Below are positions 1 through 64,000 of a stretch of DNA of 64,000 nt, piece after piece. A program made the position numbers and the translations under genes. Origin of the DNA: Manis javanica. Lineage: Eukaryota; Chordata; Mammalia; Pholidota; Manidae. The notes below the pieces were generated by a model. It was not told the origin of the DNA and did no database searches. It saw only the letters and a list, made by a program, of their open reading frames with translations. Position 1 is the stretch's first letter. Every line of letters starts with the position of its first letter. Where the stretch lies: positions 45,583,629 to 45,647,628 of the forward strand of contig NC_133165.1 in assembly GCF_040802235.1 (NCBI RefSeq). Reading direction: 5' to 3'.

Positions 1-449
1 AATGAAGCAGAAGGGCCTGGAAGCAAGATTACTTTATCTGGCAAGATAATCATTTAAATTTGAAGGAGGGCTTAAACAATTTCCAGAGAGCAAAAGCTGA
101 GAGAATTTACCTCCCAGAAACCATCTCTACAGTCTATTTTGAAGGGACTGCTATAGATGGAAGTGTTCCTAAGATTTAATAGCTGTCACCAGAGGTAATA
201 AAACCACAGTACAGAAAATAGAACAGCTAATTACTAAGCAAATGAAAAATTAATTAACTATCCCCAAAGTCAATCAAAGGATAGAAATACAATCCAGAAT
301 ATGATACCTAATATATAAAGAATGGAGGAGGTAGAAAGAGGAGGAGAAACAGAAAAGAAATTTTAGATTGTGTTTGTAACAGCATACTAAGTGAGTTAAG
401 TTAGACCCTTAGATAGTAAGGAAATTAACCTTGAAACTTTGGGAATCAT

Positions 450-3400
450 GATTCTAAAGCCTGCAATGGCAATAAATACATGCCTATCGATAATCACCCT
501 AAATGTAAATGGACTGAAACCTAGAATCAAAAGACTTAGAGTCACTGAATGGATAAAAAAAACAAAACCCATCTATATACCACCTTCGACAGAGTCGCTT
601 TAAACCCAAAGACATACACAGACTAAAAGTGAAGGGATGGAAAAAAACATTTCATGCAACTAATAGAGAGAAAAAAGTAGGAGTTGCAGTACTTGTAGCA
701 GACAAAATAGAACTCAAAACAAAGAAAGTCACAAGAGACAAAAAAGGAAATTACATAATGATAGAGGGGTCAATCCAACAAGAAGATATAATGATGATAA
801 ACATCTATGCTCCCAATACAGGAGCACACACATGTGTGAAACAAATACTAACAGAATTAAAAGGGGAAATAGAATGTGATGCATTCATTCTAGAAGACTT
901 CAACACTCCACTCACTCTGAAGGACAGATCACCCACCAACAAGAAGATATAATGATGATAAACATCTATGCTCCCAATACAGGAGCACACACATGTGTGA
1001 AACAAATACTAACAGAATTAAAAGGGGAAATAGAATGTGATGCATTCATTCTAGAAGACTTCAACACTCCACTCACTCTAAAGGACAGATCACCCAGATA
1101 GAAAATAGTAAGGAGACAGAGGCACTGAACAACACATTAGAACAGATGGACCTAACAGACATCTACAGAACTCTACACCCAAAAGCAGCAGAATACACAT
1201 TCTTCTCAAAGTGCACATGGAATATTTTCAAGAAGAGATCATATACTAGGCCACAAAAAGAGCCTCAGTAAATTCAAAAAGATTGAAATTGTACCAACCA
1301 GTTTGTCAGACCACAAAGGTGTGAAATGAGAAATAAATTACACAAAGAAAATGAAAAATCCCACAAACACATGGAGGCTTCACAACATGCTCCTACATAA
1401 CCAATGAATCAATGATGAAATAAAAACAGAGATCAAGCAATATATGGAGACAAATGACAACAATAATTCAACAATGCAAAATCTGTGGGACACAGCCAAG
1501 GCTGTGCTAAGAGGAAAGTATATTGCAGTACAGGCCTACCTCAGGAAAGAAGAACAATCCCATATAAGCATTCTAAACTCACAGTTAACAAAACTGGAAA
1601 AAGAACAACAAATGAGGCCCAAAGTCAGTAGAAGAAGGGACATAATAAAGATCAGAAAAGAAGTAAATAAAATTGAGAAGAATAAAACAATAGAAACAAT
1701 CAGTGAAAGCAAGTGCTGGTTCTTTGAGAAAATAAACGAAATAGATAAACCCCTATTCAGACTTATCAAGAAAAAAAGAGTCTACTCACATAAACAGAAT
1801 CTGAAATGAGAAAGGAAAAATCACCATTGACACCACAGAAATACAAAGAATTATGAGAGAATACTATGAAAAATTATATGCTAACATACTGGATAACCTA
1901 GAAGCAATGGACAATTTTCTAGAAAAATAAAATCTTCAAAGGCTGACCAAGGATGAAACAGACAATCTAAATATACCAATTGCCAGCAACAAAATTGAAC
2001 TGGTAATCAAAAACCTACCCCAAAATGCCACGACTAGTTGACTTCACCTCTGAATTTTATCAAACATTTAGTGAAGACCTAATACCCATTTTCCTTAATG
2101 TTTTCCTAAAAATAGAACGGGCGGGGGGGAATACTTCCAAACTCATTCTATGAGGCCAGCATCACTCTAATACCAAAACCAGGCAAAGACACCACAGAAA
2201 AAGAAAATTACAGACCAATATCCCTGATGAAAATAGATGCAAAAATACTCAACAAAATATTAGCAAACTGAATTCAAAAATACATTAAAAAGATCATCCA
2301 TCATGATCAAGTAGGATTTATTTTTATTCCAGGGATGCAAGGGAGGTACCACATTCGAAAATCCATCAACATCATCCACCACTTCAACAAAAAGGACAAA
2401 AACCACATAATATCTCCATAGATGCTAAAAAAGCATTGACAAAATTCAGCATACATTCATGATAAAAACTGTCAACAAAATGGGTATAGAGGGCAAGTAC
2501 CTCAACATAATAAACGTCATATATGACAAACCCACAGCCGACATTATACTTAACAGCAAAAAGCTGAAAGCTTTTCCTTCAAGATCGGGAACAAGACAAG
2601 GATGCCCACTCTCCACACTTCTATTCAACATAGTACTGGAGGACCTAGCTACAGCAATCAGACAACACAAAGAAATAAAAGTTACCAGATTGGCAAGGAA
2701 GAAGTTAAACTGTCCCTGTTTGCAGATGACATGATATTGTACATAAAATACCCTAAAGAATCCACTCCAAAACTACTAGATCTAATATCTGAATTCAACA
2801 ATTTTGCAGGATACAAAATTAAAAACAGAAATCTGTGGCATTCCTTTATACTAACAATGAACTAGCAGAGAGAGAAATCAGGAAAACAATTCCATTCACA
2901 ATTGCATCAAAAAGTATAAAATACCTAAGAATAAACCTAACTGAGGAAATGAAAGACCTATACTCTGAAAAATACAAGACACTCATGAGAGAAATTAAAG
3001 ACGATACCAATAAATGGAAACACATCCCATGCTCATGGATAGGAAGTATAAGTACTGTCAAAATGGCCATCCTGCCTAAAGCAATCTATAGATTCAAAGC
3101 AATTCCTATCAAAATACCAACAGCATTCTTCAACAAACTAGAGAAATTGTCCTGAAATTCATATGGAATCACAAAAGACCTGGAATAGCCAAAGCAATCC
3201 TGAGAAGGAAGAATAAAGCAGGAGGAATTCCACTCCCCAACTTCAAGCTCTACTACAAAACCACAGCAATCAAGACAATTTGGTACTGGCACAAGTACAG
3301 ACACATAGACCAATGGAACAGACTAGAGAGCCCTGATATAAACCCAACCATATGCGAACAATTAATATATGATAAAGGAACCATGGACATACAATGGGGG

Positions 3401-4440
3401 AAATAAAAGCCTCTTCAACAGCTGGTGTTGGAAAAACTGGACAGCCACATGCAAGAGAATGAAGTTGAATTATTGTTTAACCCCATACACAAAAGTAAAC
3501 TCAAAATGATTTGAAGACTTGAATGTAAGTCATGAAACCATAAAACTCTTAGAAGACAATATAAGCAAACATGTCCTGAATATAAGCATGAGCAACTTCT
3601 TCTTGAACCCATCACCTCATGAAACGGAAACAAAAGCAAAAATGAACTCATGGGACTACATCAAACTAAAAAGTTTTTGTGCAGCAAAGGACATCATCAA
3701 CAAAACAAAAAGGCATCCTACAGTATGGGAGAATATATTTGTAAATGACATATCCAACAGGGGGTTAACATCCAAAATATATAAAGAACTTACAGACCTC
3801 AACACCCAAAAAGCAAATAACCCAATTAACAAATGGACAGAGCATATGAAAAGACTATTCTCAAAAGAAGAAATTCAGATAGCCAACAGACACATGAAAA
3901 GATGCTCCACATCACTAATCATCAGGAAAATGCAAATTAAAACCACAATGAGATATCTCCTCACACCAGTAAGGATGGCCAGCATTGAAAAGACTAAGAA
4001 CAACAAATACTGGTGAGGATGCGGAGAAAGGGGAACCCTCCTACACTGCTTGTGGGAATGTAAGCCTGTTCAACCATTCTGAAAAGCAGTATGGAGGTTC
4101 CTCAGGAAACTAAAAATAGAAATACCATTTGACCCCGGAATTCCACTCCTTGGAATTTACCCAAAGAATACAACTTCTCAGATTCAAAAAGACATATGCA
4201 CCCCTATGTTTATCGCAGCATTTTTTACAATAGCCAAGATATGGAAGCAACCATCAGTAAATGAATGGATAGAGAAGATGTGGTATGTATATACAATGAA
4301 ATACATTTCAGCCATGAGAAAGATACAAATCCTACCATTTGCAACAACATGGATGGAGCCCCAGGACCTTATGCTCACTGACATAAGCCAGGTGGATAAA
4401 GACAAATGCCAAATGATTTCCCTCATTTGTGGAGTATAAC
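450..4440 (+). pseudogene. L1 ORF2 remnant (endonuclease-reverse transcriptase)
   Basis: Fragmented L1 ORF2. An endonuclease start resembling the LNVNGL motif lies near 500. The reverse-transcriptase catalytic motif FADDM is readable near 2718-2735. The C-terminal part is spread over several frames (2835-3155, 3519-4016, 4206-4439). Numerous stops and frameshifts interrupt the frame, including the 161-bp duplication at 775-1096, which is not a multiple of three. In life ORF2 nicks target DNA and reverse-transcribes L1 RNA; this copy cannot encode the protein. Its reading-frame lesions are partly shared with the antisense copy at 4798-6245. Confidence 0.85.
775..1096 (+). repeat. 161-bp tandem duplication inside L1 ORF2
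   Basis: Bases 775-935 and 936-1096 are two direct copies of a 161-bp unit beginning CCAACAAGAAGATATA. I saw one or two differences. The antisense relative at 4798-6245 has one copy only, so the duplication arose after these copies separated. Confidence 0.9.
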
Positions 4441-4797
4441 AATGAAGCAAAACTGAAGGAACAAAATGACAGCAGACTCAGATACTGCAAGAATGATCTA
4501 GTGGTTACCAAAGGGGGTGTGTGTGGGAAGGCAGGTGGGGAGGAAGGGAGAAGGGGACTGAGGAGTATTTTGTTCAGTACACATTGTGTGTGGGATCATG
4601 GGGAGAACAGTGTATCACAGAGAAGGGACATAGTGGATCTGTGGCATCTTGCTGCACTTATGGACAGTGACTGCATTGGGGTATGGGTGGGGACTTGATA
4701 ATATGGGTAAATGTAGTCACCACATTGTCTTTTCATGTGAAACCTTCATAAGAGTATATGTCAATCAAATCTTAATAAAAAAATTAAAAAAGAAAAA

Positions 4798-6245
4798 AAA
4801 TTCAGCGGTGAATCCATCTGGTCCAGGGGTTTTGTTCTTAGGTAGTTTTTTGATTACCAGTTCAATTTCATTGTTGGTAATTGGTCTGTTCAGATTTTCT
4901 GTTTCTTCCTTGGTCAGACTTGGAAGGTTGTATTTTTCTAGAATGTTGTCCATTTCTTCTAGGTTATCCAGTTTGTTAGTATATAATTTTTCATAGTATT
5001 CTCTCATAATTCTTTTTATTTCTGTGGTGTCCATAGTGATTTTTCCTTTCTCATTTCTGATTCTGTTTATGTGTGTAGACTCTCTTTTTTTCTTGATAAG
5101 TCTGGCTAGGGGTTTATGTATTTTATTAATTTTCTCAAAGAACCAGCTCTTGCTTCCATTGATTCTTTCTATAATTTTATTCTTCTCGATCTTCTTTATT
5201 TCTGCTCTAATCTTTATTATGTCCCTCGTTCTACTGACTTTGTGCCTCATTCGTTGTTCTTTTTCTAGTTTCCTTAATTGTGTGTTTAGGCTGCTTATAT
5301 GGGATTGTTCTTCTTTCCTGAGGTAGACCTGTACTGCAATATACTTTCCTCTTAGCACAGCCTTGGCTGTGTCCCACAGATTTTGCATTGTTGAATTATT
5401 GTTGTCATTTGCCTCCATATATTGCTTGATCTCTGTTTTTATTTCATCATTGATCCATTGGTTATGTAGGAGCATGTTGTGAAGCCTCCATGTGTTTGTG
5501 GGATTTTTCATTTTCTTTGTGTAATTTATTTCTCGTTTCACACTTTGTGGTCTGACAAACTGGTTGGTACAATTTCAATCTTTTTGAATTTACTGAGGCT
5601 CTTTTTGTGGCCTAGTATATGGTATATGATCTCTTCTTGAAAATATTCCATGTGCACTTTGAGAAGAATGTGTATTCTGCTGCTTTTGGGTGTAGAGTTC
5701 TGTAGATGTCTGTTAGGTCCATCTGTTCTAATGTGTTGTTCAGTGCCTCTGTCTCCTTACTATTTTCTATCTGGGTGATCTGTCCTTCAGAGTGAGTGGA
5801 GTGTTGAAGTCTTCTAGAATGAATGCATCGCATTCTATTTCCCCCTTTAATTCTGTTAGTATTTGTTTCACACATGTGCATGCTCCTGTATTGGGAGCAT
5901 AGATGTTTATCATCATTTTATCTTCTTGTTGGATTGACCCCTTTATCATTATGTAATTTCCTTTTTTGTCTCTTGTGACTTTCTTTGTTTTGAGTTCTAT
6001 TTTGTCTACTACAAGTACTGCAACTCCTACTTTTTTCTCTCTATTAGTTGCATGAAATGTTTTTTTCCATCCCTTCACTTTTAGTCTGTGTATGTCTTTG
6101 GGTTTAAAGTGAGTCTCTTGTAGGGAGCATATAGATTTGTCTTGCTTTTTTATCCATTCAGTGACTCTACGTCTTTGATTGGTGCATTCAGACCATTTAT
6201 ATTTAGAGTGATTATTGATAGGTATGTACTTATTGTTATTGCAGA
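4798..6245 (-). pseudogene. L1 ORF2 N-terminal remnant (endonuclease and start of RT)
   Basis: The - strand open stretches 6078-5767, 5881-5612 and 5541-4765 cover the endonuclease and the beginning of the reverse-transcriptase domain. At least two frameshifts relative to the younger L1s here are shared with the + strand copy at ~600-1570. One is a lost A in the AATAAGTAAG-type run near 5757. The other is an extra A before the GTGCACATGG stretch near 5663. Confidence 0.8.
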
Positions 6246-6745
6246 CTTTAGATTCATAGTTACCAAAGGTGCAAGGGTAATTCCCTTTCTATCTAACAGT
6301 CTGATTTAACTCACTTCATATGCGATTACAAACACAACTCAAAGGTTCTTTTTTTTCTTCTCCTTTTTCCTCCTCCTTTCTTTATGTGTTAGGTATCATA
6401 TTCTATACTCTTTGTCTATCCCTTGGGTGACAGTTATTTAGCTTTAGGAATATTTCCATCTGTAGCAGTCACTCCAAAATGCACTGTAGATTTGGTTTAT
6501 GGGAGGTTAATTCTGCCAGCTTTCGCTTATATGAAAATTGTTTAATCCCTCATTCAAATTTAAATGAGAACTTTGCCACGTGGAGTATTCTTGGTTCGAG
6601 GTCCTTCTTCTTCATTGCATTAAATATATCATGCCACTCCCTTCTGGCCTGTAAGGTTTCTGTTGAGAAATCTTCTGATAGCCTGATGGGTTTTCCTTTG
6701 TATATGATCTTTTTTCTCTCTGTAGGTGCATTTAAAAGTCTGTCC

Positions 6746-6760
6746 CTATCCTTGATCTTT
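6746..6760. repeat. Target-site duplication, left copy (CTATCCTTGATCTTT)
   Basis: Fifteen bases identical to 8484-8498. They flank the chimeric element and lie within antisense L1 ORF1. The pair shows insertion by target-primed reverse transcription. Confidence 0.9.
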
Positions 6761-6771
6761 TTTTTTTTTTT

Positions 6772-6786
6772 GAGAGGGCATCTCTC
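6772..6786. promoter_or_regulatory. Terminal GAGAG/CTCTC palindrome and poly(A) signal of the chimeric tail
   Basis: The last bases before the poly(A) tail form a small imperfect palindrome (GAGAGGGCATCTCTC on the + strand). AATAAA lies just upstream on the - strand (6790-6795). The same arrangement recurs at 37637-37660. The 3' end is therefore fixed in this family and looks like a retroviral R-region poly(A) site. Confidence 0.7.
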
Positions 6787-6907
6787 ATATTTATTGATCA
6801 AATGGTTGTTAACAACAATAAATTCTGTATAGGGGACTCCATGCACAATCATTAATCAACCCCAAGGCTAATTCTCAACAGTCTCCAATCTTCTGAAGCA
6901 TAACGAA

Positions 6908-6972
6908 CAAGTTCTTACATGGTGAACAAGTTATTACATAGTGAATAAGTTCTTACATGGTGAACAGTGCAA
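6908..6972 (-). repeat. Three ~19-20 bp direct repeats in the LTR-derived tail
   Basis: Three imperfect units of the TTCTTACATGGTGAACAAG type stand in tandem. The same set occurs at about 37776-37838 in the long copy. Such short direct repeats are typical of LTR regions, but no function can be read from them. Confidence 0.65.
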
Positions 6973-7747
6973 GGGCAGTCATATCACAGAAACTTTTGGT
7001 TTTGATCACGCATCATTAACTATAAACAATCAAGTCAGATATGATTATTCTGTTGATTTTTATAGTTGATTTATATGTGAATCCCACATTTCTCTATTAT
7101 TATTATTATTTTAATAAAATGCTGAAGTGGTAGGTAGATGCAAGATAAAGGTAGAAAACATAATTTAGTGCTGTAAGAGGGCAAATGTAGATGATCAGGT
7201 CTGTGCCTATAGACTAAGTATTAATCCAAGCTACACAAGGGCAACAAAACATCCACGGATGCAGAAGATTTCTCTCAAAACAGGGGGGTGAGGTTCTAAG
7301 CCTCACCTCTGTTGATCCCCAATTTCTCACCTGATGGCCCCCCTGCGATTGTGCCTGTCTTAGGTTCTTCCTCCCTTGAGGAATCTTACCCGTCTCTGGC
7401 TAACCAGTCATCTTCCTGGGCCATACAGGGAAATGTAAAGTTGGTAAGTGAGAGAGAAGTAATATTGTTTGAAAAGGTTAGCTTTTTACTTCTTCGCAGA
7501 TTTATGCCCTGTGGCTTCTATGCCCAGCATTTGTGTTGAGGTATCTTTACCACTTGGAAGAATTATGATACTCGGTAATTTTTGATATGAGGCACGAATT
7601 CTACTAAAGGGTTGTAATTAGGAAGGAAGAAGAAAAGCTATAGAAGTAGCAGATGGAAGAAAACATGGGAAGATTGATTATTTCTTTGACATATCTTCTT
7701 GTAGAGTAACAAGCATGTATAGGTTTTAACAAACTACTAATTAAATT

Positions 7748-8122
7748 TCATACACACATGAACAGAATGGGAATACAGATACATAACAAAAGCAGACCTA
7801 CAATTACCAGCCATACCCAGTGAAACCAAGAAAACCAGTTAGGTACCCTAGGCATTTGTGAAAACTTATCAATGATATGATGGATATTGTCTAACTGAAT
7901 TTGAATAGTTTGAGAAAAATCAGACAAATTAAAACAACACATTCCTGGGAACTGTTCACATCCCATATGTTCTTTTAACAGTAGATAGTCTATAGTCACA
8001 TGATTTTGGAGCTCTGCAACTTGCACTTCTCCTAATTCTTGGTTGAGTTCCAACAGTATAGATCCAGTCAAATTTGTTCTTTTACTGTATGCACAGGAAA
8101 GCTTAGATATCTCCTTCTTCAT
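7748..8122 (-). pseudogene. Env transmembrane-subunit (TM) frame in spliced chimeric copy
   Basis: A 124-codon open frame. The open frame extends ~25 codons upstream of the Met into a small-residue/hydrophobic stretch like a fusion peptide, before an in-frame TGA. Downstream are a heptad-like region, a CX6CC motif of the kind that links TM covalently to SU, a Trp-rich membrane-proximal stretch and a hydrophobic anchor. The cytoplasmic tail present in the sister copy (38534-38962) is cut off by a stop. No signal peptide and no SU domain are encoded, because the founder sequence lacks SU. It is recognised as env-derived by architecture and motif. Whether it is ever translated cannot be told from sequence. 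Confidence 0.8.
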
Positions 8123-8483
8123 TCCAGTGGCAAGTCCAGGAACCGGTGGGATGAATGCAGCTACAACTGCAACAGCGCCAGGATCTTTGTTGAAGTTTTT
8201 TGATGATCATCTTCTGGAATGACTCTTCCAGAGGATGTTGATGTTGGAAGTTCTTCTTCATATCATATCTTAATTCATTTTCTGGGTAGCCAAATTAGGC
8301 TTTGATCCTCCCTTTCACCAGGCGCTGGATTCTCACAGGTGTGGATGTAGTCTGGCTGTTGTCCTGTGTCTTCTGGTCTCTCTTTTAGGATTAGTTGTAT
8401 TTGTTGTATTTTTAAAAAATATACATGCTTTTGGGAGGAGATTCCCACTGTCCTACTCATGCTGCCATCTTGGCTCTGCCCCA

Positions 8484-8498
8484 CTATCCTTGATCTTT
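8484..8498. repeat. Target-site duplication, right copy
   Basis: Identical to 6746-6760. Antisense L1 ORF1 sequence continues uninterrupted after it. Confidence 0.9.
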
Positions 8499-9968
8499 GC
8501 CATTTTAATTATTATATGTCTTGATGTTGTCTTCCTTGGGTCCCTTGTGTTGGGAGATCTGTGTACCTCCATGGCTTGAGAGACTGTCTCTTTCCCCAGT
8601 TTGGGGAAGTTTTCAGCAATTACCTCCTCAATGACACTTTCTATCCCTTTTTCTCTCTCTTCTTCTTCTGGTATCCCTATAATGCGAATATTGTCCCGTT
8701 TAGACTGGTCACACAGTTCTCTCAATATTCTTTCATTCTTAGAGATTCTTTTTTCTCTCTGAGCCTCAGATTCTTTGTATTCCTCTTCTCTAATTTATAT
8801 TCCATTTTCCTTCTCTTCTACTATATCTAATCTGCTTTTAAATCCCTCCATTGTATGTTTCATTTCAGAAATTGAATGTCTTATTGGTTGAATCTCCATC
8901 TTAAATTTGTTCCTGAGTTCTTGAATATTTTTCTGTACCTCCATGAGCATGTTTATTATTTTAATTTTGAACTCTCTTTTAGGAAGATTGGTGAGTTCAG
9001 TTTCATTTGGTCCTTTTTCTGGGATTTGTGAGATTTTGGTCTGAACCGGGTTCCTTTGACTTTTTATATTTCTATGTGACACACTCTATTGCCCAGAAGG
9101 TCTAGTTTGTGGAGCTGCTCAGCCCTAGAGTGAGGTTGGGGGTAGTAGGGGAGTGGCCCTGCTGCATGGGAGGAAGGAAGAGCTGTTTCCTGATTCCCAT
9201 CTGTAGTGCCTGCCTCCAGTATCATAGCAAGTGGACTGAGCACACAGTTGTAAGCCTTTGTGTTTTGTATCTCTAGCTGTTGTAGGTGGTGCCTCCCTCT
9301 GGCTGGCCTGACACCTGTGCAGTGACTGCAAATTTGCCATCCAGTGCCTGCAGGCCAGAAGGAAGACTCAGCAGGCTGCATATCACAGAGGGTGCCTTGG
9401 AGCTGAGTAGTCGCCAGGGGGATGGAGTGCCTGAAGCTCCTCAAAGTTCCCAACCTGCTACACAGAGTGCACCCAGACAACCTTGTCCACCTATCCCTTC
9501 TCCAGTACAGTAAGCTCTGTGCAAATCCCTTCATTTCAGCAGCTCTCTAGCTGCTAGGAAGCCTCTTAGACCACCTGCCTTTCCTTTATCTCAGTCCCTT
9601 AAGCACTCCACCACTCCCAGCTCCCCAACCCCACCAATCTCCAGAGCACCACACAATGCAAGTTTGTGCTCCAAAGCAGACCTCCAGGGCTGTAAGTTCT
9701 GCAGTTCTAGGCTTCCATCCCCTCGCCACTCCATTTCTCTTCCTCCCCCGGGTGAGCTGGTGTGGGGGAAGGGCTTGGGTCCCGCCAGATCAAGGCTTTC
9801 GTATGTTACCCTGCTTCATGAAGTCTGCTCTATTCATGAGGTCTGTAAGCAGTCTGGTGCAGCCTTTTTTCCTGTTGCTGTTTTAGGGTTAGATGTATTA
9901 AGTATATTTTCTTGCTATATGTGGTTTTGGAAGGAGTTCTGTGTCTCACCTCTCATGCCCCATCTTGA

Positions 9969-11360
9969 ATCCCTCTCTTCCCTTTTTCTCTCTCTTCTTC
10001 TTCTGGTACCCCTAGAATGTGAATATTGCTCTGTTTGTATTTGTCACACAGTTCTCTCAAAATTCTTTCATTTCTAGAGGTCCTTTTTTCTCTCTGTGCC
10101 TCAGCTTCTTTGTATTCCTGTTCTCTAATTTCTATGACATTTATGGTCTCCTCTACCTCATCTAATCTTTTGTTTTTAAATCCCTCTTATGTTTCACTTT
10201 GGATACTGTATTTTTCAAAGTTTGTATCTCATTCTTGAATTCCTCCCTAAGTTCATGAATATTTTTCTGTAACTCTGTGAGCATGTTTATGATTTTTATT
10301 TTGAAACCTCTTTCAGGAAGATTGATGAATTCAGTTATACTTGGCCCTCTTTATGGTGTTTGTTAGATTTTGGTTTGAAACAGTTTCCTTTGACATTTCA
10401 TATTTGTAGGTAGCAGCCTCTAGTGCCCAGCAGCTCTACTCCCTGGAGCTGCTCAGCCCCTGGAGTGATGGTGGGGGTTGCAGGCAAGTGGTGCTGGTGC
10501 CTGCTGGGAGGATGGAGTTCTTCCCTGCTTCCTAGCTGCAGTGCCTGAATCTATTGCCAGGGTCAGTGGGCCTTGTGCACTGGGAGGAGCCTCTATGCTC
10601 TGCACTTGTTGCTGCCATAGGTGGGACTCCCCTCTGGCTGGCCTGGCACAATGGTGGGAGCAGCTGGTTTGCAAGCTGGTTTCAGCTGGGAGGAAGGAGT
10701 GTCAGGCTGCATATAATGGTGTGCGGCCTCATAGCTGCGTTATCAGCCAGGGGGATGGGAGCACTGGATTTCCTGAAAGTTCTCAACATGCTGGACTGAG
10801 TACACCAGGACAATTTTGTCCACCTGTCCTTTCTCCTGAGCAGGAAGCACTGTGCAATCCTTGCCCACTTAGTAGCCCTCTTGCTGTTAGGAAGCCTCTC
10901 AGGGTGCCTGCCTTTCTTTTGTCCCAGAGTGGCTGGTTGTGGATACCTGTTCTCCACAAGCAGCTGGAATCTCTGTCTCTCCAAGTATTCTCCCTGTCTT
11001 AGCTTTCCAACCCACTAATCTCCAGAGTACCATGTAATGTAGGTTCATGCTCCCAGAGGAGATCCCAGGGCTGGGTGTTCAACAGTCTTAGGCCTTCACA
11101 TCCTGCCTGCTCCATTTCCTTTCCTCCCTCCAGTTAGCTGGGCTGGGGGAAGGGTTTTGTTCCCGCTAGATCAGGGCTTTGGTACCTTACCCTTTTCTGG
11201 TGAGGTCTGCTCTGTTCCCCAGGTGTAGACAGTCTGCTTCAGCCTTCTTTCCTGTTGTTCTTTCAGGATTCATTGTGTTTGCTATATTTTCATATTATAT
11301 GTGGTTTTGGGAGGAGGTTTCTGTCTCACCTCTCACACTGCCATCTTTAAGCCAGTCTCA
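9969..11360 (-). mobile_element. LINE-1 fragment: start of ORF1 plus 5'UTR
   Basis: A further antisense L1 piece. Bases ~9975-10420 match the ORF1 RRM and coiled-coil region. Bases ~10420-11355 are a GC-richer 5'UTR ending in a degraded start motif (CCATCTT-type) at ~11340-11348. ORF1 begins abruptly where the 5'UTR of the neighbouring L1 ends, which suggests that L1 inserted into this one. All coding frames are broken. Confidence 0.75.
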
Positions 11361-12248
11361 GTCCAGTTATTTTGTAAAATGTCCAACTGTTTGGATTTGC
11401 CTGAGATTCTTAACAATTAGATTTAAGTTACACCTTTTTTGGAAGGACTACCACAGAAGTGACATTGTGTCCTTCTCGATGTATCATATCTGGAGCCACC
11501 TAATGTTGGTTTTTCCACTATTGGTGATGTTAACTTAGATCATTTGGTTAGATTTGTTCACTGTGAAGTTGCTACTTTTCCTTGGTAATGAATAAATATC
11601 TTGTGGGGAGATATTCTGAGCCTATAAAAAAACCTATTCTATGGTGCCCTCCCTTACTACCCCAATTTCACCTAAAGCTTTAACATCCACTCTTTCCTGA
11701 TTTAATTATTATTATGGTGGTTATAAATTGGTCATTTTTAAGCTCTATATTCCTGTTGCTTTAGTTAGCTTTTCTACTGTAAAAGAACTTTTCCTACTTT
11801 CCTTTCTCCTTCCCTACCCCTTCCCTTCCTTCTTCACTCTGTGTTTCTACATTTTCAGAATCAGTATGAACTTCGGGGTTCTTTCTTTATTCCATGTGTT
11901 AATTGATCACTGCCATTATTCATCTTGATGTTCAAAGTGGCCTTGCTTTCGCCACTTTGGGGGAACTCCTTTAAGCTGGTCCCTTGTCCTTTTGACATCT
12001 TCCCATCATTCTTTGAGCACTTTCTTACTCTCTCTTGCAAAAAGATGTTTCAGGCTAATCTTGTGCTTTCCCTGCCCCAACCCTACAATCAGTCATTTTC
12101 CAAGGAGCGCTGGTTCCTTTTCAAGGAGAGTGGTATTTAGAAGCCAAGATCTGGGTGTCAGGTGCTGGCCGCATTTTGAAGGTAGAGATAGCAGAATTTT
12201 CAGATAGATTGGATGTAGGGTGCAAAAGAAGGAGAGGAGTCCATATTC
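11361..12248 (+). mobile_element. Old LINE-1 (L1M-type) 3' region remnant; otherwise no gene
   Basis: About 11560-12180 resembles the 3' region of ancient mammalian L1 elements (remembered pattern, not a database match). A similar stretch recurs at 18905-19000. I see no host coding sequence in this interval. Confidence 0.45.
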
Positions 12249-12264
12249 CCTTTCACCTTTTTAA
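12248..12264. repeat. Probable target-site duplication, left copy, of the 12-18 kb L1
   Basis: CCCTTTCACCTTTTTA at 12248 matches CCCTTTCACTTTTTAA at 18289, apart from a 1-base difference in the pyrimidine run. The two lie either side of the L1 at 12265-18283. Confidence 0.7.
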
Positions 12265-12614
12265 AATTTTTTTATTTTGATATCATTAATCTACAATTAC
12301 ATAAGAACATTATGTTTACTAGGCTCCCCCCTTCACCAAGTCCCCCCGCAACATACCCCTTCACAGTCACTGTCCATCAGCATAGTAAGATGCTGTAAAA
12401 TCACTACTTGTCTGCTCTGTGATGCACAGCCCTCCTTGTGCTCCCCCTACACTATACATGCTAATTGTAATGCCCCCTTTCTTTTTCCCCATCCTTGTCC
12501 CTCCCTTCCCACCAATCACCCCCAGTCCCTTTCCCTTTGGTAACTATTAGTCCATTCATGGGTTCTGTGATTCGGCTGCTGTTTTGTTCCTTCAGTTTTC
12601 CTTTGTTCTTATAC

Positions 12615-15600
12615 TCCACATATGAGTGAAATCATTTGGTACTTGTCTTTCTCCACCTGGCTTATTTCACTGAGCATAATACCCTCTAGCTCCATCCATG
12701 TTGTTGCAAATGGTAGGATTTGTTTACTTCTTATGGCTGAGTAATATTCCATTGTGTATATGTACCACATCTAATTTATCCATTCATCTACTGATGGACA
12801 TTAAGGTTGCTCCCATATCTTAGCTATTGTAAATAGTGCAGTGATAAACATAGGGGTGCATCTGTCTTTTTCGAACTGGAGTGCTGCATTCTTAGGGTAA
12901 ATTCCTAGAAGTGGAATTCCTGGGTCAAAAGGTAAGGCTGTTTTGAGCATTTTGAGGAACCTCCATATTGCTTTCCACAATGGTTGAACTAATTTAGATT
13001 CCCACCAGCAGTGTAGGAGGGTTCCCCTTTCTCCACAACCTTGCCAACATTTGTTGTTGTTTGTCTTTTGGATGGTAGCCAGCCTTACTGGTGTGACGTG
13101 ATACCTCATTGTGGTTTTAATTTGCATTTCTCTGATAACTAGCGATGTGGAGCATCTTTTCATGTGTCTGTTGGCCATCTGAATTTCTTCTTTGGAGAAC
13201 TGTCTGTTCAGCTCCTCTGCCCATTTTTTAGTTGGATTATTTGCTTTTGTTTGTTGAGGTGCATGAGCTCTTTATATATTTTGGATGTCAACCCTTTATC
13301 GGATCTGTCATTTACAAATATATTCTCCCATACTGTAAGGTACCTTTTTGTTCTATTGATGGTGTCCTTTGCTGTACAGAAGCTTTTCAGCTTGATATAG
13401 TCCCACTTGTTCATTTTTGCTTTTGTTTTCCTTGCCCAGGGAGATATGTTCGTGAAGAAGTCACTAATGTTTATGTCCAAGAGATTTCTGCCTATGTTTT
13501 TTCAAAGAGTTTTATGGTTTCATGACTTACATTCAGGTATTTGATCCATTTCAAATTTACTTTTGTGTATGGGGTTAGACAGTGATCCAGTTTCATTCTC
13601 TTACATGTAGCTGTCCAGTTTTGCTAGCACCATCTGTTGAAGAGACTGTCATTTCCCCATTGTATGTCCATGGTTCCTTTATCGTATATTAATTGACCAT
13701 ATATGTTTGGGTTAATGTCTGGAGTCTCTAATCTGTTCCACTGGTCTGTGGCTCTGTTTTTGTGCCAGTACCAAATTGTCTTGATTACTGTGGCTGTGTA
13801 GTAGAGCTTGAAGTTGGGGAGCGAGATCCCTCCAACTTTATTCTTCCTTCTCAGGATTGCTTCGGCTATTCAGGGTCTTTGGTGTTTCCATATGAATTTT
13901 TGAACTATTTGTTCCAGTTCATTGAAGAATGTTGGTAATTTCATAGGGATTGCATCGAATCTGTATATTGCTTTGGGCAAGATGGTCATTTTTACAATAT
14001 TAATTCTTCCTAGCCAGGAGCATGGAATGACTTGCCATTTGTTAGTGTCCTCTTTAATTTCTCTTAATAGTGTCTTAATTTCAGGGTATAGGTCTTTCAC
14101 TTCCTTGGTTAGGTTTATTCATAAGTATGTTATTCTTTTTGATGCTATTGTGAATGGAATTGTTTTCCTGATTTCTCTTTCTGCTAGTTCAGTGTTAATG
14201 TATAGGAGAGCCATGATTTCTGTGTGTTAATTTTGTATCCTGCAACTTTGCTAAATTCCGGTATTAGTTCTAGCAGTTTTGGTGTGGAGTCTTTAGGGTC
14301 TTTTATGTACAGCATCATGTCATCTGCAAATAGTGACAGTTTGACTTCTTCTTTACCAATCTGGATTCCTTGTATTTCTTTGTTTTGTCTGATTGCTGTG
14401 GCTAGGACCTCCAGTACTATGTTAAATAACAGTGGGGAGAGTGGGCATCCCTGTCTTGTTCCCGATCTCAGAGGAAAAGCTTTCAGCCTCTCACTGTTCA
14501 GTATGATGTTTGCGGTGGGTTTATCATATATGGCCTTTATTATGTTGAGGTACTTACCCTCTATGCCGATTTTGTTGAGAGTTTTTATCATGAACGGATG
14601 TTGAATTTTGTCGCATGTTTTTTCAGCATCTATGGAGATGATCATGTGGTTTTTGTCCTTCTTTTTGTTGATGTGGTAGATGATGTTGATGGATTTTTGA
14701 ATGTTGTACCATCCTTGCATCCCTGGGATGAATCTCACCTGGTCATGGTGTATGATCCTTTCGATGTATTTTTAAATTCGCTTTGCTAATATTTTGTTGA
14801 GTATTTTTGCATCTATGTTTATCAGGGATATTGGTCTCTAGTTTTCTTTTTTGGTGGGGTCTTTGCCTGGTTTTGGTATTAGGGTGATGTTGGCTTCATA
14901 GGATGAGTTTGGGTGTATTCCCTCCTCTTCTATTTTTTGGAAAACTTTAAGGAGAATGGGTGTTATGTCTTCTCTGTATGTCTGATAAAATTCCGAGGTA
15001 AATCCATCTGGCCCGCTGGTTTTGTTCTTGGGTAGTTTTTTTATTACCACTTCAATTTCATTGCTGGTAATTGGTCTGTTTAGATTTTCTGTTTCTTTCT
15101 GAGTCAGTCTTGGAAGGTTGTATTTTTCTAGGAAGTTGTCCATTTCTCCTAGGTTTTCCAGCTTGTTAGCATATAGGTTTTCATAGTATTCTCTAATAAT
15201 TCTTTGTATTTCTGTGGGGTCCGTCGTGATTTTTCCTTTCTCATTTCTGAATCTGTTGATGTCTGACTCTCTTTTTCTCTTAATAATTCTGGCTAGAGTG
15301 TTATCTATTTTGTTTATTTTCTCAAAGAACTAGCTCTTGGTTTCATTGATTTTTTCTATTGTTTTATTCTTCTCAATTTTGTTTATTTCTTCTCTGATCT
15401 TTATTATGTCCCTCCTTCTGCTGACTTGAGGCCTCATTTGTTCTTCTTTTTCCAGTTTCGATAATTCTGATGTTAGACTATTCATTTGGGATTGTTCTTC
15501 CTTCTTTAAGTATGCCTGGATTGTTATGTACTTTCCTCTTAAGACTGCTTTCTCTGCGTCCCACAGAAGTTGGGGCTTTGTGTTGTTGTCATTTGTCTCC

Positions 15601-16443
15601 ATATATTGCTTGATCTCTATTTTAATTTGGTCATTGATCCATTGATTACTTAGGAGCATGTTGTTAAACCTCCATGTGTTTGTGAGCCTTTTTGCTTCCT
15701 TTGTACAATTTATTTCTAGTTTTATACCTTTGTGGCCTGAAAAGTTGGTTGGTAGGATTTCAATCTTTTTGAATTTACTGAGGTTCTTTTTGTGGCCTAG
15801 TATGTGGTCTATTCTGGAGAATGTTCCATGTGCACTTGAGAAGAATGTGTATCCAGTTGCTTTTGGATGTAGAGTTCTATAGATGTCTATTAGGTCCATC
15901 TGTTCTAGTGTGTTGTTCAGTGCCTCTGTGTCCTTACTTATTTTCTGTCTGGTGGATCTCTCCTTTGGAGTGAGTGGTGTGTTAAAGTTTCCCAAAATGA
16001 ATGCATTGCATTCTATTTCCTCCTTTAATTCTGTTAGTATTTGTTTCACATATGTTGGTGCTCCTGTATTGGGTGCATATATGTTTATAATGGTTATATC
16101 CTCTTGTTGGTCTGAGCCCCTTATCATTATGTAGTGTCCTTCTTTATCTCTTATTACTTTCTTTGTTTTGAAGTCTATTTTGTCTGATACTAGTATTGCA
16201 ACACCTGCTTTTTCTCCCTGTTGTTTGCATGAAATATCTTTTTCCATCCCTTGACTTTTAATCTGTGCATGTCTTTGGGTTTGAGGTGAGTTTCTTGTAA
16301 GCAGCATATAGATGGGTCTTGCCGTTTATCCATTCTATTACTCTGTGTCTTTTGATTGGTGCATTCAGTCCATTTACATTTAGGGTGATTAATGAAAGAT
16401 ATGTTCTTATTGCTATTGCAGGCTTTAGATTCCTGGTTACCAA
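12615..16443 (-). pseudogene. L1 ORF2 (endonuclease, reverse transcriptase), broken
   Basis: The expected length of ~1275 codons fits this interval. Surviving open pieces are 16443-16258 (start of endonuclease), 16307-15330 (endonuclease and linker, 325 codons), 15143-14838, 14738-14184 (reverse transcriptase with the FADDM catalytic motif), 14100-13870, 13480-13208 and 13178-12801 (C-terminal domain). Frameshifts and stops separate them. The intact protein would nick DNA and prime reverse transcription of L1 RNA. Confidence 0.88.
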
Positions 16444-16639
16444 AGTTTCAACTTTAGCTTCTTTACTACCTTACTGTCTAACTTAACTTGCTTATTGAGC
16501 TATTATAAACACAGCCTGATGTTTATTTCTCTCCCTTCTTATTCCTCCTCCTCCATTCTTCATATGTTGAGTGTTTTGTTCTGTTCTCTTTTTAGGAGTG
16601 CTCCCATCTAGAGCAGTCCCTCTAAAATACCCTGTAGAG

Positions 16640-17523
16640 GTGGTTTGTGGAATGCAAATTCCCTCAACTTTTGCTTGTCTTGGAATTGTTTAATCCCTCC
16701 TTCATATTTAAATGATAATCATGCTGGATACAGTATCCTTGATTCAAGGCCCTTCTGTTTCATTGCATTGAATATATCATGCCATTCTCTTCTGGCCTGT
16801 AAGGTTTCTGTTGAGAAGTGTTTTGATAGCCTGATGGGTTTTCCTTTGTAGGTGACCTTTTTTCTCTCTCTGGCTGCATTTAATACTCTGTCCTTGTCCT
16901 TGATCTTTGCCATTTTAATTATTATGTGTCTTGGTTTTGTCCTCTTTGTGTCTCGTCTGTTGGGAGTTCTTTGTGCCTCTGTAGTCTGAGCAACTGTTTC
17001 CTCCCCCTGTTTGGGGAAGTTCTCAGCAATCATTTCTTCGAAGACACTTTCTATCCGTTTTTCTCTTTCTTCTTCTTCTGGTACCCCTATAATGCAGATA
17101 TTGTTCCTTTTGGATTGGTCACACAGTTCTCTTAATATTGTTTCATTCCTGGAGGTCCTTTTTTCTCTCTCTGCATCAGCTTTTATGTGTTCCTGTTCTC
17201 TGGTTTCTATTCCATCAATGGCCTCTTGCATCTTATCCATTCTGCTTATAAATCCTTCCAGAGATTGTTTCATTTCTGTAATCTCCCTGCGGACATCTGT
17301 AATCTCCCTCCAGATTTCATCCCTTAACTGTTGTATATTTCTCTCCATCATGCATCTCCATCAGCATGTTTATAATTTTTATTTTGAATTGTCTTTCAGG
17401 AAGACTGGTTAGGTCTATCACCTTCTCAGGGGTTGTGATTTTGGTCTGTATCAAATTTTTCTGCCTTTTCATGGTGATAGAGATAGTTTGCAGATCTGCC
17501 ACAGGTGATGGCTGGGAGAACAT
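16640..17523 (-). pseudogene. L1 ORF1 (RNA-binding chaperone), broken
   Basis: Starts with a Met at 17523. The N-terminal part (17523-17317) and the coiled-coil/RRM part (17351-16719, 210 codons) are in different frames, so there is a frameshift near 17340. The RRM carries the NICIIGVPE-type strand and the Arg/Lys-rich C-terminal domain. The frame ends early near 16719 compared with the family. Confidence 0.85.
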
Positions 17524-18288
17524 CCCTTCTTCTTGGTTTATGGCCTTCCTCTCCTGGGAGAACAGCGACCTCTAGTGACTTCTGCTAAGCAGCTGCACAC
17601 AGATGGGACTTCTGATTCTTGCCTGCTGCTATGGAGTTTAGCTCCGCATTTGCTGTGGGCGTGGCCTGCCTCGGGCTGCTGCTCTGATATGGCAGAGCCG
17701 TGTTGGAGATGAAACAGCCAGGAGGGTTTTTATCTCCATGAGGGGCCTCTGTGTTCTCTGCTTCCCAGGGGGTAGAGTGCCTGGAGTTCCCCGAGATTCC
17801 CAGCTGCTGGGCTGAGTGTCGCTGGACACTTCCATCCAGCTGTGGGGTCCCTGTCCCTTTAAGACTTTCCAAAAGCACTCACTTCTCTTTGTCTCCAGGG
17901 GGCCAGCTGCGGGGACCCGCTTACAGGTCTTACTGTCCTGTTTCCCTAGTATCCAGCACCCCACGCACCCCGTGTCTGCGCTCTGGTGTGGTTGGCTGGG
18001 GCTGGGTGTTTAGCAGTCCTGGGCTCCCTCTCTCTCCCTGCTCCAAGTCCTCTCCTCCCACCAGGAGCTGGGGGGAGGGGCGCTCGGGTCCCACCAGGCT
18101 GAGGCTTGTATCTTACCCCCTTTGCGAGGCGCTGGGTTCTCGCTGGTGTGGATGTGGTCTGGCTGTTGTCCTGTGTCTTCTGGTCTCGCTTTTAGGAATA
18201 GTTGTATTTGTTGTATTTTCAAATATATATGTGGTTTTGGGAGGAGATTTCCACTGCTCTAGTCATGCCGCCATCTTGGCTCCCTTCT

Positions 18289-18305
18289 CCCTTTCACTTT
18301 TTAAG
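18289..18305. repeat. Probable target-site duplication, right copy
   Basis: Matches 12248-12264 with a 1-base difference. It marks the 5' boundary of the 12-18 kb L1. Confidence 0.7.
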
Positions 18306-19458
18306 ACATTTTTTCTCTGAAGTTTTCCTAGACACTAAGTCTGACTCCAGTCCCTTTCATTAGCAAGGATTCTATTATTTGAGTTATTTGTGCATAAGCA
18401 TGTCTTTAAATGCAGCACAGTAATTGAGTATCAGACCCTGGTACTATCTGGGATGTCCTTATCCTTGGCCTTGGGCTGTTAGATCAACCTGCTTTGAAGC
18501 TCATCTCTAATACTTGCTGGTTGTCTAAGCCTCAGCAAATCTCTTACCTGTTTTGTTTCTCAGTTTCTTTGACTGTAATGATATGTGTCTTAGAAGATTG
18601 TTGTAAAGAGTAAATGCCATGTGAATGTAAAGTGTTTGGCACTGAGCTTGGCAATTCTAAATGCCTGGAACAAGTTATTTAAACTCTCTGTGCCTTGGGT
18701 TCCTCACCTATAAAATGGGCCTGCTGTGAGAAGCAGCTAGAATCAGACATAGAGAACCTTTGGGTCAGTACCTGGCAAACTGCTGCTCCAGGGGTTACTC
18801 TTCTGTGATGTCTTTTGGGCAATGACCATCCCTTGTTCACATTTTCATCATCTCTCCCTCTCTGTCAGGGCCAATAGTCTGTTCTGGTCAGACCCTGTTT
18901 CTAAAGTGCTTCCCATCATTCTTTGAGCACTTTCTTACTCTATGTTCCAACAAGATGTGTCAGGCTAATCTTGTACTTTCCCTGCCCCAACCCTGGCCCT
19001 GGACCCACCTACATGCTCTCAGCTGTCCCCAGAATTGGGGTCCCACACAGAGCCTGGGAAACATACAACTCTGACAGAAGCAATCTGTTTGGAATGAAAA
19101 TTTGGTCGAAAATGAATTTTGCTCTGTGCTTTTTTAAGATTGGGAAATTTGGAATCTTTGTGCAGTCTTACAAACATTTTTGTCAAATTCTTAGAATTAA
19201 AAAAAATGTTTTTAACCTCCAATTACTTTTCAGCCAATATTACTCCTTTTCTGTTTGTAGTAGCAAAATGTTGAAATAATCTAAGTGTCTGACAATGGAA
19301 TGGGTCCTTTCCTTTCCTCTTTTTCTTTCTCTCTCTTTTTTCTTTCAGTAAAGTAAAAAAAGAAAATTTCAGAATCTAGTATAATGAAATATATGCACAT
19401 ATGCTTGTTTAAACACAGACTTTGTTATGAATATTTCTCTGGTGGTGGTGGTAGGGAG
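18306..19458. other. Intergenic, with MIR-like and old L1 relics
   Basis: Bases ~18480-18770 contain two MIR-like core segments on the + strand (the CTCAGTTTC and CTATAAAATGGGCC type motifs). Bases ~18905-19000 repeat the old L1 segment also seen near 12000-12080. A pyrimidine-rich run lies at 19300-19346. No gene is seen. Confidence 0.45.
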
Positions 19459-19808
19459 TCTTTTTTTTAAGGTATCATTGATATATACTCTTATGAAGGT
19501 TTCACATGAGTATCTTGTGGTTACAACATTCATCCATAGTATCAAGTCCCCCCGATCTCCCCAGCCATTGCAGTCACTGTCCATCAGCATAGGAAGATGC
19601 TATAGAGTCACTATTTGTCTTCTCTGTGCTATACTGCCTTTCCTGTGACCCCCTACATTATATGTGCTATTCATAATACCCATCAATCCACTTCTTCCTC
19701 CCTTCCCACCCACCCTCCTCAGCCTCTTCCCTTTGGTAACCAGCAGTCCCTTCTTGAGGATTGGGTCTGCTGCTGCTTGTTCCTTCCGTTTTGCTTTGTT
19801 GTTATAGG
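19459..19808 (-). mobile_element. LINE-1 3' end fragment
   Basis: Starts with a T-run (reverse poly(A)) and matches the L1 3'UTR and ORF2 end seen at 4440-4797 and 12265-12620 in reverse. It is a short 5'-truncated copy of ~350 bp. Confidence 0.75.
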
Positions 19809-21084
19809 AGCCTTTTCATTTTACACTCTCCTGATTGTTGGGAGAGGCAATCCACCATGGCTCCATGCACCCTGGGCATATCTGTACACTCCCACTGGTA
19901 TGCCAAGAAAGTAAGGTCCTGGCCACTTTGCATCCAGGCCATTTCTCAGGGGTGTGTTTTCAGTAAGTAACTCTGAGGGAGGAAGTAATGTCTCCCTTCA
20001 GGACAAAGAGCGGACTTGCTTACCACCTTCTTGTGAAGAGGGAAATTCCTGAAGGTTAGGGTTCCTCAGCTGCAAGGCAAGCCCCTCTGTGTCACCCTCA
20101 TTGGATTTATGGATGAGAGGAAATGATGCGAACACATTGTTCCTGCTGCTCGCTGTGCTGTAAGTAATGGATTCCTGTCTTTGATCCAGTAGTTTCATGT
20201 CTTTGTCAGACTAACTCATTAGCTTGAGTGGTATGATCCCAGGCCCTGACATTGGCCTGTTTCCATCTATCATGTACATTATTATTTTTACAGTCTAAAA
20301 TTCAGTTTTGATTTTTCTTCATTGTTTCATATGCATTTCCTTTATTAGTCAGTTCTGATTTTTTTAAAGGCAAAAAACAAAACCATACACACACCAAAAG
20401 TCAAAGCTTACAAATTAGAGGAAAGTCAGAAAAAACAGCAACCATCCAAAAAATGAAAATAAAGAACCCCCTATTCATACCTATCCAAAGAAGTTTGGTT
20501 AATACCTTAGTAGATATCTTTCCAGACTGTTTTCTATGTAGTTTCCCTCATCTTTATTAATATTCTACAAAAATCAAATCCTAGCATATACAGTGTTAGT
20601 AACTACCTGGATTTAGTTAAGCACTCCACAACTGCAGGCCATCGTGGTGACCTCATTGAGAAGCTGTCAAGAGCTCACCAAGGATCACAGGCAGCCTGCA
20701 AAACCTTTCACTAGTTGGGGGACTTCTTGTCTTGGTACTTGCTCCTGGGAGCTCTTGGGGCAGGAAATGGTGCCACCCTGGGTCCTGGCTGAACAGGTTG
20801 GGGACCACAAATGCAAAGGAAACTATCTGTCCCTCCCATCTTCTCTACACCTATACATCTCAAATATACCTTTCCATCACCCAGTGCTGACCCCCATCCC
20901 TAGCCAGCATCACTTCCTACCATCCTATTCCCAGCTAAGACCCAGGAAACTCCATTCCAGACCTCCCACATGCCCACTTGCTTCAGATGATACACAGAGC
21001 CCCTGGCACCATCTCATACCCCGGAAAGAGTAAGTGATGGTGCTCTCATCACATAGCAGCTGTGGGAGCAGGAGGGTGGGGCAG
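19809..21084. other. Intergenic DNA upstream of SPN, no gene seen
   Basis: No convincing reading frame, RNA gene or young repeat was recognised. The predicted open frames here lack any family resemblance. Confidence 0.4.
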
Positions 21085-21210
21085 GATGCTGGAGTGGGGT
21101 GGGTGGAGCCACTCCTTTGCCCTTGGGGCCCTGTCTGCCCAGTCCTGCCCCAGCTGCAGGAGGAGTTGGAGTGACCTGGCCCCAGTCCTGTGCCCTTATC
21201 AAGTGAGCTG
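21085..21210 (+). promoter_or_regulatory. SPN: Probable SPN promoter and non-coding exon 1
   Basis: A G-rich GTGGGGTGGGTGGAG stretch at 21094-21108 recalls the GGGTGG elements reported for the TATA-less human CD43 promoter. A good splice donor, GCTG|GTAAGA, falls after 21210. The matching acceptor is a pyrimidine tract ending CAG at 21600, just before the coding exon. The transcription start was not determined; exon 1 is inferred from the known two-exon layout of SPN. Confidence 0.5.
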
Positions 21211-21627
21211 GTAAGAGGTGCGACTTGGTGGGGCAGGGGCTTCAGCAGACCTGGGAATGTGCCTTTGGCTTGAGAAGACTCTGGTAGATGATGGGAAAAT
21301 AGGATCAGGAGCCATTGGGGCTGAATAGGGTCAGGGAAGGCCAGAAGTGGCAGCCGTTGCTGCAGTGCAAGCTGCCAAGCTGAGGAAGCCTATGGGATAG
21401 AGTTAATGGGAGAGCTGCCTGCATCTGTTCCTTTATCTGTTATTTATGATAATAGTAAAAGCAAGTGTGGAAAAAGCCATTAAACCACAAGTTAGGGGCC
21501 CAGCAGCTAGCAGGGATGTGGGCAGGAGGGGAGGGCCTGGCCAGGGTATCCCCCGCCCAGCTCCTTATGTTTTCTATTTCTCTAACTTCCCCCCCTCAGG
21601 TCTCAGCTCCTGCTCCTGCTTGTTGCC

Positions 21628-22812
21628 ATGCAAATGACCCTGCTTTTCCTCCTCTTTGCGGGCATCTTGGTCCAAGAGATGACTGTAAAGTCTTTGGTGT
21701 TGACAACCATTCTTCAGACAACTGTATCTAGTAGCTCCTCTGTTTCTTTAGTCTCTGATACCACTAAGACCCCAAACCTCAAGTCAGCAATCTCTGCCCT
21801 CATAAAAACAAGGGTCACTGAGAAGAATAATAGCACTGGGCACCAGATCTTCCCATCTACTTCAACCCCTTATACAGCCAATGACGTTTCCTCTCCTGGG
21901 ACTTCTATTGCTGTCAGCAGTGGCCAATCTGTCCCGGATCCAGCAAACTCCCAGGAAATTTCCACCAAGCAGTCATCAGTCTTACAGCTTTTTAAAGCAA
22001 CCAGTAACCCTGCCATCTCAGTAATGAATTCTCAACATATGACTAGTGGAATCATGGCAACTAGCTCACTGGAGACCTCCAAGGGGACCAATGGACCCTC
22101 TGTCCCCATGGCAACCAGCTCTTTGGAGAGCTCCATGGAGACCAGTGGACCCTCTGTCCTCATGGCAACCAGCTCTTTGAAGACCTCAATGGGGACCAGT
22201 GGACCCTCTGTCCCCATGGCAACTAGCTCCCTGGAGACCTCCAAGGGGATCAGTAACTCCCCTTCATGCGGGGTAAAAATACCCACTATGACTACCCCAA
22301 AGTCCTCCCCAAATTAAGATCATGGGACAAATGGCACCCTGCTGGTGGCTCTGCTTGTGGCTCTGCTAATGTTCATTGTCCTCATGGCACTACTCCTGCT
22401 GTGGCACCAGCGGCAGAAGCGGAGGACAGGGATTCTGACACTAAGCATTGGTGGAAAGCGCAATGGGGTAGTAGATGCCTGGGCTGGGCCAGCCCAAGTA
22501 TGTGATGAAGAGACTCTGACAGTAACAGCAGGAGGGTCCAGGGGCAACAAGGGTTCTGGGACCTTTGAGGAGGAGGGGTCTGGCTGAAGGCCTACACTCA
22601 CCACTTTCTTCAGTAGACGCAAGTCATGCCAGGGCTCTTTGGCACTAGAGGAGCTAAAAGCTGGGTCAGCCCCCAACCTAAAGGGAGAGGAAGAGCCACT
22701 GGTGGGTGATGAATATGGGCCTGTGGAGCCACCTGATCCAGATGGGCCTGTGGAGTTCCCCACTCCAGATGAGCCAGCAGTGGGAGATGTGGAGGCCCCT
22801 CAGTGCTTGTGA
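21628..22812 (+). pseudogene. SPN: SPN (CD43/leukosialin) single coding exon with two in-frame stops
   Basis: CD43 is the major mucin-like sialoglycoprotein of leukocytes and acts in adhesion and T-cell signalling. The frame starts at ATG 21628, 28 nt after an acceptor at 21600. It shows a hydrophobic signal peptide, a Ser/Thr-rich ectodomain with four 18-residue repeats (22054-22269), a Leu/Val-rich membrane helix (~22342-22398) and a cytoplasmic tail. The tail has the conserved KRRTG and GGKRNGVVDAW motifs and ends at TGA 22810-22812. Total length, ~394 codons, fits the family (human 400). However, TAA at 22315-22317, just before the membrane helix, and TGA at 22585-22587, in the tail, interrupt the same frame. 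No frameshift is seen. The shortened product would be a 229-residue ectodomain without an anchor, possibly secreted, or the gene is lost. The TGA fits a CGA-to-TGA change. Sequencing error at two sites is possible but unlikely. Confidence 0.85.
22054..22269 (+). repeat. Four 54-bp tandem repeats coding CD43 mucin repeats
   Basis: Units at 22054, 22108, 22162 and 22216, each 54 bp, encode 18-residue repeats of the MATSSLETSKGTSGPSVP kind. The human protein has similar 18-residue repeats. The Ser/Thr content marks O-glycosylation sites. Confidence 0.9.
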
Positions 22813-23725
22813 GAAACAAAACTGGAGGTCACTGTCACACCCAACTTCATCACCTTCCCTCCCAGCACTTCTTCCAAGTTCATCATCACCCAGCATCCTG
22901 GGATTTTCACCCAGCATTTCACTCTGAATCTTCATTCTTAACCCTGCATCTTCCAGGAGCACTGGCACCCAGACCCTTGGCCAGGACCTATGCCTGCTGA
23001 GAGCTGGTGGGCTGGAGGAGGAAGCCTGCCTCATCACCCTCTGCTTCTCCCCACCACCTTTATCTCCACATTTTTGTCCTTGAAACTAGCTGCTGAGTCT
23101 CCATAAAGCCAAACTTCCTTGACACATGATTTCTCAGAGGATTCTCCAGGGATACCAGAGTTTGGGCAGAAGGAAATGAGAGCCCAGCAAACTCCCACCT
23201 ACGATTGCTCTGAAATGTACATTTGACTTCAGAGATTAGGCTGTCCTACTGGGGCCGCCCATGGTCCTCCTTTATCTCTGGGCCTCAGGGGTCTGTGCTG
23301 GCCAGCCTGGGCCAGTGGTGGCATCCAGTTGTGCTTTCAGGTATGCTATGACCGCACTTGGACTCGAGGCCTGACCATGGCCCAAGCCACCCCACTCTTC
23401 CCCATGTGTGGGCTGAGGCAGCCAGAGGCTTCAGCTACTTCTCCTCCCAAGGGCAGAGGTGAGAAAAGTTTCTGGGCAGGTGTTCTCAGAAGCCCTGCAC
23501 CTGCATGGGTCCATTCAAGGGCACAGTACACATGCAGATGTTTGTGAGGGGTGGTGGAGAGCACAGATGGTGGGACAGAGTGGGCAGGAGGGACTGCAGC
23601 ACCTGGGGGAGCCAAACTGAAGAGCTGCTGAGAACATACGTGCCTTCTTCTTTGCTCAGATGGTGTGGAGGCTGCCAAGGATTTAACTCTGCAGCTCAAT
23701 AAAGAAGGCTGGGACTGAAAGGAAA
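22813..23725 (+). other. SPN: SPN 3' untranslated region with poly(A) signal
   Basis: No coding frame follows the terminal stop. A canonical AATAAA lies at 23698-23703, so cleavage is expected near 23715-23725. The boundary is inferred from the signal only. Confidence 0.55.
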
Positions 23726-25722
23726 GACTGCATGGGTGACACAGTGTGTTTCCTCAGCTCAGCCATCACATCCCTTCCTCAAAGCCTCCCCCACTCAAAT
23801 GTGTACACGAGGCAGAAGGAGAGGAGACCCATAGTGGGGTCTTGATCCCACTGTTGCATACTTAATGTAGTTGTCCCTATCAGGCGAGCTCCTTCCTATC
23901 TCCAAAGGGAATCAGTGAGACTGAGCTACCTGAGGAGTGCCCATGCCCACAGAACCAGGGACTTCCCCTGTGCCTCTGGAGTGCAGAGGAGGGGACAAGA
24001 CCCCAAGACCCAGCTGGCTGTCTCTGAGACCAGCCCAGGCCAGAGCCCAGGGGACAACATGGGCCAGAAGCAGTTGGCATTTCCCTGGGGCAAAGAGGAA
24101 ATTTACAAAGAGGCAGTCGCTGAATCAGTCATTGCAGGGGCTGAGAGCAGATAGGCTGGCCTACAAAAAGAGAAGCCGTGGAGCCTGAGTGCGTGTGACT
24201 GCCATGTGGTCTGGACTGCAGGGGAGGTGGGAGATGTGGGAAGGGCCCAGGTGGGTCAGTCCATGAGGTGGGGGAGGTGAGGGGAGAGAAGGGGCACAAA
24301 GTAGCCACTGCTCCCCCCCTCCAGCTGCTGTGAGTTATGCCACCTGTGTCTGATCTCTGGGAATGGACGAGCAGGGATGGAAACACAGCCTCCACCAGCC
24401 AGGCTGAGTCCACCAGCTGCATCTGGATGCCTTTTCTTACCTCTCTGGACTAACTATAGCCCTCGAACAACAGAAGTGAGTTCCACAAGTCCCTCAGAGG
24501 TGCAGCAATTGCCGTCTTAGACTTGTCAAACCAAACGACCCAATTTCAGGTTTAGAAACTGTTGTCATAAAACTCAGAGGCCATCAGCTACACCTCCTCC
24601 CTTCAACACATGCAGTCACTTTCTGAACCATTACTGGTTTCTAGGTTGTGGGCCAACCTTGAAGGAAATGGGGTGGGGGTGGGGAAGGCACCCAATAGGA
24701 CTCACAGCCCAGAAAATATCAAAATATGTGAAAAGTGTTTAAACAGAGGTACAAAATTTTATGAGTACACTAAAAAAGGGTGTGCACTGCTCCTGGGGAG
24801 AGGGCTGTGGCTGTCCAGGGTCTTTGCCATGGTCACTGCTGTTTCTGGTAGCTACTGGGCTGGCGCACAGTGGGTCCTCAGTAAATATTCATTTGAAGGA
24901 GTGCATGAATGAATGAATGGATGACTCCTTGGAGATTTTGAAGGCTGAGAGGGATTTTGCCATACTGAAAAGTGGGAATGACATTGAGCAGACCCAAAGG
25001 CACCCTAAGAAAGCCTGAGCAGTTCAAGGTAGATTCTGTTTTGGATAAACATGGAATGGACACCTTCCAATTCCCTTGAGAGGAAAACAATGCAAAGGAA
25101 GCAATGGGCAGTGTAAGACCAAAAGGGGGGGAAAAAAAGGAGAGCATGAAACATAAGAAAATATAACATATGGTGATGAGAGGGGATCAAACATATGTTA
25201 GGAAAATCTTTGTAAGTGGCTTATTTTACTTAGCACAGCTGCTAAAAATGATGTTTTTGAAAACTTTGTATTGATTCTGTTATGTGAGGAAAAAGTTAGT
25301 TATTAATCTGTAAATAGATATGATTCTAGTTTTTGTAATAAAACTATAAAAATATAGTCATTTGTAGAAAAAAGATTGGAAGGAAATATCCCAAATGTTT
25401 ACTGTGGTTATCTGTATGGTACAGGTTTATGGGTGATTTTTATTTTGTTTCTGCTTTTCTGTATTTTCCAAAATTTATACAATAAATGCATGTTATTTTT
25501 ACAGTTAGAAAAAATAGTGACAAAAAAGTGTTCACCAGGGGCTGGGGGCTTCTGGTTTGAGGACAGCTGTAGGCAGTGAGGCTTGAAAGCCAGGTTGGAG
25601 CCACACTTTAAAGGGTTCAAGTAGTTTGAATTCAGTTCTGCAACAGTGAGGAAGTCATCAAACCTTAGATCTGTTCTACTCCTCTCTTTTGGGGCCTCAG
25701 CAAATGGTAAACACCATCATTC
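23726..25722. other. Intergenic; old L1 3' end near 25200-25510
   Basis: Unique-looking sequence with a MIR/L2-like tail at ~24850-24925 that ends in GAATGAATGAATG. An old L1-type 3' end (the TTTTCTGTATTTTCCAAAATTT pattern) lies at ~25330-25505. No gene is seen. Confidence 0.4.
25719..25722. repeat. 4-bp target-site duplication (ATTC) of provirus 1
   Basis: ATTC here and at 33830-33833 flank the two LTRs exactly. A 4-bp duplication is usual for gammaretroviral integrase. Confidence 0.85.
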
Positions 25723-26145
25723 TGTTGTGCCCGAAGTAGCGAATCCCAAGGAAACCACCAAGGAGCCAACACAGATGCAAAAGCAAAGAGCCTTTATTCG
25801 AGCTAGCCCGAGCTCAATCTCACATCCGTGCCAACGCAGTAGCCAGGTGCCAAAGAGAGAGCGAGTTTTCCAAGAACAAAAGTTTTATGGGTTTCTAGGG
25901 CGGTTTGTGGGGTGATGGTGATTGGCCCTGGCTGATTGGCTGGGCCTGGGGGTAGTTGGTGGGGTGATAGGTCATGGCTTTGGTCAATTGGCAGAGTCTA
26001 GGGATGGTGGGTGCACTTTTTGCTGACTGGAGGAGAGAGAGAGAGACCAAGCTCCAATTGGCTGAAATAGGATCCAGGTTCCAATTGGCTGAAGTAGAAC
26101 CCAGTCCTGATTGACTGAGGTAGAGTCCAGCAGCTTGCCCTTTCA
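25723..26145 (-). repeat. 3' LTR of provirus 1
   Basis: 423 bp, beginning TG and ending CA. On the - strand U3 holds three ~27-bp tandem units with CCAAT boxes (26054-26134 on the + strand). A CATAAAA TATA-like box follows, then AATAAA ahead of the R/U5 end. Confidence 0.93.
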
Positions 26146-26160
26146 TTTCCCCCTTTCTTT
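26146..26160 (-). other. Polypurine tract of provirus 1
   Basis: On the - strand it reads AAAGAAAGGGGGAAA directly before the 3' LTR. It is the primer site for plus-strand DNA synthesis. Confidence 0.85.
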
Positions 26161-26181
26161 GGATCTTAAAAAGGGACCCAA

Positions 26182-27925
26182 TCATGGGTCCAATGAGGTT
26201 TCACAGTTGTAAGGAGATAAAGGCTGATACTGTTGTCTTAGCACCATCAGCTGAACTGTATTAATTCTATTTTTGACAAAAGTCATCAGTCTATTGAGGA
26301 TACAGGGTCCAAAGGTAAGTAGAAGTAACAGTATTACTAGAGGGCCCATTAAGGTGGAGACTAGGGTTGTTAACCATGGGGAATTGTTAAATAGAGATTC
26401 AAACCATCCTTGTTGTTGTTCCCATTCTCTCTTACGTTTGGCTAAGCCTTCTCGGACTTTAGCCATAGATTCTTTGACAATTCCCAAGTGATCTTTAAAG
26501 AAACAGCATTCTTCCCCCAGGGCTGCGCATAACCCCCCTTGCTGTAAGAAAATTAAGTCTAAACCTCTCCTGTTCTGAAGAACACCTTCTGACAAAGAGG
26601 TTAAAGATTCCTGAAGGTGGGAGATGGAGGTTTCTATTCTCTCGAGGTCTAAATCTATAGCAGCTCTCAAGCTATTATAATGGGAGCTCTGCACTGTTAA
26701 TGAAGCTACTGCAGTCCCAACCCCTGTCAGCCCTATTCCAAAGAGCATTGCAATAGTTAATGCTGAAATGGGTTCTCTCTTAGTGCGTCCGATTTCACTC
26801 GAATATCTCTGATATATTTCTTCTTCTGAGTGATATATGATTTTAGGGAGAAGCTGGATCCTTTAGTCTTATTTAACACCTGCCCGTGGACACAAGGTGA
26901 CAGGCCTGTCGAGCAGGCCCACCAACTTTCTTGGGGTGGGTACATAATAGTCCGGACTGGAGGGGTTTATGGTTGTATTACAGAGGGGTTGATATTGAAG
27001 GGGGGGTATCCTAAACAGAGGCCGTGACCTGACACTGACTGTAAAGTTAGTCCTTGAGTTCTCTGGTGCCATCTACAGGCATTAGGGTCAGAAGTTGTGT
27101 TGTACTGACCCAAAATCACGATTCCCTCATAGAAGGGAGGGCGAATGTCATAGCAGGTATAGGGGAGGGCGATGGGGAGATAGGCGTTGTGGTTGTCTGA
27201 AATTTGGGTGGAGGAGGTGCTAGCACAGGATTTGGGCCTATTCTCTGGGACCTGGCTAGAGGCCTTTCAAGTATCCTGAGCATAAACAAGACTCCATTAT
27301 CATATCCACTCTGGTAGAGTCGTAGTCCCCACATAAGCCCTATTTCCCAGTTTGTTTCTTTTTTTCCTGCATCTGTAAAGGAGATGTCAATTAGGTTGCA
27401 GGTGGGATTAGTCGTGCATTGGGTGTGAGTTGTATTTCGTTGGATTTTTATGAGGCCTGGGGGAGGCTTTCCTGTCAGCCAATGGCATGTCCCAGTCTGC
27501 TCACAACCCCAATTTTTACAGAAAAAATTTGTCCACCCATCACACTGTGAGACCTTGGCATGGTTGGTTGAGGGGGCTGGACATATATAGAAGCAGGTAT
27601 TTTGGAGTTCTTTCATGGAAGCCTGAGTACCACATCCTGGTATCCCTATTCTACCTTCGTGCCAAGGGTCTTGTTTGAAGAGAGTGCACAGGTCCACAGT
27701 GAGGGTAGGCCACCAGGTCCCCCTAGGGTATTGTCCCTTTAACTGGACTACTACTTGGTGGGAAGCTGGGGTAATGATTTGCCATGTACTATTATAGGGG
27801 TATGAGGGTTAGGGTCACGGGTTTTGGCATGAAGAAGGCATAGTATAAGCAACATTAGTGGGGTAAGTGAGAATGGTGCAGTCTTAGCTTTAGAGGATTG
27901 CTTTTGTCCGGCTGACTTTTCCATC
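26182..27925 (-). pseudogene. env: env of provirus 1 (SU broken, TM frame long)
   Basis: Retroviral envelope glycoprotein remnant. A probable start Met and leader hydrophobic stretch lie at ~27925-27810, in the frame that continues from integrase. SU is covered mainly by 27697-27116 (193 codons, Cys-rich with a Pro-rich hinge), with breaks upstream and between 27116 and 26860. A furin-type RTKR cleavage site lies near 26775-26790. TM is an open frame of 188 codons from its first Met (26748-26182). It has a Gly-rich fusion peptide, the LQNRRGLDL motif, a CX6CC motif and a membrane anchor followed by a short tail. Because SU is broken the full protein cannot be made from this copy. Confidence 0.9.
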
Positions 27926-29497
27926 CTGGAACAGTCTTTGAGAATGGCGTGTAGGTCAGCTGGTCTGACATGGGTGCAGTGGACCCAGGAAGTAATCCCG
28001 TCAACTTTGAGAGCAGTGGGAGTGGTCAGGATCATGATGTAGGGTCCCTTCCAGCGTGGTTGCAGTGTCTGGTGTTGGTGTCTCTGGACGTACACCCAGT
28101 CACCTGGACGATAGCGGTGTGGTTCTGGAGGGGGTCCAGTCTCATAAAGAGCTTTCAGCTTAGGCCAGACCTGCTCATGGGTTCGTTGCAACACTTGGAG
28201 GGAAAAAAGGAGTTGATCATCAAATTCAGCAAGTACTTTGGGTATGAGAGTGGGAATAATAGGTGGAGGAATGCCATACATGATTTCAAAGGGAGTAAGT
28301 CCCATCTTATATGGGGAGTTACGCACTCGATAAAGGGCAAAGGGAAGGAGAGTTACCCAGTCTCCGCCACTCTCTAGGGCTAATTTAGTCAAGGTCTCTT
28401 TTAAAGTTTGGTTCATTCTTTCTACCTGTCCTGAACTTTGGGGCCTATATGCACAATGTAATTTCCAATCCACCCCAAGAATCTGTGCTACTCCCTGAGT
28501 TACCTGGGAAGCAAATCCTGGTCCATTGTCTGAACCTATCTTGGCAGGAAAACCATACCTTGGCAGGATGTCTTCTAACAACTTCTTGGCCGCGGTCTGC
28601 GCTGTCTCATGTTTGGTGGGAAATGCCTCGATTCAACCTAAAAAAATGTCTACAAACACTAGCAAATACCTGTACCCATATTTTCCAGACTTTACTTCCA
28701 TAAAATCTACTTCCCAATAGGCGCCTGGTCTGTTTCCTCAGAGTCTGGTACCAGGGTTGGGCCCTTGGGCAGTCGCATTTGTCAGTTGGCAAGCCTTGCA
28801 GCTTGCTACGATTTGTCCAATTTTTGATCGAGTCTCTGATAGTGATGTGAGCATGTCGCCCCAAGTCTTCCATTTTTCTCATCCCCATGTGTGTAGCCCA
28901 ATGCAATTTGGTCAGGACATATTGTCCTAGCTCTTCCGGTAGAATGATGCAGTTGGCAGCTCTCCACCACCCATTTAGGTAGTTGGTCATGGGTAGCTGC
29001 TTGATCCATTTTGTGTTTTTATCAGTGTAGGAGGGGGTGTCTGGGAGGTTAGGGGCCCCTGGGTCTGGCAACGTGGTCACTAGGGCATGGTCCACTGAAA
29101 GGGCTGCCTGTCTGGCACATTGGTCTGCTAGTCTATTTCCTTTGGCAATCAGGGTGTCAGATTTTTGATGGCCTGGGAAATGAATTATAGCCAGGGCTTT
29201 GGGTAGCCAAAGGGCCCATAGGAGGCCAAGAATTTCTTCTTTATTTTTGATGGTTTTTCCCTCTGCAGTTAATAGCCCACTCTCTCTGTAGATGGCTCCA
29301 TGTATGTGGGCAGTGGCAAATGCATACCTACTGTCCATATAGACATTAAGGCATTTGCCTTTGGCCATAGTCAATGCTCTAGTCAGCGCGATCAGCTCTG
29401 CCAACTGGGCTGAAGTCCCTGGAGCCAGTGGCTCAGCCCAGACAGTTTCTGTCTCAGTTGTTACAGCTGACCCTGCATACCTTACTCTGTCTTGCAT
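27751..29497 (-). pseudogene. pol: pol of provirus 1: RNase H and integrase
   Basis: 29497-28607 holds RNase H (acidic ELIAL and DSRYAF motifs) and the integrase N-terminal zinc-binding region. A frame change follows near 28600. 28581-27751 (276 codons) holds the integrase core with the NGPGFAS and E-containing SSGQVERMN motifs, then a C-terminal GPY-type domain, and runs on into the env leader in the same frame. The long open integrase frame is notable, but the polyprotein is interrupted. Confidence 0.9.
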
Positions 29498-29727
29498 GAA
29501 GCTGCTTCCATCGGTGTACCATGTGGCATCTGCTTCTGCCAGTGGCTGATCTCGCAGGTCAGTTCTGACTCCGTGAACATGAGCCAGGATTTCTCCACAG
29601 TCATGGAGTGGTGCCTCCCAGTCCAGGTCAGGGAGGAGGGTGGCTGGGTTCAGGGAAGTGGGTGTCTGGAACAGAATTCTAGTGGGGTTTAAAAGCAGTC
29701 CTTGGTAGTGCGTTAGTCAGGCATTAC

Positions 29728-31365
29728 TTATCCATCTGTCTGGTGGCTGTTTTTGAGCACCCTTTCGATTGCATGTGGGGTAGTGACATTTAATTCTTGT
29801 CCTAATGTTAGTTTGTCTGCATCTTTGACCATGGTAGCCACCGCGGCAATGATTTGCAGACAGGGGGGCCATCCAGCGGCAACAGTGTCTAGCTGCTTGG
29901 AGAAATAAGCTATGGGCCTTTTCCAAGGGCCAATGTACTGTATCAGCACTCCTTTAGCTACTCCTTTACTTTCATCTACGTATAGGTAGAAAGGTTTGGT
30001 TAAATCAGGAAGCCCCAGTGCAGGTGCAGAGAGTAAGGCCTGCTTCAGTCTAGAGAATGAGTTTTCCATAGTCTCTGTCCATGTAAACTCCTGTCTTTCT
30101 TTGGTGGCTTCATAGAGGGGTCTAGCTATTTCTGCAAAACCTGGGATCCACAATCGGCAGTATCCTGCGGACCCTAGGAATTCACGCATTTGGTGGACAT
30201 TTTGTGGGCGTGGTATTCTTAAGACAGTCTCTTTTCTTGCCTCCATGAGCCATCTCTGTCCCCCTTTTAATTTATAGCCTAAGTAGCTTACCTCTGTCTT
30301 GCAGATTTGGGCTCGGTAACCCAAGGCTCCTAGTGTTGAAAGCAGGTCCTTGGTTCCTTGCAGGCATCTCTCCTGGTCTTCAGTGGCTACCAGGATATCA
30401 TCTACATACTGTAAAAGAGTTAATTCTGGATGTTTAGATCGGAACTCACTCAGATTTTCATGTAGGGCCTCATCGAAGATGGTGGGCGAGTTCTTGAATC
30501 CTTGGGGGAGGCTGATCCAGGTGAGCTGGCCACTAATCCCTTTTTGCAGGTCCGTCCACTCAAAGGCAAAGATGTTCTGGCTCTTAGGTGCTAGGGGCAA
30601 GCTGAAAAAGGCATCTTTTAAATCTAGGACTGTATACCAGATTCGGGTGGGAGGCAATGAGCTGAGGAGGGTATACGGATTTGGGACCGTTGGGTGTACA
30701 TCTGTCACTCACTTGTTTACCTCCCGCAAGTCTTGGACTGGTCAATAGTCAGTTGAGTTTGGCTTTTGGACTGGTAATAGGTGGGTATTCCATGATGACT
30801 GGCAAGGACTTAGTATGCTTAACTCGAGTAACCTTCTAATGTGTGGAGTGATTCCAGCTCTTACTTAGAGTGGCATTGGGTATTGTTGGACCCTAACTGG
30901 ATCCGCGCCTGCTTTCAGTTCTATAAATATTTCTGGCCTATGTTGAGCTTATCCCACTCCCCCTGTCTCAGCCCAAGCTTGGGGAAATGTCTGTAGCCAA
31001 TATTCTAAGTCATGCATTGGTGGTAAGGGTGCCTGGTGCAGGCGGTACTCATCTTCAAGACTTACAGTGAGCACCTGTATTGGATGTCCTTCTTTGTCTA
31101 GAATTTTTATTCCTTCTGGGTGGAAGCTGATTTGTGCCCCCACCTTGGTGAGCAAGTCTTGGGCTAATAAGGGGTAGGGGCATTCTGGGATGACCATGAA
31201 CGAGTGGGATACCTGGCCCACACCGAGGTCCACACCGAGGTCCACTGTTCTTCGGGTAGTCCATGAATATCATTTCATCCCAGTAGCTCCCTGTACCCAT
31301 GAGGTTTTATCTGCCAATTTTCCCTGGGGTTTTAATAGAACAGAGTGCTGAGCTCCGGTGTCCAC
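29728..31365 (-). pseudogene. pol: pol of provirus 1: protease and reverse transcriptase
   Basis: The protease active-site DTGA is readable at 31351-31362. 31245-30949 carries the protease end and the RT start. 30708-29728 (326 codons) carries the RT fingers and palm with the YVDD catalytic motif, the connection domain and the start of RNase H. Frames are broken between 30949 and 30708 and again at 29728. Confidence 0.9.
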
Positions 31366-31503
31366 AAGGAATTCTATAGGTTGCCCCTCCACTTTTAGGG
31401 TTACCCTGGGCTCGGGGAGGGGTGCCAAACCCCATCACCCCTAGTCATCAATGCCTTCAGTACCCAGGATAGTAATGGGGGCCTTTTGGGGTCTTTTGTT
31501 AGG

Positions 31504-33023
31504 ACAGTCTTTGACCCAATGGACTTCCTCTTTGCAATAGGCACACTGGTTCTTATTTAACTTAGGGCAGTTCCCTCGGGTGAGGTCTTCCTTACCTTGT
31601 CCAGTGGCCAGTTTCTTAAGGTGTCTCTGTCACTCCTGAGGATTATCTGCAGTCGTAGCCAGCAGTATTTTAGCCAAGTTTCGAGTTTGGCGGTCATTTA
31701 TTCTCGTCTGTAGTTCTTCCGGGCTCTCTCAATTATTAAAAACTCTTTCTGCCACCACTACCAGGTCCTGCAAGTTCTTTTCTCCTAATCTCTCCACTCT
31801 CTGTAATTTTCTCTTTATGTCTGGAGTGGCTTGGTTAACGAAAGCCATAACTATAGCAGCCCTATTCTCTAGAGCTTCAGGATCCATGGGGGTGTATTGT
31901 CTAAAAGCCTCCATGATTCTCTCTAGAAATGCCGCTGGGCTTTCATCCCTGCCTTGTTGTACATTATATACCTTAGCCAAATTAGTGGGCTTGCGTGTAG
32001 TTGCCCTGAGACCAGCCAACAGAGTCTGGCAATAGACCTGGAGTCTCTCCTTACCTTCTGCTGAATTGTAGTTCCAGTTTGGACGAGAGAGGGGAAAAGC
32101 AGCATTGATGAGCGCTGGGTTCTGGGTGGGCTGTCTATTGTCACCCAGAACTGACTTCCAGGCTTCCACCTGGATCCTTTCTCTCTCCTCAATGGTAAAA
32201 AGAACCTGTAAGAGCTGTTGACAATCATCCCAAGTGGGCTGATGGGTAAAAACAACAGTGTCTAAGAGGTTAATAAGATCTTTGGGATTTTCTGAGAACT
32301 TAACATTCTGAGTTCTCCAGTTAGAGAGGTCGCTAGTGGAGAACGGCCAATAGTGCTTTGGCCGTTCTCCTGTTTCATCAGGGGGCCCTGTGGCAAGCAG
32401 GGGAAGGACAGTTGAGTCAGTGGGTCCTTGACTGAGGGCCGCCCGATGGACCCGGCCCTGTGTCCCTGCCGCAGGTCCATGCGCAGGCGCTCCTCTTTCA
32501 GGAATAAGAACTGGTTCTTCTGGAACTAGTTCCCCTCCATCTGGTTCTGCTGGCTCTGCTGGCGGGGTGGTTGGGAGGGGCTGATAGGGTGGTGGAAAGA
32601 TCAACTCCTCTGAGCTGGTGTCCTGCAGAACTGGGTAAGGGATGGTTTGGTTTCTTTAGGTCCTGAGTCTTTCCCAGACTTTGGGACTGGACCTTGTAGG
32701 GCCAAGACTTTGGACGTGGGGTCTGCCCTGGATGGAAGGAAAGGTTTAAGTCACGAGGGAGGGTTTTCAATTAGGTCCTGCCAGACTAAGATGTAGGGAA
32801 TTTGGCCTGGATGGCCCTAGGCTCCTTTCCTGAAGATAACACCTTTCACCTGTAAAAGGGTGGTTAGAATAAAAGTTCCCTCCGGCGGCCATCTAATGTT
32901 AAAGGACGGCCACTCAGAGGTGCAGAAAGCACGAAATTTTCCCTTCTTGATGTCCGTGCTCAAATTGTGAGCTCTCTCCCTAACATCTGAAAAATGGTCT
33001 GTCATGAGAGATAAAGGAGGCAA
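31504..33023 (-). pseudogene. gag: gag of provirus 1
   Basis: The matrix region at 33023-32817 has a WPPEGTF-type motif. A Pro-rich p12-like region lies at 32770-32498. Capsid is at 32604-31729, with the WPFSTSDL start and a major homology-type region. A CCHC zinc knuckle (C-X2-C-X4-H-X4-C) of nucleocapsid is at 31504-31545. No convincing initiator Met precedes the matrix, and frames shift between the parts. Confidence 0.88.
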
Positions 33024-33361
33024 AACTGAAAGTAAGTTGAGGGTCTGTCGGACTGCAGTGGCAGCCGACTTTCCTCACAGATGAGGACCTCGTCCTCCAG
33101 ACGGGGGCAAGGGACGTCTCCCAAGACCCCTGGTCGGTGACCTGCCAGTGCGTCTGCCTAAGTCAATGCCGACCCAGATACAGATTGGAGCTCCTACAGG
33201 CTTATACAGGCTTGTTCATGAACAAAAACAGTGAGACACTGATAGACAAAGACAGAGTGAGACAGAGTGAGACACAGGTAGACAAAGACAGACAGATAAC
33301 TGAGTAGACTCACCAGCCGGCACTAGGCCCCCACGGGTCAGGAGTCCTGGGGGTCTCCGGG

Positions 33362-33379
33362 ATCCCAGATGAGCCCCCA
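33362..33379 (-). other. Primer-binding site, tRNA-Pro type
   Basis: On the - strand the 18 bases TGGGGGCTCATCTGGGAT lie three bases inside the 5' LTR. They match the proline tRNA primer site at all but about two positions. Confidence 0.85.
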
Positions 33380-33382
33380 AAA

Positions 33383-33829
33383 TGTTGTGCCCAAAGTCAC
33401 GAATCCCAAGGAGACCACCAAGGAGCCAACACAGATGCAAAAGCAAAGAGCCTTTATTCAAGCTAGCCCAAGCTCAATCTCACACCGGTGCCAACGCAGT
33501 GGCCAGGCACCAGAGAGAGAGCGAGTTTTCCAAGAACAAAGGTTTTACGTGTTTCTAGGGCAGTTTGTGGGGTGATGGTCATGGCCCTGGCTGATTGGCT
33601 GGGCCTGGGGGTAGTTGGTGGGGTGATAGGTCATGGCTTTGGTCAATTGGCAGAGTCTAGGGGTGGTGGGTGCACTTTTTGCTGACTGGAGGAGAGAGAG
33701 AGACCAAACTCCAATTGGCTGAAATAGGATCCGGGTCCCGATTGGCTGAAATAGGATCCAGGTTCCAATTGGCTGAAGTAGAACCTGGTCCTGATTGGCT
33801 GAGGTAGAGTCCAGGAGCTTGCCCTTTCA
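33383..33829 (-). repeat. 5' LTR of provirus 1
   Basis: 447 bp, TG...CA. It differs from the 3' LTR mainly by one extra ~27-bp CCAAT unit: four units at 33711-33818 against three. Confidence 0.93.
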
Positions 33830-33833
33830 ATTC

Positions 33834-34601
33834 TGCAAAAATGTCTCAGAGCCACTGTCAAGCCCACTCTTCCGTGTCCTCACTCCCCAGGTGCTGAGCC
33901 AGCTGATTCTTTTACTTCCACAGCCCCTAGGAAGCATTCCTTCTCCAAGGCCCTATCACGCCTCATCCGGGTCCTGCCAAGACTTCCCTTTTTGTTTCCT
34001 GACCCCCCTCCCTTTCACCCTCTGCCTATGATGATCCCAGTGACCCCTCTAAAAGGCCATTCTGTCCAGATTACCCCTGCAGTCTCTAAGAGCCCACCTT
34101 CTTTAGCATGGAGGGTAAGACCCTTCATGGTCTTCTCATGCCTAGTTAGCTCGGCTTTCCAACCTCATCAGATTCCTTGGAGTTCCCTGAATATGCCATG
34201 CACAGTGCTTTCCTTGGTGAGGTGGGGCAGGGGTGTGTATGGGGGGTTAGTTTGAAATGTTGAAAAATGTTTATTTCATCCAGATGGCAAAAAGTTAATT
34301 ACCTCTTTTGCAAAATTACCATTGCATTCTAGTTTCTGTTATTTAATGGGATTCTCACACATAAACAAAGTCATCTACAGTGTACTATATTTGATCTTAT
34401 ATTTTAAAATACATGTTTCCATTTTACTCTCAAAAGTTCACATTAAGATCATGGTTTGAGTAAAGCATTGTCATCCAAAATGAAAATTCCAGGTGAAAGA
34501 AGGATTTGGATGGGGACAGTGAGAGATCTATTAATGCAATTCATTTTTACAGATAGAAAAAGGGCCTCCATCTAAGGACATTTCATTTCTGAAAATGGGT
34601 A
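33834..34601. other. Spacer between the two proviruses, no gene seen
   Basis: About 770 bp of unrecognised sequence. It probably continues the host sequence that ran up to 25722 before provirus 1 inserted. Confidence 0.5.
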
Positions 34602-34606
34602 TTTAT

Positions 34607-35034
34607 TGTAAGATAAATTCTAGCCAAAATAAGCAGGCGACGAGAGGCAACAAAGGGCCAGGCAGTTTATTTGAGTGCAATTCCTGGGTGATGTTCTCCG
34701 GTCTGGGTATTATAGGCCAGAGAAGTCACACCCGGTCAGGGAGGTGGGGGCTTATAAGGGATTAAGATGGGGAGGAGTGTGTAAGCTATCCTAGGGGGCA
34801 TGGAGAGGTATGATTGGCTAAAGGTGACATAATAGACAACTAGAAACTTTTTTCCTTCCAAGAGGGAGGAGGCTGACATCTGGGTCTTAGTTGGCACATC
34901 AGAAGGATGGAATTCAGGAAGATCTGTCCCCTTTCCATATAAGGCATGGACCTTGGGGGTCTGGTCTGTTCTCCTTTTATGGTATCTCTCGGTTCTGTTT
35001 GCATGTCCTTGTTTTTTCTTCCTCCAGCCTAACA
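34607..35034 (-). repeat. 3' LTR of provirus 2
   Basis: 428 bp. The ends are TGTAAGAT and CCTAACA on the + strand. AATAAA is readable on the - strand in the R-like part near 34669-34676. Confidence 0.88.
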
Positions 35035-37606
35035 TTCCAGCCTTTTGGTCATAATGGGTGACAACTCGATCTGGTTACTTCTGGCTGACAAGGGGCATCA
35101 TGGGGGTTTGAGGCTTATATTAGGCCGAAGGAGGGGGTTCAGTGGGAAGAGGTGCATAGCAGTGAAGTAACATCTGGTTGGTGGCAACCCGGGTCATCTG
35201 GGTTAGCCACGATTGGAGGAACCTGAGGACACAAGAGCAACTAAGAGTAAAGTACAAACTGCTATTAAGGAGCCCAGTAGGGGCATTAGCCAGGCCATTA
35301 TGGGGGACTGGAATTTTGGATCGAGTTTACATTTCAATGACTAGTATTAGTATTTAGTATAGATAAGACTGCATTATTGAAACAATACTTTTCTCTATAA
35401 TCACCCTCATTTTTATTAGAAGTAGCCAGATTAAGAAAATAATTACAGTTGGCTTGATTATTTGCATAAGTGCAGCAAGAAGAGCAATGGATTACATAGG
35501 CTCCTTTAAATATGCTTTGCTGGAACTTTTATAAGGAATTTCAGATTGGACTTTTAAAGGCTTTTTGAGGCCAGAAAGCTAAGCCAGACTTGCCATCAGG
35601 TTGTGCCTGCAGTACCTGTACATTTGGGTGAATTCCTCTCTTCTCAAGGAGCCTCAAGGGAGAGAGGTCCCTGAGACATCTTGAGGTTCCTGCACCTGCC
35701 AGGAAGTGACCTTCCTTACTCACCAGTTAAGGTGGCTGAGGACCCAGGAAGCAAGGTACCAGGCCAGTTCTTCCAAGGGGCTTTGTTGGCTTTATAAAGT
35801 CAATCTTAGTTCCTTAAAGCTGTCTGTTCATATCTGAGTTTACACACGTGTCTCTCAGGTATGACGTTCCAGTCAAAGCCTTGTTAATATAACCAGTGTT
35901 TTTAATTGGTGTTCTTACAAGGAAAGCAGATTCTTATTGAACTTGTGCAAATAAACATACTGCCATGAAATATAAAAATAGTCACTGAAAGTATTTAAAT
36001 TCTGGAGGATCAGGTAGAGAGAAAGATAAAGTTTCAATTCTGCTTATAAAGGCAGTTATTTACTAAACTGCTGTCAGCTTAAGAGAAAAAGCTTAAAACA
36101 CTTTATCAACAACATTTGAAACAAAAAGCCACCAAATCGTCTTCCTTAGTTTACTTAATCCTATGTAATTAATACCTGTTCTGCTGAAATCTAGTTTTTT
36201 ACTAGTTTAGGAGTAATAAACCAGTGAGTATAGATGACAAAAGACTTAGAAATGACAATGGTTAAAGATCTGATGAGAGCTTACTGTAAGACAATTGACA
36301 TAAGGAACTTTGAATATTTCTGTAACACAAGACATTCAGTAACAAAGTTTAGCATCATTCCCTTTGACAGTGCCTTCCAGGTAATTAAGCAGGTAAATAT
36401 ATATCAGATAAATAAGCCAAATTAGCCAAATACTTTCTCCAATGTGGAGAAAAAATTCCTCTGACATGTTCCAGGGGCCTTCTGGAAAATACCAGAGTGA
36501 ACTAGAGGTAAAAGTACCTTTTTGAATTTGATTTTTGGGAAGTTGTCCGAAGAAAGTTTCTCGGGCACTTGCTTAAATAGGATTATAGATTGCTATGAAG
36601 CAATACTTATCTATTTTAACTAGAATGACAATAAAAGACTTTAAAGGCAAATACAGAAGGTTACAGTTGTTAGCAAAGCTTAGCTTTAGTCTTTTTAATA
36701 TTATGATATCATTTTCTTAAATACTCTGACAACTCACTGAGACTTTAAGCATGAAAAACTGCTTTGATAAAACAATTAGAGAACTCTTTGCAATGTTTCA
36801 ATATTAAGAGCAGACTAACAGTTAAGAAATCTTTGTCTTTTTAACTGAAAACAAAATTCTAATTTTGCTGTGTACTTGATACTGAGACTCATTTGCTTTG
36901 ATTTTATATAGCATGATTATATTAAATTCTTCTACAAACTTTCTACAACCTTCTCTTTCATTTAGATTTCTCCCTCTAAATAAACAACTGTACTTTAGAA
37001 CAATTACTTTCTTTTATCAAAAGACACATTCTTTAGCATGCAGAAATGTTTTCCTTATTACTTTAAGTAGTTTTAATTAGAACTTAAAACCATTAGGTAC
37101 CTTAATTTTTAGTGAACACTGAGAAGTAGGCTATTATAAACTGTTACACTAGCATTCTTTGGATTGACAAATTTATGAACATTTTATAATTTCTGTTAAC
37201 CAAGAGCTTTACAACACAATCTCTCACTAAGCACAAAGTGTATCTTCTTAACTTAGCAAAACTTTAAGGTTTTAGGTTACCACAAAGATTCTCAGGCTGT
37301 AAGTAGGTATGCACACTGTAACACACAATTATTAAGGTGTTCACTTGCCACACTTATTTAGTTCACTCATTCCTAACAACTATGCTAGATTACTTAGAAG
37401 ACCTTTACTGAATATTAGACAAAGCCAAGCCTTTAAGCATTTTATTCTTAAAAGGTTTAGCAGATAACATCAACTTAAATAACCTTAGGTAAACTTAGGC
37501 AGCTGATAACTACAAGGACATGCCCACCTCAGCCAAACCCAAATTAGCATTAATGCTTAACATTGTTTTATCAAATTTTCTGTAAGTTTTAGAATGCCCA
37601 ATTTTC
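35035..37606 (-). other. Internal region of provirus 2: env tail, then AT-rich stretch
   Basis: Bases ~35100-35330 read on the - strand as a hydrophobic anchor with a short tail, like the end of env TM. From ~35330 to 37606 the DNA is strongly AT-rich with no readable retroviral domain and no host gene. It is either decayed env/pol or unrelated sequence. Confidence 0.45.
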
Positions 37607-37622
37607 ACAAGCGCTTGTTTTT
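37607..37622. repeat. Target-site duplication, left copy (ACAAGCGCTTGTTTTT)
   Basis: Matches ACAAGTGCTTGTTTTT at 45520-45535 with one mismatch. It flanks the 7.9 kb chimeric L1. Confidence 0.85.
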
Positions 37623-37636
37623 TTTTTTTTTTTTTT

Positions 37637-39146
37637 GAGAGGGCACCTCTCATATTTATTGATCAAATTGTTGTTTACAACAATAAAATTCTGTATAGGG
37701 GACTCAATGCACAATCATTAATCAACTCCAAGTCTAATTCTCAACAGTCTCCAATCTTCTGAAGCATAACGAACAAGTTCTTACATGGTGAACAACTTCT
37801 TACATAGTGAATAAGTTCTTACATGGCGAACAGTGCAAGGGCAGTCATATCACAGAAACTCAGTTTTTATCACGCATCGTGAACTATAAACAATCAAGTC
37901 AGATATGATTATTCATTTGATTTTTATACTTGATTTATGTGTGAATCCCACATTTCTCCCTTATTTTTTTTTAAATAAAATGCTGAAGTGGTAGGTAGAT
38001 GCAAGATAAAGATAGAAAGCATAAGTTAGTGCTTTAAGAAGGCAAGTGTAGATGATCAGGTCTGTGCCTATAGACAGTATTAATCCAAGCTAGACAAGAG
38101 CAACAAAACATCCATGAATGCAGAAGATTTCTCTCAAAACAGGGGGCTGAGGTTCTAAGCCTCACCTCTGTTGACCCCCAATTTCTCACCTAATGGCCCC
38201 CCTGTGACTGTGTCTGTCTTAGGTTGTTCCTCCCTTGAGGAATCTTACCCATCTCTGGCTGACCAGCCATCTTCCGGGGCCATAAAGGGAAATGTAAATT
38301 TAGTAAGTGAGAGAGAAGCAATATTCTTTGAAAAGGTTAGCTTTTTACTTTGCAGATTTATGCCCTGTGGCTTCTATGCCCAGCGCTTGTCTTGAGGTAT
38401 CTTTACCACTTGGAAGAATTATGATACTCAGTAATTTTAAATATAAGGCATGAATTCTACTAAAGGGCTGTAATTAGGAAGGAAGAAGAAAAGCTATAGA
38501 AGTAGCAGACAGAAGAAAACATGAGAAGATTGACTATTTCTTTGACATAACTTCTTGTAGAGTAATATAAGCATGTATAGGTTTTAACAAACTACTAATT
38601 AGATTGCACACACACATTAACAGAATAGGAATACAGACACATAACAAAAGCAGACCTACAATTACCGGCCATATCCAGTGAAACCAAGAAAACCAATTAG
38701 GTAACCCAGGCATTTGTGAAAACTTGTCAATAATCTTATGGATATTGTCTAACTGATTTTGAATACTTTGAGAAAAATCAGACAAATTAAAACACATTCC
38801 TGGACACTGTTCACATTCCATATGTTCTTTTAACAATAGATAGTCTATAGTCGCACGATTTTGAAGCACTTCTCCTAATTCTTGGTTGAGTTCCAACAAT
38901 ATAAAACTAGTCAAATTTGTTGTTTTACTGTATGCACAGGCCAGCTTACATATCTCCTGCATTCCAATGGCAAGTCCAGGAACTGGCGGGATGAATGCAG
39001 CTACAACTGCAACAGCACCAGGATCTTTGTTGAAGTTTTTTGATGGTCATCTTCTGGAATGACTCTTCCAGATGATGTAGTTGTTGGAAGTTCTTCATAT
39101 CATATATTAATTCGCTTTCTGGGTAGCCAAATTAGGCTTTGATCCT
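37637..39146 (-). other. Retroviral 3' tail exon of the chimeric L1
   Basis: The ~1.5 kb shared with 6772-8309 starts immediately after an AG acceptor (intron end at 39147-39148 on the + strand) and ends at the poly(A) tail. It holds the TM frame, a region with three ~19-bp direct repeats (~37776-37838) and the poly(A) site. Similarity to the spliced copy is about 92% by eye in the TM part. Confidence 0.85.
38534..38962 (-). pseudogene. Env TM frame in the full-length chimeric L1
   Basis: 142 codons from the first Met; the open frame extends ~25 codons upstream through a fusion-peptide-like stretch to an in-frame TGA. It contains a heptad region, a Cys motif in which one of the paired cysteines of CX6CC is missing (3-bp deletion relative to 7748-8122), a Trp-rich membrane-proximal segment, an anchor helix and a cytoplasmic tail. 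No SU or signal peptide precedes it. The same upstream stop occurs in both copies, so loss of SU is ancestral to this tail. Coding capacity today is unproven. Confidence 0.8.
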
Positions 39147-39739
39147 CTGTATAAACACAAACAAACCCTTTGCCCACACTTTGACATGACCTTTATACCA
39201 TTGTGAAGAACCTATTGGAGACCACCACACAGGAACTGCTTTTTTTTTTAGAGAAAGAAATATTATCAGAAAAATACACTTCCATAACTGATCATCTGAC
39301 ACCCTTTAAAAGATCCAAATTAAGGATATGTAAAGCATGCATTAATTGTTAATGCATTTTTGCAGTTAATTTTATCTTATCAGGGAGTAATCCCCTTTTC
39401 TGTTATCATTAATCTACAATTACATGAAGAACATTATGTTTACTAGGCTCTCCCCTACACCAAGTCCCCCCATCAACCCCATTATAGTCACTGTCCATCA
39501 GCATAGTAAGATGTAGAATCACTACTTGTGTTCTCTGTGTTGCACAGCCCTCCCCTTTCCCACACCCCACACATTGTACATGCTAATCATAATATCCCCT
39601 TTCTTCTTCCTCGCACTTATCCCTCCCTACCCTCCCATTCTCCCCAGCCTCTTTCCCCTTGGTAACTGTTAGTCCATTCTTGGGTTCTGTGATTATACTG
39701 CTCTTTTGTTCCTTCAGTTTTTCCTTTGTTCTTATACTC

Positions 39740-42700
39740 CACAGATGAGTGAAATCATTTTGTATTTGTCTTTCTCTGCTTGGCTTACTTCACTGAGCAT
39801 AATACCCTCTAGCTCCATCCATGTTGTTGCAAATGGTAGGATTTGTTTTCTTCTTATGGCTGAATAATATTCCATTGTGTATATGTACCACATCTTCTTT
39901 ATCCATTCATCTACTGATGGACACAGGTTGCTTCTATTTCTTGGCTATTGTAAATAGTGCTGCAATAAACATAGGGGTGCATCTGTCTTTTTCAAACTGG
40001 AGTGCTGCATTCTTAGGGTAAACTCCTAGAAGTGGAATTCCTGGGTCAAATGGTAAGTCTATTTTGAGCATTCTGAGGAACCTCCATACTGCTTTCCACA
40101 ATGGTTGAACTAATTTAGATTCCCACCAGCAGTGTAGGAGGGTTCCCCTTTCTCCACAACCTTGCCAACATTTGTTGTTGTTTGTCTTTTGGATGGTAGC
40201 CAGCCTTACTGGTGTGACATGATACCTCATTGTGGTTTTAATTTGCATTTCTCTGATAACTAGCGATGTGGAGCATCTTTTCATGTGTCTGTTGGCCATC
40301 TGAATTTCTTCTTTGGAGAACTGTCTGTTCAGCTCCTCTGCCCATTTTTTAGTTGGATTATTTGCTTTTGTTTGTTGAGGTGCATGAGCTCTTTATATAT
40401 TTTGGATGTCAACCCTTTATCGGATCTGTCATTTACAAATATATTCTCCCATACTGTAAGGTACCTTTTTGTTCTATTGATGGTGTCCTTTGCTGTACAG
40501 AAGCTTTTCAGCTTGATATAGTCCCACTTGTTCATTTTTGCTTTTGTTTTCCTTGCCCAGGGAGATATGTTCGTGAAGAAGTCACTAATGTTTATGTCCA
40601 AGAGATTTCTGCCTATGTTTTTTCAAAGAGTTTTATGGTTTCATGACTTACATTCAGGTATTTGATCAATTTCAAATTTACTTTTGTGTATGGGGTTAGA
40701 CAGTGATCCAGTTTCATTCTCTTACATGTAGCTGTCCAGTTTTGCTAGCACCATCTGTTGAAGAGACTGTCATTTCCCCATTGTATGTCCATGGTTCCTT
40801 TATCGTATATTAATTGACCATATATGTTTGGGTTAATGTCTGGAGTCTCTAATCTGTTCCACTGGTCTGTGGCTCTGTTTTTGTGCCAGTACCAAATTGT
40901 CTTGATTACTGTGGCTGTGTAGTAGAGCTTGAAGTTGGGGAGCGAGATCCCTCCAACTTTATTCTTCCTTCTCAGGATTGCTTCGGCTATTCAGGGTCTT
41001 TGGTGTTTCCATATGAATTTTTGAACTATTTGTTCCAGTTCATTGAAGAATGTTGGTAATTTCATAGGGATTGCATCAAATCTGTATATTGCTTTGGGCA
41101 GGATGGCCATTTTGACTATATTAATTCTTCCTAGCCAAGAGCATGGGATGAGTTTCCATTTGTTAGTGTCTTCTTTAATTTCTCTTAAGAGTGTCTTATA
41201 GTTTTCAGGGTATAGGTCTTTCACTTCTTTGGTTAGGTTTACTCCTAGGTATTTTATTCTTTTTGATGCTATTGTGAATGGAATTGTTTTCCTGATTTCT
41301 CTTTCTATTAGTTCATTGTTAGTGTATAGGAAAGCCACAGATTTCTGTGTGTTAATTTTGTATCCTGCAACTTTGCTGTATTCCAATATCAGTTCTAGTA
41401 GTTTTGGAGTGGAGTCTTTAGATTTTTTTATGTACAATATCATGTCATCTGCAAATAGTGACAGTTTGACTTCTTCTTTACCAATCTGGATTCCTTGTAT
41501 TTCTTTGTTTTGTCTAATTGCCGTGGCTAGGATCTCCAGTACTATGTTGAATAACAGTGGGGAGAGTGGGCATCCCTGTCTTGTTCCCAATCTCAGAGGA
41601 AAAGCTTTCAGCTTCTTGCTGTTCAGTATGATATTAGCTGTGGGTTTATCATATATGGCCTTTATTATGTTGAAGTACTTGCCCTCTATGCCCATTTTGT
41701 TGAGAGTTTTTATCGTGAATGGATGTTGAATTTTGTCAAATGCTTTTTCAGCACCTATGGAGATGATCATGTCCATTTTGTCCTTCTTTTTGTTGATGTG
41801 GTGGATGATGTTGATGGATTTTCGAATGTTGTACCATCGTTGCATCCCTAGGATGAATCCCACTTGGTCATGGTGTATGATCCTTTTGATGTATTTTTTA
41901 ATTCGTTTTGCAAATATTTTGTTGAGTATTTTTGCATCTACGTTCATCAGGGATATTGGTCTGTAATTTTCTTTTTTGGTGGGGTCTTTGCCTGGTTTTC
42001 ATATTAGGGTGATGTTGGCTTCATAGGATGAGTTTGGGAGTATTCCCTCCTCTTCTATTTTTTGGAAAACTTTAAAGAGAATGGGTATTATGTTTTCTCT
42101 GTATGTCTGATAAAATTCTGAGGTAACTCCATCTGGCCTGGGGGTTTTGTTCTTGGGTAGTTTTTTGATTACCACTTCAATTTCTTTGCCTGTTAATTGG
42201 TTTGTTTAACTTTTGTGTTTCTTCCTTGGTCAGTCTTGGAAGGTTGTATTTTTTAGGAAGTTGTCCATTTCTTCTAGGTTTTCCAGCTTGTTAGCATATA
42301 GGTTTTCATAGTATTCTCTAATAATTCTTTGTATTTCTGTGGAGTCTGTCATTATTTTTCCATTCTCATTTCTGATTCTATTGATGTGTGTTGATTCTCT
42401 TTTTCTCTTAATAAGTTTGGCTAGAGTCTTATCTATTTTGTTCATTTTCTCAATAAGCCAGCTCTTGGTTTCACTGATTTTTTTCTATTGTTTTATTCTT
42501 CTCAATTTTGTTTATTTCTTCTCTGATCTTTATTATGTCCCTCCTTCTGCTGACTTGAGGCCTCATTTGTTCTTCTTTTTCCAGTTTCGATAATTCTGAT
42601 GTTAGACTATTCATTTGGGATTGTTCTTCCTTCTTTAAGTATGCCTGGATTGCTATATACTTTCCTCTTAAGACTACTTTCTCTGCATCCCACAGAAGTT

Positions 42701-43567
42701 GGGGCTTTGTGTTGTTGTCATTTGTCTCCATATATTGCTTGATCTCTATTTTAATTTGGTCATTGATCCATTGATTATTTAGGAGCATGTTGTTAAGCCT
42801 CCATGTGTTTGTGAGCCTTTTTGTTTTCATTGTACAATTTATTTCTACTTTTATACCTTTGTGGTCTGAAAAGTTGGTTGGTAGGATTTCAATCTTTTTG
42901 AATTTACTGAGGCTCTTTTTGTGGCCTAGTATGTGGTCTATTCTGGAGAATGTTCCATGTGCACTTGAGAAGAATGCATATCCTGTTGCTTTCGGATGTA
43001 GAGTTCTATAGATGTCTATTAGGTCCATCTGTTCTAGTGTGTTGTACAGTGCCTCCGTGTCCTTACTTATTTTCTGTCTGGTTGATCTGTCCTTTGGAGT
43101 GAGTGGTGTGTTAAAGTCTCCCAAAATGAATGCATTGCATTCTATTTCCCTGTTTAATTCTGGTAGTGTTTCACATATGCTGGTGCTCCTGTGTTGGGTG
43201 CATATATATTTATAATGGTTATATCCTCTTGGACTGAGCCCTTTATCATTATGTAATGTCCTTCTTTGTCTCTTGTTACTTTCTTTGTTTTGAAGTCTAT
43301 TTTGTCTGATACTAGTACTTCAACCCCTGCTTTCTTCTCTCTGTTGTTTGCATGAAATATCTTTTTCTATCCCTTGACTTTTAATCTATGCATGTCTTTG
43401 GGTTTGAGGTGAGTTTCTTGTAAGCAGCATATAGATGGGTCTTGCTTTGTTATCCGTTCTATTACTGTGTGTCTTTTGATTGGTGCATTCAGTCCATTTA
43501 CATTTAGGGTGACTATTGAAAGATATGTACTTATTGCCATTGCAGTCTTTAGATTTGTGGTTACCAA
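39740..43567 (-). pseudogene. L1 ORF2 of the chimeric element, broken
   Basis: Open pieces are 43567-43367 (endonuclease start with LNVNGLNAP), 43124-42471, 42445-42230, 41947-40991 (318 codons of reverse transcriptase with FADDM), 40601-40329 and 40299-39934 (C-terminal domain). Stops and small indels separate them. The 40090-41077 part is almost identical to 12969-13956, including the lesions. Confidence 0.88.
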
Positions 43568-43930
43568 AGGTTCAAGGGTAGCTTCTTTAGTATCTTACTG
43601 TCTAACTTAGCTCGCCTATTGAGCTGTTATAAACACTGTCTGGTGATTCTTTACTTCTCTCCCTTCTTATTCCTCCTCCTCCATTCTTTATATGTTGGGT
43701 GTTTTATTCTGTGCTCTTTTGTGCTTCCTTTTACTGCTTTTGTGGGTAGTTTATTTTATTTTTTGCCTTTAGTTGTATTTTGTTGGTCTGCTTTCTTTGC
43801 TCTGATTTTATTTTCTCTGGTGACATCTGTTTTGTCTTAGGAGTGCTCCCGTCTAGAACAGTCCATCTAAAATACCCTGTAGAGGTGGTTTGTGGGAGGC
43901 AAATTCCCTCAACTTTTGCTTGTCTGGGAA

Positions 43931-44743
43931 TTATTTAATACCTCCTTTATATTTAAATGATAATTGTGCTTGACACAGTATTGTTGGTTTAAGGCCCTTC
44001 TGTTTCATTGCATTAAATATACCATTCCTTTCTCTTCTGGCCTGTAAGGTTTCTGTTGAGAAGTCTGATGATAGCCTGATGGGTTTTCCTTTGTAGGTGA
44101 CCTTTTTCCTCTCTCTAGCTGCCTTTAAAACTCTGTCCTTGTCCTTGGTCTTTGCCATTTTAATTATTATGTGTCTTGGTGTTGTCCTCCTTGGGTCTCT
44201 TCTGTTGGGAGTTCTGTGTGCTTCCGTGGTCTGATCAATTATTTCCTCCCCCAGTTTGGGGACGTTTTCAGCAATTATTTCTTCAAAGACACTTTCTATC
44301 CCTTTTTCTCTCTCTTCTTCTTCTGGTACCCCTATAATGCGGATATTGTTCCTTTCGGATTGGTCACACAGTTCTCTTAATATTGTTTCATTCCTGGAGG
44401 TCCTTTTATCTCTCTCTGCATCAGCTTCTATGCATTCCTGTTCTCTGTCTTCTATTCCATCAATAGCCTCTTGCATCTTATCCATTCTGCTTATAAATCC
44501 TTCCATAGATTGTTTCATTTCTGTAATCTCCCTCTGGACGTCATCCCTTAGCTCTTGTATATTTCTCTGCAGCTCTGTCAACATGGTTATGAGCTTTATT
44601 TTGAATTCTTTTTCAGGAGGACTGGTTCCGTCTATCTCCTTTTCAGGGGTTGCCTCTGTGATTTTGGTCTGCCTCAAATTCTGCCTTTTCATGGCAATAG
44701 ATATGGTTTGCAGTGCTGGCGCAAGTGACGGCTGGGAGAACAT
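43931..44743 (-). CDS. L1 ORF1 protein of the chimeric element (nearly complete)
   Basis: The open frame of 270 codons begins at Met 44743. It has an N-terminal basic region, a coiled coil (residues ~45-110), an RRM with the NNIRIIGVPEEEE motif (~135-150) and a C-terminal domain with HIIIKMAK and YKGKPIRLS motifs. ORF1p binds L1 RNA as a trimer. The frame stops early after the KYKGG stretch, so the last ~30-40 residues expected from L1 ORF1 are missing. It is the best preserved L1 frame in the window. Confidence 0.75.
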   Translation of the reverse strand: MFSQPSLAPALQTISIAMKRQNLRQTKITEATPEKEIDGTSPPEKEFKIKLITMLTELQRNIQELRDDVQREITEMKQSMEGFISRMDKMQEAIDGIEDREQECIEADAERDKRTSRNETILRELCDQSERNNIRIIGVPEEEEREKGIESVFEEIIAENVPKLGEEIIDQTTEAHRTPNRRDPRRTTPRHIIIKMAKTKDKDRVLKAARERKKVTYKGKPIRLSSDFSTETLQARRERNGIFNAMKQKGLKPTILCQAQLSFKYKGGIK

Positions 44744-45512
44744 CCCTTCTGTTTGGTTTGTGGCCTTCCTCTCCTAGGAGAACAGCAGCCTCTAGCAGCT
44801 TGTGCTGGGCAGTTGCGCACAGAAAGGGCTTCTGATTCTTGCCCAGCCCCTGTGGAGTTTAGCTCCACAGTTGCTGTGGGCATGGCGTGCCTCAGGCTGC
44901 TACTCTGATATGGCAGAGCTGCATTGGAGGGGAAACGGCTGGGAGGCTGTTTATCTCTGTGAGGGGCCTCTGAGGTGCACTGCTGCACAGGGGGTTAGGG
45001 TGTCCAGAGTTCCCCGGGATTCCCAGCTGCTGGGCTATGTGTCCTGGAATGTTTCCATCCAGCTGTGAGGCCCCTGTCCCTTTAAGACTTTCAAAAAACA
45101 CTTGCTTTTCTTTGTCCCCGGGGTGCCAGCTGTGGGGACCTGCTCACAGGTCTCACTGTCCTGTTTCCCTAGTTTCCAGCACCCCTCACACGCACTGTGT
45201 CTGCACTCTGGTGCAGATGGCTAGGGCTGGCTATTTAGCAGTCCTGGGCCCCTTCTCCCTCCGTGCTCTGACTCCTTTCCTCCCACTAGGAGCTGAGGTG
45301 AGGGGCGCTCAGGTCCTGCCGGGCTGCAGCTTGTATCTTACCCCCTTCCTGAGGCACTGGGTTCTCGCAGGTGTGGATATAGTCTGGCTGATGTCCTGTG
45401 TCTTCTGGTCTCTGTTTTAGGAAGAGTTGTATTTGTTGTATTTTCAAAAATATATGTGGTTTTGGGAGGAGATTTCTGCTACTCTACTCACGCTGCCATC
45501 TTGGCTCTGCCA
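44744..45512 (-). promoter_or_regulatory. L1 5'UTR of the chimeric element
   Basis: A GC-richer segment between the L1 start motif and ORF1, expected to hold the internal L1 promoter. It also contains the splice donor at 45341. The opposite strand has an open frame at 45037-45420 with counterparts in other 5'UTR copies. Confidence 0.7.
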
Positions 45513-45519
45513 AAAACAA

Positions 45520-45535
45520 ACAAGTGCTTGTTTTT
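45520..45535. repeat. Target-site duplication, right copy, of the chimeric L1
   Basis: Matches 37607-37622 with one mismatch. A few A-rich bases (45513-45519) lie between it and the L1 start. Confidence 0.85.
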
Positions 45536-46842
45536 AAATTAATTTTTATTAATACCATCCAGAGGTAGGAAAATATTTTTCATCTACACACCTAGACACA
45601 CAAATATAGAAACTGAGACACAACAGCTACAGTCAGCAACACCCCCCACATAAAAAACACAAAAACATATACACAGACAGACAAACCGATATAAAGACTT
45701 GAGTCACTGATATCTAATTGCTTTCTCTCTCCTCAGCTTCTTGTCTGTGGCTTCTGGAACCAGAGGGCGGGAGGAGCGTGTTCTGGTGGGGGAAGAGAGT
45801 GGTGAAGGTGGAAGGAGAGGGGGAGGGGTGTGGTGCAGCTACCAGAAGAGGAGAGCAGAACAACAGCATGGTTGAGAATGTAGGACTTTAAGATGGCAGT
45901 GACACGTGTGAAGACAAAGGACTTAAAGATGGTGGTGGAGAGAGGGGGAGGGGATCGTGAGCTGAGGGAGGTGGGAGACCAAGGTCCTCCAGTGGATCTG
46001 AAAAGGGAGAAGGACTGGGCAGAGTAAGAGGCTGACAATCTTTAACTGGGATCGGGACAGGAGAACCTGAGTTGTTGAACACTTAATACAAAGGTCTGGA
46101 CAGGAGCACAAAGTCCAAAAAGCCTGCACATATGGGATTTCACCCTACTCTCTGCTCCAGTGGCAATAATTAGTTAAGTTGGTGAGGAGGCTAAAATTGA
46201 AAGTTCCCTCAGGGGGCCAGCAAGATTGATTGTCCAAGGGATATTGAGGCCCGGTCTCAGTGCAAAGAAAGACTAGCGTCTATTTGCAAACTTCCTGGGA
46301 CAAATATAGAGTAGCCAAATTAGAAATGAAACACTGCAGTGGGGTCTGAGCCTCTGCTTTTGAGGGCTGGTTCCCCATGTCTGTGCCACTTCCCAACTAA
46401 TCCTGCTGAGAGGAGAGCCCAGCATCCCAAGCGCACCAAGTCAGGGGAGATGTCCTGGGAGCCTGGGTGAGGGATGTCTCCCACACTGCAGGGCCAGGGG
46501 TGGGCTGGATGCCCACAGACATCCTGGAGCCTGGGGTAGGGACATCTCCCATACTGCAGGGCCAGGGGTGGGCCGGATGCCTGCAGAGTGTGGGCTAAAT
46601 TCCCAGGGGCCTGATGTCCCACCTGGACATAGCTATGATTTCTAACATACCAGGTGAAATGGAGTTAGGAAGGGAAACAGACTGGGGGAAACTGAGGGAC
46701 TCACCAGAAAATAGTCTACAGCGGAGAGCAGGCTGAGGTCCCGGGTTGGCAAAGGAGGGGGCAGGGCAACCAGTGGCTGGTTGGGGCCCTGCGTTCATGC
46801 TCCTTCCCAGGATTTCTCCATATATGTAAGATATGTAAGATA
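45536..46842 (-). pseudogene. gag: Leader and gag matrix-like remnant of provirus 2
   Basis: On the - strand ~46330-45900 encodes a matrix-like segment with a WPPEGTF motif followed by a Pro/Ser-rich stretch. It is related to class I gag and has been shortened by decay. Bases 46340-46620 contain two G-rich partial repeats of the leader. No clear primer-binding site was recognised beside the LTR. Confidence 0.5.
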
Positions 46843-46848
46843 TGTAAG
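46822..46848. repeat. Three 9-bp tandem repeats at the LTR edge (ATATGTAAG)
   Basis: ATATGTAAG is repeated three times; the last copy overlaps the LTR terminus. This places extra copies of the LTR end where the primer-binding site would be expected. Confidence 0.85.
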
Positions 46849-47268
46849 ATAAATTCTAGCCAAAATAAGCAGGGGATGAGAGGCAACAAAGGGCCAGGCA
46901 GTTTATTTGAGTGCAATTCCCAGGTGATGTTCTCTGGTCTGGGTATTACAGGCTGGGGAAGTCACACCCGGTCAGGGAAGTGGGGGCTTATAAGAGATTA
47001 GGAGGGGGAGGAGTGGGTAAGCTACCCTAGGGGGTGTGGAGAGATATGACTGGCTAAAGGTGACATAATAGACAACTAGAAACTTTTTCCTTCCAAGAGG
47101 GAGGAGGCTGACATCCAGGTCTTAGTTGGCACATCAGAAGGATGGAATTCAGGAAGAGCTGTCCCCTTTCCATATAAGGCATGGACCTTGGGGTCTGGTC
47201 TGTTCTCCTTTTATGGTATCTCTCTGTTCTGTTTGCATGTCCTTGCTTTTCCTTCCTCCAGCCTAACA
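46843..47268 (-). repeat. 5' LTR of provirus 2
   Basis: 426 bp, same ends as 34607-35034. The two differ at roughly 26 positions by eye. It is followed by the TTTAT duplication at 47269-47273. Confidence 0.88.
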
Positions 47269-47273
47269 TTTAT

Positions 47274-50200
47274 ACCTACTATTCCTTGGCATCCCCATTT
47301 CTGACCCTTGACCATGTTCAATTTGGCCAGCAGAAACTGTGAAGGATGGCCTACCTGGGGGCTGCTGGCAGAGGTGATCCTCAGCCCTTGGGCTGAGGGA
47401 ATTGGGAAACAGACCCCATTCTTGAGTCCCAAGTGCAATGACTGTGCTAGGAGACAGATAGAGCCAGGACTGTTACAAGGTGAGAGAGGTATTCAGTCAG
47501 AAGGTTCTAAGATTCCTAAACAAAAGCAGATCCCAAACAAAAGGAAAGAGAACAATTTCAAACTCTAACTGGGTATTAGTTGAGGAGCATAATAAAGAGG
47601 GTGACTGTCTTGTTCCAGGGAGGTCTCAGGTAGAGCCACAAACAGTGGAAACCTAGGGTCTTTTGGAGACAATTGACTTACTCCCAAGGATAAGCCTCTG
47701 CCCCGGGGTGCTCAGCACCTGCCTGTCCACCTTGTGGTACAGGACAGCCTAACTAGACAATGGCCCAGATCCCAGGAGGTGCTGGCCATGGGAAGGGCCA
47801 CATACTTCGCCATTTGTGCAGCTCTGCCTGAAGCCAAACCACCCCCAGCCTGCCCCACAGCACACAACTTGAACTCCCACTAAACTCCTCAACCGCCAAA
47901 ATTCAGCTCAGATGTCACAGCCATTGCGAAGAAGCTGGCACTCCTTCCATCCCAAGCAGACAGAGTATTTCTTCTCCATCCTACGGTGCCTATGTGACAG
48001 CATGAACATGTAGGCAGTCATCACATGAGGGTGTCCTTCACTCATTAAAGTGTAAACCCCTCCAAGTCCACATGTCATCTTTGTGGTGCCAAAGGGCAGG
48101 GCCTGGCACACAATAGCTACCTAATATGTGCTTCCTGAATGGAGGGATCAGTGAATTAATGAATGAGCAAACAATGGTTTTAAGTGAACAGAAGGCAAGA
48201 TGAGATCTGTCTTTTGAGAGATTCTGGCTTCCAGCAGGATGGCCTGGGGGCAGTGCAGCCCAGGATGAGAGCATTATTCTAATAATGGTGGATCTAGTGG
48301 GAGTCTGGCCCAAAGTGACAATAAATAATTGAAATATAGTTATTTAGAGATTAAGATTTTAGAACTAGTTGGCTCTTGGGTGAAGGGGGAAGAGTAAGGT
48401 TAGACTTCAAGGTTCCCATCTTGGGAGAATGAGGAGATGCTGACATCGTTCTGTGGAAATGCAGAGAGATGAGCAGTTTTGGGGGAAAACAGTGAGTTCA
48501 TTTTTAGAACTGTTAGGAAGGATGTTTTGGAGATGGTTAGAAATAGACCTGGAACTTGGGAGGGAAGTCAGAGCTAGAGCTAGAGATTTACAAGTCATTT
48601 TATTTTAGATAGCAATTTAAATAATGGTGTAGATGGATACATGCATACATTATGTCATTCACTGTGTAGAATGAGAAGAGGAGAGAGCAGTGGAGAGAAT
48701 CTTAGTGTTAGTCAATACAGGTTAACTACTATAACAAACAACCCAAAAATCTCAGGGGCATAACTCACGACAGCTTTTTGCCTTGATTATGTAACAGTTC
48801 AGTGTTGGCATTGGGAGGGTGACCTTCCATAAAGTCATTCAGGGACACAAGCTCCTTCCATTTTGTGGTTCTGTCATTCCTAGGAAGGAGAGTGAGGGGA
48901 GGATCATGGGAAGACTTTCAGGAGCCAGGTCTGGAAGTGGTCAGGATCACATGTGCTCACATCCACAGGGCAGAGTTCAGTCACGAGGGGCCACAGTGCA
49001 AAGGAGGCTGGGAAATGTAGTTTAGCTGTGTGCCCAGGAGGGAAAGAGAAACTGTCCCACTATCCTGAGGGAACACCAGAATGTGAGGGCTGGATGGAAC
49101 CTGTGAGAGACAGCAAAGAGCCTTTAGGAGAGAAACCAGGAGAAACCCAGGGCGCCTAGGAAAAAAAGGGAAAAAATTGGAGACGGACTTAAGGAAGCTT
49201 GCACTAGAGTGAGTGAGCAAGGTTCCTAGTGGAACCTGAGAGTGAGGCCTCCTCCGGTTTTGTGCCCAGGATCCTTGATTGCCTCGCTGAGTTCCAGCCC
49301 TGTCAGGGTTATGTGCTGCAGAGAAAGAAATGGGCGAAGGGGAAGATGCCAGTGGATTTGGCCTCAATGTGTTAACAGATACAATGGCTTTAGCCAAACG
49401 AAGTCACACCAGGCAGGGTTCAGCTAGGAATAAGCTTTATTACTTGACACAAGTGAGGAGAACACTTGGGATAGGTCCTAAAGCACCTCTCCTCTAAGGG
49501 AGGGTACGGTTTCAGTTTTCAAGGCTTCCAGGGTTAAGAAAGTGGCTGTAAAGTTCACAGTTAATTACAGGCAGAGGCAGCTCAGAGTAGACTACCAGTA
49601 GGCATATTAGCTGATTCTGCTTCTCACACACCCCATGTTAGCTAATGGGCATCTTCTGACTGGCTGAACATGAGGTCAGCTGGAGATATTTTGGGAATCT
49701 TAATCATCAATCTCTGGCTCCCACTGGTCTGGGGTCCACCTGGTGGGGTCCCAACTCCTGTGAAACAGCGCAAGGATATGGGACAAGACTTAATCTATAG
49801 CTCTTTAGGGGAAACTCAAGCCCTGTGATCCTGATTTGCATCTAAACTAAGCTATTATTACTCTTGCCTAATCTGCTTCTTCCCTGCTCCTGAGTATCCA
49901 TTATTCTAATCATCATTAACTAGTCCGATTCCTACTCTCTTGGAGGGCTTGGGCCCCTAGTGGAAGAAAAGTCTGAGGGGGTTCTCCAAGGAGGGGGAAA
50001 ACAAGCTCAAAAAAACAGGTTGCTGGAGCTATGATACATGCCTCTCTTTTACAAAGTAGTATTACAAGGACCTCACTTTTGCTTTTTGGGTAACAAATGG
50101 TCCTGGCAACTCTAAATAAAGTGCAACTTCTGGTGAAGAAATGGAATCCCCAACAGTTCTTGGACAGGCACTTGCCTGTAAGCCCCCCTGTACAGGTTCT

Positions 50201-50559
50201 GGTAGTTTCCCAGCTTTCTGGTTCAGAAGTCCAGCTCTGAATTGCTTGTGCCCTTAAAGTACCTTGGGAAAAGAGAAGGCAAGGGAGGTGGATATTTGTT
50301 GTGTTTCTACTCTGTCACTCCAAGAGGTTTCTCGCTTGATTCTCAGTTGAACCCAGGAGGTAGATATTATCCCATTTTACAGCTAAGGAAACTGAGGCAT
50401 AGAAAAATGTAAAAAGGTATTTAAGATAAAAAAGGATGGAATTAGGATTTGAACCCAGGTCTGAAGCTCATGATTTTCCTTCCTATCACAAAAAGCTTTC
50501 TGGCCACCACAAGGGAGCACATTCTTGCACTGGCAACCTCACACCCTCGGGAGGGCTGG
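47274..50559. other. Intergenic DNA before QPRT, with old repeats
   Basis: Bases ~48700-49030 look like an old interspersed repeat of unidentified family. Bases ~49400-49790 resemble an LTR on the - strand, with an AATAAA-type signal near 49430. Bases 50330-50470 are a MIR on the - strand (the TTTACAGCTAAGGAAACTGAG pattern). No gene is seen. Confidence 0.4.
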
Positions 50560-50835
50560 GTGTGTGCCGAGACCAGGGCCTCTGGCTCAAAGAGGAGAGG
50601 ACTGCTGAGTCACGCAACCGCGCCTGCCCTAGAGCTCCTCCTCTGAGTCTGGAAAGCTGCCGGCTCTGTGTAGCCCCAGGGGTCCTGGAGGAGGGCAGGA
50701 AGGGGAGCACCTGAGCTGGTCTGGCTAGGTCAGCCCATCCTCCCCTCCCGCTGGCAGCTTCTCCCCCAGTCCCCCGCCTCTCAAACACCGGATCTGAGCA
50801 GTGAACAACACACTGGCCAGCGGCTCCAAGCTGTC
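50560..50835 (+). promoter_or_regulatory. QPRT: Probable QPRT promoter and 5'UTR
   Basis: A moderately GC-rich segment just upstream of the QPRT start codon. No TATA box is obvious. The transcription start is not resolved. Confidence 0.4.
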
Positions 50836-60909
<10,074 letters not shown>

Positions 60910-61140
60910 AGCCAAAGAGGATGATGCTGGCAGTGGATGACATGGTTTCTTGAGACCCTCAAGGTTACATATCTTTACGTATAGTGACCAACAGGATGCT
61001 CTTGGTATTAGCCTGGGCTAAAGCCTGGATCTGCCACTTACTGCTTGTGTGACCTCAGAGGGCTGACTTCACCTCTGCTCACTTCAGTTTCCTAATCTGT
61101 AAAATGGCCCTAATAAATGATCAACATTATGGATTTTTTT
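60910..61140 (+). other. QPRT: Likely QPRT 3'UTR with AATAAA inside a MIR
   Basis: The first AATAAA after the stop is at 61112-61117. It lies in a + strand MIR at ~61010-61150 (CCACTTACTGCTTGTGTGACC and CTAATCTGTAAAATGG patterns). Cleavage near 61130 is an inference. Confidence 0.5.
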
Positions 61141-61150
61141 GGGTGATAAT
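61010..61150 (+). repeat. MIR SINE
   Basis: Contains the MIR core ATCTGCCACTTACTGCTTGT and TTTCCTAATCTGTAAAATGG. Confidence 0.75.
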
Positions 61151-64000
61151 TAATATATGGTAAAGGTTCAGCAATGTTAGACATGCTTCGTCTACCCTAA
61201 GATGCACTTTTTAACAATCTATGTTGAATGAAGTAAGTCAAAAAGAGCTCTTCCCACAAATATGAAATAGAAATTATAAGTGATAAGAAAGCATCACAGT
61301 TAACTGACAACTTTTGAGTAATAGTATGTGTATTTTACAATCAGTAACCTATTTAAGGATATATGGCATTAGCTCTGATATTCAGCTGGAATATTCCACT
61401 TAGTCAATGCCCATATTGTGTTGGTTATTAAGTATTTTGCATCTCACTTCTGGTACTGTTAACACCTCTTTGGTGGAGGTGAGAACTTGTCCATTCCTCA
61501 CAGGGTCCTCAACAGACTCCACCATACATTATCCCCAGATTTGTTGCTGAAGGCCTTTTAAGGTCTGGTTCCATGGGGTTGTCATTAATTGGGAAAGGAC
61601 AGTGGTTGCAGAGCAGTTAGGTCTGGAGCAAAGGTCAGTTGAGGAAGTAAGGGATGGGGCAGGCAGGGGTCCATGTTCAGACGTCAAACTTCCTTCCTTG
61701 TTAAGTCAGAACTTGGGTCTAAGCAAAGGATCTAAATCCAGCTCCCAAACACACAACACACCTCAGGTCTTGCTCACCAGTGTGGCCGTCCCTACCCTCA
61801 CCTCAAGCCTAGAACTCGCCTATCTTTAACCCTCCAGGGATGGCTCTGGGAGGAACCAGGACACAGGGGCTCCCTGAGATGAAGGTGGTCCCTGAAGTGA
61901 CTCCTAGAAGAGGGTCTGGTCTGGAGCTACCCCTCTCCCCTCCCAGGATGCACTCTTCTTCACCTTTGCCAGGAAGGGAGGAAAACAGCTCTTGGCAACA
62001 AAGGCTTTCTCCCCAGGGGAAATCTGAAGGTCACAGTCTGCCACAGAGACTTGTTATTCTGCCCCTTTGCCCTGTGCTTAACCCTGGAGACCAGTGAAGG
62101 GCCTGGGAAAGGGGGCAGATCAATAAAACAATGAGCTCATCTTAGATGTGAAAGCCCCAGAGAGGCCAAGACCTTCATTCTTCACACACCAAATGGGCTG
62201 AACACCTATTGTGGCGAGGCTCTGAGCACACAGCAGAGACCCATCTGCTGGAGGTGTCAGGCAGAAGCAGATGCTGCTTTTGATGATGTCTGGAACTGCA
62301 GGGGCTATTCTCACAGGACACGGCCCAAGGAACCACCTGGGGCTGGGCTGTCCTCCCTAAAATGAACCTACACAAAGGTCCACCAGTTGTTTCTCCTGGG
62401 TAAACAAGACACTCTCAGCTGGGCAGCTGAGTTCCAGGGAACTTAGATCTCTGAGCTCCAGCTCCTAAGACCTGAAGGGACATAACTGAACCTCCATAGA
62501 ACCAGGGCCACCTCTGGGTGTCAGAGCTGAGCTGGGAGATGGAAGGCCAAACACTTGGGATCCAGGAAGGAATCAAAGCCTGACAAGGCAGAAGGGAGAC
62601 ATGTAACAGGAGTCTCAAATGCCTCCAGGACCCAAGCAGAAAAAACAAATGGAGGAAGCTGGAATAAGACAAAGGGGAGTGTGCTGGGGCTAACTGGGAA
62701 GGGCATGCTGCACCCACAGCCTTCCAATTAAAGAAGAAAACAAATATATCAGACTAAGTGTCAAGCTCACCCTTGAGCCCAGAAATGGGCCAGCACTATA
62801 GGTACTTCCATATCTGAGAGCTAGAAGGGGATTCCATTACCAGAGGAAAGGGCCCTCAAAAGCAATACATGCCTGGCCTTGCAGGGCAATGGATTTCCAG
62901 GCCGAGGAGACGGGAGGGCAGAGTCTCCTTGGGCTTTAAGGGGCAAATTTGCCATAATGGGGCAGCCTGAGGAAATCACCCAAGTCTTTTACCAACAACT
63001 GGATTATTTGGTTTAGGATTTAAGCTGGGATCAGGAGAGGAAAGATGGCAAGGAGCTGGGCTAAGTCCAGACCACAAAATGGTAGGTCAGAGAACTTGGA
63101 CTCTGTCCTGAGATCAGATTGAAGCTGGAAGGTGAGATAAGCATATATGCAGTTCAGATTGCATTCACTGCAGAAAGGTGTATTTTGGGGGGACAGGAGG
63201 AGGCTGATGCAGCCACTCAGAGGGCTTGAAAGTGGATCGTGGCAATGGGACTAGACAGAAGAGAGGGAGGCCTAGGAAACAGCATCTGCAAAGGCTCAGA
63301 GGGCAGAGGGAGCCCAATGTGTTAGGACAGTAGGAAGAGCTGGGTGTGGCTGTGGGGGTGGGGAGTCAGGGGGAGGATGCCAAAAGAGGAATCATACACC
63401 TCACCTGGTACGCCCTATCTATCTGGATACATTTACTCCTTGCCTGGGCAACCCAGGACTAGGTTTGGGAAATTTCCCCAGGCTGCCCTATTGCGACAAA
63501 TATGCCCATTAAATCAGCTGTTGCTGTCAAAATATAATGAGTGCATCATCTTCGCTGACTGGTAGGTGAGAAGGGAATTGGCATCGACTGAATGCCCTTG
63601 CTCAGACCTTATGTGTAAGCCTCTTCTCTTCAGTCAGTGCTTGCGGGAGGTAGGTGTTAGCACCTCCATTTTACTCATGAGGAAAGAGGCTTTATGAAAT
63701 TAGGGCTGCTTGGGTCATACAACAATAAGGTGGTGGATCAGGGTTTGAAATCTGTGTCAGCCATTCAATTCAGTAAATATTTATGGAACACGTACTATGT
63801 GCCAGGCACTATCCTAGACACTGGATATACGACAATGAGTAACCAGACAAAAATCCCTGTCCTCATGGAGTTTATAGTCTAGTGGGGTGGGGGATAGGAA
63901 GAAAAGACAGTTGACTATGTGAGTACCAAATGGCAAGTCCCCTTATGGCCACCAGAGGGCACTGTGGCCACACTGTCTTCCATTCTCTGGTTCCATCTCA
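61151..64000. other. Intergenic DNA downstream of QPRT
   Basis: A - strand MIR lies at ~63590-63770 (TTTTACTCATGAGGAAAGAGG pattern). It is followed by an L2-type 3' end at ~63765-63890 (TACTATGTGCCAGGCACTATC, CTCATGGAGTTTATAGTCTAG). Short open frames here have no recognisable domain. No gene is supported. Confidence 0.45.

Follow-up and report, generated by a model that had tools for sequence, protein, structure and literature searches.

A very probable spliced L1 transcript with a retroviral env/LTR exon, retrotransposed in Manis javanica

The window analyzed in this work, the whole stretch of 64,000 nt from Manis javanica (NC_133165.1, positions 45,583,629 to 45,647,628), contains ORFs that we take to resemble SPN (21628) and QPRT (59420), the former with tandem repeats of 54-bp spacing inside it (22052-22254). 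A separate provirus, gammaretrovirus-like by eye, occupies 25700-33800 on the minus strand; its gag-, pol-, and env-like stretches are broken into several ORFs and its flanking repeats (25723-26124 and 33383-33782) are 91.6% alike. The short element at 6761..8483 (minus strand, 1.7 kb) is read from its sequence and from self-alignment as a probable spliced retrocopy made of an L1 5'UTR leader and an env/LTR tail. Exon 1 is the leader (8310..8482, minus strand; delimited by self-alignment), whose last letters are GAAAGGG. Exon 2 (6772..8309, minus strand) begins with AGGATC and comprises an env TM remnant, a post-env stretch, and the LTR up to the poly(A) site, the TM resemblance having been tested on the corresponding stretch of a long copy. 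The joint GAAAGGG/AGGATC (the slash marks the exon boundary here and below) falls exactly between 8310 and 8309. The poly(A) is read as poly(T) on the plus strand (6761..6771; element on the minus strand), and the 15-bp target site duplication CTATCCTTGATCTTT can be read directly on the low side (6746..6760) and on the high side (8484..8498); the insertion interrupts an older L1. In the self-alignment of the window the leader matches two L1 5'UTRs, at 88.0% for 8310-8476 against 18118-18282 and at 87.6% for 8320-8480 against 45352-45511, while 6758-8310 matches the tail of the long copy (37623-39147) at 91.1%.

The long copy (37618..45511, minus strand) is an unspliced chimera by self-alignment, ORFs, and direct reading, running from an L1 5'UTR to a retroviral LTR and poly(A) in the order L1 5'UTR, ORF1, ORF2, L1 3' end, pol end, TM remnant, purine run, and LTR. 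All of its features lie on the minus strand. Its exon 1 (45342..45511) ends at donor D1, AAGGGG/GTAAGA, with the intron from 45341. Acceptor A1, TTCTCCTAG/GAGAGG (44773..44774), directly upstream of ORF1 (43931..44743, 270 aa open in the ORF list), was placed from locus L052, whose first exon bases differ from those of the window, so that this boundary is not certain to the base. Two sites belong to ORF2: donor D2, GCAATAA/GTACAT (43530..43531), used in L052, and acceptor A4, TTTATTGCAG/CACTATTT (39959..39960), in the 3' part of ORF2 and used in L110-L112. Donor D3 in the L1 3'UTR (39665..39666) is mutated in the long copy and reads AACAG/TT. Next follows the remnant resembling, by a weak match, a betaretroviral pol 3' end (integrase C-terminus; 39147..39398), with the tandem acceptor A2, AAG/CAG/TTCCTG (39235..39240; a NAGNAG site), which is placed by D3 joints. 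Acceptor A3, TTTATACAG/AGGATC (39146..39147), opens an exon from 39146 that starts with the env remnant and its TM region (38530..39146; ORFs and protein comparisons), and acceptor A5 behind env, TACTTCTATAG/CTTTTC (38493..38494), is used in L116. The LTR part (37637..37952), read directly, starts with TGTGGG after a purine run and has AATAAA shortly before the poly(A). At the two edges of the joint of the short element, the intron of the long copy opens with GT at 45341/45340 and closes with AG at 39148/39147. An earlier note on this DNA had claimed these GT and AG borders (45341 and 39147), the direct joining of L1 5'UTR to retroviral tail at 8309/8310, and the element's own 15-bp duplication and poly(A), all of which were found. 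A comparison L1 of the same group (12275..18290, minus strand; self-alignment) terminates in a 3' end and A-rich tail of its own and lacks the retroviral part.

The 3' end of the chimera consists of an env TM remnant and an LTR with AATAAA, and a betaretroviral origin is suggested by a weak match. One reading-frame piece of the pol-end remnant (~250 bp) has integrases as its best matches, the first being 3jca (presumably the MMTV integrase) at a weak E of 0.05; a neighboring piece gave no integrase match in the same kind of search, only an unrelated "Tako8." The TM remnant of the long copy resembles retroviral TM proteins, the best PDB matches being an ASLV fusion TM and gp95 (E 6e-9), and one of its 31 protein matches carries PF00429 at 35% identity. 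The earlier comparison of the short element with a retroviral env mRNA stands for the acceptor, but no working Env is implied: only ~110 bp lie between the acceptor and the TM stretch, leaving no room for SU, and stop codons are found ahead of the TM frame. In the window copy there is no ATG between the last upstream stop and the start of the TM stretch. The env frame is open over ~350 bp in 33 out of 59 rows of the alignment. An active env frame was rejected as well, shared variants at codon positions 1, 2, and 3 numbering 12, 20, and 21 (counted without L096 and L102) with the third position not favored.

Genome-wide, the start of the env exon in its first form, that of the window, gave 7,351 matches with 2 mismatches allowed (in spliced and unspliced contexts alike), and a second env form, 74-75% identical to that of the window over ~480 bp in L102, gave 7,854 exact matches without the L1 3'UTR joint before the exon; the reversed control was 0 in both cases, and both figures are pattern counts, not annotated copies. 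All 48 second-form matches with letters listed show a pyrimidine-rich acceptor. Linkage of the second form to L1 was seen at one locus (L102), and this form is perhaps the younger one. The leader donor is well preserved: D1 is kept in 14 out of 15 unspliced loci in which this site could be read (as far as GTA in one of the 14), and the intact site has 765 exact matches genome-wide (reversed-pattern control 0). D3 reads AA(C/T)AG/GTAC in 18 out of 21 unjoined contexts in the loci examined. The window copies read TT at this donor, and L041, L047, and L042 had been considered as microhomology joints; the GT in 18 of the 21 contexts ruled this out.

The joint of the short element recurs, as the check proposed in the earlier note had asked. 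Locus L002 carries it in a copy with flanks and a target repeat of its own, sharing 93.5% identity with the window copy across 1,724 bp; the two leaders are only 85% identical, so that L002 likely derives from a separate source RNA. A third place, C13:66134081, has the exact leader-to-env joint on the second env form, known by 25 matched letters only, and the three copies carry three different leader variants. Several searches bear on the count. Among 2,586 candidates in a leader-end search, 40 matches were scored and one further locus, L002, runs through the joint. A 26-base junction pattern allowing 3 mismatches gave 5 matches, of which the window copy alone is the D1-A3 joint and the other 4 are elements with a 3' deletion (reversed control 0). 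The exact env-exon start without CAG-like letters before it gave 11 matches (reversed control 0); two are the leader-to-env joints of the window and L002, and the remaining 9 resemble truncations, short duplications, or target sites. A pattern built on the other leader class found 131 matches at up to 3 mismatches (control 6), headed by C13:66134081 and with L002 in the second row. There are at least two verified copies and a likely third, the first two of these 131 matches being the ones included in this count. Since the same edges recur elsewhere, with reversed-pattern controls of 0 throughout apart from the 6 just given, chance is excluded. The recurrence and the splice sites at both edges bear out the earlier proposal of a spliced and retrotransposed transcript with a leader exon and an env/LTR exon, but not the suggested abundance of a non-autonomous family with this joint, for which exact matches amount to 2 copies with the first env form plus 1 with the second. 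The hallmarks of L1 insertion (target duplication, poly(A), full-length start) are present in the window copy and L002.

The leader is joined to other acceptors as well. It reaches A4 near the 3' end of ORF2 in three copies (L110, L111, L112), A2 in the pol remnant in four (L051, L113, L114, and L115, the last being the CAG form with a 15-bp gap), and A5 behind env in one (L116). In L110-L116 the leader begins at, or a few bases from, its 5' end. A search for exact leader ends not followed by G, a pattern that leaves out products starting with G such as those of A1, found 22 (reversed control 0): 8 are spliced (three at A4, two at A2, L115, one at A3, and one at A5), and the other 14 are L117 and 13 unspliced copies with altered donor letters. 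Leader splicing thus amounts to ~1%, with 8 spliced ends against 765 intact donors. L052 shows two splices, from the leader to A1 (boundary placed as above) and from D2 to A3; an ORF2-donor class was rejected, this being the single copy genome-wide at up to 3 mismatches (reversed control 0). In L117 (G000:C19:52187660-52188190) the leader stops exactly at the donor and is followed by sequence without a counterpart in the long copy, be it in the L1 or in the retroviral pieces; it may be another spliced chimera.

Judged by the joints in the genome, the commonest spliced class uses the L1 3'UTR donor D3, not the leader. The D3-A3 pattern AACAG/AGGATC gave 168 matches at up to 3 mismatches (reversed control 0). 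Among the 100 matches listed, 46 are exact and 38, 11, and 5 have one, two, and three mismatches, respectively; 95 of them, at up to 2 mismatches, belong to the first env form, and the other 5 represent the second env form, for which a separate search found 104 matches at up to 2 mismatches (reversed control 0). D3 is joined to A2 in 83 out of 100 matches listed (108 in all, reversed control 0), of which 55 keep the CAG and 28 skip it; the 17 others look, by their letters, like truncations or altered A-runs. Wobble in the choice between the two AGs of a NAGNAG site is a known behavior of the spliceosome. Together these make ~280 D3 joints (95 + 104 + 83, from the matches listed for first-form D3-A3 and for D3-A2). 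The D3-to-env joint comes to ~1% when set against the 7,351 and 7,854 env-start matches, which were counted at other stringencies. L1 sequence lies upstream in 30 out of 30 D3-joint loci examined.

Could the spliced form be a non-autonomous family that itself replicates and goes back to a single founder? The point in its favor is the second-form D3-A3 joint, for which 67 out of 100 among the matches listed are identical over 31 bp; the second form as a whole, however, has 7,854 exact unspliced matches, so this identity is no sign of a spliced founder, and the same figure explains the 3-mismatch D3-A3 matches, which had been considered as an amplified spliced lineage. The leader-to-env copies, three including the one known by 25 letters, have three leader variants, and the D3-A3 copies do not form one clade. 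An env-exon tree (60 rows over ~460 bp, with L096 left out for its long branch; 27 spliced and 20 unspliced rows counted, the unspliced rows not a random choice and the bootstrap unsettled) needs 9 changes for the D3-A3 joint, at least 6 of them forced by supported branches, and a single clade of D3-A3 copies is rejected with p-AU 3e-143. Since exact regain of an intron is implausible, most of the 9 changes are read as gains. On this comparison of sequences, the spliced copies belong to several lineages, and a single founder is improbable.

Trans-splicing would instead involve two molecules, an ordinary L1 RNA providing the leader and a separate ERV RNA providing the env exon. Both splice sites are present in cis within one long copy, the spliced tails are collinear with the tail of the chimera, and matches to the start of the env exon run into the thousands, 24 out of 30 loci (the best matches, not a random sample) having L1 in sense orientation upstream. 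These observations argue against trans-splicing, which we consider very unlikely in spite of two points on its side: L1s without a retroviral tail do exist (12275-18290 in the window), and possible trans-splicing is reported for human L1 chimeras in the accessible text of Law and Burns (2026, PMC13174262).

A common internal deletion was observed in L032-L035 and L049, in which CCTGGT of the L1 3'UTR is joined to TATACAG just before the env acceptor; it had been considered as a splice and is instead a shared deletion, and its presence in several copies implies that the deleted form itself was copied. That some joints of the family are thus not splices is what can be said for template switching by the reverse transcriptase of L1, or an internal deletion that followed insertion, as the maker of the leader-env joint. 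This reading is the least likely one and, for the main joints, is refuted by base-exact recurrence at splice sites in unlinked insertions; several donors and acceptors at GT/AG and the NAGNAG wobble also oppose it.

We therefore favor splicing of a chimeric L1 RNA followed by its retrotransposition, with the window element as the leader-to-env product, and regard this as very probable on the sequence evidence. In this account, the native 3' terminus of the L1 lineage is followed by that of a betaretrovirus-like provirus (pol end, env remnant, and LTR to the poly(A) site). The succession of parts (L1 3' end, pol end, env, LTR) leads us to infer that the chimera arose from an L1 that lay in, or immediately ahead of, the pol end of a provirus and whose transcription continued as far as the LTR. 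Its RNA would start at the L1 5'UTR promoter, whose use is presumed, and run to the LTR poly(A) signal; most copies would come from unspliced RNA and about 1 in 100 from RNA spliced by the cell, with donors in the leader, ORF2, and 3'UTR and acceptors before ORF1, in ORF2, in the pol end, in env, and behind env. The window element would have been inserted by target-primed reverse transcription, and since it has neither ORF, the L1 proteins were presumably supplied in trans, a need that would fit the rarity of ORF-less spliced copies. D3-spliced RNAs retain both ORF1 and ORF2 and might, in principle, be mobile on their own. It is conceivable, though we hold it only tentatively and think it somewhat unlikely as a whole, that the L1 lineage appropriated the 3' processing module of a retrovirus, with its splice acceptors and the poly(A) signal of its LTR, and produces full-length and several spliced RNAs in a retrovirus-like manner, and that D3-spliced offspring with both ORFs, unlike human SpIREs, are not necessarily inactive from the outset and may have founded new intron-less L1 lineages. 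On the favored reading, a retroviral 3' end can become a lasting and highly amplified part of an L1, bringing with it a working set of splice sites. Hundreds of genomic copies would record the introns removed by the cell, including the choice at a tandem acceptor, without RNA, and the family may offer a natural test of whether L1 splicing is always a dead end.

SVA elements, with their SINE-R, are L1-mobilized, composite, and non-autonomous, and their 3' part derives from the env end and LTR, with poly(A) signal, of a betaretrovirus-like ERV. The present chimera would resemble SVA in that an env/LTR 3' end supplies the poly(A) signal, the betaretroviral match here being weak; in contrast to SVA, its tail sits on an L1 that still has ORF1 and ORF2 regions. 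The hexamer, Alu-like, and VNTR modules of SVA are absent by self-alignment, everything 5' of the joint in the short element being L1 5'UTR. In the open-access literature, searched by words and judged by titles and the beginnings of abstracts, no account of an L1 that ends in a retroviral 3' part was found.

A closer parallel in splicing is offered by the spliced integrated retrotransposed elements (SpIREs) of human L1 (Larson et al., 2018, PMC5860796). According to the accessible part of that paper, SpIREs make up ~2% of full-length L1PA1-6 (131 of 6,609), fall into three classes with acceptors in the 5'UTR or ORF1, and are mostly dead ends. As far as that text describes them, they share with the copies studied here their origin as retrocopies of spliced L1 RNA, the target duplication and poly(A), and one 5'UTR donor used with several acceptors; their frequency of ~2% compares with ~1% here by a narrower count (8 vs. 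765). The marks by which SpIREs are recognized are also seen here, GT/AG edges in the unspliced element and the joint in independent insertions. Unlike in SpIREs, the acceptor of the window joint lies in the retroviral tail, outside L1. Compared with the SpIRE classes in the accessible text, the leader here also reaches acceptors in ORF2, in the pol/env remnant, and behind env, and the commonest class has a 3'UTR donor and an intron behind the ORFs. Among L1 chimeras with other RNAs, the available portion of Law and Burns (2026, PMC13174262) describes spliced cases in which genes contribute 5' exons that are linked to L1. There as here, splicing would link L1 with foreign sequence before retrotransposition; unlike in the chimeras covered by that portion, the retroviral part here is the heritable 3' end of an L1 family.

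For Manis pentadactyla, the accessible text of PMC12584738 describes ERV-Beta lineages with betaretroviral gag-pol, a gamma-type (CX6CC) Env, and a short LTR of 387 nt, which compares, by description, with ~316 nt up to the poly(A) in the chimera tail. The same text reports one gamma ERV with an L1 insertion that separates ENV from the 3' LTR; unlike that case as described there, an L1 family with a retroviral tail is found here. The link from L1 to the pol remnant was seen in two forms, L036, L045, L053, and L060 being set apart from L037, L043, and L064: it has either ~250 bp of the pol remnant or its last 100 bp only, after an A-run.
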